The notes under the pieces: generated by a model
Told to the model about the DNA's origin: nothing
The model's input: the letters and a program-made list of their open reading frames with translations, nothing else
Databases searched by the model: none
NCBI RefSeq assembly: GCF_023703795.1
Contig: NZ_CP098518.1
Coordinates: 1,860,001 to 1,924,000 of the forward strand
Length of the DNA stretch: 64,000 nucleotides
Direction: 5' to 3'
DNA from: Haloplanus sp. HW8-1
GTDB taxonomy: Archaea > Halobacteriota > Halobacteria > Halobacteriales > Haloferacaceae
Part shown: piece by piece, positions 1 through 64,000 of the stretch
How positions within the stretch are numbered: position 1 is the first letter of the stretch
How the letters are laid out: the number at the start of each line of letters is the position of its first letter
Position numbers and translations under genes: made by a program

Positions 1-369
1 ACGGCCATCCGCGCGCTCGCCGGCCCCGGCCACGTCATCTACTCCGCCTTCGCCGGCTACTACCTCGGCCTCGCCAAGTTCAACCCCCGAAACCGCGGTC
101 CCATCGTCGTCAAGGGCCTCCTCGTCGCCGCGCTCATCCACGCCACCTACAACGCCACCGTCGGCATCGGTTCGGGCTTGATCGGCCTCGCGACCGGGCT
201 GGGACAACTCCCCTCTTTTCTCCTCTATGTCCTCGTCTACGACGGCTTTTTCGGCTTCATCCTCTTTCGGAAGATCCGGCGGTACAGCCGAACCTACCGA
301 GCGATCCACGAGGGCGAGACGGCCGAGGAGTCGGCGTTCGAGGCCGAACGGACCGAGTTCGAGTCGTAG
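1..369 (+). CDS. PrsW-family intramembrane metalloprotease (5' end missing)
   Basis: The frame is open from the first base and ends with TAG at 367-369, so only the last 122 residues are seen. The fragment is hydrophobic and holds two histidine motifs expected of the PrsW branch of the CPBP/PrsW protease superfamily: a GHVIY motif near residues 10-14 and HATYN at 47-51. A further membrane segment follows and the tail is acidic. In Bacillus, PrsW cleaves an anti-sigma factor in the membrane; the archaeal substrate is unknown. It ends one base before the convergent riboflavin synthase gene. The family call rests on the C-terminal motifs only, because the N-terminal EE motif lies outside the window. 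Confidence 0.75.
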   Translation, partial: TAIRALAGPGHVIYSAFAGYYLGLAKFNPRNRGPIVVKGLLVAALIHATYNATVGIGSGLIGLATGLGQLPSFLLYVLVYDGFFGFILFRKIRRYSRTYRAIHEGETAEESAFEAERTEFES

Positions 370-370
370 C

Positions 371-949
371 TCACTCCACCAGTCGCTCGACGTACTTCGC
401 GACCACGTCGACTTCGACGTGGATCGGATCGCCCGGTTCCTTCGTCGACAGCGTCGTCAGGTCGTAGGTCGTCGGGATGATGGCGACCGAGACGCGGCCC
501 GCGGTCCGGTCGGCGACGGTGAGGCTGATCCCGTCGAGCGCGATCGAGCCCTTCGAGACGACGTACCGGCCGAGGTCGTCCGGCAGGTCGAAGGTGAACT
601 CCCAGTCGTCGCCCACGCGCTCGACCGCCTCGACCGTCGCCACGCCGTCGACGTGGCCTTGGACGATGTGGCCGTCGAAGCGGCCGTCGGCGGGCATCGC
701 CCGCTCCAAGTTGACGGGGTCGTCGACGTCCACCGCGCCGAGGTACGTCTTGGCGACCGTCTCTTCGGCGAGAAACACCTCGAACCAGTCGTCGCCATAG
801 CGCTCGACGGTGAGACAGACGCCGGAGACGGCGATCGACTGGCCTTCCTCGACGGCGTCGAAGTCGTGACCGATGCGGAGGCGACGGCCGCCCTCGGCGT
901 CGTCGACGCCGATCACGTCACCCGTCGCCTCGACGATGCCCGTGAACAT
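371..949 (-). CDS. ribE: Riboflavin synthase, alpha chain
   Basis: This 192-residue protein should dismutate two molecules of 6,7-dimethyl-8-ribityllumazine to riboflavin in the cytosol. It has the two tandem lumazine-binding barrels of the family. The first opens with MFTGIVEATG at residues 1-10 and contains SGVCLTV near 42-48. The second opens around GHIVQGHVDG (about 92-101) and contains LDGISLTV near 137-144. The ATG at 949 is chosen because family members begin exactly at MFTGIV; the open frame runs further upstream but that extension is arginine-rich and non-homologous. Length is normal for the family. It faces the PrsW-like gene tail to tail. Confidence 0.95.
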   Translation of the reverse strand: MFTGIVEATGDVIGVDDAEGGRRLRIGHDFDAVEEGQSIAVSGVCLTVERYGDDWFEVFLAEETVAKTYLGAVDVDDPVNLERAMPADGRFDGHIVQGHVDGVATVEAVERVGDDWEFTFDLPDDLGRYVVSKGSIALDGISLTVADRTAGRVSVAIIPTTYDLTTLSTKEPGDPIHVEVDVVAKYVERLVE

Positions 950-1263
950 ACCACCCCTTCGCCGCCGTCGGTGTAAGTGGTTACGGCATACCCTCGACCG
1001 TCGGCCGCCCCCCGCTTTCCACATGAGGTTCAGCGGCCGACTCCGTCCTCGGTTCGTCACGGTGCCCCCTTGGTGACGCCGCTCGCGGTGCCGCTTCCGT
1101 CCTACAGTTCGTGTTCGTCTACACGACGGGCGAGCGCCGACGACGTGGACGAACTCCCGCCGGACGTCGTGGGCTGGCCACGGGGGGTCGTAGGGCGCCG
1201 GACGACCGCGAAGCGACGTGCGAACCACGCCCGTTTTTCCCGCGCGCCGCGTAGCCTCTGCCG
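950..1263. other. Intergenic stretch with no recognised gene
   Basis: The 314 bases between riboflavin synthase and the small membrane protein hold open frames, but all are arginine-rich or low in acidic residues and look like antisense shadows. I see no tRNA, repeat or clear hairpin. The AT-poor sequence offers no convincing TATA box for either neighbour. Confidence 0.4.
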
Positions 1264-1521
1264 ATGCGACTCGGGATCCTCGACACGCTCGGTCTGGCCG
1301 CGACCCTGATATTCGCCATTCCGGTCGGCCTGTACGGCGTCGAGAGCGCCCTCGCCGGGCGGCCGATCCTCGGCGTCGGCCTCGTGGTCGTCGCGGCGCT
1401 GATGGTCGTCCTGCCGCGGCGGCTCACCACTCCCGCCGACGTGCCGGGTGCCGTCGTCGAACGGGTGATCGGGGGTGCGGTGAAAGATCCCGACGCCGAC
1501 GACGCCGACGAGGACCGGTGA
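1264..1521 (+). CDS. Small haloarchaeal membrane protein, function unknown
   Basis: An 85-residue protein with two predicted membrane helices (about residues 8-28 and 36-54) and a strongly acidic tail ending in Asp/Glu repeats. A cytoplasmic acidic tail is usual for small haloarchaeal membrane proteins. There is no catalytic motif. Codon use (C/G at third positions) supports coding. It ends 7 bases before the stop of the convergent M24-like gene. Function cannot be inferred from sequence or neighbours. Confidence 0.7.
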   Translation: MRLGILDTLGLAATLIFAIPVGLYGVESALAGRPILGVGLVVVAALMVVLPRRLTTPADVPGAVVERVIGGAVKDPDADDADEDR

Positions 1522-1528
1522 TCCGGCG

Positions 1529-2209
1529 TCAGTACGCCCCGGGCGACAGCGACGTGGGCAGGGTGTCGAGCGCCCGACAGCCCGACTCGGTGACGAGATA
1601 ACAGATGCCGATCCGCACCCGTCCGTGGTCCCGGTCGGGGTCGGGATCGACGGCCGCCGGCGCGAGTACGAACACCCGACCGGCCGACAGCGGCGCGTCC
1701 GAGTCGAAGTCGATCCGGTCGCCGCCGACCGACCGGGCGACGGGCGTCGCGGCCGTTCCGAGTCCGTATGCGCCGAGTTCGGCCACCGCCTCGTCGACGA
1801 CTCGACGGGCGGGCAGCCCCGGTTCGACGACCCGCCGGACCGCGTCGTGGGCCATGCCGACGGCGACGGCCGCACGGCGTTCCCAGCCCCCGCCGCCGTC
1901 GACGACGAACGTGCGCGAACAGGGACCGGGAACGCCCTCCACGCTCGGTTCCACGGCGACGACGACCGGATCCCCCGGTTTCGGGCCATCCGGCGACTCG
2001 ACGCGCGCTGCCGGCGCCGTCCCGCCCGCGTCGACGACGGCGGCCTCCGCGGCGGCTTCGAGGCCCGCGAGCGTGAGGGCCTCGCCGTCCGCGTGGAGAC
2101 GTCCCTCGCGACCTCTCGCGTCGTCGAGACGTCGGGCGACGGCGCGGATGCCGTCGGCAGCCGCCGCGACTGCGCGTTCGGCCTCCGTGGCCGCGGCCGC
2201 GTCGCTCAC
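1529..2209 (-). CDS. M24 (aminopeptidase-fold) family protein, probably catalytically inactive
   Basis: A 226-residue protein whose C-terminal half resembles the pita-bread fold of M24 peptidases (Xaa-Pro or methionine aminopeptidase type). Examples are the segment around CSRTFVVDG (about residues 101-109), the helix after it and the closing CYLVTESGCR strand. The metal-binding Asp, Asp, His, Glu and Glu that define active M24 enzymes are not visible at the expected places; the usual first Asp strand reads VVVAVEP. I therefore infer a pseudoenzyme. It starts with GTG one base after the stop of the upstream UvrD-type helicase, so the two are likely co-transcribed and translationally coupled. 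Confidence 0.7.
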   Translation of the reverse strand: MSDAAAATEAERAVAAAADGIRAVARRLDDARGREGRLHADGEALTLAGLEAAAEAAVVDAGGTAPAARVESPDGPKPGDPVVVAVEPSVEGVPGPCSRTFVVDGGGGWERRAAVAVGMAHDAVRRVVEPGLPARRVVDEAVAELGAYGLGTAATPVARSVGGDRIDFDSDAPLSAGRVFVLAPAAVDPDPDRDHGRVRIGICYLVTESGCRALDTLPTSLSPGAY

Positions 2210-2210
2210 G

Positions 2211-4055
2211 TCACGGCTCCGGCTCGGGGGCCGGCGTCTCCTGGGCCTCCTCGAGCATCTCCGTCGCGTCCGTCTCCCGGAGTTCGTTGTGCAGGAGGAC
2301 GCTGATTGGGAGGGTGGGAGCGCCGCCGATCAGGTTCTCTAGCAACACCAGCCGTTCCCGGGCGCGGCTCATCCCGACGTAGAAGACCCGGCGTTCGTTG
2401 TCGGTCAACAGGGGGACCGGGCTGGTGTGGGCGGTGAACTCCTCGACGCCCTCGACCGCCGTGGGGTCGTCGACGCTCGCGGCCATCTGTTCGACCACCT
2501 TCTCCGTGAGGTCGGTACAGACGAACACGTGGTCGGCCTCGCGACCCTTCGCGGAGTGGATGGTCCCGACCCGAACCCGACTCGGGTCCATGCCGGCGTA
2601 GTCCCCTTCGAAGTAGGCGTCGACGGATTTCCGCTGGAAGCTCGTCACCTTGCGGACCATGTCGCCGGCGGCCGCGGGTTCGGGCATGAACGGCACGTGG
2701 TCGGTCACCACCTCCGGATCGACGGCGAGTTCCGCGACGTCGTCGGTGTCCGCCGCCTCCTCGACGTCGTCGAGGTGGTCGTAGAAGGCGTCGCGCTCGT
2801 TCGTCCCGAACGCCGAGTCCTGGAGCATGTCCGCGAGGCGGCGGGCCTCCAGTCCCGTGATCGGCTCGTCGGCGTCGAGTTTCTCGACGGCGCGGACGTA
2901 CTGTGTGAGCCGGTCGGTCCACATCCGCTGGTCCGTCATCACGGAGAAGGGGATGCCCTTGGGGAGGAAATCGTCGATGAACTGGAACATCTGGTAGCGC
3001 GCCCGGAAGAGGAGCATGATCGTCTCGTCGGTGGTATCGACGGTGTGCTGGACGTTCCGCACCACCTCGAACATCGAGGGGCTCTGGATCCCCTCGACGA
3101 CGCCGCCCTCCTTGCGCGGGTTCAGATCCTTCTCCTGGCGCACGTCGATATGCCTGATCTCGCGGTTGACGACGTTGAGGATGCGCGAGGGGAGCCGATA
3201 GGAGTTGGGGAGCACGACGTCTTCGCTGACCGCGGCGTCGAGCAGGATGCTCGGGTCGGCACCCTGCCACGCGTAGACGACCTGGTCGTCGTCGCCGGCG
3301 ATCAACACCCCGTCCATGTGGGGTTTCCACTCCTCGTACACCTCGTACTGGAGGGTGGTGATGTCCTGGAACTCGTCGATGACGAGGTAGTCGACGTGGG
3401 GGACCAGCGACCGCTCGGACACCCGTTCGAGCATATCGGCGAAGCCGACCAGGTCGTGTTCGCCCTTGTACGACCGCCACGCACGGATCACCTGTGGCAC
3501 GTCGATGCGTTCGTCGTCCGCGGGCCAGGTCGGGGTGTACTTGTTCCCTTCTTGGGCGTTCGGATCCTCGTCCGGCGGGAGTCGGACCGTTTCCACGTCC
3601 CACTGGAAGGGGACGTCGTACCAGTCGGCCACGTCGCGCTGGGTGCGCTGGAGCCACTGGCTGGTCGCGATGATCTTGTTGCCGAGCGTCGTCGACCGGG
3701 CGGTCCGCCGCCCGGCGCCCCCGTACTCGTCCTCGTACTCGACGCCGTACTCCTCGCAGAACTCCTCTTTGTCCGACTCGCCGACCACGTCGCCACGCGA
3801 GAGGTCCAGCAGTTCGTACGCCTTCGCGTGCATCGTACAGACGTTCCCCTGGAGCGCTCGGGGTGACGTATCGAGTCGCTCGGCGAGGCGTTCGCGAACC
3901 TCGGCCGCGGCGGCCCGTGTGTAGGAGACGACCAGTACGTCGCGAATGCTCACGTCGTCCTCTTCCAGCAGCTCGTCGACGCGGTCGAGGAGGGCGGTGG
4001 TCTTCCCGCTACCGGGGCCACCGAACAGACGGGTGACCGTAGCGTCGTCGCTCAT
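2211..4055 (-). CDS. UvrD/Rep-type superfamily 1 DNA helicase
   Basis: A 614-residue SF1A ATP-dependent DNA helicase. Visible motifs in order are Walker A GGPGSGKT (12-19), motif Ia around VVSYTRAAAAEV (42-53), Walker B DEFQD (227-231), motif III GDDDQVVYAWQGAD (254-267), motif V TIHSAKGREADHV (near 510) and motif VI YVGMSRARERL (near 565). The protein is shorter than bacterial UvrD (about 720), with reduced 1B/2B subdomains. It should unwind DNA 3'-5' in repair or replication restart. It lies head to tail with the M24-like gene (1-base gap) and its promoter region is the short stretch before the zinc-ribbon gene. Confidence 0.93.
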   Translation of the reverse strand: MSDDATVTRLFGGPGSGKTTALLDRVDELLEEDDVSIRDVLVVSYTRAAAAEVRERLAERLDTSPRALQGNVCTMHAKAYELLDLSRGDVVGESDKEEFCEEYGVEYEDEYGGAGRRTARSTTLGNKIIATSQWLQRTQRDVADWYDVPFQWDVETVRLPPDEDPNAQEGNKYTPTWPADDERIDVPQVIRAWRSYKGEHDLVGFADMLERVSERSLVPHVDYLVIDEFQDITTLQYEVYEEWKPHMDGVLIAGDDDQVVYAWQGADPSILLDAAVSEDVVLPNSYRLPSRILNVVNREIRHIDVRQEKDLNPRKEGGVVEGIQSPSMFEVVRNVQHTVDTTDETIMLLFRARYQMFQFIDDFLPKGIPFSVMTDQRMWTDRLTQYVRAVEKLDADEPITGLEARRLADMLQDSAFGTNERDAFYDHLDDVEEAADTDDVAELAVDPEVVTDHVPFMPEPAAAGDMVRKVTSFQRKSVDAYFEGDYAGMDPSRVRVGTIHSAKGREADHVFVCTDLTEKVVEQMAASVDDPTAVEGVEEFTAHTSPVPLLTDNERRVFYVGMSRARERLVLLENLIGGAPTLPISVLLHNELRETDATEMLEEAQETPAPEPEP

Positions 4056-4159
4056 TGTCGTTCTACACGCCCTCGGGCATGATAAACGGCGCGGGTCGAC
4101 GGACCGGCCGCTCGTCGGTGTCGGCGTCGGGGCGGAGTGGACGGCGCCGGCGACTCAGG

Positions 4160-4345
4160 TCAGGACGCCGGGGCCCATCCACAGACCGAGCAGTCAGCGG
4201 CCGATTCGTCGTGCAGCGCCCCACAGTCCGGGCACTGCAGTTTGTTATAGGATCGTTCCCAGCGTACCGGTGTGGTCTCGTGGCCGTTGTCCGCGAGGAA
4301 CTGGTCGAACAGTTCGTCGTCGTGTTCGCTGGGTCCGGCTGCCAT
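4160..4345 (-). CDS. Small zinc-ribbon protein (HVO_0416-like)
   Basis: A 61-residue acidic protein ending in a four-cysteine zinc ribbon: CPDC near residue 38 and CSVC near residue 53. Haloarchaea encode many such one-domain zinc proteins, and the WERSYNKLQCPDCG block resembles the family named after HVO_0416 in Haloferax (recalled, not searched). A role in nucleic-acid or protein binding is possible but not shown. It is transcribed alone, upstream of the helicase gene on the same strand with a gap of about 100 bases. Confidence 0.75.
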   Translation of the reverse strand: MAAGPSEHDDELFDQFLADNGHETTPVRWERSYNKLQCPDCGALHDESAADCSVCGWAPAS

Positions 4346-4419
4346 ACACGCCGTGGTACGTCATGCCATCACTTATGCGTATTGGTGTGAGTGTGTCTCT
4401 CACGCGAGCCCCCGGCCGC

Positions 4420-4917
4420 TCAACAGATCGCGTAGTAGAGGTACAGCGTTCCGTCGTCCAGGATCTCGGCGTAGGCGTCGCCGTAACACTCGCTGGTCTC
4501 GATACTGACGCGTTCGGTCGTGTCGCGGGCCGTCACGACGACGGTAAACGACTCGACGCCCACCGGATCGGCCGTGGCGACGTCGTACGCGGTGCGTTCC
4601 GCACCGGGATCGACGGTGTACGTCGCCTCGTGAACCGTTCGGTTCGTCGCGTCGCGGACGACGCGGACGCGCATCTCCACGACGCTGTCCCACTCGTTCG
4701 CCACAACGACCGCTTTCTCGGGATCGGGACTGTTCGACGCCGCGCGGTGGGTCGGCGGCGTCGCGGTCACGGTCGCGTTCGCGGATGTGGTCGCCGTCGG
4801 CGACGGCGACGCCGTCGTTGGCGTCGGCGACGACGATGTGCCACCCGGTGGGGCCGACAGACAGCCCGCTGTGAACAGGAGCGCGACGAGCAGGACCGAC
4901 CGACGACTCGGGCGCAT
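4420..4917 (-). CDS. Predicted lipoprotein, function unknown
   Basis: A 165-residue secreted protein. The N-terminus has a positively charged start, a hydrophobic stretch and a lipobox LFTAGC with Cys at residue 19. A Ser/Thr/Pro-rich linker typical of haloarchaeal surface lipoproteins follows (about 25-60). The rest (about 65-165) looks like a single beta-sandwich domain; two cysteines near the end (ECYGD and the terminal Cys) may pair. There is no twin-arginine motif, so the Sec route is more likely. Nothing in the neighbours suggests a function. Confidence 0.75.
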   Translation of the reverse strand: MRPSRRSVLLVALLFTAGCLSAPPGGTSSSPTPTTASPSPTATTSANATVTATPPTHRAASNSPDPEKAVVVANEWDSVVEMRVRVVRDATNRTVHEATYTVDPGAERTAYDVATADPVGVESFTVVVTARDTTERVSIETSECYGDAYAEILDDGTLYLYYAIC

Positions 4918-4976
4918 ATCGTGTCCGTCGCGGGCCGGGGCAAAGGCTGCTGTGGTGGTTCACCGAGGCGGTTCGG

Positions 4977-6485
4977 TTACGCCTCCAGTTCGTACAGCTC
5001 CCCGTACTTCTCGGTCGCGTAGTCGACGAAGGCGTCCGCGGACACGTCCTCGCCCGTGGCCCGGCGGACGAGTTCGTTCGTCTCGAAGCGCTTGCCGTGG
5101 CGGTGGATCTCCTCGGTCAGCCAGTCGTGGAGTGGGTCGAACTCGCCCGCGCGGATCCGCTCGTCGAGGCCCTCGATCTCCGCTTTGGCGGCGTCGAACA
5201 GTTGTGCCGCGATCACGCTCCCCAGCGAGTAGGTGGGGAAGTAACCGAAACTCCCGTGCGACCAGTGGACGTCCTGCAGACAGCCCCCGGCGTCCGTCTC
5301 CGGTCGGACGCCGAGATACGACGCCATCTTGTCGTTCCAGACGGCGGGCACCTCCGCGACGTCCAGATCGCCGCGGATCAGCGCTCGCTCGATCTCGAAC
5401 CGCAGGGCGATATGCAGGTGGTAGGTCAGTTCGTCGGCCTCGACGCGGATGAGGTTCGAGGGATCGACCGCGCTGACCGCCTCGTAGGCCTCGCGGACGC
5501 TCGGGTCGCCGACGCCGGGGAATGCTTCGACGACGCGCGGGAGGAACCGCTCCCAGAACGCCCGCGAGCGGCCGACGTGGTTCTCCCAGAGGCGGGACTG
5601 GGACTCGTGGATCGAGAGGTCACGCGCCTCGCCAAGTGGGGTGCCGTAGGCGTCGTCGGGCAGGCCCAGCGTGTAGGTGGCGTGACCGAACTCGTGGATC
5701 GTCGACAGGAGCGCGCCGATGGGGTCGCGCTCGTCGTAGCGGGTCGTGATCCGGGCGTCGTAGGTCGTCCCCGTCGAGAACGGATGGGGGGCGACGTCGA
5801 GTCGTCCCCGCTCCCACGGGTAGCCGAGGTCGTCCAGTGCCTCCCGTACCAGCGACTCTTGACGGTCGGCCGCGAACGTCCCGGCGAAGGCGTCGGTGGC
5901 CAGGGTGGCGTCCGAACCCCGGATCCCCTCGACCAGCGGCACCACCGCCTCGCGGAGCGAGGTCAGCACGTCCGCGGCGTGATCGAACGGGAGACAGGGC
6001 TCGTACTCCTCGAACAGCACCGCGTAGGGGTCGCGATTCGGGTCGACGTGCTCGGCGTAGCGCCGCTTTAGGTCGAGTAGCTCCGTCAGGTGCGGAGCGA
6101 AGGCGCCGAAGTCGTCTTCTTCCCTGGCTTCCCGCCACGCGGTCAGCGCCTCCGAGGACGCCGCGGAGATGCGCTCGACCAGCGCCGTGGGCACCCGCAC
6201 GGCGCGCTCCTGCTCGCGGCGCACCTCGCGGACCACCGCGCGCTGCTCGTCGTCGAGGTCAGCCGCTTCCAGGTCGTCGAGTAGCCGCCCGAGGTCGTCG
6301 TCGGTGAGCAGGTCGTGACGGATCGCCGAGAGCGCCGAGAGCTGACGGGAGCGGGCGGGCGTCCCCGCCTCCGGCATCATCACCTGCTGATCCCAGGAGA
6401 GCAGGTCCGAGGCGTGGGAAACGTTGGCGAGCCGCCCGACCCGGTCGAGCAGGTCGTCGTAGGCGGCCGGCGTCGTGTCGCTCAT
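4977..6485 (-). CDS. M32 family metallocarboxypeptidase (thermostable carboxypeptidase Taq type)
   Basis: A 502-residue protein of the usual M32 length. M32 enzymes remove C-terminal amino acids from peptides using one zinc or cobalt ion. The signature HEFGH lies near residues 262-266, inside TIHEFGHATYTLG, followed by the HESQSRLWEN block (near 290-299) that supplies the third metal ligand. The DLLSWDQQVMMP motif near the N-terminus and FGYFPTYSLG near residue 421 are also family hallmarks. It is a single-gene unit whose start faces the divergent Nramp transporter (105-base gap). A cytosolic peptide-recycling role is likely. Confidence 0.95.
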   Translation of the reverse strand: MSDTTPAAYDDLLDRVGRLANVSHASDLLSWDQQVMMPEAGTPARSRQLSALSAIRHDLLTDDDLGRLLDDLEAADLDDEQRAVVREVRREQERAVRVPTALVERISAASSEALTAWREAREEDDFGAFAPHLTELLDLKRRYAEHVDPNRDPYAVLFEEYEPCLPFDHAADVLTSLREAVVPLVEGIRGSDATLATDAFAGTFAADRQESLVREALDDLGYPWERGRLDVAPHPFSTGTTYDARITTRYDERDPIGALLSTIHEFGHATYTLGLPDDAYGTPLGEARDLSIHESQSRLWENHVGRSRAFWERFLPRVVEAFPGVGDPSVREAYEAVSAVDPSNLIRVEADELTYHLHIALRFEIERALIRGDLDVAEVPAVWNDKMASYLGVRPETDAGGCLQDVHWSHGSFGYFPTYSLGSVIAAQLFDAAKAEIEGLDERIRAGEFDPLHDWLTEEIHRHGKRFETNELVRRATGEDVSADAFVDYATEKYGELYELEA

Positions 6486-6590
6486 ACCCCGACCTGGGGC
6501 CGCGCCATAATCAACCCCGCGCCCCGCCGACTATCTCGGTGATACCACCGAGTGGTAACATCTATACGGGCGAGGCGACGACCGGCGTGC

Positions 6591-7916
6591 ATGACTGATA
6601 CGGACGTGGCCCGTGGATCGACGGGCCTCACGGAACGGATCGAGGGGTACGTCTCCGAGATGGGACCGTCGTGGGTCGCCGGCGCCATCGCGGCTGGCCC
6701 GGCGACCATCGCCAGCCTCGTCACCGCCGGCGCCAGCTTCGGCTACCAGCTCCTGTGGGTGGTCGTCCTCTCGGCCGGCGCGGGGGCGCTCGTCCAGTAT
6801 CTCGCGATGCGGCTCGGCCTCCTGACCGAACGCGGCATCGTCGCCGTCGTCGAGGATCACCTCGGCGGGTGGTGGGCGTGGCTGCTCGTCGCCGACGCCG
6901 TGATCGCCGCGGGCGTCGCCCAACTCGTCATCATGAAGACCGTCGCGACGGTCTCCGCAACGATCACGGGAATCGACGCACGGATATGGGGGGTCGTCTG
7001 GGCGCTCGTCCTCGCGCTCGGGCTGGCCGGCCGGGGCTATCGCTTTCTCGAACTCGCGGCGAAACTGCTCGTCTCCCTTGTCGTCGTCGCCTTCGTCGCC
7101 AGCCTGTTCGTGGTGCCCATCGACGCCGGTGCGGCCGTGCGGGGACTGGTTCCGACTGTCCCCGGCGGGGGCGCCCTCGTCGCCGCGGGCATCCTCGGCG
7201 GCGCGGTCCACATCACCCTCATCACGATGCACTCGTATACGATGCGTTCGCGGGGGTGGACCCGCGACGACTACGACACCGCCACCTTCGACGTCGGAGC
7301 GTCCATGCTCGTCGCCTTCGGCATCTACAGCCTCTCCATCTTCCTCGTCACCGCGAGCGTCCTCACCTCCGCCGACCTCTCCACCGTCGGCGCCGCGCAG
7401 GCGCTCGGCCCACTCGTCGGCCCGAGTGCGAAGTGGCTGTTCCTCCTCGGGCTCTGGGGGGCCGCCGTCTCGACGCTCGGGGGCAACACCATCGTCCCAC
7501 CCTTCCTCCTGGCCGACAAACTCGGCTGGGGGACCACCATCGCGGACGACCGCTACCGGTGGCTCCTCGTCGCGGCGGCGCTCCTCTCGGCACCCGGCGC
7601 GTTCATCGGCGGCGCCGTGCTCGGCCAACTCGTTCTCGTCCTCGCACTGGGGACGGTGGGCACCCCCTTCGCCATCGCCATCGTCCTCTACCTGCTCAAC
7701 TCCGGGGCGGTCCCGGACCGCAACTCGACGCTCGCGAACGTCGGCGGCGTCGCACTCCTGTTCGTGACTGGCACGCTCGCCGCCAACTTCGTCCGCGAAC
7801 AGGTGGGCGGCGGCGTCGGCCCCCTCTCCGGGTTCGTGCTCGCCTTCGCCGTCGCCCTCGGCCTCGCCACCCTGGGCCTCGGCGGCAAGTACGCCCGCGA
7901 CGAGCTCGGGTCGTGA
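6591..7916 (+). CDS. Nramp-family divalent metal transporter
   Basis: A 441-residue integral membrane protein with about 11 predicted helices. The first helix region contains GPSWVAGAIAAGPATIASLV, matching the conserved Nramp helix-1 area where DPGN normally sits, although the Asp-Pro-Gly-Asn ligand is not present in canonical form. It is therefore best called an Nramp-related transporter whose substrate (Mn, Fe or Mg) is uncertain. The ATG at 6591 is chosen over the upstream in-frame start because the extra 13 residues are arginine-rich and lie in the promoter region. The stop overlaps the GTG of the next gene, implying coupled translation. Confidence 0.85.
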   Translation: MTDTDVARGSTGLTERIEGYVSEMGPSWVAGAIAAGPATIASLVTAGASFGYQLLWVVVLSAGAGALVQYLAMRLGLLTERGIVAVVEDHLGGWWAWLLVADAVIAAGVAQLVIMKTVATVSATITGIDARIWGVVWALVLALGLAGRGYRFLELAAKLLVSLVVVAFVASLFVVPIDAGAAVRGLVPTVPGGGALVAAGILGGAVHITLITMHSYTMRSRGWTRDDYDTATFDVGASMLVAFGIYSLSIFLVTASVLTSADLSTVGAAQALGPLVGPSAKWLFLLGLWGAAVSTLGGNTIVPPFLLADKLGWGTTIADDRYRWLLVAAALLSAPGAFIGGAVLGQLVLVLALGTVGTPFAIAIVLYLLNSGAVPDRNSTLANVGGVALLFVTGTLAANFVREQVGGGVGPLSGFVLAFAVALGLATLGLGGKYARDELGS

Positions 7917-8479
7917 CCGACGCCCTCCCCTTCCCGCTCGCCGGGCCGACCCTGATCGTCGGTCCCTCGAACGTCGGCAAGACGCGTCTGACCGCCCGCG
8001 CACTGACCGCGTGGCTGGACCGCGAGGGAACCGACGGCGTCGTCGTCTTCGAGTTCGCGCCCGAGGTGGAACGCGACGGGCGCGTCCTCGGCGGCCGCCT
8101 CGACCGCTTCGTCACCCCGCCGGCCGACGTCTGGCAGGGCGTCCTCGACGCCCACGCCCCCCGGGCGACCGCCGACTCGGACGCCGCGGCGGCCGACCTG
8201 GCGGCCGACAACGCCCGCCGGGCCGAACGGCTGTTCGAGGCCGCACCCGACGAGCCCCGCGCCGTCTTCGTCAACGACGCCACCATCCCCTTCCAGACGC
8301 CGGACGCCGACCCGACTCGCCTGCTCGGCTACTGTGCCGGCGCCGAGGTGGCCGTCCTGAACGCCCTCGAAGCGGACGCGCTCGTCGGCACCGATCCGGT
8401 CTCCCGTGCCGAACGCGACGCGCTCGCGGCGTTCCGTGACCGCGTCGCCCGCGTGGTTCGCCTCGACGGCGAGACGTAG
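7913..8479 (+). CDS. P-loop NTPase-like protein
   Basis: A 188-residue protein starting with GTG that overlaps the Nramp stop by 4 bases (GTGA). It has a Walker A motif GPSNVGKT near residues 16-23, and VFEFAPEV near residue 43 could be part of a Walker-type core. A hydrophobic strand ending in Asp (AVFVNDAT, near 118) is a candidate Walker B. No known family is recognised. The tight overlap suggests a function with the metal transporter, perhaps nucleotide-dependent regulation, but that is inference. Confidence 0.8.
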   Translation: MTDALPFPLAGPTLIVGPSNVGKTRLTARALTAWLDREGTDGVVVFEFAPEVERDGRVLGGRLDRFVTPPADVWQGVLDAHAPRATADSDAAAADLAADNARRAERLFEAAPDEPRAVFVNDATIPFQTPDADPTRLLGYCAGAEVAVLNALEADALVGTDPVSRAERDALAAFRDRVARVVRLDGET

Positions 8480-8517
8480 CCGGCCCCGTCCCGTTCGGCC
8501 GACTCTCCCGTCTCGAC

Positions 8518-9609
8518 TCAGCCGACCAGCGCCTCGGCGACCCGCCGGTACAGGCGTTCACACCGCTCCAGTACGTCGACGCCGACGCTCTCCGTCGCGG
8601 TGTGGGCCTCGCCCGGTTCGGCGGCGCCACAGACCACGCAGGTCGTCCCGGCGGCCGCCAGCCACCCCGCGTCGGTCGCGTGGGGTTTGACGACGCGCTC
8701 GGGGGCGCCAGTCTGCGACTCGCGGGCCGCCGCGAGGACCGCCTCGGCGAAGTCGGCGTCGTCACACGCCATCGGCGGGAGGTCCTGATCGACCGTCCAC
8801 TCGACGCCCGGGATCGACTCCACCCGCTCCAGGGCCGCCCGCTCGCCCGGCACCGTCCGTTCGTCGACGGTTACCGAACACGCCTCGGGGATCACGTTCC
8901 ACGCCGACCCGCCCTCGATTTCGGTGACCGCGACGCTTCCCGACAGGTGTCGGTCCAGGACCGTCGTCGTCGGCGCGTCGAGGTCGCGAACGACGTCGAC
9001 GGCGTCGCAGGCGCGGTAGACGGCGTTCTCCCCGGCTTCTGGCTCGCTCGCGTGGGCGCCCTCGCCGTGCGCGCGGATCGTGCTCCCGCGGCGCCCCTTG
9101 TGGGCGACGGCGACGTCGGTCACCCCGGGCGCCGAGTAGCCGGTCGATCCCTCGCCGACGACGGCGTAGTCGGGGGCGAACCCCTCGTCGATGGCGGCCC
9201 GGGCGCCGACGCCTCCCTGTTCTTCGCCGACGAAGGAGACGAACAGGAGTTCGTCGACCGGGTCGACGGGCGCGTCGGGCGCACCGAGGGTCGCGTCTCG
9301 GAACGCCACCATCGCTGCCGCCAGACTCCCCTTCATGTCGGCGGTACCGCGGCCCTGGAGGCGCCCCGCCCGTTCCTCGACGTCGTACTGCCCCTCGTCG
9401 GCCGGCGGCACCACGTCGTGGTGACCGACGAACGCGAGCGAGCGCGGTCCCGCCCCGCGTCGGGCGAAGACGTTGCCGTGTTCGTCGCGCTCGACCGTCG
9501 CCGACGTCTCCTTGCGGAGCCACGAGACGACGGCGTCGCCGGCCGCGCGTTCGTCCTCGTGGCTGGGGATCGAAACCAGGCGGCGCGTCAGGTCGCGAAC
9601 CTCACTCAT
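8518..9609 (-). CDS. M20 family peptidase/deacylase (DapE/ArgE/LysK type)
   Basis: A 363-residue cytosolic metallohydrolase. The co-catalytic site is recognisable: GHHDVV near residues 62-67, GRGTADMKG with the bridging Asp at 91, the Glu pair in VGEEQGG at 129-130, and the late His in GEAHTATE near residue 336. A dimerisation domain (about 170-280) starts at the AHKGRRG block. The family covers succinyl-diaminopimelate desuccinylases, acetylornithine deacetylases and carboxypeptidases; the substrate cannot be decided here. The nearest biosynthetic context is absent, so the broad call is kept. Confidence 0.9.
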   Translation of the reverse strand: MSEVRDLTRRLVSIPSHEDERAAGDAVVSWLRKETSATVERDEHGNVFARRGAGPRSLAFVGHHDVVPPADEGQYDVEERAGRLQGRGTADMKGSLAAAMVAFRDATLGAPDAPVDPVDELLFVSFVGEEQGGVGARAAIDEGFAPDYAVVGEGSTGYSAPGVTDVAVAHKGRRGSTIRAHGEGAHASEPEAGENAVYRACDAVDVVRDLDAPTTTVLDRHLSGSVAVTEIEGGSAWNVIPEACSVTVDERTVPGERAALERVESIPGVEWTVDQDLPPMACDDADFAEAVLAAARESQTGAPERVVKPHATDAGWLAAAGTTCVVCGAAEPGEAHTATESVGVDVLERCERLYRRVAEALVG

Positions 9610-9656
9610 GACACGGTCCAGGGAGCCCGACGACTTATTGGTCCCGTCGGTGCCGG

Positions 9657-11351
9657 CTACGACTCCGCCGCGTCCGAGCGGTCGGCCGGCCGGGCGAGGA
9701 TCGGGACCGTGACGGTGACGACGGTCCCGGTCGGCTCGTTCTCACCGAACTCCACGTCGCCGTCCGCGATGTCGGTCGCCCACTTGACGATCCAGAGGCC
9801 GAGGCCGCTCCCGTGGGTCAGCGCGGTTTCGGATCCCCGTTCGAGCGTCTTCGTCTCTTGTGTGTCGATCCCGGGCCCGTCGTCGGCGACCTCGACGCTG
9901 ACGTGATCGTCCGCCCGTCGAACCGTGATCCGGACGTGCTGATCGTCGCCGACGTTGTGTTGGGCGGCGTTCTCGATCAGGTTCGCGAAGGCCGTCTCGA
10001 GTATCCCGGCGACGGCGACGTCGGTCTCGGGTCGCTGGAGGTCGATCGTGGCCTCGGAGTACTCCTCGCGAACGGCCGTCACGGCCTCGACCAGGAGGAG
10101 GTCGAGCGAGACGGGATCGGCCTCCTCGCGGACCGCGTCGAACAGTTCGATGGCCTCCCGTCCCTTGCGGCCGAGTTCGGCGACCCGGAACGCCCGCCGT
10201 TTGATGGTCTCCGCGCTCTCGCCGGAGAACTGCGCCGCGTGTCCGTGGATGACGTTCGTCTCGGTTCGGATGTTGTGACGGAGGACGCGATTCAGCACCT
10301 CGAGTCGCTGTTGCTGTCGGAGGTGACGGCTGATGTCGTGAAAGCGGATGATCCGACCGATCGGCCGCTCCCGGACGTTGCGGATCCGCGTCACTGTCAC
10401 GTCGTACGGGTGGCTGCCCGCCCCGTTCTCGACCGTCAGGTGGCCGGACAGCGCCCCTTCCTCCGGCAGGCGTTCGTACTCGGGGACGACGTCGTCGGCC
10501 GGCGACCCGACCGCTTCGTCCGGCTCGACGTCTAGGATCCGGTCACAGCTGTCGTTCACGTCGACGACGTAGTCGTCCCGGTCGACCACGACGGCCCCCT
10601 CCTGCATCCGGTCGAAGAGGAACTCCCGGGCCCGTCTGTTCGGGGCCGGGCTCGTCCCGAACAGCCGAAAGCGGGTGAGGGCACCCAGATACGCCACGCC
10701 GGAGATCGAAAAGGAAATTGGGGTCGGATCGATCCCCGCCGTCGCGAGGACGCCGGTGAGATAGAGGACGTTCGTCAACCACGGCGCCGACATCCCGACG
10801 AGGAGCGCCGACCCTTGGCCGCGGAAGGTCGTCGCGTCGCTCGTGAGTAAGCCGAACAGCGGGATCATGCCCAGAAAGCCGAGCAGGTACGTATACCCCG
10901 CGATCACCCCGTACCAGTCGCCGCCGTATCGGAGCTGTCTGATCCCGTTCGGCCCGATCCCCTGGATATCGACGTAGAGGAGGTCGTGGTACTGGCCCGT
11001 CAGGGCGAGCACCACGGTCACCGCCGGCACGACCCCGAGGAGGGCGACGTACCGTGGGCGCACGTACTGATCGTGGCCGGTGTACTCCAGCGAGAACAGG
11101 ACCCAGGCGACGGGGATGACGACGACGCCGATCCATCCGAGATCCATCCACAGGAGCGTCGAGTCGAGCGTCGTCGCCTGAATCCGGAAGATGATACACG
11201 TCGACCACCAGCTCTGGCCGAGCAACAGGCCGACCAGCGGCGTCGCTCCCGGCTTCGGTCGCTGTCGCCACGCCAGTATCGTCGCTGCCGTCCCGACGGC
11301 GATGGAGGCAAACAGCCCATGTATCAGGTAGATCGGCGACGCGGCGACCAC
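9657..11351 (-). CDS. Membrane histidine kinase with 7TM sensor and PAS domain
   Basis: A 564-residue protein starting with GTG. Residues 1 to about 230 form seven hydrophobic segments matching the histidine-kinase N-terminal 7TM region. A PAS domain follows (about 240-345, ending in the RFHDISRH transition). The phospho-acceptor helix carries RHNIRTE (near 365), the haloarchaeal variant of the H-box. The C-terminal ATPase shows an N-box (LIENAAQHN), VADDGPGI and a GSGLGLWIV G-box. No response regulator is adjacent, which is common in haloarchaea. It probably senses a membrane or redox signal; the stimulus is unknown. Confidence 0.93.
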   Translation of the reverse strand: MVAASPIYLIHGLFASIAVGTAATILAWRQRPKPGATPLVGLLLGQSWWSTCIIFRIQATTLDSTLLWMDLGWIGVVVIPVAWVLFSLEYTGHDQYVRPRYVALLGVVPAVTVVLALTGQYHDLLYVDIQGIGPNGIRQLRYGGDWYGVIAGYTYLLGFLGMIPLFGLLTSDATTFRGQGSALLVGMSAPWLTNVLYLTGVLATAGIDPTPISFSISGVAYLGALTRFRLFGTSPAPNRRAREFLFDRMQEGAVVVDRDDYVVDVNDSCDRILDVEPDEAVGSPADDVVPEYERLPEEGALSGHLTVENGAGSHPYDVTVTRIRNVRERPIGRIIRFHDISRHLRQQQRLEVLNRVLRHNIRTETNVIHGHAAQFSGESAETIKRRAFRVAELGRKGREAIELFDAVREEADPVSLDLLLVEAVTAVREEYSEATIDLQRPETDVAVAGILETAFANLIENAAQHNVGDDQHVRITVRRADDHVSVEVADDGPGIDTQETKTLERGSETALTHGSGLGLWIVKWATDIADGDVEFGENEPTGTVVTVTVPILARPADRSDAAES

Positions 11352-11469
11352 TATCTGCGGACTTGTCGCGCAGGAACAAAATACCCGTCGACCGGTCGAC
11401 TCGGGAGTCAGCTCGGCGCTCAGGGCGCGATCGGCGCGTACGCGTCGGTGTCGGAGCGGTGGTGGTCGG

Positions 11470-12414
11470 TCAGAGACCGCCCCCCGTGAGCGCGAGCAGC
11501 ACCGCGAAGACGAAGAGGTGTTTCGCCTCGCCGGCGACCCCGAGGCGGCCGTGGTCGTCGGTTCGACCGACGAGCGCGGCCAGCACGAGGGCGTAGCCGA
11601 GTCCGGCGACGGCCGCGATCGTCAGGCTCGTCGAGAGCAACCCGCCGTAGAACGCCGCCACGAGGAACGCGATCAGGGCGACGTCGAGCGCGTAGAGGAT
11701 CTGCCGGGTTCGGCGCACGCCGAAGACGACCGGCATGGTCGACACGCCGATGGCCGCATCGCCCGCCACGTCGGCGACGTTCGGGATCTCGGTGTTGACG
11801 AAGGTGTCGAGGAAGAAGTAGACGAAGACGACGGCTGCGGTCGGCGTGACCGCTGCGTCGGCGAACGCGAGCGGAAGAAAGAGCAACGCGATGGCCCACG
11901 CACCGGCGACGACGGCGGAGTTGACGACGAGCACGTCCTTCAGTCGCTTGAACGTGGAGCCGAGCGCCGGGAGCCAGTCGGTCGCATAGAGGATCCAGAA
12001 GGCGCCGGGGAGGAGCGTGATCGCGAGTGCGAACGGGCCCCCGGCCACCGCGATGGCGACTGCCAGGCCGTAGGACGCCGCCGACAGCACCGACAGCGCG
12101 GTCTCGTGTCGCCGGACGAATGCGGTCCGTTCCGGCGCGTCCAGTTCGTCGGTGTCCGCGTCGGCGATCCGGTCGCCGGCGTAGACGGCGAAGGTGACGA
12201 GGCCGACCACGAGCGGTGCGGGGTTGGGTGGGAGCGACAGCGCGGCCATCACCGTCGCCACCTCCACGGCCGCGATGACGGCGAGGTACGCCGAACTGTA
12301 CAGCAGTGCGTCTTTGATTCGTTCGCCGCCGCGTCGCAGCGTCGCGGCGAACGTGCCGTGCCGTATCGTGGCGCTGTCCGCGGGTCGGGACAGCGAGGGT
12401 CGTTTCTGGGACAT
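11470..12414 (-). CDS. UbiA-family prenyltransferase
   Basis: A 314-residue membrane protein with about eight to nine helices. The first Asp-rich site reads DRIADADTD (81-89); a second lies around IPNVADVAGD (near 210-219). Both are the Mg-prenyl-diphosphate motifs of UbiA enzymes. Haloarchaeal members make menaquinone, archaeal lipids (DGGGP synthase), heme-O-type products or the C50 carotenoid precursor (lycopene elongase). No neighbouring gene decides between these. The start is the ATG at 12414, with the charged N-terminus in the cytosol. Confidence 0.9.
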   Translation of the reverse strand: MSQKRPSLSRPADSATIRHGTFAATLRRGGERIKDALLYSSAYLAVIAAVEVATVMAALSLPPNPAPLVVGLVTFAVYAGDRIADADTDELDAPERTAFVRRHETALSVLSAASYGLAVAIAVAGGPFALAITLLPGAFWILYATDWLPALGSTFKRLKDVLVVNSAVVAGAWAIALLFLPLAFADAAVTPTAAVVFVYFFLDTFVNTEIPNVADVAGDAAIGVSTMPVVFGVRRTRQILYALDVALIAFLVAAFYGGLLSTSLTIAAVAGLGYALVLAALVGRTDDHGRLGVAGEAKHLFVFAVLLALTGGGL

Positions 12415-12627
12415 GGGTTCGGTCGACGGCGGCAGTGCGGATCGCCACGTTCAGCCGCCGTCGACTCCGACCAACCGGTCAGCGTATCTCAATCATTGCC
12501 ACCGAGTACCACGGTTGATAACGAGAGCGGCACGCGCCACGTCGTCGTCGAGAGGACGTCTCGTGACGGCGTTCCCGACTGCCGGCGGCTTGAATACCCT
12601 TATCAGTCTCGCCCCCCGAATTCGGAC

Positions 12628-14487
12628 ATGAACGTCGTACCGGACACGAGCGCGGTCGTCGACGGCCGCGTGTCCGAACGCGTCGAGTCGGGGGCTTACG
12701 AGGGGGCGACGATCACCGTTCCCGAGGCCGTCGTCGGCGAACTCGAGTGGCAGGCCAACGAGGGCCACGACACCGGCTGGGAGGGCATCGAGGAACTGCA
12801 ACGGCTGGTCGAACTCGCCGACCAGGGCACCATTTCGGTCGACTATTACGGGGATCGCCCCGACGCCGGACAGAAGCGCGGCGCCGACGAGGGCGAGATC
12901 GACGCCCTCGTCCGTGACGTCGCCGCCGACCTCGACGCGACCCTGTTGACCAGCGACGTGGTGCAGGCCGAAGTCAGTCGGGCGAAGGGCCTCTCGATCG
13001 AGTACGTCGAACCACGGGGCCGCGACGAGGGCGGCGACGACGGCCTCGACATCGAGTCTTTCTTCGACGAGACGACGATGAGCGTCCACCTTCGTGCGGG
13101 AGCAAAGCCCAAGGCAAAGCGTGGCGCGATCGGCGACATGCACTACGAGACCATCCGCGACGCGGTGACGACCGAGGCGGAGATGAAGGAGTTCGCCCAC
13201 GACGTGGGGAAGACGGCGCGAGCGAGTCCGGACGGGTTCGTCGAACTCGACGAACCGGGGATGACCATCGTCCAGTACCGCTCCTATCGGATCGCCGTCG
13301 CTCGACCACCCTTCGCCGACGGCTTCGAGATCACCGCCGTCCGGCCCATCGTCAAGACCGACCTCGACGACTACGAGTTCGCTGCGGACCTCAAGGAGCG
13401 CCTGTTGGAGCGCCAGCGCGGCGTCCTCATCTCCGGCGCGCCCGGCGCGGGGAAGTCGACGTTCGCCCAGGCGGTCGCCGAGTTCCTCGCGAGTCACGAC
13501 AACGCGGTCAAGACGATGGAGAAGCCCCGCGACCTGCAGGTCGGCGCCGACATCACCCAGTACACGGCGCTCGGGGGCGACATGGCCAAGACCGCCGACT
13601 CTTTGTTGCTGGTCCGCCCGGACTACACCATCTACGACGAGGTGCGCAAGACCGACGACTTCGAGGTCTTCGCCGACATGCGCCTCGCCGGAGTGGGGAT
13701 GGTCGGCGTCGTCCACGCCACCCGCGCCATCGACGCGCTTCAGCGACTGGTCGGCCGGGTCGAACTCGGGATGATCCCGCAAGTGGTCGACACGGTGGTC
13801 TACATCGAGGCCGGACGGGTCGATACCGTCTACGACGTGACCACCGAGGTGAAAGTCCCCGAGGGATTGACCGCCGAGGACCTGGCCCGTCCGGTCATCC
13901 AGATTTCGGACTTCGAGACCGGGAAGCCGGCCTACGAGATCTACACCTTCAATCGACAGGTCGTCACCGTCCCCCTCGACGGCGACGAGGGGAGTGAGAC
14001 GGGCGTCTCCCGGCTGGCGCGCAAGGAGGTCGAACGCGAGATTCGCTCCATCGCCCGCGGCCACGTCGAAGTGGAACTGAAAGGACAGAACGAGGCCGTC
14101 GTCTACGTCGAGGAGGACGACATCTCCGCCGTGATCGGCAAGGGTGGGGGGCGGATCAGCGACGTGGAGGACCGCCTCGGCATCGACATCGACGTGCGGA
14201 CGCTCGACGAACGGCCGTCGAGCGGCGGTACAGGCGGCGCCGCGGGCGGCACCGATCGCGAGGGAACCGTCGTCACGCCCGACGTGACCTCCAGACACGT
14301 CGTCGTCGACGCCGCGGAGGCGGCGGAGGTGGGCCAGACCGTCGAGGTGCGGGCCGACGGCGAGTATCTCTTTACGGCGACGGTCGGCCGTGGTGGCGAG
14401 ATTCAGGTGTCACGCGGGAGCGCCATCGCGGACGAACTGGAGGGTGCAATCGACCAGAAACGGCGGATTACGGTCGTTCCGGCCTAG
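12628..14487 (+). CDS. PIN-KH domain ATPase (PINc/VapC-type, archaeal)
   Basis: A 619-residue protein conserved in archaea. An N-terminal PIN nuclease-like domain (1 to about 130) shows the acidic residues in PDTSAVVDG and GEIDALV. A secretion-type/RecA-like ATPase core follows with Walker A GAPGAGKST near 270, a hydrophobic Walker B region LLLVRPD, and HATR near 369. The C-terminus has a KH-type RNA-binding motif GKGGGRI near 505 and a TRAM-like tail. It probably acts on RNA, but no precise role is established. The ATG at 12628 is preferred; the frame upstream is an antisense shadow. Its stop overlaps the convergent regulator by four bases. Confidence 0.93.
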   Translation: MNVVPDTSAVVDGRVSERVESGAYEGATITVPEAVVGELEWQANEGHDTGWEGIEELQRLVELADQGTISVDYYGDRPDAGQKRGADEGEIDALVRDVAADLDATLLTSDVVQAEVSRAKGLSIEYVEPRGRDEGGDDGLDIESFFDETTMSVHLRAGAKPKAKRGAIGDMHYETIRDAVTTEAEMKEFAHDVGKTARASPDGFVELDEPGMTIVQYRSYRIAVARPPFADGFEITAVRPIVKTDLDDYEFAADLKERLLERQRGVLISGAPGAGKSTFAQAVAEFLASHDNAVKTMEKPRDLQVGADITQYTALGGDMAKTADSLLLVRPDYTIYDEVRKTDDFEVFADMRLAGVGMVGVVHATRAIDALQRLVGRVELGMIPQVVDTVVYIEAGRVDTVYDVTTEVKVPEGLTAEDLARPVIQISDFETGKPAYEIYTFNRQVVTVPLDGDEGSETGVSRLARKEVEREIRSIARGHVEVELKGQNEAVVYVEEDDISAVIGKGGGRISDVEDRLGIDIDVRTLDERPSSGGTGGAAGGTDREGTVVTPDVTSRHVVVDAAEAAEVGQTVEVRADGEYLFTATVGRGGEIQVSRGSAIADELEGAIDQKRRITVVPA

Positions 14488-14768
14488 TCGCATTCGGCAC
14501 AGGGGGCGTCTGCCTCGCCGCCCTCCTTCGCCAGCGCCGCCTCGTTGAGCTGGTAGAGGTTCTGCCGTGCGTCGGCGAAGTAGACGTCCTCGTCGACGAC
14601 GCCGATATCCTCCAGTCGTTCGAGCGCGTAGCGAACCGTCCGGGCCGACAGCATCGACTCCTCGACGATCCCCTTCTGGGTCAGCGACCCGTTGTATTCG
14701 AGGACCTTGAAAACCAGTTTCGCGCTCGGGGGCAGGTCGTCGAGACCTTCCTTTTCAGTTCCAGCCAT
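14484..14768 (-). CDS. Winged-helix transcriptional regulator (MarR/TrmB-like)
   Basis: A 94-residue single-domain DNA-binding protein. The recognition unit lies in the stretch with SLTQKGIVEESMLSARTVRY (28-47), followed by a wing around DVYFADARQNLYQL. The C-terminus carries CAEC, a possible half metal site. Similar small haloarchaeal regulators are common and usually dimerise. The start is placed at the ATG 14768 since the upstream frame is arginine-rich. It converges with the PIN-KH ATPase, overlapping by four bases at the stop codons, and is divergent from the next small gene. Confidence 0.88.
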   Translation of the reverse strand: MAGTEKEGLDDLPPSAKLVFKVLEYNGSLTQKGIVEESMLSARTVRYALERLEDIGVVDEDVYFADARQNLYQLNEAALAKEGGEADAPCAECD

Positions 14769-14875
14769 CGTGTATTGAAACACGGGGCCACCCTGATAAA
14801 TGTTCACCGGCGGCGCGACGACAGGTGACACGCGAGTTTTATTATCGGACGAATAGATCTCCCGTAACGATACGG

Positions 14876-15163
14876 ATGACCGAGTCCGAGGCCGATCCAG
14901 GCATTCCCGATCCGGTGGTCGCCCCCTTGCTGCCCGACTTCGACTACGGTCGACTCGACGGTCGTGATCCGATCGGCGGGGATGGTAGGACGAGTTCCTT
15001 CGAGCCCGCTGCACTGGCGGTAGCGACCGAAGCGATCCGTAGCGAGTTGTTCGGCCGGTCGGGCCGGTGGCGCTTCGTGAACCGGTCGCGGCGGTCGGGG
15101 GCTTCACTCGTGTCTCTCGAGGCACGGGGCGAGGAGTTCCAACTGACGGTTCCGGACCTGTAG
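14876..15163 (+). CDS. Hypothetical protein
   Basis: A 95-residue acidic N-terminus followed by a basic C-terminal half with SLEARGEEFQLTVP as the last strand. No family is recognised. Coding is supported by biased third positions and by an AT-rich TATA-like stretch (TTTATTAT) at 14837-14844, about 35 bases before the ATG. It sits between the divergent winged-helix gene and the EMC6-like/RLI pair. Confidence 0.65.
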   Translation: MTESEADPGIPDPVVAPLLPDFDYGRLDGRDPIGGDGRTSSFEPAALAVATEAIRSELFGRSGRWRFVNRSRRSGASLVSLEARGEEFQLTVPDL

Positions 15164-15223
15164 CCCGCCGGCAGGGTTCCCCGTATCGAACGCCTTTTGA
15201 TGCCCGGTGCCGGAGGGACGTGT

Positions 15224-15538
15224 ATGGCTACGGAAACGCAGACGGGCCTCACGGGACACGTCCGTGGGGTGACCGTCACCACGCTCGCCTGCCTCGGCGG
15301 CCTCGCGGCCGCGGTGGCCGCGGGCGTCGTCGTCGGGACCGGACCCGAGGCGGCGAGTGACGTTCGGGCGCTCGCCTTCTTGGTCGCCGCCGCCGCCGGC
15401 CAGTATCCCGTGCTGAAGGCCGTCGGCGTCGACGTCGCCGACTTCGGCGCCAAGGACCACCTCTACGTGGCGTTCATGACGTTCGCGCTCTGGTTCATCA
15501 CGTTCGCGATCCTGCTCACCACCGGCGCCTCCCTCTAA
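15224..15538 (+). CDS. EMC6-like small membrane protein
   Basis: A 104-residue protein with three predicted membrane helices (about 18-37, 47-63 and 80-99). The sequence FGAKDHLYVAFMTFALWF before the last helix is typical of the haloarchaeal EMC6-like family (recalled resemblance). Eukaryotic EMC6 belongs to the membrane-protein insertase complex with EMC3, whose archaeal relative (DUF106) is also in this window at 46442. It is followed after one base by the RLI gene, so the two form an operon; this pairing links membrane-protein biogenesis and translation. Confidence 0.8.
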   Translation: MATETQTGLTGHVRGVTVTTLACLGGLAAAVAAGVVVGTGPEAASDVRALAFLVAAAAGQYPVLKAVGVDVADFGAKDHLYVAFMTFALWFITFAILLTTGASL

Positions 15539-15539
15539 C

Positions 15540-17369
15540 ATGGCCGACGACAGCATCGCGGTCGTCGACCTCGACCGGTGTCAACCCGACCGCTGTAACT
15601 ACGAGTGTGCGAACTTCTGTCCGCCCAACCGCACCGGCGAGGAGTGTATCGTCACGCTGGAGGAGCGCCACGACGACCCTGACCTCTACGACGGGGGCCC
15701 CGACCAGATCAGCATCTCCGAGGAACTCTGCCTCGGCGAGACCTGTGGCATCTGCGTCGAAAAGTGTCCCTTCGACGCCATCGAGATCATCAACCTCCCC
15801 TCGGAGTTGAACGAGGACCCCATCCACCGCTACGGCGAGAACGCCTTCTCGCTGTACGGCCTCCCGATCCCCGACTCGGGGACGGTCACCGGGCTCCTGG
15901 GTCCGAACGGCATCGGGAAGTCCACCGCCGTCCACGCCCTCGCCGGTGAGATGATCCCCAACCTCGGACGGTACAATGTCGACCCCGAGTGGGAGACGGT
16001 ACTCGATCGCTACCGCGGCAGCGCGCTCCAGAACTACCTCGAACGCCTGATTGGCGACGAAGTCAGCGTCGCGCGAAAGCCCCAGTACGTCGACCGCATC
16101 CCCGACCAGTTCGACGGGAAGACCCGCGAACTCCTCGCGGGAACCGACGAACGGGGCATCGTCGACGACCTAGTCGACCGCCTGTCGATCCGTCCGGTGA
16201 TGGACCAGGCCATCGACACGCTGTCCGGCGGCGAACTCCAGCGTGTCGCGCTCGCGGCGACGCTCGCCCGCGACGCCGATTTCTACTTTCTCGACGAGAT
16301 CACGCCCTACCTCGACATCGGTCAGCGTGTCACGGCGGCCCGCCTCGTTCGCGAACTCGCCGACGATGAGGACCGCTCGATGCTCGTGGTCGAACACGAC
16401 CTCGCCGTCCTCGACTTGTTGGCCGACCGCCTCCACGTCGCGTACGGCGAACCCGGCGCGTACGGCGTCATCACCGACCCCAAGTCGGTTCGCAACGGCA
16501 TCAACGAGTACCTCCGGGGCTATCTCGACAACGAGAACATGCGCATCCGCCCCGACGAGATCACCTTCGAGGAGCACGCACCCCGCCAGTCGACCTCCGG
16601 GTCGCCGCTGATCGAGTATCCCGAACTGACGAAGTCCTACGGCGAGGGCGAGTTCTCGCTGTCCGTCGAGGCCGGGACCATCTACCGGAGCGAAGTGCTC
16701 GGGGTCGTCGGCCCCAACGGCATCGGGAAGTCGACGCTCGCGAAACTGTTCGCGGGGTCGCTCGATCCCGACGCCGGCGACCTCGACTTCCGCCTCCAGA
16801 TCGCGTACAAACCGCAGTACGTCGAGGTGGACCAGCCGATGCGCGTCGACACGTTCCTCTCGTCGATCACCGACGACTTCGGCACCTCCTTCTGGAACAC
16901 GGAGATCGCCAAACCCCTGCAACTGGAGCGGATCATGGAACAGCAGTTGACGGACCTCTCGGGCGGGGAGCGCCAGCGGGTCGCCATCGCCGCCTGCCTC
17001 TCGAAGGACGCCGACCTCTACGTCCTCGACGAGCCATCGGCCCACCTCGACGTCGAGCAGCGGGTGCAGGCCACCACGGCCATCCGCCGCTACGCCGAGA
17101 ACCACGACGCCACGGCGATGGTCATCGACCACGACATCTACATGATCGACCTGCTGGCCGACCGCCTGATGGTGTTCGACGGCGAACCGGCGAAGCGCGG
17201 CCACGCTTCGACGCCCCAGGACATGCGCTCGGGGATGAACGACTTCCTCGCCGATCTCGATATCACGTTCCGCCGTGACGAACGGACGGGCCGTCCCCGC
17301 ATCAACAAGCCCGACAGTCAACTCGACCGGAAACAGAAGCGCCAGGGCGAGTACTACTACGCGCCCTGA
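15540..17369 (+). CDS. rli: Ribosome-recycling ATPase RLI (ABCE1)
   Basis: A 609-residue soluble ABC protein that splits ribosomes after termination. The N-terminus has eight cysteines for two 4Fe-4S clusters (CNYECANFC near 20-28 and CLGETCGICVEKCP near 64-77). Two ABC domains follow: Walker A GPNGIGKST near 121 and again near 393, signature LSGGELQRV near 229 and LSGGERQRV near 473, with hinge sequences typical of the family. The stop of the EMC6-like gene is one base upstream, so the ATG at 15540 is fixed. Length is normal for archaeal RLI. Confidence 0.98.
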   Translation: MADDSIAVVDLDRCQPDRCNYECANFCPPNRTGEECIVTLEERHDDPDLYDGGPDQISISEELCLGETCGICVEKCPFDAIEIINLPSELNEDPIHRYGENAFSLYGLPIPDSGTVTGLLGPNGIGKSTAVHALAGEMIPNLGRYNVDPEWETVLDRYRGSALQNYLERLIGDEVSVARKPQYVDRIPDQFDGKTRELLAGTDERGIVDDLVDRLSIRPVMDQAIDTLSGGELQRVALAATLARDADFYFLDEITPYLDIGQRVTAARLVRELADDEDRSMLVVEHDLAVLDLLADRLHVAYGEPGAYGVITDPKSVRNGINEYLRGYLDNENMRIRPDEITFEEHAPRQSTSGSPLIEYPELTKSYGEGEFSLSVEAGTIYRSEVLGVVGPNGIGKSTLAKLFAGSLDPDAGDLDFRLQIAYKPQYVEVDQPMRVDTFLSSITDDFGTSFWNTEIAKPLQLERIMEQQLTDLSGGERQRVAIAACLSKDADLYVLDEPSAHLDVEQRVQATTAIRRYAENHDATAMVIDHDIYMIDLLADRLMVFDGEPAKRGHASTPQDMRSGMNDFLADLDITFRRDERTGRPRINKPDSQLDRKQKRQGEYYYAP

Positions 17370-17631
17370 CTCGACGGCCGGGGACCGAGGCCTGCGCCCC
17401 AGGTGTCTTCCCGATTGCCGTCTCGGGCCGTCGCCTCCCCCGAACGCCCGACGCGACCGAGGTCCGCCGGACGAACGGACACCCCCGACTGGATCGCTCC
17501 ACCGGACGCCTCGAACCGCTTCGCGCCCGTTCCGGACGAGAGACGAGAGTGTGACCGTCGACAGCACGCGTGCGACGAGGGACCGTCTCCGGCGGGGACT
17601 AGTTCCGAATCGAAAGTCGACTCGTCGTTTC

Positions 17632-17654
17632 CACACACTGAGAAAGGGTGTGTG
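17632..17654 (+). promoter_or_regulatory. Hairpin directly before the DUF2267 gene
   Basis: CACACAC (17632-17638) pairs perfectly with GTGTGTG (17648-17654) around a nine-base loop that contains the purine-rich AAAGG. It ends five bases before the ATG at 17660. It could mask the initiation region if translation starts there; whether it is transcribed is not known. Confidence 0.4.
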
Positions 17655-17659
17655 ATTTA

Positions 17660-18151
17660 ATGTCAGAACATCTACCACACTCGCACATGAACTTCGACGA
17701 GTTCACAGGCGAGGTACAGCATCGGCTCGAACTCCCCGGAACGGGGGAGGCGGTGCGGGCGACCCGGGCGACGCTACTGACGTTGGGCCAGCGGCTTCCG
17801 GAAGGGAACGCCGAGGACCTCGCCGCGTCGCTCCCGATGGAGGTGAAGTGGTATCTGACCGGGGCGGTCCACGACCACGGTCAGCGATTCGACTGGCAGG
17901 AGTTCGTCGACCGGGTCAGCGGGATCGAGGGAAGCGATCCGGCCGACGCGGCCTACCACGCCCGGGTCGTCGTCGACCTCGTCCACACGCTGGTTCCGGC
18001 GTCCGACTTTCGACAACTCCGTGACGCGCTCCCCGAGAGCGAGGACGACGGGGACTGGCGCAACCTCTTCGAAGTCGTCGACGCCGGTGGCTGGGGCGAC
18101 ACCGAGGAATCGCAGACGGGCGGCAGTCAACAGTCGGACGCGGCGGAGTAG
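17660..18151 (+). CDS. DUF2267 domain protein
   Basis: A 163-residue cytosolic protein made of one DUF2267 domain: MNFDEFTGEVQHRLEL at the start, the LPMEVKWYLTGAV block and the paired helices around WQEFVDRVS. The last 30 residues are a polar, disordered acidic tail. Function of DUF2267 is not established. Two starts are possible: ATG at 17660 with a GGTG-type stretch before it, and ATG at 17687, which matches where family members usually begin. A hairpin lies just upstream. Confidence 0.85.
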   Translation: MSEHLPHSHMNFDEFTGEVQHRLELPGTGEAVRATRATLLTLGQRLPEGNAEDLAASLPMEVKWYLTGAVHDHGQRFDWQEFVDRVSGIEGSDPADAAYHARVVVDLVHTLVPASDFRQLRDALPESEDDGDWRNLFEVVDAGGWGDTEESQTGGSQQSDAAE

Positions 18152-18211
18152 CACGGTCCACGGCACGCCCGACGGTCGCTCCCGGAGGCCCGGGGACGAA
18201 CGGACCGATCG

Positions 18212-18295
18212 GGTGGGATGACGGAGTGGACTAACGTGCCTGCCTGGAAAGCAGGTGGCCGAGAGGCCTCGTGGGTTCGAATCCCACTCCCACCG
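18212..18295 (+). tRNA. tRNA-Ser (anticodon GGA)
   Basis: A complete cloverleaf can be folded. The acceptor GGTGGGA (18212-18218) pairs with TCCCACC (18288-18294), discriminator G at 18295, no encoded CCA. The anticodon stem CCTGC/GCAGG encloses the loop CTGGAAA with anticodon GGA. A long variable arm (TGGCCGAGAGGCCTC) marks a class II tRNA, and the T arm is GTGGG-TTCGAAT-CCCAC. It reads UCC and UCU serine codons. No intron is seen. Confidence 0.97.
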
Positions 18296-18355
18296 CCTGC
18301 CACCGACGCCACGCGATCCCCAAAGCGTTACGGCCCTCGCCCGCGGCCATCCGCC

Positions 18356-19882
18356 ATGACCGAGGCCGCAGACCTCCTCTTGACGAACGCGGAGGTCCAC
18401 ACGCTGACTCGTCCCGACGAGACGGCCGAGGCGGTCGCCGTCCGCGACGGCCGGATCGTCCGCGTCGGCGACGCCTACGAACTCGACTTTCTGGCCGGCG
18501 TCGACACCCGGACCATCGACCTCGACGGTCGCGTCCTCCTCCCCGGCTTCGTCGACGCCCACACCCACCTCGACACGGTGGGCCGAAAACGCGTCCACGC
18601 GGACCTCTCGACGACCAAGAGCCGCGCCGCCGCAGTCGGCGCGCTCCGCGACCGGGCCGCAGCCGTCGACGACGATGACCCCGTCCTCGGCTTCGGTTAC
18701 GACGAGTCCGCCTGGGACGAGCGGGGCTATCTCACCCGGTCCGACCTGGACGCCGTCGACGCCGCCGGTCCCGTGGTCGCCGTCCGTGAGGACCTCCACG
18801 TCGCCTCACTCGATTCGACCGCGCTGGCGCGGTTCGGCGACGACCTGCCCGACGATGGCGTCCACCTGGAGGCCGGCGAGCCGACGGGCGTCGTCGTCGA
18901 GCGGGCGGCGGAGGCGGTCCTCGACGCCCTCGCGCCCGACGAGTCGGAGACGGAGCGACTTCTCCGGGCCGCCCAGACGTACGCGAACGAGCGGGGTGTC
19001 ACGACCGTCCACGACATGGTTCGGCGCTCGTCGGCGCCCCGGGTCTATCGCGATCTCGACCGCGACGGCGAGTTGACCCTCCGCGTTCGCCTCAACTACT
19101 GGGCGGACCATCTCGACGCCCTCGTCGAGACGGGGCTGCGGACGAACCACGGCGACGGGCGGGTCCGGATCGGGGCGATCAAGACGTTCACCGACGGGAG
19201 CATCGGCGGCCGGACGGCACGACTCTCCGCACCCTACGCCGACGCCCCGGACGAGCGCGGCGAGTGGACGGTGGCGCCGGCGGCGTTTCGCGACCTGCTC
19301 GACCGCGCCGAGGCTGCCGGCTTCCAGGTCGCCGCCCACGCCATCGGAGACGAGGCGGTCGACGACGTCGTCGACGCGTTCGCCGGCGCCGACCGGGGGG
19401 TCCGCCACCGGATCGAACACGCGGAACTCGCGAGCGACGAGGCCATCGATCGGATGGCCGACGCGGGACTCGTCGCCTCGATCCAGCCCAATTTCCACCG
19501 CTGGGCCGGCGAAGAGGGGCTGTACGCCGACCGTCTGGGCGACCGACGAACGGAGACGAACCGACTCCGCCGACTGGCCGACGCGGGTGTCATCCTCGCC
19601 TTCGGCAGCGACTGTATGCCGCTCGATCCGCTCGCCGGCGTCGCTCACGCCGTCGACGCGCCGACCGATCCCCAGCGCCTCGGCGTGACCGAGGCGCTGC
19701 GGGCGTACACGCTCGGCGGCGCCTACGCCGGCTTCGACGAGGACCGACTCGGCACGGTCGAGACCGGCAAACGCGCCGACTTCGTCGTGCTGGAGGCGTC
19801 GCCGTGGGACACCGACGACATCGGCGCCATCGACGCGGCGCTGACCGTCGTCGACGGCGAGGTGGTGTACGACGGACGATAA
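18356..19882 (+). CDS. Amidohydrolase family protein (YtcJ-like)
   Basis: A 508-residue metal-dependent hydrolase of the amidohydrolase superfamily. After an N-terminal beta-sandwich piece, the barrel begins with DAHTHLD (near 67-73). Further metal or active-site residues are seen in AAHAIGDEAVD (near 330), RIEHAEL (near 357) and GSDCMPLDP (near 418-426). The closing sandwich strand is KRADFVVLE. Known relatives hydrolyse N-acyl or cyclic amides, but substrates vary widely. The ATG at 18356 is used because the open frame upstream runs through the tRNA gene. Confidence 0.9.
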   Translation: MTEAADLLLTNAEVHTLTRPDETAEAVAVRDGRIVRVGDAYELDFLAGVDTRTIDLDGRVLLPGFVDAHTHLDTVGRKRVHADLSTTKSRAAAVGALRDRAAAVDDDDPVLGFGYDESAWDERGYLTRSDLDAVDAAGPVVAVREDLHVASLDSTALARFGDDLPDDGVHLEAGEPTGVVVERAAEAVLDALAPDESETERLLRAAQTYANERGVTTVHDMVRRSSAPRVYRDLDRDGELTLRVRLNYWADHLDALVETGLRTNHGDGRVRIGAIKTFTDGSIGGRTARLSAPYADAPDERGEWTVAPAAFRDLLDRAEAAGFQVAAHAIGDEAVDDVVDAFAGADRGVRHRIEHAELASDEAIDRMADAGLVASIQPNFHRWAGEEGLYADRLGDRRTETNRLRRLADAGVILAFGSDCMPLDPLAGVAHAVDAPTDPQRLGVTEALRAYTLGGAYAGFDEDRLGTVETGKRADFVVLEASPWDTDDIGAIDAALTVVDGEVVYDGR

Positions 19883-19913
19883 CCCCTAAGTCCGCGCCCT
19901 GCGGAGTCGGCCT

Positions 19914-20750
19914 ATGCCAACCTTCTTCGACCGTCTCGCCGAGCGGATCGACCGCGTCGACAGCGTCGTCTCGATCGGCCTCGACGCCGACCCCGACCGA
20001 ATCCCCGACTTTCTCGCCGATTGCGACCTGCCGCGGTGGGCGTTCAACCGCCGGATCATCGACGCCACCCACGAACACGCGGCCTGCTACAAACCCAACG
20101 CCGCCTTTTACGAGGACGCCGACGGCTGGCGGGCGCTCCGCGAAACCGTCGCCTACGCCCACGGGAAGGACGTGCCCGTCCTGTTGGACGCCAAGCGCGC
20201 CGACATCGGCAACACAGCCCGGCGGTACGCGGACCTCCTGGACGGCGCCGACGCCATCACCGTCAACCCCTACATGGGCCGGGACTCGCTCGATCCCTTC
20301 CTCTCCCGCGAGGACGCGGGCGTGTTCGTCCTCTGTCGCACCTCCAACCCCGGTGGTGCGGACCTGCAGGACCTCGAACTCGCCTCGGGCGAGCCGCTCT
20401 ACCGACGCGTGGCGGCGCTCGCGGACCTGTGGAACGAACACGGGAACGTGGGACTGGTCGTCGGCGCGACGGCGCCAGCGGAACTGGAGGGGCTGCGGGC
20501 CGAGGTTCCCGACATCCCCTTTCTCGTCCCCGGCGTGGGCGCACAGGGTGGGGACGCCGAGGCCGCCGTGGAGTACGGCCTCGCGGCCGGCGTCGGTCTG
20601 GTCAACTCCTCGCGGGGGATCATCTTCGCCGGCGAGGACGCCCCCGAGCGCACCCGGACGGGGACCGGAGAGACCGACGGGGCGGCGTACTTCGACGCGG
20701 CGGGCGAGGCGGCGAAGCAACTGAAGCGACGTCTCAACCAGTACCGATAG
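19914..20750 (+). CDS. pyrF: Orotidine 5'-phosphate decarboxylase
   Basis: A 278-residue enzyme of the last UMP biosynthesis step, of the longer PyrF group 2 type (about 270 residues rather than 220). The catalytic Lys-Asp-Lys-Asp array is in LDAKRADIGNT (near 89-99). The preceding SIGLDADPD at the N-terminus and NPYMGRDSL (near 116-124) are family blocks. The C-terminal phosphate-binding part is GVGAQGGD and VNSSRGIIF. It starts 31 bases after the amidohydrolase and ends 7 bases before a convergent zinc-ribbon gene. Confidence 0.97.
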   Translation: MPTFFDRLAERIDRVDSVVSIGLDADPDRIPDFLADCDLPRWAFNRRIIDATHEHAACYKPNAAFYEDADGWRALRETVAYAHGKDVPVLLDAKRADIGNTARRYADLLDGADAITVNPYMGRDSLDPFLSREDAGVFVLCRTSNPGGADLQDLELASGEPLYRRVAALADLWNEHGNVGLVVGATAPAELEGLRAEVPDIPFLVPGVGAQGGDAEAAVEYGLAAGVGLVNSSRGIIFAGEDAPERTRTGTGETDGAAYFDAAGEAAKQLKRRLNQYR

Positions 20751-20757
20751 CCGCCCG

Positions 20758-20898
20758 TTACCGCGCCCGCGCGGCACAGTCTACGCACAATCCGGTCTCG
20801 CGGTCGTAGTGGGTCGTACAGACGTTCGCGCCACAGCCCTCGCAGGTGTGGCCGGCCGTCGCCGCCTCGCACACCTGACAGACTGTCGCCATGCTCAT
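20758..20898 (-). CDS. Small zinc-finger protein
   Basis: A 46-residue protein with three pairs of Cys/His: [13 protein letters not shown], then THYD and CVDC. This is enough for two treble-clef or ribbon-like zinc sites, similar to a B-box or AN1-like mini-domain. Two in-frame ATGs six bases apart (20898 and 20892) could serve as start. Haloarchaea carry many such mini zinc proteins with unknown roles. It is transcribed against pyrF. Confidence 0.75.
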
Positions 20899-21077
20899 GC
20901 CGGCCCTACGGCGCCGCCGGGCTTCAGCGTGTGGGTACAACCGGCAGTCGGTCGAGCGCCGCCGCCTCTCGGCGGGTGCCAACGATTCGTTCGGGCGATC
21001 CGCCCCCGTCGCCGGATCGGGCGCCCGAGGACCGAAACGGGCGAGACGCTTACAACGGTGGGTCCCCACGTGTGTGC

Positions 21078-21596
21078 GTGGACAGGGATCGACTCCTGCT
21101 CGGCCTGGCGGCGGTGTTCGCCGGCGTCACGGTGGTACTGACGGTGTCAGCCCTCGCCTACCAGCCGTTCCTCCTGTTTCTGTCCCTCCCCTTCGCTGCG
21201 ACCACCTACCTCATGTGGTCGCACGCGACGGGACGACTGGCGGAACGCACCCGCCGCCGGGCACGGCGTGCGTCGACCGGCGAGAGGCGGAGCGGTCCGG
21301 GCGCCCCCGGCGGCTTCGGCGCGACGGCGCGCGGGACGGCGGGTCCCGGTTCCGGTTCCGGCCCCGGCCCCGGCCCCGGCCCCGGCGGCCGACGCGCCGG
21401 CGTGGGAGCCCCCCGCGACACCGGCCAGACCCGTCGCGAGGCCTACGAGACGCTCGGTCTCGACCCGGACGCGGACGACGACGCGGTGCGGCGGGCCTAC
21501 CGGGCGAAAGTCAAGGAGGTCCACCCCGACACCGAAGACGGCGACGAGGATGCGTTCAAGCGAGTGAACCGCGCCTACGAGACGCTCACGGACTGA
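21078..21596 (+). CDS. DnaJ-domain membrane protein
   Basis: A 172-residue protein beginning with GTG at 21078. Two membrane segments lie at about 6-23 and 27-45. A low-complexity Gly/Ser/Pro linker follows (about 90-106, a run of Gly-Pro pairs). The C-terminal 55 residues form a J domain with the conserved [15 protein letters not shown] block, including the HPD tripeptide near residue 150. J domains stimulate Hsp70 ATPase, so this protein likely recruits DnaK to the membrane. The start is placed after the purine-poor spacer; longer in-frame extensions are arginine-rich. Confidence 0.85.
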
Positions 21597-21663
21597 TCGC
21601 TCCTGTGGCAACTATACCCACACTACGGAAAGCGTTTTGCCGAGCCACGGACTATCACGCCCC

Positions 21664-23268
21664 ATGACCGCCGATCGGGCCGTCCTGAAACAGGCCCTGG
21701 AACGCGGCGAGGAGGAGGGCGGCCCAATCGAGTTCAAGGAGCGTCTCTCTCGGGACGTCCACCTCGTGGACGGTCGGATGGAGAGCCTGGCGGCACAGTT
21801 GCGCCACCGCGTGCTGTCGGGCGACGGCGAGGCGACGTACGTCGTCGGCGTCACGGACGACGGCCACGTCGCCGGCATCGAACCGTCGGCGTTCTCGGAG
21901 TCGATGGACGTCCTCTCGCTGCTGGCGGAGGAGGCGGGCGCCCACATCGAGGACGTGGAAACCTGGGGCGTGGGTCGCGACGACGAGGACGGCCTCGTCG
22001 GCGTCGCCACGGTCCGGGAGGGTGCCATCCTCGACACCGACGACAGCCACATCGTCGTCGGGACCGCGGGTCACGTCGACCACGGGAAGAGCACGCTCGT
22101 CGGCACGCTCGTCACCGGACAGGCCGACGACGGACAGGGTAACACGCGCTCGTATCTCGACGTCCAGCCCCACGAGGTGGAGCGCGGCCTCTCGGCGGAC
22201 CTCTCCTATGCGGTGTACGGCTTCGACGAGTCGGGGCCGGTACGGATGGACAACCCCCATCGGAAGTCGGACCGCGCCCGCGTCGTCGAGGAGTCCGAAC
22301 GGCTGGTCTCCTTCGTCGATACCGTGGGCCACGAACCGTGGCTCCGGACCACGATCCGGGGATTGGTGGGGCAGAAACTCGACTACGGCCTCCTGACCGT
22401 CGCCGCGGACGACGGTCCAACCAAGACCACCCGCGAACACCTCGGCATCCTGCTCGCGACGGAACTGCCGACGATGGTGGTCATCACGAAGACGGATCTG
22501 GTGAGCGAGGAGCGGGTCGAGGCGGTCGAGCGGGCCGTCGAGCGCCTCCTCCGGGACGTCGAGGAGACGCCGCTTCTGATCGAGCGCCACGGCGTGAGCG
22601 CCGCCGCCGAGGAGATCGGTGACGTCGTGCCCGTTCTCCGAACCAGCGCCGTCTCGGGGACGGGCCTCGACGCCCTCGACGACCTGTTCGAGCGCCTGCC
22701 AAAGACCAACGGCGGCGACGGCGACTTCCGGATGTACATCGACCGGACGTACGCCGTGACCGGCGTCGGCGCCGTCGCCTCCGGCACGGTCAACTCGGGG
22801 ACCGTCGAGGCGGGCGACGAACTCCTGTTGGGCCCGATGCCGGACGGCGATTTCCGGCAGGTAGAGGTGCGCTCCATCGAGATGCATTACCACCGGGTCG
22901 ACCGCGCCGAGGCCGGCCGTATCGTCGGCATCGCGCTCAAGGGCGTCGCCGAGACCGACGTCGAGCGCGGGATGGTACTCCTGCCGGCCGACGCCGATCC
23001 CACGCCAGTCCGCAAGTTCGAGGCCGAGGTGGTCGTCCTCAACCACCCCACCCGGATCGGGACGGGCTACGAACCCGTCGTCCACCTGGAGACGATCAGC
23101 GAGGCGGCCGTCTTCCGTCCCGAGGGCGGCCACCTCCTCCCCGGCGACCGTGGCACGGCGACGGTCGAGTTCAAGTTCCGTCCCTATCTGATCGAGGAGG
23201 GTCAGCGGTTCGTCTTTCGCGAGGGGCGAAGCAAGGGCGTCGGCACCGTCACCCGTATCGACGAGTAG
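21664..23268 (+). CDS. GTPBP1-type translational GTPase
   Basis: A 534-residue GTP-binding protein of the EF-Tu/eEF1A superfamily in the GTPBP1/2 group. An N-terminal extension (1 to about 130) is followed by the G domain: G1 GHVDHGKST (137-145), the switch region with RGLSADLSY, G3 DTVGHE (near 219), G4 TKTD (near 278) and then beta-barrel domains II and III. Human GTPBP1 relatives take part in mRNA decay and ribosome rescue; the archaeal role is not defined. The ATG at 21664 follows an AT-rich promoter-like stretch. Confidence 0.92.
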   Translation: MTADRAVLKQALERGEEEGGPIEFKERLSRDVHLVDGRMESLAAQLRHRVLSGDGEATYVVGVTDDGHVAGIEPSAFSESMDVLSLLAEEAGAHIEDVETWGVGRDDEDGLVGVATVREGAILDTDDSHIVVGTAGHVDHGKSTLVGTLVTGQADDGQGNTRSYLDVQPHEVERGLSADLSYAVYGFDESGPVRMDNPHRKSDRARVVEESERLVSFVDTVGHEPWLRTTIRGLVGQKLDYGLLTVAADDGPTKTTREHLGILLATELPTMVVITKTDLVSEERVEAVERAVERLLRDVEETPLLIERHGVSAAAEEIGDVVPVLRTSAVSGTGLDALDDLFERLPKTNGGDGDFRMYIDRTYAVTGVGAVASGTVNSGTVEAGDELLLGPMPDGDFRQVEVRSIEMHYHRVDRAEAGRIVGIALKGVAETDVERGMVLLPADADPTPVRKFEAEVVVLNHPTRIGTGYEPVVHLETISEAAVFRPEGGHLLPGDRGTATVEFKFRPYLIEEGQRFVFREGRSKGVGTVTRIDE

Positions 23269-23325
23269 GCGACGTGGCGGTGCCGCTCGACCACCACGCC
23301 GTCGCCGCGGGCGGCGTGTCGCGCG

Positions 23326-24336
23326 CTACGCGTCTCCCGGCTCCGGCACCGGGACCGGCTCCCCCGTGTCGATGGCTTCGAGAACGGCGTTGGCCACCTG
23401 GAGCGACCGAAGGCCGTCCCGCCAGGTGACGAGCGGCGAGTCGCCGGACCTGACACAGTCGACGAAGTGGGCCGTCTCCCGGGTGAGGTTCGTCGTCAGC
23501 GTTCCGCGGAGTTCCGAGGTGTCGACGTAGTCGTAGCCCTCGTCGGTCCCGACGGCGACGTCGTCGTTTTCGAGTTCGAGACGGGCGTAGCCGTCGGTGC
23601 CGGTGAGCCGAATCTCCTCGGTGATCGCCGCGGGGTAGCCGTCGGGGCGCGCCCACCCCGTTTCGAGCGTGCCGACCGCGCCGTTCGCGAACTGCAGTGT
23701 CGCCGTCACCACGGCGGGTGTCGACAGGTCGCCCAGCCCTCGGCTGGCGATGGCCGACACCTCCGTCACCTCGGAGTCGAGGTACCACCGCATCATGTCG
23801 ATGTCGTGGACCGACAGGTAGTAGAGCGGGTTGGTCCACTCCGCGACCGCCTCGTAACTCTCGGCCGACGCGATCCGTGCCGCCTGAATCCCGAGGAACT
23901 CCCCGAAATCGCCGTCGTCGATCCGCGATTTCAGATTCGCGTACCGTGGGTCGAACCGGCAGACGTAGCCGACCAGCAGGTCGGCCTCCGACGCCTCGAC
24001 CGCCTCGCCGATCGCCTCGGCGTCCGCGACGGTGTCCGCGATCGGTTTCTCCAGCAGGACGTCCACGTCGCGGTCGAGCACGGTTCGGGTGGGATCGAGG
24101 TGAGCCGATTCCGGCGTCGCCACGGTGACGAGGTCGAGGTCGATGGCATCGAGCGCCTCGGGGACCGACCCGAACGACGCCGCGTGGAACCGCTCCGCCA
24201 CCTCACGGGCGCGGTCCTCGTCCAGGTCGACAACGGCGGCCAGATCGACCCCCGGATGTTCGTCGTAGCTTCTGGCGTGTTGTGTTCCGATCAATCCGCT
24301 ACCGATCACGCCGGCCTGCAGTTTGTCGTTCGTCAT
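23326..24336 (-). CDS. Gfo/Idh/MocA-family oxidoreductase
   Basis: A 336-residue NAD(P)-dependent dehydrogenase of the glucose-fructose oxidoreductase type. The Rossmann fold starts at VIGSGLIGTQHARSY (8-22). The EKPIADTV block (near 97-104) contains the catalytic-pathway Lys of the EKP motif. The C-terminal sheet carries the substrate domain with SVHDIDMMRWY (near 170-180), where the His is the usual proton donor. The family acts on sugars, inositols and related compounds; the substrate is unknown. The ATG at 24336 is used because upstream residues are arginine-rich. It is divergent from the oxidoreductase at 24574. Confidence 0.92.
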   Translation of the reverse strand: MTNDKLQAGVIGSGLIGTQHARSYDEHPGVDLAAVVDLDEDRAREVAERFHAASFGSVPEALDAIDLDLVTVATPESAHLDPTRTVLDRDVDVLLEKPIADTVADAEAIGEAVEASEADLLVGYVCRFDPRYANLKSRIDDGDFGEFLGIQAARIASAESYEAVAEWTNPLYYLSVHDIDMMRWYLDSEVTEVSAIASRGLGDLSTPAVVTATLQFANGAVGTLETGWARPDGYPAAITEEIRLTGTDGYARLELENDDVAVGTDEGYDYVDTSELRGTLTTNLTRETAHFVDCVRSGDSPLVTWRDGLRSLQVANAVLEAIDTGEPVPVPEPGDA

Positions 24337-24509
24337 ATGGACGCTTGCAGGGAGTGGGTGATAAGTATATGGCCGCACTAACACGGGTCGGACTGACGCC
24401 GTTCGCACGACCCGTCGGCCGCCGCCGACCACCCGCCGTCACCGGGTCGTGGCGTCGGGGCGGCCACGGCGCGTTGCCGGCGAGCGCCGAAACGGCGCTG
24501 TCGGTGGAT

Positions 24510-24529
24510 ATTGCTCGTCTCGAAGCAAT
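24510..24529. promoter_or_regulatory. Inverted repeat upstream of the AOR-family gene
   Basis: ATTGCT (24510-24515) and AGCAAT (24524-24529) are perfect inverted arms with an eight-base spacer. They lie just upstream of an AT-rich TATA-like stretch (AAATTTTTAC, about 24538-24547) that precedes the ATG at 24574. This is the place for an operator, but no copy was found before the other genes of the block. Confidence 0.4.
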
Positions 24530-24573
24530 CTCACCGCAAATTTTTACATCTCGGGGGAGTTCTCTGGAAACAG

Positions 24574-26241
24574 ATGAATTCAGCAAACGGGTCGATGTTG
24601 TCGATCGACGTGAGTGCGAAAACGACACGTGAGGAGGGCATCGACGACGAACTTGCATCTTTCATCGGTGGGCGTGGCGTCGCGACGCGACTCGCACACG
24701 AGCGAATCCCCTTCGACGCGGATCCGTTCGGGAGCGAGAACGCGGTGTACTTCTCGACAGGGCCGCTGCAGATGTCGCAGATGAGTTTCACGGGCCGGAT
24801 GAACATGACCGGGCTCTCGCCGCTGACCGACGGGTTGCTGTCGACGAACGCCGGCGGCTATCTCTCCCGGAACTTCGTCGACACGGGGCACGCAGTCGTC
24901 GAGATCACGGGCGAAAGCGACGACCTCGTCGGCCTCCACGTCACCGACGACGGCGTGACCGTCGAAGCGGTGCCTCACCTCAGGGAAGCCACCGTTCCGG
25001 ACGTCATGTCACACGTGACCGCCGAACACGGACTCGAAAGCGAACACGTGGCCGCCATCGGGCCGGCCGGCGAAAACCGGGTCCGGTTCGCCAGCGTGAT
25101 GACCTACGATCACCGGGCATTCGGTCGTGGCGGTCTCGGCGCCGTCCTCGGGTCGAAGAACGTGAAGTTCCTCACGTTCCAGGGCGAGTCGCCACCGCAG
25201 GTGTCCCTCCCCGACGACGTCCAGTCGACGATCCACCGGGAGGCGGCCACGGCCGACGACATGATGAAGCGCCAGGGCACGACGGCGGGGACGGAGTTCA
25301 TCAACGACGACTTCTCGTTGCCGACGAGATACTTCTCCGAACAGTCCTTCGAGGACGTCGAGGATATCGGTGGCGACGCCGTCGAGGCAAAGAAGACCAA
25401 CAAGGCGGCCTGTTCGGTCTGTGCGTTCGCGTGCAAACTCCCGACGAAGGACGAGGAGACGGGGTTGGAAACCGAGGGTCCGGAGTTCGAGACGATCTTC
25501 TCGTTCGGGAGCAACGCCGGCGTCGGCGACCTCGTGTCGATCATGCGTTCGAACGAGCGCTGTGACACTCTCGGGATGGACACGATCAGCGCCGGCAACG
25601 TCGTCTCGGCGTATCTCGCGGCCAACGACGAGTTCGGGAATACGGACCTCGTCGACGAACTGGTGCGAAAGATCGCCTACCGCGAGGGGATCGGCGATAC
25701 GCTCGCCGAAGGAGTCGATCGGTGCCACGAGGCGTTGGGTGTGGAAAACTGGTCGATCAAGGGACTGGAACTGGCCGCCCACGACGGCCGCGTTCTCTAC
25801 GGACAGGCGCTCAGCTACGCCACGGCGAACCGCGGTGGTGACCACATGTACTCGGCGACGATGCTCTCGAACGAGTACGGCGGGGACCTGGACGCCGAGA
25901 CGCTCGACGGGAAACCCGAGTTCCTGATCACCGACGAGAACCGCGCCGCCGTTCGCGACAGTGCCGTCCTCTGTGATTTCGGCGGCGGCTACGTGAGCGA
26001 GGACGCCCACGGCCAACTGCTCGATGCGTCGTACGACGAGTTACTGGCGGTCGGTGGCCGCATCGTCGAACTCGAACGGCATTTCAATAACAAGCGGGGG
26101 ATGGACCGGGCCGACGACCGGCTCCCGTACGAGATTCCCGGGTTCGAGGACGCACTCGACGAGTATTACGACCGACGGGGATGGACCCGGGACGGGACCG
26201 TCCCCGACGAACGGGTCGCCGAGTACGCCGTCGTCGGCTGA
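24574..26241 (+). CDS. Aldehyde:ferredoxin oxidoreductase-family tungstoenzyme
   Basis: A 555-residue member of the AOR family, which oxidises aldehydes to acids with ferredoxin as acceptor, using a tungstopterin and a 4Fe-4S cluster. The cluster ligands are visible: CSVCAFAC with Cys at 280, 283 and 287, and a fourth Cys at 467 in VLCDFGG. Pterin-binding blocks include the STGPLQMSQ segment, the SPLTDGLLSTNAGGYLSRNF segment (near 85-104) and AFGRGGLGAVLGSKNVK (near 184-200). Length is slightly short of classical AOR (about 605). It leads an island with an M14 hydrolase and a glutamine-synthetase-like ligase. The natural aldehyde is unknown. Confidence 0.9.
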   Translation: MNSANGSMLSIDVSAKTTREEGIDDELASFIGGRGVATRLAHERIPFDADPFGSENAVYFSTGPLQMSQMSFTGRMNMTGLSPLTDGLLSTNAGGYLSRNFVDTGHAVVEITGESDDLVGLHVTDDGVTVEAVPHLREATVPDVMSHVTAEHGLESEHVAAIGPAGENRVRFASVMTYDHRAFGRGGLGAVLGSKNVKFLTFQGESPPQVSLPDDVQSTIHREAATADDMMKRQGTTAGTEFINDDFSLPTRYFSEQSFEDVEDIGGDAVEAKKTNKAACSVCAFACKLPTKDEETGLETEGPEFETIFSFGSNAGVGDLVSIMRSNERCDTLGMDTISAGNVVSAYLAANDEFGNTDLVDELVRKIAYREGIGDTLAEGVDRCHEALGVENWSIKGLELAAHDGRVLYGQALSYATANRGGDHMYSATMLSNEYGGDLDAETLDGKPEFLITDENRAAVRDSAVLCDFGGGYVSEDAHGQLLDASYDELLAVGGRIVELERHFNNKRGMDRADDRLPYEIPGFEDALDEYYDRRGWTRDGTVPDERVAEYAVVG

Positions 26242-26471
26242 GCAGCGCACGGATCCCGCGTCGCGGACGGCGGCGCCGCAGTACTCCTCGTCTGTCGACC
26301 ACACGCCACCGTCGGCGGGCCGTCCGTCGCGTTCGGTCCCACTCCGTCGGGGCGGGACCGCCCCGAATCCGGAAACTACTGCCGGATGTGTGGCTAGACC
26401 GTGCAACTCTCCTCCAAAACGCTGGACGAAGTCCCAGAAGAGCTTTGTAAAACCAGTCGATCGATGGCTGT

Positions 26472-27242
26472 ATGCGAATCGAACAGCTCGGTTCCGGTGA
26501 GCCGGCCGTCGCGGTCGTCGCGGCGGTTCACGGCGACGAACCCTGTGGGGTACGCGCCATCGAGCGACTCTTGGACGACGATCCGGACGTCGAACGGCCG
26601 GTGAAGTTCGTCGTCGCGAACGAGCGGGCGCTCGATCGGGGCGTTCGGTACGTCGACGTCGACATGAACCGCTCGTACCCCGGCGACGAGACCAGCGACC
26701 GACACGAAGAGCGCCTCGCGAGTGATCTCCGGGCGGAACTGGCCGGCACGACGGCGCTTTCGATTCACTCCACACGGTCGTACGCGGACCCGTTCGGTGC
26801 GACAGCCGGGCTCACCGACGCGGACCGGCGGGTGTTCGAGCGATTGGGGCTGGAGTACGCCGTCGACGTCGGCGGCGTTTCCGACCGGCACCTGGCACAG
26901 CTACCGAACTACGTCGAGATAGAAGCCGGACTCCAGGGCACGGACGCCGCGGCGAGGAACGCCTACGACCTGACGAGACGCTTTCTGCGGGCGACCGGCG
27001 TGGTACCGGGTACCCCCGAGCGACGGGACACGTCCTACGTGACGATCTACGAAACCGTCCCGAAGCGGGCCGACGCGACCTACTCGATCACCGCACGGAA
27101 CTTTCGGGCGGTCGAACCGGACGAGGAGTTCGCACGGCGTGACGGCACACCGATCCGTGCGACGGAGGCGTTCGTGCCCGTACTCATGTCGAGCACCGGC
27201 TACGAGGACATCCTCGGGTTCAAATCGGCCGTCGTCGACTGA
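26472..27242 (+). CDS. AstE/AspA-type M14 zinc amidohydrolase
   Basis: A 256-residue protein of the succinylglutamate desuccinylase/aspartoacylase branch of M14. The zinc site is HGDE (His20, Glu23) with His99 in SIHSTRS as third ligand; DMNRSYPGD (near 64-72) is the substrate-carboxylate Arg motif. Members cleave N-acyl-amino acids such as N-succinylglutamate or N-acetylaspartate. The neighbouring ligase of glutamine-synthetase type makes a glutamyl amide as the substrate plausible. It begins about 230 bases after the AOR-family gene, in the same direction. Confidence 0.9.
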   Translation: MRIEQLGSGEPAVAVVAAVHGDEPCGVRAIERLLDDDPDVERPVKFVVANERALDRGVRYVDVDMNRSYPGDETSDRHEERLASDLRAELAGTTALSIHSTRSYADPFGATAGLTDADRRVFERLGLEYAVDVGGVSDRHLAQLPNYVEIEAGLQGTDAAARNAYDLTRRFLRATGVVPGTPERRDTSYVTIYETVPKRADATYSITARNFRAVEPDEEFARRDGTPIRATEAFVPVLMSSTGYEDILGFKSAVVD

Positions 27243-27491
27243 TCGACCGGTCGATGGTTGCTGCCTGAACGGCACTCGACGACCCCGTTCGAGGCCGCCG
27301 ATCCCGAATTCGGTGGCGCTCCGCCGGTCGACGCCCCGAGTTCCGGATCACTCGAACCTGGCCGCGCCCGATCACCCTGCCGGACGATCACTTCCAAAGG
27401 CCCACTCTAATCGGGGAAACATTCTCTGTGCCTCGTCCTTTCTCCGTTCTCGTGGTGAAGACTTATTTGGTTTGTCGGAAATGGTGGCCGT

Positions 27492-28847
27492 ATGGACGGT
27501 TCCGAAGCGGTAGACTTGGACTCGGCCGACGACGACACGATTCTCCTCGAATACGTCGATTTGAACGGCATCTCCCGAGGAATGTTTATTCCCGAGGACT
27601 CCTGGGATCGGGCCGTTGAGGACGGTGTCGGCTTCGGGTCTATCATTCTCGACTGGTACGAGAGCCACAACAGTCGCGGCATCACGGAGGCGTCGAACCT
27701 CGGCCCCAGCGAGGGGGAAATACAGGCGGTCGCCGACCCGGATTCGCTGGTCCCCGTCCCCTGGGTGGACAGCGACATCAAAAAAGCCAACTGCGACCTG
27801 CTTCACAACGGCGACCCGACCTCGATGTGTAGTCGATCGGTGCTCGGGAACGTTCTCGATCTGTACCACGACATGGACTTCACCACGTCGGTCGGAACGG
27901 AACTCGAATACAACGTCTTCACCGAACTCGACGCCGAGGAGCTGGAGCGCGGCGAAGCGTACCTGCGGGAGGTCGCCGCGACCAAGGGGAGTCCCTACGC
28001 GACACGGCCCATCGTCGATCACAGCGCGTACGTGACCGAACTCGCGACGACCATGCGAAAGATGGGTGGTTCCCTCGAAGGGATCCACAAGGAGAGCACG
28101 CTCGGGCATTACGAGGCGATACTCGAACATTCCTCCGCCCTCCAGCAGGCCGACACGATCATGTCGTTCCGCATGGCGGCACGGGGTGTGGGCCGGCAAC
28201 ACGATCACATTCCCACGTTCATGCCCCGGCCGATGAGCGAGTTCGAGGGAAACAGTCAGCACTACCACTTCAGCCTGTGGCGCGACTCCCAGAACGCCTT
28301 CAACGATCCGTCGGCCGAACGTGGCCTCTCGGACACCGGCCGTCAGTTCGTCGGCGGGATCCTGGAGCACGCCCGCGGACTCACCGCGCTCTGCTCGTCG
28401 ACGGTCAACTCGTACAAGCGGCTCCAGCCGGGGCTGTGGGCACCGATCGACATCAGCTACGGCTACGACAACAAGACCTGCCCGGTGCGTATCCCACACG
28501 GACGGGGCGACGCCACCCGGGTCGAAGTGCGGATTCCCGACAGTTACGCGAACCCGTATCTCGCGATGGCGGGCATCCTCGCGGCCGGATTCGACGGGAT
28601 CCGTCGCGAGATCGATCCGGGTGAACCGGTCACGTCGGACATCTTCGAGGAGGGTGCCGATCCGGAGAACTCGCTCCCGACGTCACTCGACGAGGCGCTG
28701 ACCGCACTCCAGGCCGACGATTTCCTCCGGGAGACGTTGGGGGAGGAGGGGATCGCGCAGTACGTCGCGCTCAAGCGAAACGAGAGCGAACGGTACCGGC
28801 AGGCCATCACCGACTGGGAAGTCCGGGAGTACGTGGACCAGATCTGA
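27492..28847 (+). CDS. Glutamine-synthetase-family ligase with altered ammonium site (gamma-glutamyl-amine synthetase candidate)
   Basis: A 451-residue ATP-dependent glutamate-amine ligase. Metal and substrate residues are kept: Glu137 and Glu139 in GTELEY, Glu201 and Glu208 in HKESTLGHYE, His257 and His259 in QHYHFSLW, Arg in NSYKRL, Glu345 and Arg347 in RVEVRIPD. The flap motif that normally reads PGYEAP here reads PGLWAP, so the Glu that deprotonates ammonium is replaced by Trp316. This and the QH replacement near 206 argue against true glutamine synthesis and for an amine substrate, as in PuuA or GlnA3/GlnA4 enzymes. A TATA-like TTATTT lies about 30 bases upstream. Confidence 0.88.
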   Translation: MDGSEAVDLDSADDDTILLEYVDLNGISRGMFIPEDSWDRAVEDGVGFGSIILDWYESHNSRGITEASNLGPSEGEIQAVADPDSLVPVPWVDSDIKKANCDLLHNGDPTSMCSRSVLGNVLDLYHDMDFTTSVGTELEYNVFTELDAEELERGEAYLREVAATKGSPYATRPIVDHSAYVTELATTMRKMGGSLEGIHKESTLGHYEAILEHSSALQQADTIMSFRMAARGVGRQHDHIPTFMPRPMSEFEGNSQHYHFSLWRDSQNAFNDPSAERGLSDTGRQFVGGILEHARGLTALCSSTVNSYKRLQPGLWAPIDISYGYDNKTCPVRIPHGRGDATRVEVRIPDSYANPYLAMAGILAAGFDGIRREIDPGEPVTSDIFEEGADPENSLPTSLDEALTALQADDFLRETLGEEGIAQYVALKRNESERYRQAITDWEVREYVDQI

Positions 28848-28903
28848 GCGACCGGACGACCGCGATCGATCGGTCGGAACAGTCGAAGAGGTGGGTGTCG
28901 GAG

Positions 28904-29707
28904 CTACTCCTCGCTGGACTCGCCGATTCCGGAGAATCTGAGGAAGAGCGACGAGCCGAACACGAGCCCGAGCGAGACGATCGCGACGATCGACGACAGC
29001 GCGAAGAGCGACGCGTTGAGTCCGAACTTCATCTGCGCGAACGTGACCGTCGGGATGGTGGACGACGAACCGATGGTAAAGAAGGTGAGGTTGTAGTCGT
29101 TGAACGCGATGATGGTCGGGATGAGGAACGCGCCGAGGAGCGCCCCCCAGATCAACGGTAGCGTGACCTCCTTGAACCGCTGGATGTCCGTCGCACCGTA
29201 GACCTTCGCGGCCCTGTCGAGTTCGACGGGATACTGGTTCAGCTGTGCCATCATGATCAGGAAGGCAAAGGCGGTGCCCCGGAGCGACTGCGTGAGCATC
29301 GCCAGCGTGACGCTGCCGGACAGCCCCGAGAGTTGGTCGTGTACCAGTGCGGACCCGATGCCGGTAATGAGCGTCGGCACGACCAGCGGCAGGACGAACA
29401 GCGTCGCGACGGCGTACCGGAACCGGAAGTCGTACCGAGTGACGCCCCACGCACTGGCCGCCCCGACGGCCATCGAGATGAAGCCGCTACCGAACCCGAT
29501 CTGGAGGCTGTTCCAGAGCGGTTCGTTGTACTGGCCGGTGAACACCTCGAGGTAGTTCTGCGTCGTGAAATGATAGGGGAACAGCGAGTACGGGTCCACG
29601 TTGAACGAGACGAGGATCAGCAGGAAGATCGGCACGTACATGAACACCAGCATTCCAACGAGGAGCGCCTTGTGGATCCGGTAGTTCCGCACCAGGGCCT
29701 GAATCAT
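28904..29707 (-). CDS. potC: PotC-type ABC permease
   Basis: A 267-residue inner membrane permease with six predicted helices. The coupling loop EAA motif reads ELDRAAKVYGATDIQRFKEV (near 162-181), which docks onto the ATPase. It pairs with PotB to import small amines, opines or related cations. It starts inside the stop of PotB (4-base overlap), so the two are translated together. It ends 57 bases from the convergent GS-like gene. The substrate is deduced only from family and context. Confidence 0.92.
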   Translation of the reverse strand: MIQALVRNYRIHKALLVGMLVFMYVPIFLLILVSFNVDPYSLFPYHFTTQNYLEVFTGQYNEPLWNSLQIGFGSGFISMAVGAASAWGVTRYDFRFRYAVATLFVLPLVVPTLITGIGSALVHDQLSGLSGSVTLAMLTQSLRGTAFAFLIMMAQLNQYPVELDRAAKVYGATDIQRFKEVTLPLIWGALLGAFLIPTIIAFNDYNLTFFTIGSSSTIPTVTFAQMKFGLNASLFALSSIVAIVSLGLVFGSSLFLRFSGIGESSEE

Positions 29708-30606
29708 TCGGACTCACCCATCGCTAGCGTTGGCAGACTCCGGAAGGTGTAGCCGACCACGGCGGTGACGAACAGAAACGAGATGACGATCAGGATCGTT
29801 CCCAGGGCCGCGCCGGTGGGCCACGCGCCCCCGGCGCCGAACAGTTCCTTGACGGAGTTGCCGATGAGGCTCCCCGAGGCACCGCCGATGAATCGACTGG
29901 GGAGGTGGCTGACGAGCGTCGACACGAACACGAGGATCGATCCCATCGCGACACCCGGCAGGCTCAGCGGCCACGTCACCTCCCTGAACGCGACGGCGGG
30001 ACTCGCCCCGGCATCGATCGCCGCATCGAGCAGCGTGTGATCGACCAGCTCCAGCGAGAGAAAGATCGAGAGCATCATAAACGGAAACCAGAGGTAAATC
30101 TCACCGAGGAACACCTGAAACAGCCCGTACTCGAGCAGGCCGAACGTCGGGATGCCGACGGCTCCCAGCAGCTGACTGGCCAACCCGTTGGCGCCGATCA
30201 GCGCCTGATGGGCCGACTCTCGGAGCATCGCGCCCACGAAAAACGGCGCCGCAAACAGGAGCAAGACGGGCAGTTGTTGCTCGTCCATCCCCCGGGAGAT
30301 GTAGTACGCGATCGGATAGCCGAGGATGAGACTGGCGGCCGTCACCGACACTGCCATCGCCACCGATCGGAACAACAGCACGTGATACGACGACGAGGTG
30401 AGGAGATAGACGTAGTTCTCCACGGTCCACACGGCGACCAGCTGGTACTGCTGGGTCGTCCAGAGACTGATGACGAACATCATCCCCAGCGCCGAGCCGA
30501 AAAACGCGAGCAGATACAGGCTCGGTAGGCCGACGAGGATGGACTTCCACGAGCCCATGCGATCCTTGACTGCCTCCAGTCGGACGGTCCGTGTTCGATT
30601 GCTCAT
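29704..30606 (-). CDS. potB: PotB-type ABC permease
   Basis: A 300-residue permease with a longer N-terminus and six helices. The EAA loop is DAAIDAGASPAVAFREVTWP (near 214-233). Overlaps of four bases with PotA before it and PotC after it show a compact operon. It is the second half of the transporter pore. The binding protein upstream is a Tat lipoprotein, so substrate is captured outside the membrane. Confidence 0.92.
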   Translation of the reverse strand: MSNRTRTVRLEAVKDRMGSWKSILVGLPSLYLLAFFGSALGMMFVISLWTTQQYQLVAVWTVENYVYLLTSSSYHVLLFRSVAMAVSVTAASLILGYPIAYYISRGMDEQQLPVLLLFAAPFFVGAMLRESAHQALIGANGLASQLLGAVGIPTFGLLEYGLFQVFLGEIYLWFPFMMLSIFLSLELVDHTLLDAAIDAGASPAVAFREVTWPLSLPGVAMGSILVFVSTLVSHLPSRFIGGASGSLIGNSVKELFGAGGAWPTGAALGTILIVISFLFVTAVVGYTFRSLPTLAMGESE

Positions 30607-31769
30607 TCTCCCTCCGGGAAGACGTGTGCATTCTCCGGGTCCCAGGTGAGTTCGACGGTATCCCCGATCGCCAGATCCGGTCCCTGCTGTCGGGTTACGC
30701 TCACGACGATGTCGTCGTCGTCGTCGAGCGTGATCCCCTCCGGATCGATCAGATATTCGATCAGCTTGCCGGTGAAGAAGACGTCACTGACCGAGCCCTC
30801 GATCGACCGCGAGGCGTCCGTCGCCGTGGTCGCGAGCTGGAGGTTCTCCGATTTGATACAGAAGACCCCCTCGTCGGCGGCTTCGAGCGACGCACCAGAG
30901 CGGCCGCGTAGCGTCACCTCCCCGCTTTTGAGCGTCGCCTGGCCGTCCTCGACCGTGTCCACGACGCCCGGGATGGTGTTCACCTCCCCGAGGAACGTGG
31001 CCACGAACTTGGACGCCGGTTCGTTGTACAGCTCCATCGGCTCCCCGACCTGAACGATCTCGGACTCGTTCATCACGGCGACCCGATCGCTCATCGTGAG
31101 CGCCACCTCCTGGTCGTGTGTCACGTAGATGAACGTGACGTCCAGCCGACGCTGGTACTTCCGCAACTCGACTTCCAGCGTGTCACGCAGGTTCCGGTCG
31201 AGGCTCGCGAGCGGTTCGTCGAGGAGCAACACGTCCGGTTCGTAGATCAGGCCCCTCGCGAGCGAGACGCGCTGTTTCTCCCCGCCGGAGAGTTTGTCGG
31301 GATACCGGTCGTAGTATCCCCCCAGATCGACGAACTCCAGCAGCTCCTGACAGCGTTCCTTCCGCTCGTCCTTCGGGACGTCCCGCATCTTGAGCGGGAA
31401 TTCGACGTTCTCGCCGACCGTCTTGTGTGGGAACAGCTGGAAGTTCTGGAAGATCAGTGCGGTCGATCGCTCGTTCGGTGGGACGTCCGTGATGTCCGTC
31501 CCGTCCAGAAGCATCCGTCCCTCGGTCGGCGTTTCGAGGCCCGCGATCATCCGCAGCAGCGTCGATTTGCCGCTGCCCGACGGCCCGACGAGGGTGAAGA
31601 ACTCGCCGTTGTTGAGCGTGAGTTCCGGCGCGTCGACGGCACATAGATCGCCGAAATACTTCTTGAGATCCTCGATCCGGAGGAGCACGTTCGAGTCGGA
31701 CTGTGTCGGGTCCCGTGTCTCGCTCTCGCGTTCCGTTGTATCGCGTTCGGTGTCTTGGTCTTGCATCAT
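30603..31769 (-). CDS. potA: PotA-type ABC ATPase
   Basis: A 388-residue ATPase driving the importer. Walker A GPSGSGKST (near 58-66), the Q-loop in IFQNFQLFPHKTV, signature LSGGEKQRVSLA (near 154-165), Walker B VLLLDEPLASLD (near 174-185) and the switch His in VTHDQEVAL are all intact. A C-terminal TOBE regulatory domain (about 260-388) is present. It starts 33 bases after the binding protein gene stop and overlaps PotB by four bases. Confidence 0.95.
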   Translation of the reverse strand: MMQDQDTERDTTERESETRDPTQSDSNVLLRIEDLKKYFGDLCAVDAPELTLNNGEFFTLVGPSGSGKSTLLRMIAGLETPTEGRMLLDGTDITDVPPNERSTALIFQNFQLFPHKTVGENVEFPLKMRDVPKDERKERCQELLEFVDLGGYYDRYPDKLSGGEKQRVSLARGLIYEPDVLLLDEPLASLDRNLRDTLEVELRKYQRRLDVTFIYVTHDQEVALTMSDRVAVMNESEIVQVGEPMELYNEPASKFVATFLGEVNTIPGVVDTVEDGQATLKSGEVTLRGRSGASLEAADEGVFCIKSENLQLATTATDASRSIEGSVSDVFFTGKLIEYLIDPEGITLDDDDDIVVSVTRQQGPDLAIGDTVELTWDPENAHVFPEGE

Positions 31770-31802
31770 ATATTACCGGAAACGTCCGACAGCTAGCTCC
31801 GC

Positions 31803-33023
31803 TCAGGCGGACTGGACCTGGGTCCAGTACTCTTGCCACGTCGACGGGCACTGCGGAACGCCGAACTGAGTGAGTTTGCTGAACTGGTCGGTGCGGTCCT
31901 GGAAGAAGATGCGTGCTTCCCGGTCGGTCAACCGGTCGCGGATGTCCGCTGCCGGGGCGCCACCGACGTTTCTCGCCATCATCTCCATGTAATTTTTCGT
32001 CAGCCGCTGGTCCATGAACGCGTAGACGGCGTTTTTCTTCGCCTCCGACTCGACGCCCGACGTCATCATCCACGCTTCGAGCCATCCCATCCCACCTTCC
32101 TCCGGTCGGAGGTTGTGTCGAATGTCGTTCCCCTGGAACGCCAGCCGGCGGAACGTGTCCGAGAACTCGGGGAACAGCCACAGCGAGCCGTTGTTGTACA
32201 GCCGGTCGAGGTTCCGGGAGTCGCTGTACCGCGTGATCAACCAGTCTTTCTGCTCGGTGAGCAGTTCGGCGATTTTCTGGAGTTGGTCCTCGGAACAGAC
32301 GTCCCAGATGTTGCCCTTCGGATCGTTGTACCCGAGCGCCATCGCCGTGTTGGCGACGTTCATCGTCATTCTGGCGCTCGTGGCGATGTGACCCGAGTAC
32401 TCCTCGTTGTACAGCGAACTCATGAAGCTATTGATGTCGTCCTCGGCGACCTCGTTCGGGTTGTACGAGATCCCGTAGCCACCCCAGGCGTTCGGCGGGC
32501 CGAGATACTCGCCGTCCTCGCTCACGTGCAGGTCCAGATTGTCGGGGTGGAACGCCGAGACGAGGTTGTCGAGGTTGCTCAGCCGCGACCGATCGACCGG
32601 CTGAATGAGCCCGTCCTGGTAATACTGCTTCGGCCACAGCGAGTCCGCCATCACGATGTCGAACTCCTCGGCGCCGCCGGAACGCAGTTGATTGTACGCC
32701 TCCGGGTTGCCGTCGAAGTACGCCGTTTGAAGCTGCACGTCGTACTCGTCGACGAAGGCCTGATTCAACTCCTCCGTGTCGTAGTACGGCCACATCAGAA
32801 TGCGGAGGGTGTCCGCGAACTCGGCACCCCCGCTCGTTCCGACCGTCGTGCCACCACCGCCGTCGCCGTCGCCACCGCTCGTCGTCCCCTCGCTCCCCGA
32901 TCCGCCGTCACCACTGGATCCGCCCCCACTACAGCCGGCCAGTCCGGAGACGACTGCAGCGGAACTTGCCGCCAACCAGTGGCGGCGGGTGATACCGTTC
33001 GTCGACGTGTCTTGCTCAGACAT
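31803..33023 (-). CDS. potD: PotD-type substrate-binding lipoprotein (Tat-exported)
   Basis: A 406-residue periplasmic-type binding protein. The N-terminus has the twin-arginine motif TRRHWLA and lipobox LAGC (Cys near 31), followed by a Gly/Ser/Thr-rich linker. The mature part starts with ILMWPYYDTEELNQAF, characteristic of the spermidine/putrescine binding family, and has a C-terminal WQEYWTQVQ end. The ATG at 33023 is chosen because a TATA box lies 27 bases upstream, implying a leaderless mRNA; a longer in-frame start at 33059 lies within the promoter. The ligand may be a polyamine, agmatine or glutamyl-amine. Confidence 0.9.
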   Translation of the reverse strand: MSEQDTSTNGITRRHWLAASSAAVVSGLAGCSGGGSSGDGGSGSEGTTSGGDGDGGGGTTVGTSGGAEFADTLRILMWPYYDTEELNQAFVDEYDVQLQTAYFDGNPEAYNQLRSGGAEEFDIVMADSLWPKQYYQDGLIQPVDRSRLSNLDNLVSAFHPDNLDLHVSEDGEYLGPPNAWGGYGISYNPNEVAEDDINSFMSSLYNEEYSGHIATSARMTMNVANTAMALGYNDPKGNIWDVCSEDQLQKIAELLTEQKDWLITRYSDSRNLDRLYNNGSLWLFPEFSDTFRRLAFQGNDIRHNLRPEEGGMGWLEAWMMTSGVESEAKKNAVYAFMDQRLTKNYMEMMARNVGGAPAADIRDRLTDREARIFFQDRTDQFSKLTQFGVPQCPSTWQEYWTQVQSA

Positions 33024-33045
33024 TACCGATTCCTTGCCGACTATC

Positions 33046-33055
33046 ATATATAAAA
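33046..33055 (-). promoter_or_regulatory. TATA box of the potDABC operon
   Basis: On the minus strand the sequence reads TTTTATATAT, the haloarchaeal box A consensus. Its centre is about 27 bases from the ATG at 33023, so transcription would begin at or next to the start codon. It is the only strong TATA in this intergenic region on this strand. Confidence 0.75.
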
Positions 33056-33112
33056 TCACCCCCGTCTATGCTAGATGGGCGAACTAGGGGTGTAGGGCGT
33101 AGACCCGAAAAA

Positions 33113-33152
33113 ATAATCATATATTTCTTATCAAACGAAAAAAAGTGATTAT
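33113..33152. repeat. AT-rich inverted repeat between potD and the D-aminopeptidase gene
   Basis: ATAATCA (33113-33119) is inverted as TGATTAT (33146-33152) with a 26-base AT-rich spacer. It sits about 60 bases upstream of the potD TATA box and about 175 bases downstream of the dppA-like gene stop, so it could be an upstream activator or silencer site for potDABC. Confidence 0.4.
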
Positions 33153-33327
33153 ATCGGGGCAGAAACGGGCACATGGTGGAATAACTGAATCACACGGCTC
33201 CCTCCGAACTATAATGGTTAACGTACCAAAATGTGGGGTCCTCACGGGGCTTCGTCGGGCGTTCGTCGCGGTCGGTGCGCGGAGCCGGTTTCTCCGTCGG
33301 GTGGGGTCGTTCTACACCCGCAGGGCG

Positions 33328-34179
33328 TCACCACGTGAACAGTTCGTTGTGTGCCGCACTCGCCGCGTTTATCATCGCCATCGCTCGGTCGTACGCCACC
33401 GGATACGACGCTCCCGTGACGCGGGTCGTCCGACCGCCGACCCGTTCGACCTCCTCGAGATCGTCGGCCCGGTAGGCGTGATTCGTCGCCGCCCACTCGA
33501 TCTCGATGTCGACCGGTTCGGCGACCTGTGATTGGTCGAAATCGTCGGTGTCGGCTCGCTCGACCGCGGCCGTCGCCGCGCTGGTGATTCGCTCTCGTGC
33601 TTCGGGCAACGGCAGGCTGTGCGCGCTGAACCGGTCGATTCCCTCCTTTACGCTGACGGTCTCGACCTCCCCGGTACCGAACTCCCCCTCGGCCTCGGCC
33701 GCGGTCTTGTCGTCACCCGTGACCAGTCCGACCGGCGTCCCGTGGTGTTTCGGGAGCCCCGCGTTGATCCCCATCTCCCCGACTTCGCGGCCGTTGATCT
33801 CGATACGACTCAACATCTGCGGGAACATCGTGTGGTTCAGCACCGCGTGTGGCGTCCCGGCCATCGCGTGATAGCCGACGAAAAAGACGATGTCGTAACT
33901 CTCGTCGAACTCCTGCATCATCAGCCGTCGCTTGCTCGACCCCCGGATCAGTCGTGCGGCGTCGTGCAACTCCGCCGGGGGAATGTTCGTCATCGTCCAG
34001 TGGGAGTCGTTCACGACGACTTCCTCGGCGCCGGCCGCGAGCGCTCCCTCGACCGCGGCGTTCACGTCGCCGGCCATCAACTCTTGGCCACGAGCGTACG
34101 CCCGTTCGTCCTCGAGGATGTCCCGTGGGTCCGCGATTCCGGTCGTTCCCTCCATATCCGCCGAAATGAAGACGCGCAT
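33328..34179 (-). CDS. dppA: M55 family D-aminopeptidase (DppA-like)
   Basis: A 283-residue metallopeptidase. The metal ligands known from Bacillus DppA appear at almost the same positions: Asp8 and Glu10 in SADMEG, His60 in NDSHW, His104 in GYHAMAG, with candidate nucleophile His116 in LNHT. Known enzymes remove D-amino acids from short peptides and form decameric rings. The gene has its own upstream region and lies behind potDABC on the same strand. Its place in the island suggests work on an imported amide or peptide, though the substrate is unknown. Confidence 0.92.
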   Translation of the reverse strand: MRVFISADMEGTTGIADPRDILEDERAYARGQELMAGDVNAAVEGALAAGAEEVVVNDSHWTMTNIPPAELHDAARLIRGSSKRRLMMQEFDESYDIVFFVGYHAMAGTPHAVLNHTMFPQMLSRIEINGREVGEMGINAGLPKHHGTPVGLVTGDDKTAAEAEGEFGTGEVETVSVKEGIDRFSAHSLPLPEARERITSAATAAVERADTDDFDQSQVAEPVDIEIEWAATNHAYRADDLEEVERVGGRTTRVTGASYPVAYDRAMAMINAASAAHNELFTW

Positions 34180-34322
34180 GGATACCGATGTGGCAGCGGT
34201 GGGGAAAAACGTTGTACAGACATAAGACGGGGGTCGCCCGGCGGCGTCGGTCACGCGGTGGCCGCGGCGGCTCCTGGCGGTCACGCTTCCTTCCCTCGAT
34301 CCGGCGCACGCCCCAGATCCCG

Positions 34323-35021
34323 TCACTCCGGGCTCAACAGTTTCGCCTCCGCCTTGCGGAGGTGTTCCAACATCGTCGTCTTCGCCAAGTCGAACTGGCT
34401 CGCCAACTCCTGAACTGTCACCTCGCGCGGCCACGAGTAGTAGCCCTGTTCGCGAGCGAAATTGAACACCTCGCGCTGTCTCGTCGAGAGGAGGTCGTCC
34501 GTCTCGGCGAGCGAATTCCCCGTCTGTTTACTGGACGAGATCCGTGTGATCCGAATCTCTGCATCCATCCTCTCTCGGATCCGGTCGAAGCGATCCTGCA
34601 AACACGTTCTGTCCGCCCGCACGACGACGTTCCACGTTTCTCGGCCGTCCTTGATCACGTTCGGCTCGTCCTGGATGAACCCCTCCTCGGCGAGAATCGG
34701 ATCGATGCTGTTGCCGGAGTCGTACTCGACGAATATCTCCTGTGTGTGGTTTCCGGACGGCAGCGGCCTGTTCATCGTCAGATCCGGATGGAGCCGCTGG
34801 ACGTGGCTGGTAAGCCGGGAGTCCCGGGCCGCGCTGATCAGGTCCTCGACGTCGTCGGCCGACTCGCCGAACACGGTAAACCGGCCCTCTGCGGCGCCGT
34901 TCGGCTGTACGTACGCACCGTGACTGACGAGGTTCCCATCGGTGTTCTCCGTAACCTCGATCGTCCAGCAATCCTCGTGCCAGAGATCGAGTTGGAGTCT
35001 CAATAACTCTTTACCGGCCAT
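34323..35021 (-). CDS. Bat-type HTH transcriptional regulator
   Basis: A 232-residue haloarchaeal regulator. The C-terminal domain (about 170-230) is the bat-type HTH: LLSTRQREVFNFAREQGYY, then VTVQELASQFDLAKTTMLEHLRKAE. The N-terminal part lacks GAF or PAS features but resembles the sensor region of other bat-like proteins, which may bind a small ligand. It is the last gene of the island, so local control of the importer and enzymes is plausible. Degenerate 21-base repeats in the promoter region may be its binding site. Confidence 0.88.
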   Translation of the reverse strand: MAGKELLRLQLDLWHEDCWTIEVTENTDGNLVSHGAYVQPNGAAEGRFTVFGESADDVEDLISAARDSRLTSHVQRLHPDLTMNRPLPSGNHTQEIFVEYDSGNSIDPILAEEGFIQDEPNVIKDGRETWNVVVRADRTCLQDRFDRIRERMDAEIRITRISSSKQTGNSLAETDDLLSTRQREVFNFAREQGYYSWPREVTVQELASQFDLAKTTMLEHLRKAEAKLLSPE

Positions 35022-35330
35022 CGAATGGTCGAACGGCGCCCAGACTAAAATAACTTGTTTTCAGACTCATATATGCTAGTTTGATTCTCATATTAGATTA
35101 ATATTTGGACACTTCTGTCGTATATATGTACGAATGGATTGGTAACTACGAAAAGGATAGACATACAAATACTGTGATGGTCCCACCGTCGGTCCGTCAC
35201 CCGATGACTGCCCCATGTCCCCGAGACATCGGGCCGTGTCGGGACCGGTGGCGGCGTGAACGATCACCGGGGTACAGCGGGCACGGCAGGTCACAAACGC
35301 TATACACCGTCCGAACGCTCGTGTGGACAC
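35022..35330. other. AT-rich promoter region of the regulator gene
   Basis: About 310 bases without a gene. The stretch next to the regulator (35040-35180) is strikingly AT-rich compared with the window, with TATA-like elements on both strands (for example GTATATATG near 35120) and a small palindrome TCGTA/TACGA (35118-35133). The part near 35330 is GC-rich and holds the promoter of the next + strand gene. Confidence 0.5.
35041..35103. repeat. Three degenerate 21-base direct repeats before the regulator gene
   Basis: Units start at 35041, 35062 and 35083. CAGACT opens units 1 and 2, and CTCATAT occurs at 35066-35072 and 35087-35093, again 21 bases apart. I count 14 of 21 identities between units 1 and 2 and 11 of 21 between units 2 and 3. 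A spacing of two helical turns places the sites on one face of the DNA, fitting a dimeric regulator. Confidence 0.45.
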
Positions 35331-35693
35331 ATGACAGACAGCGACGGTCGGATCATGGCCAGCGACGCCGAGGCCCGTCCCTACGGCGGGACGTGTCCGG
35401 CGTGTAAACGGGAGTACCGGCGAGCGATCACGTTCACCGGTGACAGCGTGATTCGTGGCGACCTCTCCGGCGACGTCTGTATCACGCCCGACTATCTGTT
35501 CGCTCACTCCGACCTCACGGTCGCCGAACCCGACGACGACTTTCCGACCAAGGAAGTCGGCGCGATGGGCAATCGCCGCGAAGTGCCCGTCGAGAAGACC
35601 GAAGTGACGGGCGTCCGGGTCTTCGAAGGCCCCGACGACCCCGACGGCGACGGGATCGTCTTCCCCGACGCGGACGACGAGTCGGCGGCGTAG
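35331..35693 (+). CDS. Hypothetical haloarchaeal protein with a CxxC motif
   Basis: A 120-residue acidic protein with CPACKREYRRA near residues 22-32. The rest is beta-rich and ends in an acidic tail; one more Cys is seen in DVCITP, so a single metal site is possible. The family is not recognised. The ATG at 35331 follows a TATA-like GCTATAC at 35299-35305, about 30 bases upstream; an in-frame ATG at 35355 is the alternative. Confidence 0.7.
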   Translation: MTDSDGRIMASDAEARPYGGTCPACKREYRRAITFTGDSVIRGDLSGDVCITPDYLFAHSDLTVAEPDDDFPTKEVGAMGNRREVPVEKTEVTGVRVFEGPDDPDGDGIVFPDADDESAA

Positions 35694-35797
35694 CCGTCCC
35701 CGTCATCGTCCGGCGTCGACCCACGGTAGCGGGTCGGGACCACGGTATCGTGCCGGTCGTGCCTCAGGGGGACCCAGCCACGGCAGAATCAAGCTCG

Positions 35798-36019
35798 ATG
35801 TCCAACTCCTCGCCGCCCCGGACGGCGTCGTCGCGGAGCAGTAGGGACCGAGGAGTCGAGCCACGGCCTGACCGGCGTCGCCGCATCTACGTGATCGGCT
35901 CCGACGAGACCGTCCGATCGGAACCGGTCGCCGACCACCTCGCCGATCTCACGCACGGAACTCGATATTTCATTCGCAACGACTTCGAAGACCCCTCGGC
36001 GACCCCTGAGGGGTCGTGA
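35798..36019 (+). CDS. Small hypothetical protein
   Basis: A 73-residue ORF. The second half (RRIYVIGSDETVRSEPV and the following ADHLADLTHGTRYF) has ordinary haloarchaeal codon bias and the look of a folded strand-helix unit, while the first 30 residues are Ser/Arg-rich and could be disordered. No family or neighbour helps. The start at 35798 is a guess. Confidence 0.4.
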   Translation: MSNSSPPRTASSRSSRDRGVEPRPDRRRRIYVIGSDETVRSEPVADHLADLTHGTRYFIRNDFEDPSATPEGS

Positions 36020-36140
36020 TTTCGTGGCGTGAGCCGTCCGTCCCCGGGGGCCCGTTCGGTCCTCCGACGCGGGTCGACCGTGTCCCACGAGGGGGCCGCC
36101 GGTCCCGAGGGATTTTCACGCTCCGGATCTACCTCCGGCT

Positions 36141-36455
36141 ATGAGCGAACTCGACCCCGGGACGCTGCTGCCGAACGACCGCATGCGCCAGCAGGCCCTC
36201 GACGGCGAGGTGACGCAGATCCACCGCGGACAGCGGTACGCGGAGGCGGGCGACACGTTCGAGATCGAGGGGACGACCTTCGAGGTCGTCGCCGTCGACG
36301 ATCGAACGCTCGGTGACATGACGGACGCCGACGCCCGCGCGGAGGGAGCGCGCGACCTCGACCACTACAAGCAGATTCTGGAACGCGCTCACGAGGACTT
36401 CGAGTGGGAAGACGACTCCGAGATCGTCCGCCATCGCTTCCAGCCGGCGGACTGA
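36141..36455 (+). CDS. ASCH-domain protein
   Basis: A 104-residue protein matching the ASCH (PUA-like) fold: GEVTQIHRGQRYAEAGDTFE at the start, EVVAVDDRTLGDMTDADARAE in the middle, and a closing strand VRHRF. ASCH domains are thought to bind RNA or act as coactivators; some hydrolyse N4-acetylcytidine. Which applies here is unknown. It is a single gene, preceded by GC-rich DNA. Confidence 0.8.
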   Translation: MSELDPGTLLPNDRMRQQALDGEVTQIHRGQRYAEAGDTFEIEGTTFEVVAVDDRTLGDMTDADARAEGARDLDHYKQILERAHEDFEWEDDSEIVRHRFQPAD

Positions 36456-36473
36456 GAACGGGACGGCCGGCGC

Positions 36474-38369
36474 TCAACGGCTGGGGGAGGCTTCTTCGGC
36501 AGCCCCCGCCTCCGTCGCGTTTCGTTCGTCCTCGCAGGTGAACGTGTTGAGCCGTGTTTTCAGGCTCGCCGTCTGTTCGGTGAGACCGTCCAACTGCGCC
36601 CGGATGTCCGTGACCGTCGTCGCCCCCTCCTCGGCGCGGTCGGCGAGCGATTCGCTGCGCTCCGCGATCGCCCGCGAGCGATCGGCCAGACGCTGAATGG
36701 CGTCGACGACCTCCTCGGTCGTCCGAGCCCCGTCGTCGGTCGCGGCCGCGACCTCGTCGACCGACGCGTCGACGCCCTCGACGGTCTCGGTCAGCGCCGT
36801 GAACGCGTCGCTGGCCTCGTTCATCGTCGTCTTCCCCGTCTCGATCTGGGCCTTGGTCTGTTCCATCTCGGCTTGCACCCGATCGACGTCCTCGACGGTC
36901 TTGTCGATGGCATCCTCGATGGCGGCCGAGTGATCCCGGGTCTCGCTGGCGAGGGACTTGACCTCGTCGGCGACGACGGCAAATCCCGCCCCGTCGGTGG
37001 TGGCGTGTGCCGCCTCGATGTTGGCGTTCAGCGCGAGGATGTTCGTCTGTTCGGCGATCTCCTCGATGAGGTCGGTACTCTCGGCGACGTCGTCCATTCG
37101 ACCGTCGAGCGACTCGACGAGCGATGCGAGTTCCTCGACGGTGCCCTCGACGTGTTCGATCGCCTCGATCGCTTCCGCCGCGGTCGCCGTCCCCGTCTCG
37201 GCGGCATCGGCGGCGTTGCTCGCCTCCGCGGAGACCTCGCTCGAGTTCGCTGCGATCTCCTCGATGGTCGCCGAGAGCGTGCTCAACTCGTCGGTAGTCG
37301 ACTCGAGTTCCGCCGCCTGCTCGCGGAGCGACGTCGCAAACTCGTGTACGTCGCCCGCCAGTTCCTCCTGTGACGCTTCGAGTCTCTCCGTCTCGTCGTA
37401 GACCGACTTGGTCGTCCCCTCGACGGTCGTCGCGAACTCCCGCAGGTCACGAATGGTCGCGGAGAGTTCGCCCGTCATCGCTTCGAACGCCTCGCTGATC
37501 TCCGCGATGGCCTCGATGTCCGCCTCCGTCGGCGGCTCGGCGGTGAAGTCGCCGTCCGCGACCGCGTCCATCGCCGCGGCGACGTCGTCGGCCTGTTCCA
37601 GGAGCGTCCGGTTCAGCCGTTCGACCTCCTGCTGTCGGGCTTCGGCCTCCGCTTTCGCCTCCTCGATTTCGGCTTGCTTCTCTTGGAGGTCCTCGATCAA
37701 CCCTTCGCTCTCCTCGACGTTCTCGATCTGTCGGGCCGTCTCCTCGCGGGAGCGCTCGATCGAGATCCAGTTCTGGATCAGCGCCGCCGAGAGCGCGAGG
37801 ACGTACACCGCGTGCACGAACGCCCATCCCCACGGGTTCTGGATCGCCGCCGTATGGTTGTACACCGCCGCCGGATTCATCATGCCGAAGACGCCGTGCT
37901 GGATGGCCACGTAGAGGATCCCGACCAAGAAGGGAACCCAGTCCTCGTAGACGGCGACCACTGCCACCATCACGAAAAAGTGGAAATGTGCCTCGATGAA
38001 GCCACCGGAGAAGTAGACGACTTCGGCCGACGCCATCATCAATCCGACCGCGGCGAGCGCCGTCCGCACTCGCCGTCCGAGTCGGGACCACCGCGCCAGC
38101 AGGCCGATTCCGACGAGTAGACCGACGCCGAACAGGACGTACTCGAGGGGTTCGGCGGTGAACGTCGCACCGGTGACGTACGGCTCGGTGCCGGTGAACC
38201 GACCGAGTGCGAACAGGAAGGGGACGTGGGCGACAAGGAGTCGGACGATGTTTCGGTGTCGCGCTCGCCACGTCGCCTCCGGTATTTCCTCCCCGGTCGG
38301 GATGTATTCGAGGTACTCCCGACGGGTTCGTTGCCACAGCCCCGCCCCCACCGCGCTTGCCCCTGCCAT
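36474..38369 (-). CDS. Membrane chemotaxis transducer with a His-containing 6TM sensor
   Basis: A 631-residue methyl-accepting protein. Residues 1 to about 205 contain about six membrane helices with EAHFHFF (near 125-131) and IQHGVFG (near 155-161), a His pattern seen in a membrane sensor domain shared with HtrVIII-like transducers, which respond to oxygen. A coiled coil (about 208-260) and HAMP-like part lead to the signalling domain, whose hairpin tip reads EIAEQTNILALNANIEAAHA (near 450-469). The C-terminus is short. It signals to CheA; the sensed ligand is inferred only. Confidence 0.9.
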   Translation of the reverse strand: MAGASAVGAGLWQRTRREYLEYIPTGEEIPEATWRARHRNIVRLLVAHVPFLFALGRFTGTEPYVTGATFTAEPLEYVLFGVGLLVGIGLLARWSRLGRRVRTALAAVGLMMASAEVVYFSGGFIEAHFHFFVMVAVVAVYEDWVPFLVGILYVAIQHGVFGMMNPAAVYNHTAAIQNPWGWAFVHAVYVLALSAALIQNWISIERSREETARQIENVEESEGLIEDLQEKQAEIEEAKAEAEARQQEVERLNRTLLEQADDVAAAMDAVADGDFTAEPPTEADIEAIAEISEAFEAMTGELSATIRDLREFATTVEGTTKSVYDETERLEASQEELAGDVHEFATSLREQAAELESTTDELSTLSATIEEIAANSSEVSAEASNAADAAETGTATAAEAIEAIEHVEGTVEELASLVESLDGRMDDVAESTDLIEEIAEQTNILALNANIEAAHATTDGAGFAVVADEVKSLASETRDHSAAIEDAIDKTVEDVDRVQAEMEQTKAQIETGKTTMNEASDAFTALTETVEGVDASVDEVAAATDDGARTTEEVVDAIQRLADRSRAIAERSESLADRAEEGATTVTDIRAQLDGLTEQTASLKTRLNTFTCEDERNATEAGAAEEASPSR

Positions 38370-38552
38370 ATCCGTCTCTCCACACTGAGTGACATAGGAA
38401 TTGTGTCGTCCGAATCAGCGCTGATAATCGGCGTGGCGGGGGAGCGGCCGGACGATCGATCGCGGTGAGTCGGCGGGGTCGACGCCCAGGCAGCGTGTCA
38501 CTCGCGGACGGCGTACCAACGGGTTTTCGCGTCTGGGCCACCGAATGCTCCC

Positions 38553-41006
38553 ATGACGGGCCCGATCCGAGTTCTCCACGTCGACGACGACCGAGACTTC
38601 GCCGATATGACGGCCACCTTTCTCGAACGTGAAGACGAGCGCCTGAGGGTCGAACCCGCGACGGACGCGGGCAGCGGCCTCGAACGACTCGCCAGCGACG
38701 AGTTCGACTGTGTCGTCTCCGACTACGAGATGCCCGGTCGAACCGGGGTCGAGTTCCTCGACGTCGTCCGGGAGACCCACCCGGAACTCCCGTTTATCCT
38801 CTTTACCGGCAGGGGGAGCGAGGCGGTCGCCAGCGAGGCCATCTCGGCCGGGGTCACCGACTACCTGCAGAAAGACACCGGGACCGAACAGTACCAACTG
38901 CTCGCCAAACGGATCGTCGACGCGGTCGAACATCGCTACGCCGAGACCAACTACCGGGAGATCTTCGAGAAGATCCCCGACGGCGTCGTCATTCAGGATC
39001 CGGCCGACGGGTCGTTCATCGACATGAACGCCCAGTATGCCCGGATGTTCGGCTACGATCGCGAGGAACTGCTTGATGCCGGGTTCGGGGCGATCCACGC
39101 CGGCGACCCCCCGTACACGCTGGAAAACGCCCGTCAGCGGATTCGGCGCGTCATCGATCAGGGGCCACGGACCTTCGAGTGGCCTGGCATCACGAAGGAC
39201 GGCGAGCAGTTCTGGGCGGAGGTCCATCTCACCCCGACCCGCCTCCACGGGAACGAACGGATCCTCGCCGCCGTCCGCGACGTCAGCGAACGCAGGGAAC
39301 GGAAGCGTCGGTTCGAAGCCATCCTCGACAACACCTACACGTTCATGGGGTTGCTAGACCCCAACGGGACCGTCCTCGAAGCGAACGCAACGGCGCTGAA
39401 TTTCGGCGGACTGGATCGGTCCGCGATCGCCGGCAAGCCGCTGTGGGAGACCGCCTGGATCGGGTCGAACGCCGATGCCCGGGCTACCGTCCGGAACGGC
39501 GTCGAGTGTGCTCGGAACGGGGACCTGTTCCGCGACGAGATTACGATCCAGGGCTCCGATCGCGAGGCGGTGATCGACTTCTCGATCCGGCCGGTCACGG
39601 ACGTCAGCGGCGAGGTGACGCTACTGGTGCCCGAGGGACGCGACATCACGGACCGCAAAGCACACCAGCGCCGACGGAACCGGATCATCGACCGGGTGAC
39701 CGACGCCATCGTCGAGGTCGACGCTGACTGGAACGTTACGCTGGTCAACGAGCAGGCCACGGCCCTCTACGGGATGGACGAACGATCGCTCCTCGGCCGT
39801 GGGTTCTGGGACGTCTTCTCCGGGGCGCTCGGCACTCGGTTCGAGGCGGAGTACCGACGGGTCATGGAGGCCCGGGAGCCGAGGTCGTTCGTCGAGTACT
39901 ACGGCGGCCTCGGCGGCTGGTTCGACGTCCAAGTGTACCCCAACGACGACGGTGGGCTCTCCTTTTATTTCCGCGACGTCACTGACCGCCGGGAGCAGTC
40001 ACGTGAACTCGCCGTCGCCGAGGCACGGTACCGGACGCTGGCCGAGAACGTCCCGAACGGCGCCGTCTTCTACTTCGACGACGACCTACGCTACCGGATC
40101 GTCTCCGGGAACGGATTCGATCCCATCGAGACGTCGTCGGACGACATCCTCGACAACACCCCTGCCGAGGTCGACCCGTTCTCCGAGGACGTGGCGCAGT
40201 TCCTGCGCGCCGCCATGGAGGCGACGCTCGACGGCACCGAGGTGACGACCGAACTCGCCTACGAGGGCCGCCGCTACGAGCTTCGCTCCGCCTCCGTCCG
40301 GGACGACGACGGCGACGTCGCCGCCGGACTGTTCGTGACACACGACGTCACGGAGCGACGTCGTCGAAAGCGAACCCTCGAACGCAAGAACGAGCGCCTC
40401 GAAGAGTTCACAAGTGTCGTCTCTCACGACCTCAGGACTCCCCTGGACGCCGCACGGGGGCACCTCGAACTGGCCCGTGAGGGGAACGACGCCTCCCTCG
40501 ACCGCGTCGCGGACGCGCTGGACCGCAGCCGGCGGTTGATCGACGACCTCCTAACGCTCGCTCGCGAGGGCGAGCGCGTCGGCGAACGGGAACCGGTCGA
40601 CCTCGCGTCCGTCGTCGAGACGTGCTGGGAGACGATCGAGGACGCCGACGCCACCCTCTCGGTCGACACCGAGCGTACGATTTTGGCCGACAGGGGTGGC
40701 CTCCGCCGACTCCTTGAGAACCTCCTCGAGAACGCTACCGAACACGGCGGCGAGCGAATCTCCGTGGGCGACCTCGACGAGGGCTTCTACGTCGGAGACG
40801 ACGGGACCGGCCTCCCGGAAGGGGACTGCGAACGCATCTTCGACCCCGGTTACTCGACCGCCGAAAGCGGGACCGGCTTCGGCCTCCGCGTCGTCGAACG
40901 GGTGATCGACGGACACGGTTGGTCCATCCGCGCGACCCACGGCCCCGAGGGTGGGGCGCGCTTCGAGATCACCGACGTGGACGGCGAGGGGTCTCCGTCG
41001 CGCTGA
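38553..41006 (+). CDS. Receiver-PAS histidine kinase (REC-4xPAS-HisKA-HATPase)
   Basis: An 817-residue cytosolic kinase. A receiver domain comes first (HVDDDRDFADM near 9-19, phospho-Asp in VSDYEMPG near 55-62, DYLQKDT near 107). Four PAS-like domains follow (about 130-250, 250-370, 370-485 and 490-610). The phospho-acceptor is in SHDLRTPLDAA (near 628-638). The ATPase lobe shows LLENATEHG, VGDDGTGLP and a GFGLRVVE G-box. A receiver at the N-terminus of a kinase is common in haloarchaea and suggests input from another kinase. It is divergent from the transducer gene. Confidence 0.93.
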   Translation: MTGPIRVLHVDDDRDFADMTATFLEREDERLRVEPATDAGSGLERLASDEFDCVVSDYEMPGRTGVEFLDVVRETHPELPFILFTGRGSEAVASEAISAGVTDYLQKDTGTEQYQLLAKRIVDAVEHRYAETNYREIFEKIPDGVVIQDPADGSFIDMNAQYARMFGYDREELLDAGFGAIHAGDPPYTLENARQRIRRVIDQGPRTFEWPGITKDGEQFWAEVHLTPTRLHGNERILAAVRDVSERRERKRRFEAILDNTYTFMGLLDPNGTVLEANATALNFGGLDRSAIAGKPLWETAWIGSNADARATVRNGVECARNGDLFRDEITIQGSDREAVIDFSIRPVTDVSGEVTLLVPEGRDITDRKAHQRRRNRIIDRVTDAIVEVDADWNVTLVNEQATALYGMDERSLLGRGFWDVFSGALGTRFEAEYRRVMEAREPRSFVEYYGGLGGWFDVQVYPNDDGGLSFYFRDVTDRREQSRELAVAEARYRTLAENVPNGAVFYFDDDLRYRIVSGNGFDPIETSSDDILDNTPAEVDPFSEDVAQFLRAAMEATLDGTEVTTELAYEGRRYELRSASVRDDDGDVAAGLFVTHDVTERRRRKRTLERKNERLEEFTSVVSHDLRTPLDAARGHLELAREGNDASLDRVADALDRSRRLIDDLLTLAREGERVGEREPVDLASVVETCWETIEDADATLSVDTERTILADRGGLRRLLENLLENATEHGGERISVGDLDEGFYVGDDGTGLPEGDCERIFDPGYSTAESGTGFGLRVVERVIDGHGWSIRATHGPEGGARFEITDVDGEGSPSR

Positions 41007-41064
41007 CTCTGCCTCCCCCTCCGTGTCGTCCCGGCGCGCGTTCCCGGCCGGAACATACGAAACG

Positions 41065-41074
41065 TTGATATACC
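41065..41074 (+). promoter_or_regulatory. TATA box of the Ile-rich leader ORF
   Basis: TTGATATACC with a purine-rich CGAAAC stretch (41059-41064) just upstream that resembles a BRE. The TATA centre is about 27 bases from the ATG at 41097, the distance expected for a leaderless transcript. Confidence 0.6.
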
Positions 41075-41096
41075 ACGGCTCCGTCTGTACGCCCAG

Positions 41097-41198
41097 ATGA
41101 GGCGTTTCACCACGTTCACGGACGTGCCCACCGTGAGCGACGGGAACGCCGCCACCGCTATTATCGCGATTATCGGCATTATTGGGGCTCTCCAGTAG
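41097..41198 (+). CDS. Isoleucine-rich leader peptide ORF upstream of acetolactate synthase
   Basis: A 33-codon ORF from ATG 41097 to TAG 41196-41198. It contains six Ile codons in the nine codons following GCT at 41157 (residues 22-30 read IIAIIGIIG), four of them ATT, which is uncommon in this G+C-rich genome. A BRE/TATA unit ends about 22 bases before the ATG, which fits leaderless initiation. The stop codon lies in the loop and right arm of a hairpin, and the next gene is acetolactate synthase, the enzyme of the isoleucine/valine/leucine pathway. This is the architecture of an amino-acid attenuation leader. Whether it is translated is inference; it could be a chance ORF. Confidence 0.6.
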   Translation: MRRFTTFTDVPTVSDGNAATAIIAIIGIIGALQ

Positions 41199-41204
41199 AG
41201 CCTC
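41184..41204 (+). promoter_or_regulatory. Hairpin spanning the leader ORF stop codon
   Basis: GGCTCT (41186-41191) pairs with AGAGCC (41197-41202) around a five-base loop; one G-U and one G-C pair extend the stem to eight. The leader stop TAG at 41196-41198 overlaps the loop edge. A ribosome stalled at the Ile codons would alter this structure, as in classical attenuators. No T-run follows the stem. Confidence 0.5.
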
Positions 41205-41211
41205 ATATACC
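41204..41211 (+). promoter_or_regulatory. Second TATA-like element before acetolactate synthase
   Basis: CATATACC; the 9-mer ATATACCAC occurs both here (41205-41213) and in the leader TATA (41068-41076). A start about 25 bases downstream would give a 5' UTR of roughly 65 bases before ATG 41300, bypassing the leader ORF. Confidence 0.45.
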
Positions 41212-41257
41212 ACATCCTTCCCCGTTCGATTCGCACCACATCCGAACCGTCAGTCCC

Positions 41258-41280
41258 GCTGGCACGTCAGGTTAGCCAGC
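41258..41280 (+). promoter_or_regulatory. Hairpin just before the acetolactate synthase start
   Basis: GCTGGC (41258-41263) pairs perfectly with GCCAGC (41275-41280), with an 11-base loop, 19 bases before the ATG. A run of seven Cs follows and no Shine-Dalgarno sequence is present, so initiation may depend on other features. Confidence 0.45.
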
Positions 41281-41299
41281 AACCCCCCCACGACCACCG

Positions 41300-43039
41300 A
41301 TGCCCGAACGTTCCGCCGTCCAGACGACCGACGAATCGCTCTCCGACCGCGTCAGCAGCGGCGCCGACGCCGTCGTCGCGGCCCTCGAAGCCGCCGGCGT
41401 TGACACCCTCTTCGGCGTCCAGGGCGGGGCCATCATGCCCGTCTACGACGCCCTCTACGAGTCGGCGTTGACACACGTGACGATGGCCCACGAACAGGGG
41501 GCGGCTCACGCCGCCGACGCCTACGGAGTCGTCGCCGGCGACCCCGGCGTCTGTCTGGCCACCTCCGGTCCCGGTGCCACCAACCTCGTGACGGGACTGG
41601 CCGACGCCGACATGGACTCGGACCCCGTCGTCGCGCTCACCGGCCAGGCACCCACCGACCTCGTCGGGAAGGACGCCTTCCAGGAGGTCGATACGGTGGG
41701 CATGACCGAACCGGTTACGAAAGCCAACGCCTTCGCGACCGACCCCGACACCGTCGGCGTGGACGTCAGCGAGGCGCTCGCACTCGCCCGCGAAGGACGG
41801 CCCGGTCCGACGCTGGTCGACCTACCGAAAGACGTCACGAACGCGGAGACCGACCAGCCCCCGACTACTCCCGACGAGGTGGAGACACCCGAGGTTCCGG
41901 GCGAGGCCGACGGCGCGGCGGTGATGGAGGCAGCGTCGGTGCTCGCGGCGGCCGAGCGGCCGGTCGTCCTCGCCGGTGGCGGCGTAATCAAAGGCGAGGC
42001 AACCCCGGAACTCCGCCGGTTCGCGACTGAGTACGGCGTCCCGGTCGTCACGACGATGCCCGGCATCGGAACCTTCCCCGAGGACCACGACCTCGCCATG
42101 GAGGTCGCCGGCATGCACGGGACCGGCTACGCGAACCTCGCGCTCCAGCACTGTGACGCGATGCTCGCGGTGGGAACCCGCTTCGACGACAGACTTACCG
42201 GCGGCGTCGATACGTTCGCACCCCACGCGGACATCGTCCACGTCGACATCGACCCCACCGAACACTCGAAGAATGTCCACACCGCGTATCCGCTGACCGG
42301 CGACGCGTCGGTCGTGATCGACCAGTTGTCCGACGCGATGCCGCGGGCGCCGGACGCGTCGGCGTGGCGCCAGCGGTGCCGGCAGTGGAAAGACGAGTAC
42401 GCGATGGAGTACGTGGCACCCGACGACGCCCCGCTCAAACCGCAGTTCGTCGTCGAGGCGCTCGACGCGCTCACGCCACGGGAGACCATCGTGACGACGG
42501 GCGTCGGCCAGCACCAGATGTGGGCCATGCAGTACTGGACCTACACCGAACCCCGGACGTGGGTCTCGTCGCACGGCCTGGGAACGATGGGCTACGGCCT
42601 GCCCGCCGCCATCGGCGCCCGCGTGGCCGCCGACGACGACCAGTCGGTCGTCTGTTTCGACGGGGACGGGTCGTTTCTGATGACGCTTCAGGAACTCGCC
42701 GTCGCCGTCCGCGAGGACCTCGATATCACCGTCGTCGTGTTGAACAACGAGGCGGTGGGGATGGTCCGCCAGTGGCAGGACGCCTTCTTCGACGGTCGTC
42801 GGATGGCCTCCGAATACCCCTGGGCCCCGCAGTTCGACGTACTGGCCGAAGCGTTCGGCGCCCGTGGGTTCCGTCTCGACACCTACGACGCCGTCGAGGA
42901 GACATTCCGGGCGGCGCTCGACTACGATGGACCGTCGGTCGTCGATGCACACGTCGACCCCGAGGAGGACGTCTATCCGATCGTGCCCTCGGGGGGAAAC
43001 AACGGCAAGTTCGCGATGAACGAAGAACAGTTATCGTAG
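41300..43039 (+). CDS. ilvB: Acetolactate synthase, large (catalytic) subunit
   Basis: A 579-residue ThDP enzyme that joins pyruvate with pyruvate or 2-oxobutyrate at the entry to valine, leucine and isoleucine synthesis. The PYR domain has GVQGGAIMPVYDALY (near 36-50) with AHEQGAAHAADAYG holding the activating Glu. The central FAD-type domain starts near 205. The PP domain carries GDGSFLMTLQELAVA (near 455-469) and VVLNNEAVGMV for Mg-ThDP. No ilvN regulatory subunit follows, unlike the usual ilvBNC cluster, so it may be a second paralogue or use a distant partner. A leader ORF precedes it. Confidence 0.93.
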   Translation: MPERSAVQTTDESLSDRVSSGADAVVAALEAAGVDTLFGVQGGAIMPVYDALYESALTHVTMAHEQGAAHAADAYGVVAGDPGVCLATSGPGATNLVTGLADADMDSDPVVALTGQAPTDLVGKDAFQEVDTVGMTEPVTKANAFATDPDTVGVDVSEALALAREGRPGPTLVDLPKDVTNAETDQPPTTPDEVETPEVPGEADGAAVMEAASVLAAAERPVVLAGGGVIKGEATPELRRFATEYGVPVVTTMPGIGTFPEDHDLAMEVAGMHGTGYANLALQHCDAMLAVGTRFDDRLTGGVDTFAPHADIVHVDIDPTEHSKNVHTAYPLTGDASVVIDQLSDAMPRAPDASAWRQRCRQWKDEYAMEYVAPDDAPLKPQFVVEALDALTPRETIVTTGVGQHQMWAMQYWTYTEPRTWVSSHGLGTMGYGLPAAIGARVAADDDQSVVCFDGDGSFLMTLQELAVAVREDLDITVVVLNNEAVGMVRQWQDAFFDGRRMASEYPWAPQFDVLAEAFGARGFRLDTYDAVEETFRAALDYDGPSVVDAHVDPEEDVYPIVPSGGNNGKFAMNEEQLS

Positions 43040-43054
43040 CGTTTGGAACTGTTT

Positions 43055-43092
43055 GCACACCTGATCGCACGCAGTCTGGCGATCAGGTGTGC
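43055..43092 (+). terminator. 14-bp perfect inverted repeat after acetolactate synthase (terminator candidate)
   Basis: The left arm 43055-43068 and right arm 43079-43092 are perfect complements (14 bases) around a ten-base loop; two further pairs (one G-U) can extend it. It begins 16 bases after the stop codon. There is no T-run, so it may act by structure or be a mobile-element remnant instead. Confidence 0.5.
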
Positions 43093-43219
43093 GATGACTT
43101 ACAAAGGCTACTATAGAGCGGCTGTAGCGGCGGACGATTCGGCCGATCGACGGCTCCGTAGATCCCTCCCGAAGCGTCCCCCGGCTCCTGCCCCGATCCC
43201 GTCGTCGACGAGGGGTGCC

Positions 43220-43674
43220 CTACGAGTCGGTCACGTTCGGCGCGCGACGACCCGTCATCTCCTCGATGTCGAGTTCGTGCCAGACCGGCGCAGCTCCGAG
43301 AGCGGTTTGTCGAAGACACTGAGACTGGCGACCGAGGCATACTCCGCAAAGACCCCAGCCGCATCGATCGCCTCCGGCGAGTCGTCCAGAATCGGGGACA
43401 GGCGGCCGGTGATGATGACGCTCCGCCAGTCGTCCACGTCGTTCCACTCGTAGGCGACCAGATTCACCGCGTTCGTCTGTTCCAGGGCCGCCTCCTTCTT
43501 ACTGTCCGCATCCGACACTAACTGGAAGATACACCGGTTGCCGAGCACGTCGTATCCGAACGAAATCGGTAAGCCGTACGGTTCGTCTCCGCCGAACGAG
43601 AGCACACCGTGCCCCTGTCGCGTCAGAAACTCCGCGATCTCTTTGCCCGTCATCTGGACGCCGTACGCGGTCAT
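43220..43674 (-). pseudogene. Pyridoxamine 5'-phosphate oxidase-family protein with a C-terminal frameshift
   Basis: The N-terminal 125 residues are a normal PPOX-type split-barrel fold (GVLSFGGDEPYGLPISFGYD near 23-42, WRSVIITGRLSP near 82-93), which binds flavin. The open frame ends at 43255 with a non-homologous basic tail. A different frame contains APVWHELDIEEMTGRRAP, the expected family C-terminus, ending at 43220. The two join if one G is missing near 43291-43293. Either the gene is broken near its end or there is an assembly error; the truncated protein may still fold. Start at ATG 43674. Confidence 0.75.
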
Positions 43675-43900
43675 GGGTGGACGTAGTGTCCGCTGTTGGG
43701 TAGGGTTTTTGAACGACGTAACGCGCCCCGACGGGGGTGGTCCATCCGTCGCGATCCGGCGTCCCCCGTGAGTCCATCGCCCCCCGCCGCCGCGGGCGCG
43801 CTACCAGCCGGTCGGGTCGGCATCCCCGTCGGGAGAGTCTCAGTCGCTAGGTTCGAACTGGACGAGTACGGGACGTCGGTTCGCCGGGACGGTCCATTGA

Positions 43901-44185
43901 TCACTCGATTTCTAACCGGCCTCCGTCACCCGTCTCCTCGCCGTTCTCGCCCCATTCGAGTTCGAACTCGATACTCAACTCGCCGGGTCCGTCCGTCGGC
44001 CCCTCCCGTTCGGCTTTGACCTCGAACGTCGGACGGGCTGGCGGCTCCATCGTCACGGATTCGGTCCCTGCTTTCAGTGTGATCGCCTCCCCTCGTTCGA
44101 GTTTGTCGGCGACACTGCGGAGGTACGCTGCGACGTCTTCTCGAGATTGCTCGCTCTCCGACTCGAACAGGACCTTCTCGGGCAT
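43901..44185 (-). CDS. Amphi-Trp domain protein
   Basis: A 94-residue haloarchaeal protein. The amphi-Trp domain covers the N-terminal two-thirds: MPEKVLFESESEQSRE, the helix with EDVAAYLRSVADKLERG, and the strand VTMEPPARPTFEVKAERE. An acidic tail ends the protein. The function of the domain is unknown; it is widespread in haloarchaea. It is monocistronic, with a GC-rich 600-base region upstream. Confidence 0.9.
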   Translation of the reverse strand: MPEKVLFESESEQSREDVAAYLRSVADKLERGEAITLKAGTESVTMEPPARPTFEVKAEREGPTDGPGELSIEFELEWGENGEETGDGGRLEIE

Positions 44186-44808
44186 AGAGCGACAGTACGG
44201 GACCTAGCCGGATAATATCATCCCCCGTTCGTGAGTGTACACGGCACCCCGTCGGTCTCTTGGGCCCCGGGCGCCAGTAGCGGTTGGAACCGTGTGTCCC
44301 CCCCGCCACGCCACCGTCGCGCTCCTTCGTTCTCGATTGTTGATTATTCGGGGGACACGCTGGGTACATCCCCCTGGGAGGAGAGTCGATGGATGGGGAA
44401 GACGGGTGCCTCTGACACACTGCTCTCCCAATTCCCTGATTTTTCTAACTGCGTGCGGTCACGCTGTGTCCGATCACCGATACCGGCGCCACGATGGCGG
44501 CGACGTGGGCTCACCAGTCGTGCTGGGTGTCGCTCCGGCGGTGGGTTGGTACGACGCGTAGCGAGGACGAAACACCGTGTCACAGAGCCCGCTTCCTGAT
44601 CGGTAGCGCCTCTCTGTGACACGCTTGACGAGTCGAACGCTCGGACGTCCCCGCCAATCCCACGACGCCTGTGTTCGTCGATCACGACGACGGTCGCGAA
44701 GGTCCGTGCATGGATTCCTCCACTGATCTGTCGACGACGTCCACGGCGTTGGTTGCTAATTCGGCGCCGTTGGCACTATCTCGCTCATGAGATGTCTCGG
44801 AAGTAGGA
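44186..44808. other. Gene-free region between amphi-Trp gene and tRNA-Pro
   Basis: About 620 bases in which every open frame looks like noise (basic, Cys/His-poor, poor codon bias). It holds one clear 12-base inverted repeat (44576-44623) and sits beside a tRNA gene, a frequent integration site, so it may be the remains of an inserted element. No copy of the tRNA 3' end was found inside it. Confidence 0.5.
44576..44623. repeat. 12-bp perfect inverted repeat near tRNA-Pro
   Basis: CGTGTCACAGAG (44576-44587) is repeated inverted as CTCTGTGACACG (44612-44623) with a 24-base spacer. It lies in the gene-free region. It could be a hairpin, a protein site or a mobile-element end. Confidence 0.5.
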
Positions 44809-44879
44809 TGGGACCGCCGTGATTCGAACACGGGTCCAACGCACCCCATGCGCAGAGGATACCACTACCCCACGGTCCC
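44809..44879 (-). tRNA. tRNA-Pro (anticodon GGG)
   Basis: On the minus strand the acceptor GGGACCG (44879-44873) pairs with CGGTCCC, discriminator A at 44809, and the T arm is CCGTG-TTCGAAT-CACGG. The anticodon loop reads ATGGGGT with GGG in the anticodon position, so it decodes CCC/CCU proline codons. The D arm GGG/CCT is short but typical. The anticodon stem has one mismatch at the outer pair, which is tolerated. Confidence 0.9.
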
Positions 44880-44926
44880 GCGTTTCGAGCCAGGACCGTC
44901 CCCGGGTTAAGCGTGTCGTTTCCGCC

Positions 44927-45796
44927 TCACACCAACACTCGTTCGAGGTCGACCACGACGCCGTCGGTCGCGTTGGGATCGCCGACCAGCCGGCCGAGAC
45001 AGACCGCCGAGCCGTCAGGGGTGTAGCAGGCGACGAGGGCGTCCCGTGGGGCCGTCTCGGCATCGAGGACGCCGGGAGCGTAGACGGGGGCGCCGGTCGC
45101 CACCTGTTCGGCGGCGCTCGGTGCGATGGTGATCGCGGGCAGGTCGGTGAGGACGCGCTCCGCGGGGTCGACGACCTCGCGCAGCGGTTCCTCGTCGCCG
45201 TCCTCGGCGAAGGCGAGGGCGTCGGCGAGGTCGTGGAGCGTCACGAGGTCGCGGTCGTCGAAGGGATCCGTGGCCGTCCGCCGGAGGTCGCCCATGTGCG
45301 CGCCGACCCCGAGCGCGAGGCCGAGGTCGTGACAGAGTTTGCGGACGTACGTCCCGCTGGCACACTCGATGCGGAGCAGCGCCTGTCGGTCGCGCGTTTC
45401 GAGGAGGTCGAGGGCGTGAATTCGGCGGGTGCGAAGGCGGCGGGAGACGGCGCTCTTGCGCGGCGGCTTCTGGTAGATTTCGCCCTCGAACTCGGCGAGT
45501 ACGTCGGTCAGATCGGCGGGTGGCCGGCCGTGGAGTTCGAGGACGGCCACGTACTCCTTGCGTCCCTCGAGAAAGGCGGGCGCAAGGCGGGTGGCATCGC
45601 CGAGCATGACCGGCAGACACCCCGTCACCTTCGGGTCGAGCGTCCCGGCGTGGGCCGCGCGGTCGACGCCGGCCATGTCGCGCACCCAGCCGGCAACCTG
45701 GTGGGCGGAGGGACCGGGCGGCTTGTCGAGGTTGACGACGCCGAAGGAGAGGCGCCCGTCGAGCGTTCGGTCGCCGGGCGGAGCGCGCAGGGTCAC
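44927..45796 (-). CDS. cbf5: tRNA/rRNA pseudouridine synthase Cbf5 (H/ACA complex)
   Basis: A 289-residue catalytic subunit of the H/ACA guide-RNA pseudouridylation complex. The TruB-type core has [10 protein letters not shown] (near 23-32) and the catalytic Asp in [12 protein letters not shown] (near 47-58). A C-terminal PUA domain (about 215-289) ends the protein. It starts with GTG that overlaps the cmk stop by four bases (GTGA), part of the conserved adk-DUF106-cmk-cbf5 cluster. Length is near the archaeal norm (about 300). Confidence 0.95.
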
Positions 45797-46374
45797 GACT
45801 GGAAGTCGTCGACGACGGCGACGGGGTAGCGACCCTCGTCGGCCGTGGGCTCGTAGCGTTCGACTGCGGTCGTGAGGATCGCGAGCACGTCCGCGGCGGT
45901 CCACCGTGCGGTGTTCACGACGAAGTCGTAGATCGAGAGGTCGTCGATGTCGATGTCGTAGTAGTCGGCGTACCGCTTGTGCTCGCTGCGTTCGCGGCGG
46001 AGCGTCTCCTCGCGGGCCCGTTCGACCGACTTCTCCTCGCGGTCGGCGATGCGGGCGGCCCGGACGTCGACGGGGGCGTCGAGCCAGAGGCGGAAGTCGG
46101 CGTGGTCGCCGGCGAGCCACCCCGCCAGTCGGGATTCGAGGACGAGTCCGTCGCGATCCCTCGCGATCTCGTACAGGCGGCGATCGAGGTCGCGGTCGAT
46201 CCGCTCGTCTTCCTCCGCGAGTTCGTTGAACTCGACCGGGGAGTAGCCACGGTCGGCGGCCAGATCACGGAAGATGTCGCCGCCGCTCACGTGCTCCAGA
46301 TCGAGCGCCTCCGCGAGGCCGGCGGCGGTGGTGCTTTTCCCACTGCCTGCCGGCCCGGACACGGTGAGTAACAT
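45793..46374 (-). CDS. cmk: Cytidylate kinase
   Basis: A 193-residue archaeal-type CMP kinase. The P-loop is [10 protein letters not shown] (6-15), then SGGDIFRD near 30-37, and the LID region around [19 protein letters not shown] (near 114-132). The last strand DFQS is normal. It makes CDP from CMP for nucleotide pools. It overlaps the cbf5 start, and lies 67 bases from the DUF106 gene in the same direction. Confidence 0.95.
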
Positions 46375-46441
46375 ATCGCCTCTGATGGTGGCCGCCTAAA
46401 AGAGTATGTTCACTTCGCCCCGCTTCGTCTCGCCGCTCCGT

Positions 46442-47350
46442 TCAGGTTCCCGTCGGACTGATGTCGATGTTCAGTCCCTTGCGGATGATCTGGGTGAAGC
46501 CCATCGAGCAGATGAAGTACCAGACGATCCACACCTGCACGGGACCGAGCACCTGTTGCTTCCACGCGACGGTGCCCCGGAAGGGAAGCACCATCGTCCC
46601 GAACTGGCCGCTGGACGGGTCGCCGATGCCGACCTTCCAGTACATCCAGAGGAAGACGGGAATGGTGAGGAACATGATCCACACCATCGGACGGAACTGC
46701 TCTTTGAACATGCCCATCTGGTCGCCCATGGCTTCCATCTGCTCGTCCTGAATGCGGTCGAGAGCCTCGTCGTCCCCCCGTTCTTTGGCCTTCTTCCGTT
46801 TCTCCTGGATCTCCTGCATCTGTTCTTGGTACTCCCCCATCTTCTCGGTGTCCATCAGGTTCGCTTGCAGGAGCGTCGAGTACAGGCCCGTCACCACGGC
46901 GAGGACCATGACGACGGCGTAGAAGGGGAGCGCCGCGTTCAGGGGCCCGAGGACGGCGTCCATGATGGTGCCGATGACGTTCCGCATCGGCGCCCAGGAG
47001 TAGCCGGCGAACAGTCCGACACTGACGACCGCCGCGCCCTTGTCCCACATCGACCACGAGGACTCGTCTTCGTCGTCGTCGCTCGACGAGGTCGTCGACG
47101 TGGTCGTCGGCTCCCCGTTCTCGAGCCCGTCGCGGATCGCCTCGGCGTCGGCCAGTCGGAAGCCCGCGTCGCCGTCGACCAACACGCCCTTCTCGATGAG
47201 GCGTCCCCACTCCCCGCTCGACAGCTCGTCACGGACGTCGACCCACTTGACCTCGCCGTCCTCCGCGCGGTCGAGGACCGTCCGGACGACCGACTCCATC
47301 TCCGCGTCGTCGGAGACGAGATCCCGCACCTTCCGCTCGATCCGTGCCAT
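46442..47350 (-). CDS. DUF106 membrane-insertion protein (YidC/EMC3-like)
   Basis: A 302-residue protein with an N-terminal cytosolic part (about 1-105) and three membrane helices. The core includes GPLNAALPFYAVVMVLAVVT, then the coiled segment EYQEQMQEIQEKRKKAKERG (near 172-191), typical of the archaeal YidC/EMC3 relatives. It inserts or folds membrane proteins. It lies between adk and cmk as in the conserved spc-like cluster. The ATG at 47350 matches family starts; the longer frame includes promoter DNA. EMC6-like protein at 15224 may be a partner. Confidence 0.88.
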   Translation of the reverse strand: MARIERKVRDLVSDDAEMESVVRTVLDRAEDGEVKWVDVRDELSSGEWGRLIEKGVLVDGDAGFRLADAEAIRDGLENGEPTTTSTTSSSDDDEDESSWSMWDKGAAVVSVGLFAGYSWAPMRNVIGTIMDAVLGPLNAALPFYAVVMVLAVVTGLYSTLLQANLMDTEKMGEYQEQMQEIQEKRKKAKERGDDEALDRIQDEQMEAMGDQMGMFKEQFRPMVWIMFLTIPVFLWMYWKVGIGDPSSGQFGTMVLPFRGTVAWKQQVLGPVQVWIVWYFICSMGFTQIIRKGLNIDISPTGT

Positions 47351-47425
47351 TGAGGAGGGATAGCCACCCGCAGGTAATGAACCTTTTACTCTGTCCGCGG
47401 GAGCGACCGTCACCCGGCCGGGGTG

Positions 47426-47776
47426 TCACCCTTCGTCGAGCGGCCGCTCGTAGACGTGTGCTCCGGCGTAGAGCGCGACGTCGACGCCGACGGCCGCCAG
47501 CGAGAGGCCGCCGGCGGTCATGACGACGAGCAGGAGGAGTCCGCCGGGTCCACCGTCCCACCCGAGGATGCCGACGGGCAGCGCTAGCCCGAGGGCGACG
47601 TTCGCGACCCCGCTCAGCCGGAACCAGCCGATCCTGGCGGTCACCGGGTTCCGGAACGCGGCGACGGCATCGAGGACGCCGGCGGCGCCGATGAGTACCA
47701 CCTGTACGGCGGTCGTCGGCGTTCGGAATAGGGCCACACCCACGAGCGCAACGCCGGCGACCACGAGCGATAGCAA
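47426..47776 (-). CDS. Small four-helix membrane protein
   Basis: A 116-residue hydrophobic protein with about four helices and a short charged C-terminus. The start is weak: TTG at 47776 is the best, since no ATG or GTG is available in the upstream frame before the adk end. A TATA-like TATATTTT on this strand lies near 47848-47855. Function unknown; it sits in the DUF106-adk interval. Confidence 0.6.
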   Translation of the reverse strand: MLSLVVAGVALVGVALFRTPTTAVQVVLIGAAGVLDAVAAFRNPVTARIGWFRLSGVANVALGLALPVGILGWDGGPGGLLLLVVMTAGGLSLAAVGVDVALYAGAHVYERPLDEG

Positions 47777-47866
47777 CCCGATGCCGAGGGCGCCACACAG
47801 CCGCCGGTGGGTCGTCGACTGTACGAGGACGCCTCCGAACGCCGTGAAAATATAGCTTCGGTCGCC

Positions 47867-48514
47867 TTACGTCGCCGCTTCGACCTTCTCTCTGATCGAC
47901 TCGAACACCTCGTCGGGGGTCCCCTCGCCGTCGACTTCTACGAGGACGCCCTCGTCGCGATAATGTCCGACGACTGGGGCGGTGTTCTCCTCGTACACGC
48001 GAAGGCGCTCGCGCACCGTCTCCTCGGAGTCGTCGTCCCGCTGGATCAGGTCGCCGCCACACTCGTCACAGACGCCCGCCGTCTCGGGCGGGCTGAACTC
48101 GACATGGTAGTTGGCGCCACAGTCGTCACAGACCCGGCGGCCGGTGAGGCGCTCGACGAGTTCTGCCTCGCCCACGTCGAGAAAGAGCACGACGTCGAGG
48201 TCGGTGATCTCCGAGAGGTACTCGGCCTGATCGAGGTTGCGGGGGTAGCCGTCGAGGACGTAGCCGTCCGCCTCCTGTAGTGCGGTCTTGACGATCTCGT
48301 TGACCACCGCGTCGGGGACGAGTTCGCCGGCGTCCATGTACGCCCGCGGCGTGTCGTACTCGGTGTCCATGTGACCGATGTCCATATCCTTGTTCGCCCG
48401 GAGGGCGTCGCCCGTCGTGACGTGCTCGATGTCGAACGCCTCGGCGAGTCGTTTGCTCTGAGTTCCCTTGCCCGCTCCCGGTGCACCGAGCAACAGTACG
48501 TGTGGCTCGCTCAT
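47867..48514 (-). CDS. adk: Adenylate kinase (zinc-LID type)
   Basis: A 215-residue enzyme that converts ATP + AMP to two ADP. The P-loop is [10 protein letters not shown] (10-19), the NMP-binding part includes [22 protein letters not shown] (near 90-99) is the core, and the LID has four cysteines (CDDC near 129-132 and CDEC near 148-151) for zinc, as in Gram-positive and haloarchaeal enzymes. It belongs to the adk-DUF106-cmk-cbf5 cluster. Confidence 0.96.
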
Positions 48515-48582
48515 ACCCCCATCTCCCCCCTCCGAGTATAAATCAGTGAAGAAATCGGGGCGATACCGTCGGAGCCGAACTC

Positions 48583-48664
48583 ATACGGATTATTGTAAGT
48601 CATTACCGGTGGTTTGCCGGACCGTCTCGACGAACCACCGGTGAACAGTTACAATACTCCGTAT
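48583..48664. repeat. 82-base compound palindrome after icd
   Basis: The outer arms are 48583-48598 and 48649-48664 (15 of 16 complementary). Inside them is a second perfect 10-base pair of arms, ACCGGTGGTT (48605-48614) and AACCACCGGT (48633-48642), around an 18-base loop. The right end coincides with the icd stop codon (48664-48666). It can fold into one long stem with an internal bulge and may be a terminator, RNA element or MITE-like repeat. Confidence 0.7.
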
Positions 48665-49923
48665 CAGGCCAGGTCCTCGATCCGCTCGCAGACGGCGTCA
48701 GCGTACTCGCTGGTTGCGAGTTTCGTGCCGCCCTCGATCTGTCGGTGGAGGTCGTAGGTGACCTCACCGGCGGAGATGGTCGCCTCGACGGCGTCGCGCA
48801 CGAGGTCGGCGGCGTCGTCCCAACCCAACTGTTCGAGCATGATCCGCCCGGAGAGGATCATCGCGGTCGGGTTGACCTTGTCCTGGCCGGCGTACTTCGG
48901 CGCCGAGCCGTGGACGGGTTCGGCCAACACGCGACCCTCGCCGAGGTTCGCGCCCGGTGCGATGCCCAGGCCGCCGATCTGTGCGCCCGCGGCGTCCGAG
49001 AGGTAGTCGCCGTTCAGGTTCGGCATCGCCAGCACGTCGTACTGGTCGGTGCGGGTCAGCAGCTGCTGGAGCATGTTGTCCGCGATGCGGTCCTTGACGA
49101 CCACCACGTCCTCGGGCGCCTCGCCGTCGTACTCGTCCCAGAGTTCGTCCTCCGTGATGAGGTCGTCGCCGTACTCCTCCTCGGCGAGTTCGTAGCCCCA
49201 GTCGCGGAAGGCCGCCTCGGTGAACTTCATGATGTTGCCCTTGTGGACGAGCGTCACCGAGTCGCGGTCGTTCTCGATGGCGTAGTCGAAGGCCTCCCGA
49301 ATCAGGCGCTTGCTGCCGAACTCGGAGATCGGCTTGACGCCGATGCCGACCGGTCCCTCGTGGATGGTGTCCTCGTATCCCATCTCCTCCTCGATGAACT
49401 CGCGGACGCGCTCGACGTCGTCGCTGCCGGCTTCCCACTCGATGCCGGCGTAGACGTCTTCGGTGTTCTCCCGGAAGGAGATCATGTCCATCTGCTCGGG
49501 CGCCGTGACCGGTGAGGGGACGCCGTCGAGGTAGTAGGTGGGCCGGACGTTCGTATAGAGGTCGAGTTTCTTCCGCAGTGCGACGTTCAGCGAGCGGAAG
49601 CCGGAGCCGACGGGTGTCGTCAGCGGCCCCTTGATCGCGACGCGGTGGTCGCGGATCGCATCGACCGTCTCGTCGGGGAGGTTCTCGTCGTACCGGTCGC
49701 GGGCCGACTGCCCCGCGTAGAGCTGCATCCAACTGATCGACCGACCGGTCGCCTCGGCGGCGGCGTCGAGTACCTGCTGTGCGGCCGGCCCTACGTCCTG
49801 ACCGATGCCGTCGCCGTGGATGATCGGGATGATCGGATTCGACGGGACGACAAGTTCGCCGGTCGCCTCGTCGACGGTGATGACTTCGCCGTCGTCGGGA
49901 ACTTCGATCTGCTCGTAGCTCAT
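48664..49923 (-). CDS. icd: Isocitrate dehydrogenase (NADP-type)
   Basis: A 419-residue enzyme of the citric acid cycle that oxidises isocitrate to 2-oxoglutarate. Family blocks include IPIIHGDGIGQDVGP near the N-terminus, MISFRENTEDVYAG (near 143-156, including substrate Ser), the catalytic Lys in LVHKGNIMKFTE, and MPNLNGDYLSDAAGAQIGG (near 298-316). The KYAGQDKVNP motif supports NADP preference in haloarchaea, though cofactor choice is inferred. It ends in a large palindrome. The promoter lies in the 49924-50222 region, with a TATA-like AATAAC. Confidence 0.95.
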   Translation of the reverse strand: MSYEQIEVPDDGEVITVDEATGELVVPSNPIIPIIHGDGIGQDVGPAAQQVLDAAAEATGRSISWMQLYAGQSARDRYDENLPDETVDAIRDHRVAIKGPLTTPVGSGFRSLNVALRKKLDLYTNVRPTYYLDGVPSPVTAPEQMDMISFRENTEDVYAGIEWEAGSDDVERVREFIEEEMGYEDTIHEGPVGIGVKPISEFGSKRLIREAFDYAIENDRDSVTLVHKGNIMKFTEAAFRDWGYELAEEEYGDDLITEDELWDEYDGEAPEDVVVVKDRIADNMLQQLLTRTDQYDVLAMPNLNGDYLSDAAGAQIGGLGIAPGANLGEGRVLAEPVHGSAPKYAGQDKVNPTAMILSGRIMLEQLGWDDAADLVRDAVEATISAGEVTYDLHRQIEGGTKLATSEYADAVCERIEDLA

Positions 49924-50222
49924 ATCGTCGCCGAGTTCACCGACCAGCGTGAAAGAACTGCCGTTATTCCGCCGTCCCGCGGTGGCTCAGGGGAAGACCG
50001 TGTCCCGCGGCGTGACGAACGTTCGGGCGGGGCGCCCCCGGACCCACTCGATCACGCCGGCACCGTCCGGCCTGCGAACGAGGTCACCCCCGCGTCGGCG
50101 TCGATCATCGTCTCCCGCTGGGGCACCGAGACGAGTCCCTCGCGCCCGCTGTCGTCTCGACGAGTATATCGCTCGGACGGGCGTGCCGCAACCTCTTTCC
50201 GGGACTCACGCCAAGGGCGCCT
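49924..50222. other. Divergent promoter region of icd and map
   Basis: About 300 bases with no gene. A TATA-like stretch on the minus strand (AATAAC around 49964-49969) precedes icd. I see no strong signal for map, whose ATG is at 50223 next to a GC-rich stretch. No repeat or hairpin of note. Confidence 0.35.
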
Positions 50223-51113
50223 ATGAGCGTTGGACCCCTCGACGAGGAGACAGTCGAGAAGTATCGCCGGGCTGGCGAGGCGTTGCGAACCGTCCTCGAC
50301 GAGGCAGCCGCGATGATCGAACCGGGCGTGACGCATCTCGAAGTCGCGGAACACGCCGAGGCGCGGATCGACGAACTGGCCGACGGCCCCGCCTTCCCCG
50401 TCAACATCAGCGTCGACGAGGAGGCCAGCCACTCGACGCCCGCCCGCGACGACGACGCCGAGTTCGGCGAGGAGATGGTCTGTCTCGACGTGGGCGTCCA
50501 CGTCGACGGCTACGTCGCCGACGCCGCGACGACGGTCGATCTTTCGGGGAATCCGGAACTCGTCGAGGCCGCCGAGGAGGCCCTCGACGTCGCCATCGAC
50601 GCCGTCGCCCCCGGCGTCGACACCGGTACGATCGGTGCCGAAATCGAGGACGTGATCCGCGGCTACGGCTACACGCCGGTTCTCAACCTCTCCGGCCACG
50701 GCGTCGAACAGTGGGACGCTCACACGGGACCGAGCGTCCCGAACCGCGGCGTCGATCGCGGCGCCGAACTCGAAGTGGGCGACGTGATCGCCGTCGAGCC
50801 CTTCGCGACCGACGGTCGCGGCAAGGTGAGCGAGGGGAACAAAGAGGAGATCTACAGCCTGGAGCGGGAACGCTCGGTCCGTAACCGACAGGCTCGCCAG
50901 ATCCTCGACACCGTCACCGAAAAGTACCGGACGCTCCCGTTCGCGGCTCGGTGGTTCGACGTGTCGCGTGCGGAGATGGCGCTCCGCCGACTCAAACAAC
51001 AGGACGTCGTCCACGGTTATCCCGTGTTGAAAGAGGAGGACGGCCGCCTCGTCAGTCAGGCCGAACACACCCTCATCGTCACCGAGGACGGGTGTGAGAT
51101 AACCACCGCTTAA
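50223..51113 (+). CDS. map: Methionine aminopeptidase (type II)
   Basis: A 296-residue enzyme that removes the initiator Met from nascent proteins. The di-metal ligands of the pita-bread fold appear in order: Asp in LDVGVHVDGY (near 90-99) and DAATTVD (near 101-107), His in NLSGHGVEQWD (near 156-166), Glu in VIAVEPFA (near 189-196), and the last Glu in SQAEHTLIV (near 280). The 60-residue insertion with a winged-helix look marks type II. It ends in a four-base overlap with a convergent zinc protein gene. Confidence 0.96.
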   Translation: MSVGPLDEETVEKYRRAGEALRTVLDEAAAMIEPGVTHLEVAEHAEARIDELADGPAFPVNISVDEEASHSTPARDDDAEFGEEMVCLDVGVHVDGYVADAATTVDLSGNPELVEAAEEALDVAIDAVAPGVDTGTIGAEIEDVIRGYGYTPVLNLSGHGVEQWDAHTGPSVPNRGVDRGAELEVGDVIAVEPFATDGRGKVSEGNKEEIYSLERERSVRNRQARQILDTVTEKYRTLPFAARWFDVSRAEMALRRLKQQDVVHGYPVLKEEDGRLVSQAEHTLIVTEDGCEITTA

Positions 51114-51310
51114 GCGTCGTTCATCCGCTGGATCGACTCGGCGTCACAGACCGCACAGACTGCGACCCGATACGGCTCCCGCGAGAACGCCGCGTTCGCC
51201 GAGCCGGGATTCTCCGTCCGGATCTCCACCCTGACGGCATGCCTGGTCTCTCGTCCGCAGTCGGGACACAGTTCGTGGTTGGCGTCCGGGTTCGGTCGCT
51301 TCGCCTTCAT
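51110..51310 (-). CDS. Small zinc-ribbon protein
   Basis: A 66-residue haloarchaeal protein with CPDC (near 15-18) and CAVC (near 52-55), forming one four-Cys zinc ribbon around a beta hairpin. It converges with map over four bases. No function is known for the family. An ATG at 51310 is well placed; the region upstream is AT-rich (TTAACCCGG repeats). Confidence 0.75.
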   Translation of the reverse strand: MKAKRPNPDANHELCPDCGRETRHAVRVEIRTENPGSANAAFSREPYRVAVCAVCDAESIQRMNDA

Positions 51311-51529
51311 CGACAGCCCCTTTCGGAGCCGTTTGCATAAGCACCGCAGTCGGTTAACCCGGATTAAATCCGGTTAATCAGGGCTTAGCCGGATTTCACG
51401 GGTGAGAATCAGTAGGGCGTCAGACGGGTGTCACACGGCGACGGCTATCCGTGGGGATGGGTGTTTCCGGCGTTCGTGCGACGGCCACGTGGCGGGCCGT
51501 ATAAGCGGCTGGATACCCGCTTCCCTCAC

Positions 51530-52081
51530 ATGGAACGACTGTTCGCCCCTTGGCGCATCGACTGGGTGACCCGCGACGAGGACGACACCCTCGACGGGTG
51601 TCCGTTCTGTGTGCTCCCCGACGGGGACGACGACCGGGCCAACCGCATCGTCGCCCGCAGCGATCACGCCTTCGTCGTCCTGAACAACGCCCCGTACAAT
51701 CCCGGCCACGCCATGGTGATCCCCTACCGACACGACGGCGAGTACCGCGCGCTCGACGCGCCGGAACTGCTCGATCACGCGCGACTCAAACAGCGGACCA
51801 TCGAGGCGATAGAGGCGGCCCTCGATTCCGACGCCCACAACGTCGGGCTCAACCTCGGCGGCGGGCCGGCCGGCGGCTCCATCGACGATCATCTCCATAC
51901 CCACGTGATCCCGCGGTGGGAAGGCGACACCAACTTCATGCCAGTCGTCGCCGACACGAAGGTCATCGTCGAGGCCATCGACGACACGTACGACCACCTC
52001 CACGAGGCCTTCGCCGCCCAGGCCGACGCGACGGTCCCCAGCCCGGATCGTGCGGTCTCACTCTCCCTGTCACCGGATTAG
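51530..52081 (+). CDS. HIT-family nucleotide hydrolase
   Basis: A 183-residue protein with the histidine triad HLHTHVIPRW (near 121-130), whose middle His attacks the phosphate of AMP-lysine, dinucleoside polyphosphates or adenylylated compounds. A four-residue CPFC near the N-terminus (near 25-28) is a zinc site of this subfamily. The ATG at 51530 is chosen by the MERLFAPWR start of relatives and a TATA-like GTATAAGC about 28 bases upstream, implying leaderless mRNA. Confidence 0.93.
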   Translation: MERLFAPWRIDWVTRDEDDTLDGCPFCVLPDGDDDRANRIVARSDHAFVVLNNAPYNPGHAMVIPYRHDGEYRALDAPELLDHARLKQRTIEAIEAALDSDAHNVGLNLGGGPAGGSIDDHLHTHVIPRWEGDTNFMPVVADTKVIVEAIDDTYDHLHEAFAAQADATVPSPDRAVSLSLSPD

Positions 52082-52153
52082 ACCGAGTCGAAACCTCGCT
52101 GCTACGCCCCTAATGACACCGCTTATGTGGATATGGCTCCTTACTGTGGATAG

Positions 52154-53071
52154 ATGTCGGAGGATCGCACCGCGTTTCTCAAGGCGTCGTGGGTCAACGT
52201 CGCCTCGAACGTCCTCAAGATCGCCGTCGAGGGGACACTCGGCGTCCTCTCGGGGAGCCTTGCGCTCATGGCCGACGCCGCCCACTCGGTCGCCGACTTA
52301 CTGGCGAGCGCCGTCGTCCTCGTCTGGGGACGGTTCGTCTACGACGACCCAGACGCGTCCCATCCACACGGCCACGAGCGGTTCGAACCCCTCTCCGCGC
52401 TCTTCGTCGGTGGCGTCCTCGTTCTTCTCGGGCTGAAACTCCTCTACGACTCGGGGCAGGCCCTACTCGCCGGTCCCTCCGCCGAGTACAGTTCCATCCT
52501 CGTCGTCGGCCTCGCCGTTGCCCTCCTCGTCCGGTACGGCTGTTACTGGTACACCGTCGCCGTCAACCGGGAGGTCGACTCGCCGAGTCTCCGAGCGCTC
52601 GCGGCCGACAGCAAGAACGACGTCTACACTACCCTCGCCGCGTTCGTCGGCGTCGCCGGCATGGCGCTCGGCTACCCCATCTTCGATCCGCTGGCCGGCG
52701 GTGTCGTCAGCCTCCTGGTCATCCACCAGGGGATCGACGTCTCGCGGGAGAACCTCCGGTATCTCTCCGACGGTGCCCCGCCCGCCGAGGAGCGCGACCG
52801 GATCGAACGGGCGATCCGCTCTCACCCGGAGGTCCGCGGCGTCCACGACTTCGTCGCCTACTACTCCGGTCACGTGATCGAGGTGGAGTTCCACGCCGAG
52901 ATCGACGCCGACCACTCCCTCACGAGCGCTCACGACATCGAGACGGAACTCCGGGAGCGCGTCCGCGAGATCGAACCCGTCTCCGACGTGCACGTCCACC
53001 TCGACCCCGCCGGCCTCGGCGAGTGGAAGGACGCCTCCGAGCGCTCCCCGTCGTCGACGCCCACCCGCTAA
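52154..53071 (+). CDS. Cation diffusion facilitator (CDF) transporter
   Basis: A 305-residue membrane protein with six helices and a cytosolic metal-sensing domain. The metal site in helix 2 and 5 is seen in the blocks MADAAHSVADLLAS and DSKNDVYTTLAAF (about 38-51 and 154-166). The C-terminal domain has the VRGVHDFVAYYSGHVIEVEFH fold. CDF proteins export Zn, Mn, Fe or other divalent metals by proton exchange; the ion here is unknown. The stop overlaps the convergent PadR gene. Confidence 0.93.
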   Translation: MSEDRTAFLKASWVNVASNVLKIAVEGTLGVLSGSLALMADAAHSVADLLASAVVLVWGRFVYDDPDASHPHGHERFEPLSALFVGGVLVLLGLKLLYDSGQALLAGPSAEYSSILVVGLAVALLVRYGCYWYTVAVNREVDSPSLRALAADSKNDVYTTLAAFVGVAGMALGYPIFDPLAGGVVSLLVIHQGIDVSRENLRYLSDGAPPAEERDRIERAIRSHPEVRGVHDFVAYYSGHVIEVEFHAEIDADHSLTSAHDIETELRERVREIEPVSDVHVHLDPAGLGEWKDASERSPSSTPTR

Positions 53072-53340
53072 TCCAGCGCCTCGTCCACCCACGCGTAATG
53101 CTCGCGGAGCGCCCGCTCACCGGCTTCGGTGAGTTCGTAGCGGTCGTGGATGCCGTCCGCCGTCTTCACGAGGTGACCCGTGTCGGTCAGCGTCCCGAGG
53201 GCGCCGTAGAACGTCGACGGGTCGATCCGCTCGTCGTACTGTGACTCCAGGGCCGCCTTACACTCTTGGGCCGTCGGCGATCCCTCGCTCGCGACGACGA
53301 CACAGACGTCCCGCCGGAGGCCGCTTCGCAGCCACTTCAT
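53068..53340 (-). CDS. PadR-family transcriptional regulator
   Basis: A 90-residue DNA-binding protein starting at ATG 53340. The winged helix covers KWLRSGLRRDVCVVVASEGS through the STFYGALGTLTDTGHLVK block, typical of short PadR (subfamily s2) or similar regulators; the ending helix is YAWVDEAL. Its start overlaps the methylthiotransferase stop by four bases, so the pair is co-transcribed. The inducer is not known. Confidence 0.85.
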   Translation of the reverse strand: MKWLRSGLRRDVCVVVASEGSPTAQECKAALESQYDERIDPSTFYGALGTLTDTGHLVKTADGIHDRYELTEAGERALREHYAWVDEALD

Positions 53341-54593
53341 ACCGGTCGGCCGAAGGCGTACATCGTCTCGTGGCCCGTGATCTCCACGTCGAGGACGTCG
53401 CCCGGTTCGACCCCGCGTTCGTCCGCGTTCGTGACGATCACCTGCCGGTAGGCGCCGTCGCGACACTTCACCGAATCGCCGGTGCCCGGCCGAACCGCGA
53501 GCACCTCCCGACGGTCGCCGACCATCGCCTCGTGGGCCGCGCCGACCACCTCGCGTTTCAGCGCCGACATCGCCTTCGACCGCTCCTTTTTGACCGTGCC
53601 ACCGAGTCCCTTCAGGTCGGCGGCGTCGGTCCCCGGCCGCTTCGAGAAGCGGGTGACGTTGATCTTCTCCGGACGGGTCCGTCGCAGGAGGTCCATACTC
53701 CGTTCGTGGTCGGCCTCAGTTTCGGTCGGGAAGCCGACGATGAAGTCCGTCGAGAGCGTCCACTCGTCGAGGCGGTCCTCGAACGTCTCGACCACCTCCA
53801 GAAACTCCGACACCCGGTGCTGGCGCCGCATGTCCGCCAACACGTCGTCGGAGCCCGACTGGACGGGGACGTGCAGGAAGTTGTACAGTTTCCCGTTCGT
53901 GGCGAAGACGTCGGCGAGGGCCGCCCGGACGCCGTGGACGCCTTTCGGGTTTGCCATCCCTACCCGCACCCGGAAGTCGCCGTCGATGGCACAGATGCGA
54001 TCCAGCAGTTCGGGCAGGAGACTCTCTCCCTGATTCCGGTCCCAGCCGTAGACGCCGGTATCCTGGCCGGTGATTCGGATCTCCTTCGCGCCGGCGTGGA
54101 CGAGCGCGCGGGCCTTCTCGACGTTCTCCGCGACTGGCGGCGAGTCGAGTCGCCCCGTCGCGCGCTTTGTGATGCAGTACGAGCAGTCGCTCATACAGCC
54201 TCGAGCGATGGGGAGGATGCCGATCACGCCGTCGAGGATCGGTTCGGCGTCCGGCGTCGTCGTCGGACACTCGCCGTTCATCGCCGCCTCGGGCACCTCG
54301 TCCCAGTGGACGACCTGGGCGTCGACGCCCGCCTCGGCAAAGGCCTCGCCCTGGGCCAGCGCCATACAGCCCGTGACGACCAGATCGCCCGTCTCGGCTT
54401 CGAGTTCCTCGGCCCGTCGGAGCATGTTGCGCTCCGTCTTCTCGACGACAGTACAGGTGTTGAGGATGGCCACGTCGGCGTCCGCGGGACCGTCGGCAGG
54501 GTGGTGGCCGCCGTCGCGGAGCCGTCGCTCGATCGCTCGGCTCTCGCCGCGGTTGGACGTACACCCGTACGTCTCGATGTGATACCGGGCCAT
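53337..54593 (-). CDS. tRNA methylthiotransferase (MtaB/e-MtaB type)
   Basis: A 418-residue radical-SAM enzyme that adds a methylthio group to threonylcarbamoyl-A37 in tRNA. An N-terminal cluster domain holds the three cysteines (YGCTSN near 9-14, VVTGCM near 75, NTCTVV near 46). The radical SAM motif is CMSDCSYC (near 132-139), and a C-terminal TRAM domain (about 350-418) binds RNA. This is the archaeal/eukaryotic CDKAL1-like branch. It overlaps the PadR gene by four bases. Confidence 0.93.
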   Translation of the reverse strand: MARYHIETYGCTSNRGESRAIERRLRDGGHHPADGPADADVAILNTCTVVEKTERNMLRRAEELEAETGDLVVTGCMALAQGEAFAEAGVDAQVVHWDEVPEAAMNGECPTTTPDAEPILDGVIGILPIARGCMSDCSYCITKRATGRLDSPPVAENVEKARALVHAGAKEIRITGQDTGVYGWDRNQGESLLPELLDRICAIDGDFRVRVGMANPKGVHGVRAALADVFATNGKLYNFLHVPVQSGSDDVLADMRRQHRVSEFLEVVETFEDRLDEWTLSTDFIVGFPTETEADHERSMDLLRRTRPEKINVTRFSKRPGTDAADLKGLGGTVKKERSKAMSALKREVVGAAHEAMVGDRREVLAVRPGTGDSVKCRDGAYRQVIVTNADERGVEPGDVLDVEITGHETMYAFGRPV

Positions 54594-54637
54594 TCGCTAC
54601 CCGGGTTTGCGTGCGCGCGGAGAAAAACGCGACGGTC

Positions 54638-55267
54638 CTACTCGAAGTCCTCGACGAGTGAAACGCCCGCCGACGCGCCGATCCGCTCGGCGCCGGCCGA
54701 AAGCATCGCCCTCGCCGTCTCGGCGGTTCCGATTCCACCGCTGGCTTTCACCGGCAGGTACTCCGCGAGCAGTTCCACGTCCGCGACGGTCGCCGGCCCG
54801 GCGAAGCCGGTTCCCGTCTTCAGGTAGTCGGCGTCGGCTTCGACGGCCGCCTCCCCCGCACGGCGCAGTTCCGCGTCGGTCAACAGCGGCGCCTCGACGA
54901 TGACCTTCACCGGCACGGGCACCGCGGCGACGAGTTCGGCCAGTTCGTCGATCACCGCGCTGTCGTCGCCGGCTTTCAGGCGCCCGACGTTCAGCACCAC
55001 GTCGAGTTCGTCGGCGCCATCCTCCCAGGCGACGACCGCCTCCTCGCGTTTCGTCGTCGGCGCGTGTTGCCCGTGCGGGAAGCCCACCACCGTCATCAGG
55101 ATCAGATCCGGCGCGTCCTCGCGCACCTCGGCGACGTAACACGGCGGCACACAGGCGTTGGTTCCGTACTCGGCCGCCGCCGAGACGACTTCCCGGGCGT
55201 CGGCCAGCGTCGTCTCCGGTCCGAGGACGGTGTGGTCGATGCGCGCGGCGAAGTCGGCGCTGTCCAT
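54638..55267 (-). CDS. deoC: Deoxyribose-phosphate aldolase
   Basis: A 209-residue class I aldolase splitting 2-deoxyribose 5-phosphate to glyceraldehyde 3-phosphate and acetaldehyde. Key parts: [12 protein letters not shown] (near 9-20), [16 protein letters not shown] (near 81-96, catalytic Asp), the Schiff-base Lys in [10 protein letters not shown] (near 146-155), and the second Lys in [10 protein letters not shown]. The ATG at 55267 is used because the longer frame is basic and lies over a divergent promoter. It works with the uridine phosphorylase further on in nucleoside salvage. Confidence 0.96.
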
Positions 55268-55326
55268 ACGCGCCGCTCGCGCCCGCGGAGCGTAAGGCTT
55301 TCCCGCCGACTCGCCGCCCACTCCCT

Positions 55327-56127
55327 ATGGCGCTGCTTCCAGAGGGGTTCGCTCTCCCGTCGCTCCCCTACCTCTTCGCGCTCCTCGCGGGGCTCGTCGC
55401 CGTCGTCGGCCTCCTCCGTCGTCGCCGGCCGCCGGTGACCGAACGACTCGTCCTCGCCGCGACCCCGTGGATCGCCCTCGGCTCCGCGCTCCACGTCCTC
55501 TACGTCCTCGGGGCCCTCCCCGGCGCCGTCCGCCCACTCACCGGCACGCCGGCGGTCTATCTCACCGTCGCGATCCTCGCAGGGGCGACGTGGGCGGGCG
55601 CCGCGGCGCTCCCCCGGAGGACGGCCACCGTCGTCGTCGGCGTCGGCGCCGCCGCCGCCCTGCCGACCGTCGTCGCCGTCCTCGCGAGCGGTGACCGCCT
55701 CCGTCTCGTTCCCTCGGCCGGCATCCTCGTCGGCACTGCCCTCGTCGCCGCCGGCACGTGGGCGCTCCTCCGGCGGGTCCGCCCCGGCGTGGCGGTCACG
55801 GGCCGTGTCGGCGCGCTCGCCGTCGTCGCCCACGCCCTCGACGGTGTCTCGACCGCCGTCGGTATCGACCTCCTCGGCTTCGGGGAGCGGACCCCGCTCT
55901 CCGCGCTCGTCCTCGAGTTCGCGGCGTCGCTCCCGACGGCCGACCTGCTCGGCACCGGGTGGCTGTTCGTCCTCGTGAAACTCGCCGTCGTGGGCGGCGT
56001 GGTCGTCCTGCTGACCGAGACGGTCCGCGAGGCGCCGACCGAGGGCCGACTCCTCCTCGGCTTCGTCGCCGCGGTCGGACTGGGGCCGGGCGTCCACAAC
56101 GTCCTCCTGTTCGCCGTCGCCGGGTGA
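55327..56127 (+). CDS. DUF63 membrane protein
   Basis: A 266-residue archaeal protein with about seven to eight helices. The DUF63 signature sits in the HALDGVSTAVGIDLLGFGE block (near 161-179), with further conserved FVLVKLAVVGG. The function is not established. It is divergent from deoC with a 59-base gap. Its end lies 17 bases from the stop of a broken small membrane gene. Confidence 0.88.
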   Translation: MALLPEGFALPSLPYLFALLAGLVAVVGLLRRRRPPVTERLVLAATPWIALGSALHVLYVLGALPGAVRPLTGTPAVYLTVAILAGATWAGAAALPRRTATVVVGVGAAAALPTVVAVLASGDRLRLVPSAGILVGTALVAAGTWALLRRVRPGVAVTGRVGALAVVAHALDGVSTAVGIDLLGFGERTPLSALVLEFAASLPTADLLGTGWLFVLVKLAVVGGVVVLLTETVREAPTEGRLLLGFVAAVGLGPGVHNVLLFAVAG

Positions 56128-56144
56128 GCGTGCGGGCTCGCGGC

Positions 56145-56365
56145 TCACCGGCGCCGTTCCGTACGAACCGCGCGAACGCCGTAGTACGCACCCACCTGCC
56201 ACAGGAACGTCCCCACCACGAGTCCGGCGTGGAACGCGCCCCCGCCGGAGGATGACGACACGTCCCACACCCGAGTCACGACGGAGAGTCCCGCGCCGGC
56301 GGCGAAACACGCGATATCCGCTCGAACGGTGTAGGTGGTCCCGGGGCGGTCGTCCCCGGCGTCAT
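56145..56365 (-). pseudogene. Small membrane protein disrupted by a frameshift, coupled to the lipoprotein gene
   Basis: The frame ending at 56145 encodes two hydrophobic segments (IACFAAGAGLSVV and AFHAGLVVGTFLWQVGAYYG) and then a basic tail, but has no start codon. The ATG at 56365 overlaps the lipoprotein stop in the classic ATGA pattern and reads MTPGTTAPG before running into a stop in another frame. One missing base in the C/G-run near 56340-56349 would join both parts into about 73 residues. The whole span is one base short of 74 codons. Either a real disruption or a sequencing error. Confidence 0.6.
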
Positions 56366-57330
56366 CCTCGTCGGACGAACCGGATCCGGTAGTCGTAGTA
56401 CATCCCGTCGTACAGCACTACCCCGGTTCCGGGATCCTCGACGTAGGCGTCCTTCTCGACGTTGCCGTCGAGGTAGGCGCGAGCGTGCAGGCCCCGCAGC
56501 ACCGTCCGATACGCCTCGGAGTACGGGTGTGTCTCCTCGTACCCGTCGCGTGCGTCACGTATGATGGCCCGCGCGTCGTCCGGGAGGGCGTCCCGCGAGA
56601 GGCGAGCGGTGACGAACTGCGCCCGGAGGATGGCCTCCATGCGCTCGGGTGTCTCCGCGACCGGGTCGGCCGTCGCGCGGTAGACGGGTTCGTGGAACCG
56701 CTCGCGGCTCACTTCGACCGCGTAGACCGTCCCCCGGTAGCTGACGTGGCTCGGTCCGTCGTCGGCGAGGAGCCGACTCGCCTCGACCGCCGCCGCGTCC
56801 CGGTAGACGTAGCCACCGCGCTGGACCAGTCCCCACGGAACTCCGCCCTCGTTGCCCCGCGCTCGGGCGGCCATGTGGCCGACGTGGACCGCCGTTCGGT
56901 CCCGCTCAGGTAGATCGTCCGCCGCCGTCGCCGCCGGCACGTCCGCGTCGTCGACGTCGCCGACCGCCGACAGGCGGAGCACCGAACGTGTGACCGCGGC
57001 CTCGTCGACGACGACCGCCCCGAGGCGGTAGTACGTCCCTTCGTGGCGGGTGTAGACCGGGTCCTCTGGGCGTGCCCCGAACGGCCGGCGGTGCTGGCTC
57101 GTGACCCGTTCGCCGTCGAGCGTGGCCCTGAAGGCGTCCTCGTCCGCCGGCCGGTCGGTCTCGGCGAGGTCGACCACGTACCCCGACCGGAGGGTCGTCG
57201 GCTCGCTCGACAGGACGAGTTGGAGGGTGCGCGTCGGGCCGTCGCCGTTGCCGGCGTCGACGTCATCGAGACAGCCGGCCAGTCCGGCGACCCCGGCGGC
57301 GCCGGCCGCGAGGAAGCGTCGTCGATCCAT
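56362..57330 (-). CDS. Tat-exported lipoprotein, function unknown
   Basis: A 322-residue secreted protein. MDRRRFLAAGAAGVAGLAGC is a twin-arginine signal with lipobox Cys at 20. The mature region is acidic, with repeated DPVYTRHEGTYYRL and HVSYRGTVYAVEVS blocks that look like related beta domains around Tyr. The function is not recognised. The ATG at 57330 fits the signal peptide; a longer start at 57468 would place basic residues before it. Its stop couples to the small membrane gene. Confidence 0.8.
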   Translation of the reverse strand: MDRRRFLAAGAAGVAGLAGCLDDVDAGNGDGPTRTLQLVLSSEPTTLRSGYVVDLAETDRPADEDAFRATLDGERVTSQHRRPFGARPEDPVYTRHEGTYYRLGAVVVDEAAVTRSVLRLSAVGDVDDADVPAATAADDLPERDRTAVHVGHMAARARGNEGGVPWGLVQRGGYVYRDAAAVEASRLLADDGPSHVSYRGTVYAVEVSRERFHEPVYRATADPVAETPERMEAILRAQFVTARLSRDALPDDARAIIRDARDGYEETHPYSEAYRTVLRGLHARAYLDGNVEKDAYVEDPGTGVVLYDGMYYDYRIRFVRRG

Positions 57331-57450
57331 GGTCGGCCGGTCGGCGTCCAGTGGGAAGCGTGTACCGGTGACTGAAAGCGCCGACTGAGTCTCGGGGCGG
57401 CCCCGGGAGCGAGCCGAGGGTATTTTCTCCACGGCGCGGGTGGAGCCGGT

Positions 57451-58185
57451 ATGGCCATCCAGCCTCACCTACGGGTCGACGAGGGTGACGTTCGTGACGT
57501 GGCGCTCCTCCCCGGCGACCCGGGGCGCGTCGAGCGCATCGCCGATCACTGTGACGCGGCAGAGGAACTCGCACACAACCGTGAGTACCGCCTCGTCGAC
57601 GCCGAGTACGCGGGCGTCCCCCTGACGATCTGTTCGACCGGCGTGGGGTCGCCCTCGGCGGCCATCGCGCTGGAGGAACTCGCGGCTGTCGGCGTCGAGA
57701 CGGTGATCCGGCCGGGGACGACCGGGGCGCTCCAGGCGGACGTCGAGATCGGCGACATGGTGGTCGCGACGGGCGCCGCGAAAGAGGAGGGGACGACCAA
57801 GCGCTACGAGCGGGTGGAGTACCCGGCGGTCCCGGACTTCGCGGTGGTGCGGGCGCTGACCGACGCCGCCGAGGCGGCCGACGAGGCCGTCCACGTCGGG
57901 CCCATCGTCACCGACGACGCCTTCTACGCCGAGACGGACGACTACGTCGCCGACTGGGAGGACGCGGGCCTCCTCGCGGTGGAGATGGAGGCGGCCGCGC
58001 TCTTCGCGCTTGCCCGCCGGAAGGGACTCCGGGCGGGCGCGGTCTGCACCGTCGACGGCAACCTCGTCAGAGGGACCCAGAAGGGCTCCGGCGACGTCGC
58101 CGAGGACGAACTCCCGCCGAAGGCCCGGAACAACGTCGAGCGGATGATCCGCTTGGCCCTCGACGCCGCCGCCACGCTCGGGTGA
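57451..58185 (+). CDS. udp: Uridine phosphorylase
   Basis: A 244-residue nucleoside phosphorylase of the PNP/UDP superfamily (hexameric type). Phosphate- and ribose-binding blocks: LLPGDPGRVERI (near 20-31), STGVGSPSAAI (near 62-72) and VEMEAAALFAL (near 180-190). It cleaves uridine to uracil and ribose 1-phosphate, feeding the deoC/ribose salvage route. The stop TGA overlaps the GTG of the next gene, so the HPP/USP protein may be expressed together. Confidence 0.94.
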   Translation: MAIQPHLRVDEGDVRDVALLPGDPGRVERIADHCDAAEELAHNREYRLVDAEYAGVPLTICSTGVGSPSAAIALEELAAVGVETVIRPGTTGALQADVEIGDMVVATGAAKEEGTTKRYERVEYPAVPDFAVVRALTDAAEAADEAVHVGPIVTDDAFYAETDDYVADWEDAGLLAVEMEAAALFALARRKGLRAGAVCTVDGNLVRGTQKGSGDVAEDELPPKARNNVERMIRLALDAAATLG

Positions 58186-59582
58186 CGATGCTGGAGGGGG
58201 TGCTCGCCCGACTCGTCGCCGTCGGCCGCCGACTTCGACGGCTGGAACGGCGCGAACTCGCGGCGTTCGGCCGCTGGATTCAGCACACCGGCAATCTCCT
58301 CCACCTGACGGTGCTGGTGGCGGTCCCCCTGCTCATCGGCCTCGTGACCCTCATCTCGAACGCGCTCGCCGAACTCTCCTTCCTGCTCTTTCCGCCGCTC
58401 GCGTCCGGCGCGTACACACTCTTTTCCGACCCCGAGGGGCGCTATGCGTCCCCCTGGAAGTTCACCGTCGGCCTGGTCGTCGGCGCGTGCTGTGGGTGGG
58501 CAGCCCTCCGACTTCCGGTGTCCCTGCTCGCCGACACAGCGGTCGTCTCGCCAACCAGCGCCGCGCTCTCGATCTTCCTGACCGGCGCCGCGACGTGGCT
58601 CCTCGACGTCGAAGAGCCCGCGGCCTTCTCGACGGCGCTGCTCGTTCTCGTCACCGACGACGCCTCGCCCGAGGCCTACGTGACGAGCGTCGCGGTCTTC
58701 GGGGCGCTCGTCGCCGGCGTCTTCACCCTCTGGCGGTCGTGGTTCTACGAACGCCGTGCCCAGTACCTCTACGACACCGCACAGGGCGACGATCACGTCC
58801 TCGTCCCGATGCGTGGCGATCACGAGGCGGCCGAGCGGACGGCGCTGTTCGGTGCCACTCTCGCCGCCGCCCACGACGCGGGGAAGGTGGTGTTGTTGGG
58901 GATGGTCGACGACGGCGACCTCGACGACGCGGGCGACACGGCCGACGACCCCGCCACGACACGGGCCGCCGCCGAGCGGTTGGAAGCGACCGCCCGGACG
59001 GTACGGACGCGGGCTGGGGTTCCCTGCGAGGTGGTCGTCGCCCGCGGTGCGCCCGTCCCGACGACGGTCCAGACGGCGACGAACGCCAACTGCGACCTCG
59101 TGGTCACGCCGTACGAGGAAGAGCGGGGGCTCCTCTCGCCGTTCGTCCGCGGTGTCTTCGACAGCCGGTTCGACGCCGTCGCCTTCCGGTCGACGACGGG
59201 TCGACGTCGCTGGAAGCGCGTGCTCGTGACCGTCGCTCGCCCGGGCGACACCGCACACGCCATGCTCGATTTCGCCGCCCGGCTGGTCGGCCCGAGCGGA
59301 ACCCTGAGCGTCTGTACCTGCATCGACGCCGAGGTGGAGCGACGGGGTGCCGAGTCGCGACTGGCCGACCTCGCGGAGACGGTCGACGTCGACGTGGAGA
59401 CGCGGGTGGCCCGGAGCCGCGTCACCGAGTTCATCGGCGCCAACGCCGGCGGGTACGATCTGCTGGTGGTCGGGTCCTCCGGCGACCGTTCCAAGGCCTC
59501 GCGCTTCCTCTCGCCGCCGACGTTCGAGCGTCTGCGCGACGTGGACTGTGACGTGGCCGTCGTCGACCGAGGGCGGCCTTAG
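58182..59582 (+). CDS. HPP-family membrane protein fused to two universal stress domains
   Basis: A 466-residue protein with an N-terminal HPP integral-membrane part (about 30-190, four helices, LFPPLASGAYTLF block) and two C-terminal USP-like domains (about 205-345 and 345-466). The second ends in VGSSGDRS, an ATP-loop-like sequence. HPP proteins are linked to nitrite transport in some plants, but the fused archaeal form is unstudied. The GTG at 58182 overlaps the udp stop; an ATG at 58188 is an alternative. It converges with a potassium channel, overlapping four bases. Confidence 0.88.
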   Translation: MTMLEGVLARLVAVGRRLRRLERRELAAFGRWIQHTGNLLHLTVLVAVPLLIGLVTLISNALAELSFLLFPPLASGAYTLFSDPEGRYASPWKFTVGLVVGACCGWAALRLPVSLLADTAVVSPTSAALSIFLTGAATWLLDVEEPAAFSTALLVLVTDDASPEAYVTSVAVFGALVAGVFTLWRSWFYERRAQYLYDTAQGDDHVLVPMRGDHEAAERTALFGATLAAAHDAGKVVLLGMVDDGDLDDAGDTADDPATTRAAAERLEATARTVRTRAGVPCEVVVARGAPVPTTVQTATNANCDLVVTPYEEERGLLSPFVRGVFDSRFDAVAFRSTTGRRRWKRVLVTVARPGDTAHAMLDFAARLVGPSGTLSVCTCIDAEVERRGAESRLADLAETVDVDVETRVARSRVTEFIGANAGGYDLLVVGSSGDRSKASRFLSPPTFERLRDVDCDVAVVDRGRP

Positions 59583-60736
59583 ATCTCGTCGAGCAGGCGA
59601 TCAGCGACCGCCTCGGTGTCCACGTCCCGCCCCCCGAGGGCGGACTCGACGAGCAGGTGGCCGCCGATGCTTGCGGGGCTGATGACCGTATCGGCACCCG
59701 CCCGCCGGAGTTTGTCGACGTTCTCTCGCTGGGTCGCCGCGGCGACGATGTGGACGTCGGGCGCGAGGTGTCGTGCCGTAAGGATCGCCAGCGCGTCCGC
59801 TGCGTCGTCGTTCGTCGCGGCGACGACGGCACGCGCCTCCTCGATGTGGGCACGGCACAGCGTCTCCTCGTCGCTGGTGTCGCCGGTGAGCGTGTCGATG
59901 CCCCGCTCCCCGAGCGTGCGGGCCTTCTCGCCGTCCGGTGTGACGACGAGGAACGTCGATTTCCCGCGCAGTTCCTGCACGATGGCCTCGGTCAGGTCGC
60001 CGTAACCGAGGACGAGTACGTGATCGTCGAGCAAGTCGAGTTCTGATTGTGTCATCTTTCCGAGTGCCTTGACGAGTCTGGCTTCGATGGCTGGGGTCAG
60101 CAGGACCCCGAGCGCGATGGCGAAACTCGCCGTGCCGACGACGAGCGCCGAGATACCGAACAGCCGCGCCACCGCCGTTTGTGGCGTGATGTCGCCGTAG
60201 CCGACGGTGCTAGAGGTGACGACGGCGAAGTAGACGGCGTCGAGCAGCGTCTGCATTCCCCCGAACTCCTCGCGAAGCGCGTAGGCGCCCGCGGTGATGT
60301 ACACCTGCGACCCCGAGAGCGCGAGCAACGCGGCGAGTTGGGTCGCCGAGAAGTCGACCGAACGCTCGAACCGACGACGGTTGAGCGCGACGGCGGGCAG
60401 AGCGAGCGTCGACAGCACCACCAGCGGGATGGACGTCTCGCTCGCCTGGACGAGCCCCTGTCCCGCCGACACGACGAGCAGGCAGAGCGTGGCGTACCAC
60501 GCGGACCGCAGTCCACGCCGCAGGCCGAGGGCGCTGGCGAGGAGGAGAAATCCCGTGAGCGTGCCAGTGAACCCGGCGGTGGTACGGGCGACGGGGGGGA
60601 CAAAGGGAACGAGCGGACGGCCCACGGGCGCAGTCATGTGGACGACCCCCGTCACCATCGAGAGCGCGCCCGCGAGGAGCGTCAGCCCCACGGCCGCTTG
60701 CACCCCGACGAGTCGCTCGCCACGACTCACAGCCAT
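59579..60736 (-). CDS. Potassium channel with RCK (TrkA-N) domain
   Basis: A 385-residue Kch-like channel. Hydrophobic segments at the N-terminus (about 1-135) are followed by the pore with the filter TVGYGD (near 177-182) and an inner helix. The RCK domain binds NAD or ATP: VLVLGYGDLTEAIV (near 240-253). No TrkA-C is present at its end, which may explain the two TrkA-C membrane proteins next to it. The TATA box in 60751-60776 is inside a perfect inverted repeat. Confidence 0.93.
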   Translation of the reverse strand: MAVSRGERLVGVQAAVGLTLLAGALSMVTGVVHMTAPVGRPLVPFVPPVARTTAGFTGTLTGFLLLASALGLRRGLRSAWYATLCLLVVSAGQGLVQASETSIPLVVLSTLALPAVALNRRRFERSVDFSATQLAALLALSGSQVYITAGAYALREEFGGMQTLLDAVYFAVVTSSTVGYGDITPQTAVARLFGISALVVGTASFAIALGVLLTPAIEARLVKALGKMTQSELDLLDDHVLVLGYGDLTEAIVQELRGKSTFLVVTPDGEKARTLGERGIDTLTGDTSDEETLCRAHIEEARAVVAATNDDAADALAILTARHLAPDVHIVAAATQRENVDKLRRAGADTVISPASIGGHLLVESALGGRDVDTEAVADRLLDEI

Positions 60737-60750
60737 GTCTCTCCCCTCGC

Positions 60751-60776
60751 GGACGGACTGTATAAAGTGTCCGTCC
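60751..60776. promoter_or_regulatory. Inverted repeat around the potassium channel TATA box
   Basis: GGACGGAC (60751-60758) and GTCCGTCC (60769-60776) are perfect inverted arms. The ten-base spacer TGTATAAAGT contains the minus-strand box TTTATA, about 27 bases from the channel ATG at 60736. A protein bound here would block TBP, so a repressor operator is likely. Confidence 0.65.
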
Positions 60777-60818
60777 CGATCCCCCTAGGGATTTAGGCTT
60801 CGGCCGCGAGACCCGATC

Positions 60819-62051
60819 ATGGCTTCCTTTCCGGTCGAAGTTCTTTTCGGCATTTATGTCGGGGTTCTGACCGGCATCGTGCCCGCACTCGTCTCTTGGG
60901 CGTTCGGCTTCGTGTTCAAGTACGTCACCGGCGTCACCGTTCCCGCCTTCGGTGTGGTCGTCCTCGCGGTGGCCATCGCCGGCGTCAACGGCGGGCTGCT
61001 GGCGCTGAACGACCCCACCTTCACCCGGTCGGAGAACCAGGTCAGACTGACCGTCGCCGTCGTCGTCGTCCTGATGATCTCGTTGTACGCGCACAACGCG
61101 GGCGACAAGATGGGGGTGTCGTTCCCCCGGAAACTGTCGCTTCGCAAACTCACCGAGCGCACCCTCTCGACCGACGTCGTCGAACTCGTCGGCGGTCGGG
61201 GGGAGGTGCGGGTAACCGTCTCCGGCGACGTGGGCGACATGGAGGGATATCCGCCCATCCCTGCCGACCTCCGCCGTGAGATCCGCGAGTGGAGGGCCTC
61301 CTTCCCCGCGGACGTGCCGGTGGTGGAACTGGAGACGCGGGTGACCGACCGCCTCCGCACGGAGTTCGACCTCGCGGACGTCTCCGTGACCCTCGACGAA
61401 CGGGCGCGGGCGACGGTGAGCGCCGCGCCGCCCCTGGGTGGCCTCTCGAAGCGCATCCCTACGGGGAAGCGGGGCGTCTCCGTTCGCACGCTCCTGCCGA
61501 CCGGCACCGCCCGCGGCGACGAGGTGTCGCTCGTGACGCCCGACCGAACCTACCGGGGAACCGTCGTGAGTCTGCGAAGTGATCGCGCCCGCGAGGCCGT
61601 CGCCACCGCGGCACGCCCGGGGACGCCCGCCGACGCGTCCGACGCCGAAACGGCTCCGCCGACTCCCGCGGTTCCCGTGGCCGACGGCGGCGAGGGGCGA
61701 CTGACCGTCGCCGTCGACGCCGGCGGTGCGGAGTCGCTGCTCGGGTCGGCCGTGACCCGCCTCGCCGTCCAGTCACGTGGGACCCGCCGCGAGTACGAAC
61801 TCCTCAGTCTGCTCCGACAGGCAGGCAACCGGATCGGAAAGGTGACGCTCCGTGACGGGGCCCCGGTCGCCGCCACGACCATCGGCGACGCGGCGCTGCG
61901 GGACGCCTACGGCGTGACCGTCCTCGCCGTGCGCCACGAGGGTCACTGGCAGTTCGCACCCCGCGGCTCGCAGGCGCTCGCGGCCGGCGACGACCTCTTT
62001 GTCGTCGGAACGTTCGACGCCCTCTCGGCGTTTCGGGAGGCGGTCGCGTGA
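60819..62051 (+). CDS. TrkA-C domain membrane protein (first of pair)
   Basis: A 410-residue protein with three N-terminal helices (about 5-95), a long cytosolic part with beta-rich repeats and a TrkA-C (RCK_C) domain at the end (about 325-405, ending in ALAAGDDLFVVGT). TrkA-C binds ligands that gate potassium transport. A TATA-like GATTTAGG lies about 28 bases upstream. The last codons overlap the next gene, whose layout is similar, suggesting a heteromeric pair with the channel. Confidence 0.88.
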   Translation: MASFPVEVLFGIYVGVLTGIVPALVSWAFGFVFKYVTGVTVPAFGVVVLAVAIAGVNGGLLALNDPTFTRSENQVRLTVAVVVVLMISLYAHNAGDKMGVSFPRKLSLRKLTERTLSTDVVELVGGRGEVRVTVSGDVGDMEGYPPIPADLRREIREWRASFPADVPVVELETRVTDRLRTEFDLADVSVTLDERARATVSAAPPLGGLSKRIPTGKRGVSVRTLLPTGTARGDEVSLVTPDRTYRGTVVSLRSDRAREAVATAARPGTPADASDAETAPPTPAVPVADGGEGRLTVAVDAGGAESLLGSAVTRLAVQSRGTRREYELLSLLRQAGNRIGKVTLRDGAPVAATTIGDAALRDAYGVTVLAVRHEGHWQFAPRGSQALAAGDDLFVVGTFDALSAFREAVA

Positions 62052-63229
62052 TTCTCTCCCTCCCGGGGCAGGTGTCGGTGCCCGCCGTCGATCCCTCGCT
62101 GCTGCGCACGCTCACGCAGTTGATCGCGTTCGTTGTCGGCGCCGCCCTCGTCAGCGGCGTCGCGGCGCTGACGTATCGCTGGTACACCAAACTCCGGCTC
62201 CCGCTCTGGCTGTCGATACTTCTGGGCCTCTCGACTGTCGCGCTGACGCTCAACACCGTCGGCGTGTTCACCGACCTCCTGAGCGGCGAAATGGCCATCT
62301 TCTCGCCCGCCCGCGTCGTCTTCAACGTCCTCGCACTCGGGACGGGGGCGGTTGCAGCCCCGGTCGGGCGCCTCGTGGGCGACCGGATCGCGACCGACGT
62401 GTTCGCGGTAGCGGGCGCCAGAGAACTCGACGTCGAACTGAGCCGCATCGTGCGCTCGGTTGGCCGGATCACGGACGTGACGTTGCCGGAAGATCCCGGC
62501 GATATCGCGGACATCGAGGGGTACGACCCCGTCGCCGCCGCGACCAAGGAGGCGCTCGCGGGCAAGACGCTCATCTTTCCTCGTCGGCTGACCCTCGCCG
62601 ACATGGAGGCACGCCTCGTCACCCGTCTGCAGGACGACTACGGCGTCGGCAACGTCGATGCGGAGCTGTCGGCCGACGGCACCGTCGAGTACCTCGCGCT
62701 CGGCAGTCGCGCGACTGGCATCGGGCCGACACTCGCACCCGGAACCGTCGCCGTCGCGGTCCGGGCCGACCCCGCCAACGCCGCCAGCCCCGGCGACCGC
62801 GTCCAGGTGTGGCGCACGGATCCGGAGCCGAAACGACTGCTGACGGCCGAACTCCGCGCGCACGCCGAGGACGTGGCCACCCTCGCGGTCGACGAGGAAG
62901 ACACCACGCGACTCGACGCCGCCGAGACCTACCGGCTGGTGACGCTGCCGTCCGAGCCACGGGCCGAACGCGAGTTCGCCTCGCTCCTGCGCGCGGCCGA
63001 GGAGACGATGTACGTCATCACGGTCGCCGCGGGGAGCGACCTCGTGGGGACGTCGGTCGACGCGCTGGACGTCACGGTCGTGGCGGTCAAAGGCGAGGAC
63101 GGCGGTATCGACACGCTCGCCCGCGACCGGACGCTCGCGGCCGGCGACGAGGTGTACCTCGTGAGCCGCCCGGAGGCGTTCCGCCGGCTGGAGTCCCGGA
63201 GTCGCCCCCCCGAGACACAATCCTCTTGA
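62048..63229 (+). CDS. TrkA-C domain membrane protein (second of pair)
   Basis: A 393-residue paralogue of the preceding protein: three helices (about 20-115), a middle region with an IADIEGYDPV block similar to MEGYPPIPAD in the first, and a C-terminal TrkA-C (ending in TLAAGDEVYLVSRPEAF). It starts with GTG in a 4-base overlap with the first. The pair probably arose by tandem duplication and likely regulates potassium flux together with the channel. Confidence 0.88.
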   Translation: MILSLPGQVSVPAVDPSLLRTLTQLIAFVVGAALVSGVAALTYRWYTKLRLPLWLSILLGLSTVALTLNTVGVFTDLLSGEMAIFSPARVVFNVLALGTGAVAAPVGRLVGDRIATDVFAVAGARELDVELSRIVRSVGRITDVTLPEDPGDIADIEGYDPVAAATKEALAGKTLIFPRRLTLADMEARLVTRLQDDYGVGNVDAELSADGTVEYLALGSRATGIGPTLAPGTVAVAVRADPANAASPGDRVQVWRTDPEPKRLLTAELRAHAEDVATLAVDEEDTTRLDAAETYRLVTLPSEPRAEREFASLLRAAEETMYVITVAAGSDLVGTSVDALDVTVVAVKGEDGGIDTLARDRTLAAGDEVYLVSRPEAFRRLESRSRPPETQSS

Positions 63230-63252
63230 CCGGCGGGGTGTGAGACACGCGC

Positions 63253-63534
63253 ATGCAGTGGAAGCTGTTCGCGGATCTCGCGGAGGTCGCCGGTGATCGG
63301 GAGGTTCGCGTCGACGTCGGTCCGGGGGCGACGGTCGGCGACGCCCTCGAGGAACTGTTCGAGACCAAGCCGGCGCTCCGCGACCGCGTTCTCGACGACT
63401 CCGGCGCGGTCGCCGACCACATCAACGTGCTCCGCAACGGCGAGAACGTCCACGCGGCCGACGGACTGGCGACGGCTCTTGAGGACGATGACGAACTCGC
63501 GCTGTTCCCGCCGGTGAGCGGCGGGACGCAGTAG
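63253..63534 (+). CDS. samp1: SAMP1-type ubiquitin-like small modifier with a C-terminal TQ tail
   Basis: A 93-residue MoaD/SAMP1 beta-grasp protein used in haloarchaea both as a protein modifier and as a sulfur carrier for molybdopterin. The fold begins MQWKLFADLAEVAG and ends LALFPPVSGG at 90-91, then has two additional residues Thr92-Gln93. SAMP1 of Haloferax ends exactly with Gly-Gly, which UbaA adenylates. The tail would have to be removed, or the protein is not conjugated. It lies 23 bases from the TrkA-C gene. Confidence 0.92.
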   Translation: MQWKLFADLAEVAGDREVRVDVGPGATVGDALEELFETKPALRDRVLDDSGAVADHINVLRNGENVHAADGLATALEDDDELALFPPVSGGTQ

Positions 63535-63536
63535 CG

Positions 63537-64000
63537 TTAGTCCGGGCGCGGCCGGGAGATGAACAGCGTCTGGACGAGGTTGAACGGGTCGTACGTCGAC
63601 TGGTGACACTGGCAGTAGACGCTGTTGGGGTTCCCGAACCGGGCGGCGTCGGCGGACTGCTTGTACCCCGGGACACAGCAGAAGTGGGTACACTTGTTGA
63701 GCCAGGCGATGAACCCCTCGGACGTGCTCGCCTGGAGCCACTCGTCGTCCTGGGCGGCCTCCTCGATGCGCGTACTTCGGAGCAGCTGGATGGGGACCAC
63801 GTCACTGGCGTCCTCGGAGCGCCACCGGCCGCTCGCGGGCTTTCCCGTCCCCGAGTCGCCGATGCCGTTGCCCCACTCCTCGTAGTCGTTGAAGTCGTCG
63901 ACGTGGAAGCGGTCGCCTTCCTCCTTGCTGGCGGATTGCCAGTCGTAGGCCGGGTTCGATCCCGTCCGGAAGTAGTTATCGCTCTCGTAGCCGGGCTGGA
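63537..64000 (-). CDS. Rieske iron-sulfur protein (start outside the window)
   Basis: The frame is open from 64000 to the stop at 63537, giving the last 153 residues of a Rieske protein. The 2Fe-2S ligands are seen as CTHFCC and CQCHQSTYDP, the pattern of cytochrome bc complexes, where it passes electrons from quinol to a c-type or copper carrier (halocyanin in haloarchaea). The N-terminal Tat membrane anchor lies outside. It is transcribed against SAMP1 with a two-base gap. Confidence 0.92.
   Translation of the reverse strand, partial: QPGYESDNYFRTGSNPAYDWQSASKEEGDRFHVDDFNDYEEWGNGIGDSGTGKPASGRWRSEDASDVVPIQLLRSTRIEEAAQDDEWLQASTSEGFIAWLNKCTHFCCVPGYKQSADAARFGNPNSVYCQCHQSTYDPFNLVQTLFISRPRPD

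Follow-up and report, generated by a model that had tools for sequence, protein, structure and literature searches.

We investigated a block of genes within a 64,000-nucleotide stretch of the Haloplanus sp. HW8-1 genome (the window). Our best reading, for which the chances appear about even, is that this block was acquired laterally and encodes a route for the gamma-glutamylation of a primary amine, in which a tungsto-enzyme of the aldehyde:ferredoxin oxidoreductase family (AOR) and an M14 zinc hydrolase serve as replacement parts. In the proposed scheme, an ABC importer, assigned by family to the Pot type, would take in the amine, and a glutamine synthetase (GS)-like ligase would couple it, with ATP, to the gamma-carboxyl of glutamate. 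The next step, conversion of a carbon end of the amine to an aldehyde, would fall to a Gfo/Idh/MocA dehydrogenase in the case of an amino alcohol, or to an enzyme encoded elsewhere; the AOR would turn this aldehyde into an acid with ferredoxin as the acceptor, and the M14 enzyme would split the gamma-glutamyl-amino acid, glutamate being recovered. In other haloarchaeal clusters these last three steps would be taken over by Fe-ADH, ALDH and M81 enzymes. A narrower version, which we put forward only tentatively, is a tungsten-dependent haloarchaeal gamma-glutamylation of an amino alcohol or similar amine, with the AOR acting on the gamma-glutamyl aldehyde, the M14 enzyme being the gamma-glutamyl-amide hydrolase and its clade substituting for PuuD beside gamma-glutamylputrescine synthetase in other haloarchaea.

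Extent and layout of the island

The variable, lineage-specific segment covers 12 kb (23.3-35.3 kb of the window), where congeners carry other DNA, and has a GC content of 62.8% compared with 67-71% in the flanks; the island was probably gained laterally and recently. The nine genes listed in an earlier sequence-only reading were all found at the positions and on the strands given there, with each family confirmed by Pfam, and the two arms described in it are indeed convergent (Table 1). The stop codons of the GS-like gene and potC are separated by 56 bp. Successive genes of potC/B/A overlap by 4 bp, while the AOR, M14 and GS-like genes are separated by gaps of 230-250 bp and, therefore, do not form a tight operon. 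A search for an upstream regulatory motif common to the block genes gave none above shuffled sequence. Additionally, the variable segment contains a tenth gene, absent from the first reading, which is divergent from the AOR gene and encodes the Gfo/Idh/MocA dehydrogenase. This gene, for which a search of 11 congeners gave no match at E 1e-60, is possibly an extra member of the block.

Table 1. Genes of the island, with coordinates in the window.
Product	Position	Strand	Family evidence
Gfo/Idh/MocA-family NAD(P) dehydrogenase	23326..24333	-	Pfam PF01408, PF02894
AOR-family tungsto-enzyme (aldehyde:ferredoxin oxidoreductase)	24574..26241	+	PF02730 (AFOR_N), PF01314 (AFOR_C)
M14 AstE/AspA-like zinc hydrolase	26472..27242	+	PF24827 (AstE_AspA_cat)
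GS-like candidate gamma-glutamyl-amine ligase	27492..28847	+	PF00120 (Gln-synt_C)
Pot-type ABC permease, PotC-like	28904..29707	-	PF00528 (BPD_transp_1), clear match
Pot-type ABC permease, PotB-like	29704..30606	-	PotB model; BPD_transp_1 under cut-off
Pot-type ABC ATPase, PotA-like	30603..31769	-	PF00005 (ABC_tran), PF08402 (TOBE_2)
PotD-like solute-binding lipoprotein	31803..33023	-	SBP_bac_6
M55 (DppA-like) D-aminopeptidase	33328..34179	-	PF04951 (Peptidase_M55)
HTH_10 (bacterio-opsin-activator type) transcription regulator	34323..35021	-	PF04967

Ligase, hydrolase and oxidoreductase

The GS-like protein keeps the ATP, metal and glutamate residues E129, E131, E212, E220, H269, R321, R344, E357 and R359, and has lost the ammonium site, with D50, S53 and Y179 replaced and E327 changed to W. 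Glutamine synthetase type I was defined by a score of at least 429 bits against TIGR00653 together with the ammonium-site residues D50, S53 and E327; the protein reaches 309 bits, compared with 564 bits for the true GlnA of the same genome. A classic glutamine synthetase was rejected on both the score and the replaced residues. In the same way, it falls below the cut-offs of the type III glutamate-ammonia ligase model (TIGR03105, 312 against 470 bits) and of the gamma-glutamylputrescine synthetase model (NF045547, 288.6 against 650 bits), the latter being passed by haloarchaeal synthetases at loci L127 (684.9 bits) and L106 (653 bits). Considering the loss of the ammonium site, the protein is predicted to be a gamma-glutamyl-amine ligase. 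In the tree it is sister (96/95) to the ligases of a conserved haloarchaeal Fe-ADH/M81/ALDH/GS-like/Pot importer cluster, found in three genomes (L077, L078, L079), on a plasmid without the Pot genes (L039) and as a decayed copy in its own genome. A second GS-like gene of this genome (48%) adjoins an HDAC-family gene, a class III aminotransferase, an ALDH and a PotD-like gene. Searching the genome contigs with a profile from a two-sequence GS alignment yielded one poor match.

The motifs of the M14 protein are intact (HGDE20, DMNR64, IHST98, EIEAG149), and provide the zinc ligands HxxE and H, the Arg of the NR motif and the catalytic Glu by which we defined the AstE/AspA type, at positions assigned by analogy with the family. 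The sequence-only reading had called it an M14 amidohydrolase; the M14 assignment stands, and the label is corrected, as the fold meant is that of a zinc carboxypeptidase/deacylase and does not belong to the amidohydrolase superfamily. A score of 19.5 bits against succinylglutamate desuccinylase AstE (TIGR03242, cut-off 306) was obtained, and AstE arginine catabolism was considered and rejected. At 4 of 30 loci an M14 gene is found no more than 3 kb from gamma-glutamylputrescine synthetase, against an expected 0.3-0.5% or so per locus (P ~1e-4, excluding the discovery locus and uncorrected for relatedness). The window protein and the four synthetase-linked ones, from four other haloarchaea, group in one clade (98/88) apart from 29 others, a clade that also holds genus copies adjoining no GS gene. 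Since this linkage occurs in four other genomes, it supports the earlier suggestion that an M14 enzyme takes the place of PuuD, and the protein is a candidate gamma-glutamyl-amide hydrolase. A brief literature search found no paper that places an AstE-type hydrolase in a pathway of this kind; the ligase-linked clade offers a named candidate for the missing hydrolase step in archaea. AlphaFold2 models of the M14 and PotD-like proteins, built from single sequences, had a pLDDT of ~34, too low for use.

The AOR protein has 1aor as its best PDB match (E 8.6e-80) and presents, besides the AOR/WOR domains, the cluster cysteines as CxxCxxxC at 280-287 and Cys467. Paralogs up to 71% identical are present in 134 of 194 haloarchaeal genomes. 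It falls in a generic haloarchaeal clade whose members lie mostly beside SAMP/MoaD-like genes, often in sugar-acid-type loci, and may therefore act on another substrate. From its family we predict that it oxidises the aldehyde of the pathway with ferredoxin as acceptor; if the pathway is true, it would be an unusual ferredoxin-linked substitute for an NAD aldehyde dehydrogenase.

Substrate, conservation and alternative readings

The name PotABCD denotes only the family of the importer, no subunit of which reaches the curated PotA/B/C/D cut-offs. The PotA-like protein is the closest to its subfamily model (327 of 356 bits), followed by PotB (126 of 348) and PotC (86 of 326). Compared at W34, Y37, D168, E171, W229, W255 and D257, taken as the acidic and aromatic ligand residues (E. 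coli PotD numbering), the PotD-like protein keeps W34, Y37 and W255, whereas R aligns with D168, M with E171, F with W229 and E with D257, in an alignment of only ~23% identity. Its nearest plasmid matches are alphaproteobacterial (32-34%). The polyamine substrate proposed earlier is thus unsupported, since the Pot cut-offs are not reached, two of the three putative acidic polyamine-binding positions appear to be replaced in this alignment, and the ligase is outside the gamma-glutamylputrescine synthetase family. An amino alcohol or other monoamine is more likely than a polyamine, and an amino alcohol, with the Gfo/Idh/MocA protein as candidate alcohol oxidiser, is at least as likely. No PuuB-like amine oxidase lies in the block, as had been noted, and only weak FAD oxidase matches occur elsewhere in the genome. 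The Puu set (PuuA, PuuB, PuuC, PuuD) is incomplete in the block, which lacks PuuB and PuuD; Peptidase_C26 matches elsewhere in the genome are partial (23-30 bits).

The M55 protein has intact metal motifs (DMEG, NDSH, GYHA, NHTM), as expected of an M55 D-aminopeptidase, and matches the DppA structure 1hi9 (E 4e-33), with 182 bits against the bacterial DppA equivalog model (cut-off 430). A DppA dipeptide-transport operon was considered and rejected. The pathway role earlier given to this D-aminopeptidase is not borne out, as its relatives are not near GS genes; like the HTH_10 regulator, it is linked to the block solely by position and is taken to be either accessory or without relation to the pathway.

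Gene order was surveyed as the sequence-only reading had proposed. No complete block was found outside the source genome: the survey covered 391 genomes of the class for the GS-like gene and 194 genomes for the PotD-like one, and at strict thresholds each occurs in one (1/391 and 1/194). The block is unique to one genome and conserved gene order can therefore not be claimed. Scattering of the genes in close relatives, named in that reading as refuting, is seen in part: the GS-like and PotD-like genes are missing from congeners at the thresholds used, and AOR and M14 paralogs are widespread, mostly located elsewhere. Many independent haloarchaeal loci encode a Pot importer or a Pot-type binding protein close to a GS-like gene, and GS-like genes also recur with aldehyde oxidisers and amide hydrolases. 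A Natronosalvus plasmid carries an AOR (59%), a GS-like gene, agmatinase and Pot genes within 17 kb, and a Natribaculum plasmid combines Pot genes, an ALDH and a more distant AOR. The neighbourhoods of GlnA-like genes (L080-L096), a rough negative control, hold no partner genes except unrelated ABC ATPases and one M20 match. The pathway logic thus recurs in haloarchaea, with oxidiser and hydrolase exchanged, though the whole block does not. The likeness to Puu logic survives in this form, without the polyamine, the whole-block order and the M55 role. Haloarchaea seem to assemble such pathways from exchangeable parts.

Three other readings were weighed. That two unrelated modules converge by chance, AOR/M14/GS on one side and an importer/M55/regulator set for a peptide or amino-acid-like compound on the other, we regard as somewhat unlikely. 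In its favour, the orientation of the arms is no more than convergent, the full block is unique, the closest relatives of the Pot genes (Shinella, Salipiger) lack a GS-like neighbour, and M55 relatives lie away from GS. The recurrent pairing of GS-like genes with Pot importers or binding proteins speaks against chance, as does the location of both arms in a single lineage-specific segment of similar GC.

A true putrescine or spermidine pathway, in which AOR replaces PuuC and M14 replaces PuuD, is unlikely. The Pot family of the importer, the M14 genes adjoining gamma-glutamylputrescine synthetase, the AOR beside agmatinase in Natronosalvus and the glutamate-putrescine ligase proven in Haloferax mediterranei (PMC8394153) would fit it, but the ligase scores 289 bits where true haloarchaeal members pass 650, R, M and E align with D168, E171 and D257, and the block has neither PuuB nor an aminotransferase gene. 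It is very unlikely that the AOR is a bystander in sugar-acid use or aldehyde detoxification, the GS-like, M14 and importer genes forming a pathway served by another dehydrogenase. Its common paralogs in other catabolic loci and its own 230-bp upstream region would agree with this; however, the window AOR lies out of the usual SAMP neighbourhood and precedes M14 and GS on their own strand, and the Natronosalvus plasmid is a second case of AOR with GS-like and Pot genes.

Comparison with known systems

The gamma-glutamylation reading resembles the E. coli Puu (gamma-glutamyl-putrescine) pathway in uniting a glutamate-amine ligase, an aldehyde oxidiser, an amide hydrolase and an importer in one region. 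It differs in having AOR for PuuC, M14 for PuuD, an ABC importer for PuuP and no PuuB, and in its ligase, outside the GGputSyn family. The ethanolamine glutamylation pathway of Streptomyces coelicolor (GlnA4 cluster) comprises a GS-like ligase, an alcohol dehydrogenase, an aldehyde oxidiser, an amidohydrolase and a transporter (PMC6529630), all with a counterpart or candidate in the island. There, the short-chain dehydrogenase would be replaced by Gfo/Idh/MocA, the ALDH by AOR and the enzyme of amidotransferase/formylglutamate-amidohydrolase type by M14, and the importer is of ABC type. H. mediterranei GlnA-2, the glutamate-putrescine ligase (PMC8394153), is likewise a haloarchaeal homologue of GS that retains the core residues for glutamate and ATP and no longer has the ammonium site, whereas the window protein belongs to another subfamily, under the GGputSyn cut-off. 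The haloarchaeal Fe-ADH/M81/ALDH/GS-like/Pot cluster shares with the island a sister ligase and a Pot importer, along with a pair of oxidisers and a single metallo-hydrolase, the three downstream enzymes of the island coming from different families.

Gene content and borders of the island

All the genes named in the sequence-only reading were found where and on the strand it had placed them, with the same families, and its observation of the block was right. The catalytic motifs of these genes are intact. Against curated models, they are family members and not named equivalogs: the glutamine-synthetase-like (GS-like) ligase scored 309 with the GlnA model (cut-off 429), 312 with the type III model (cut-off 470) and 289 with the gamma-glutamylputrescine synthetase model (cut-off 650), and none of the importer subunits reached the Pot cut-offs. 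The AOR, M14 and GS-like genes are spaced by 230-250 bp; the overlaps between potC, potB and potA are of 4 bp, and a gap of 33 bp separates potA from potD. A Gfo/Idh/MocA dehydrogenase gene, overlooked in that reading, lies divergent from the AOR within the variable segment, with no match in the 11 congeners at E 1e-60.

The block is a recent island in a haloarchaeal genome of 3.84 Mb. On its left, a GTPase gene ending at about 23.27 kb is conserved in 11/11 congeners with 89-94% identity. The flanks were fetched from eight congeners. In seven of them, 3-12 kb of different DNA intervenes before homology returns on the right, at about 35.3 or 36.1 kb; the stretch obtained from the eighth showed no right-hand flank. 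The GC content of 24.4-35.3 kb is 62.8%, compared to 68-71% on the left side and 67% directly to the right. The insertion of the segment is lineage-specific, and none of the other genomes searched has the complete gene set. At E 1e-95, a single one of 391 genomes of the class carries the GS-like gene, and at E 1e-60 a single one of 194 carries the PotD-like gene, whereas relatives of the AOR (134/194 genomes, E 1e-130) and of the M14 enzyme (235/242, E 1e-20) are widespread.

Coordinates of the island genes and of related features
Feature	Locus	Position	Strand	Remark
Variable site	window	23270-35350		conserved GTPase gene to gene near 35.35 kb; congener fill differs in length
Gfo/Idh/MocA dehydrogenase	window	23326-24333	minus
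AOR	window	24574-26241	plus
M14	window	26472-27242	plus
GS-like ligase	window	27492-28847	plus
potC/B/A/D, M55, HTH_10 regulator	window	28904-35021	minus
SAMP/MoaD-like small modifier	window	63253-63531		far from AOR
Ligase with two M14 paralogs	L127	7117-11149
Metallo-beta-lactamase-fold gene	L133	8793-9635		together with gamma-glutamylputrescine synthetase and M14
Metallo-beta-lactamase-fold gene	L135	1414-2169		same
Metallo-beta-lactamase-fold gene	L138	8151-8924		same
Second GS-like island	L005 (own genome)	2857-13490		PotD-like, ALDH, class III aminotransferase, HDAC-family hydrolase, GS-like; transposase-like fragments at edges
GS-like gene, decayed cluster	L006 (own genome)	8111-9304

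Linkage of the M14 enzyme to glutamate-amine ligases

The strongest new result is the independent linkage of M14 to gamma-glutamylputrescine synthetase loci. At L127, a locus of another haloarchaeon, an M14 gene adjoins a GS homologue scoring above the gamma-glutamylputrescine synthetase cut-off, and among the loci fetched from 27 other genomes, M14 lies within 3 kb of a related ligase in three further ones (L133, L135 and L138). The chance of 3 matches in 29 loci is about 1e-4 to 3e-4, assuming 1.35 to 2 M14 copies per genome and ignoring genome relatedness. One clade of the M14 tree (98/88) holds the four ligase-linked genes, the window M14 and the copies of its own genus; 29 other haloarchaeal M14 genes, the usual copies of the family, fall outside it. 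The exception is L127, where the ligase is flanked by two M14 paralogs of different clades, the second belonging to the usual one.

In both N-succinylglutamate and gamma-glutamyl-amino acids, the amide has carboxylate groups to either side of it, and an AstE/AspA-type site is therefore chemically reasonable for gamma-glutamyl-amide hydrolysis. The M14 clade is a candidate archaeal gamma-glutamyl-amide hydrolase, a useful and testable by-product of this analysis.

Ligase, importer and proposed route

Aligned to the true GlnA of the same genome (Salmonella GS numbering, assigned by motif), the GS-like ligase keeps E129, E131, E212, E220, H269, H271, R321, R344, E357 and R359, and has lost Y179, E327 (replaced by Trp) and, in a poorly aligned region, D50 and S53. 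Residues of the same kind are reported as lost in GlnA-2 of Haloferax mediterranei, for which glutamate-putrescine ligase activity is proven (PMC8394153), and a second paper discusses organic-amine ligases that have lost activity with ammonia (PMC11335346).

The sequence-only reading had proposed a Puu-like route with an importer of polyamine type, of which the pathway logic stands, while the parts on polyamines and on the M55 peptidase are weak. The best plasmid relative of M55 has M20 and pyrE as neighbours. In an alignment of about 23% identity with E. coli PotD, W34, Y37 and W255 are conserved in the PotD-like protein, which presents D257 as E, D168 as R and E171 as M, positions that we take to be those of the ligand site. 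The full acidic set is kept in two haloarchaeal PotD (L070, L071), beside arginine-deiminase-family or aminotransferase genes. The best plasmid relatives, which are alphaproteobacterial (32-34%), have the same arginine. A polyamine ligand therefore appears doubtful; a monoamine or a zwitterion may be bound.

The nearest relatives of the window AOR are common haloarchaeal AORs, 14/19 of them with a SAMP/MoaD-like gene within 1.5 kb, and the annotated plasmid examples lie in sugar-acid-type loci. No such gene adjoins the window AOR, which precedes M14 and the GS-like gene; this AOR was probably recruited from the generic haloarchaeal pool.

We infer, as the most likely route, one without a step for M55 or the HTH_10 regulator, in which an amine would be taken up by the importer and glutamylated, its carbon end converted to an aldehyde, by the Gfo/Idh/MocA enzyme if it is an alcohol or else by an enzyme encoded elsewhere, the aldehyde oxidised by the AOR, and the product presumably hydrolysed by M14.

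Related clusters and known routes

GS-like genes are linked with Pot importers in other settings. A third haloarchaeal type is found on plasmids with amidotransferases, class III aminotransferases and Pot importers, and its cluster in Natronosalvus halobius adds an agmatinase and an AOR 59% identical to that of the window. In the maximum-likelihood tree, the window ligase pairs (100/99) with a 48%-identical paralog of its own genome, neighboured by an HDAC-family gene, a class III aminotransferase, an ALDH and a PotD-like gene. The sister of this pair (96/95) comprises the ligases of a cluster unnamed in the sequence-only reading, in which Fe-ADH, M81, ALDH, GS-like and Pot importer genes occur together in three genomes (L077, L078, L079). 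The cluster is also carried by a Haladaptatus plasmid (L039), with an amino-acid permease and without Pot genes, and a decayed copy of it is present in the own genome (L006). The alcohol dehydrogenase, aldehyde dehydrogenase and hydrolase behind the GS-like ligase of this haloarchaeal cluster match the ethanolamine route proposed in Streptomyces coelicolor (PMC6529630), and the conserved cluster fits an amino-alcohol glutamylation route.
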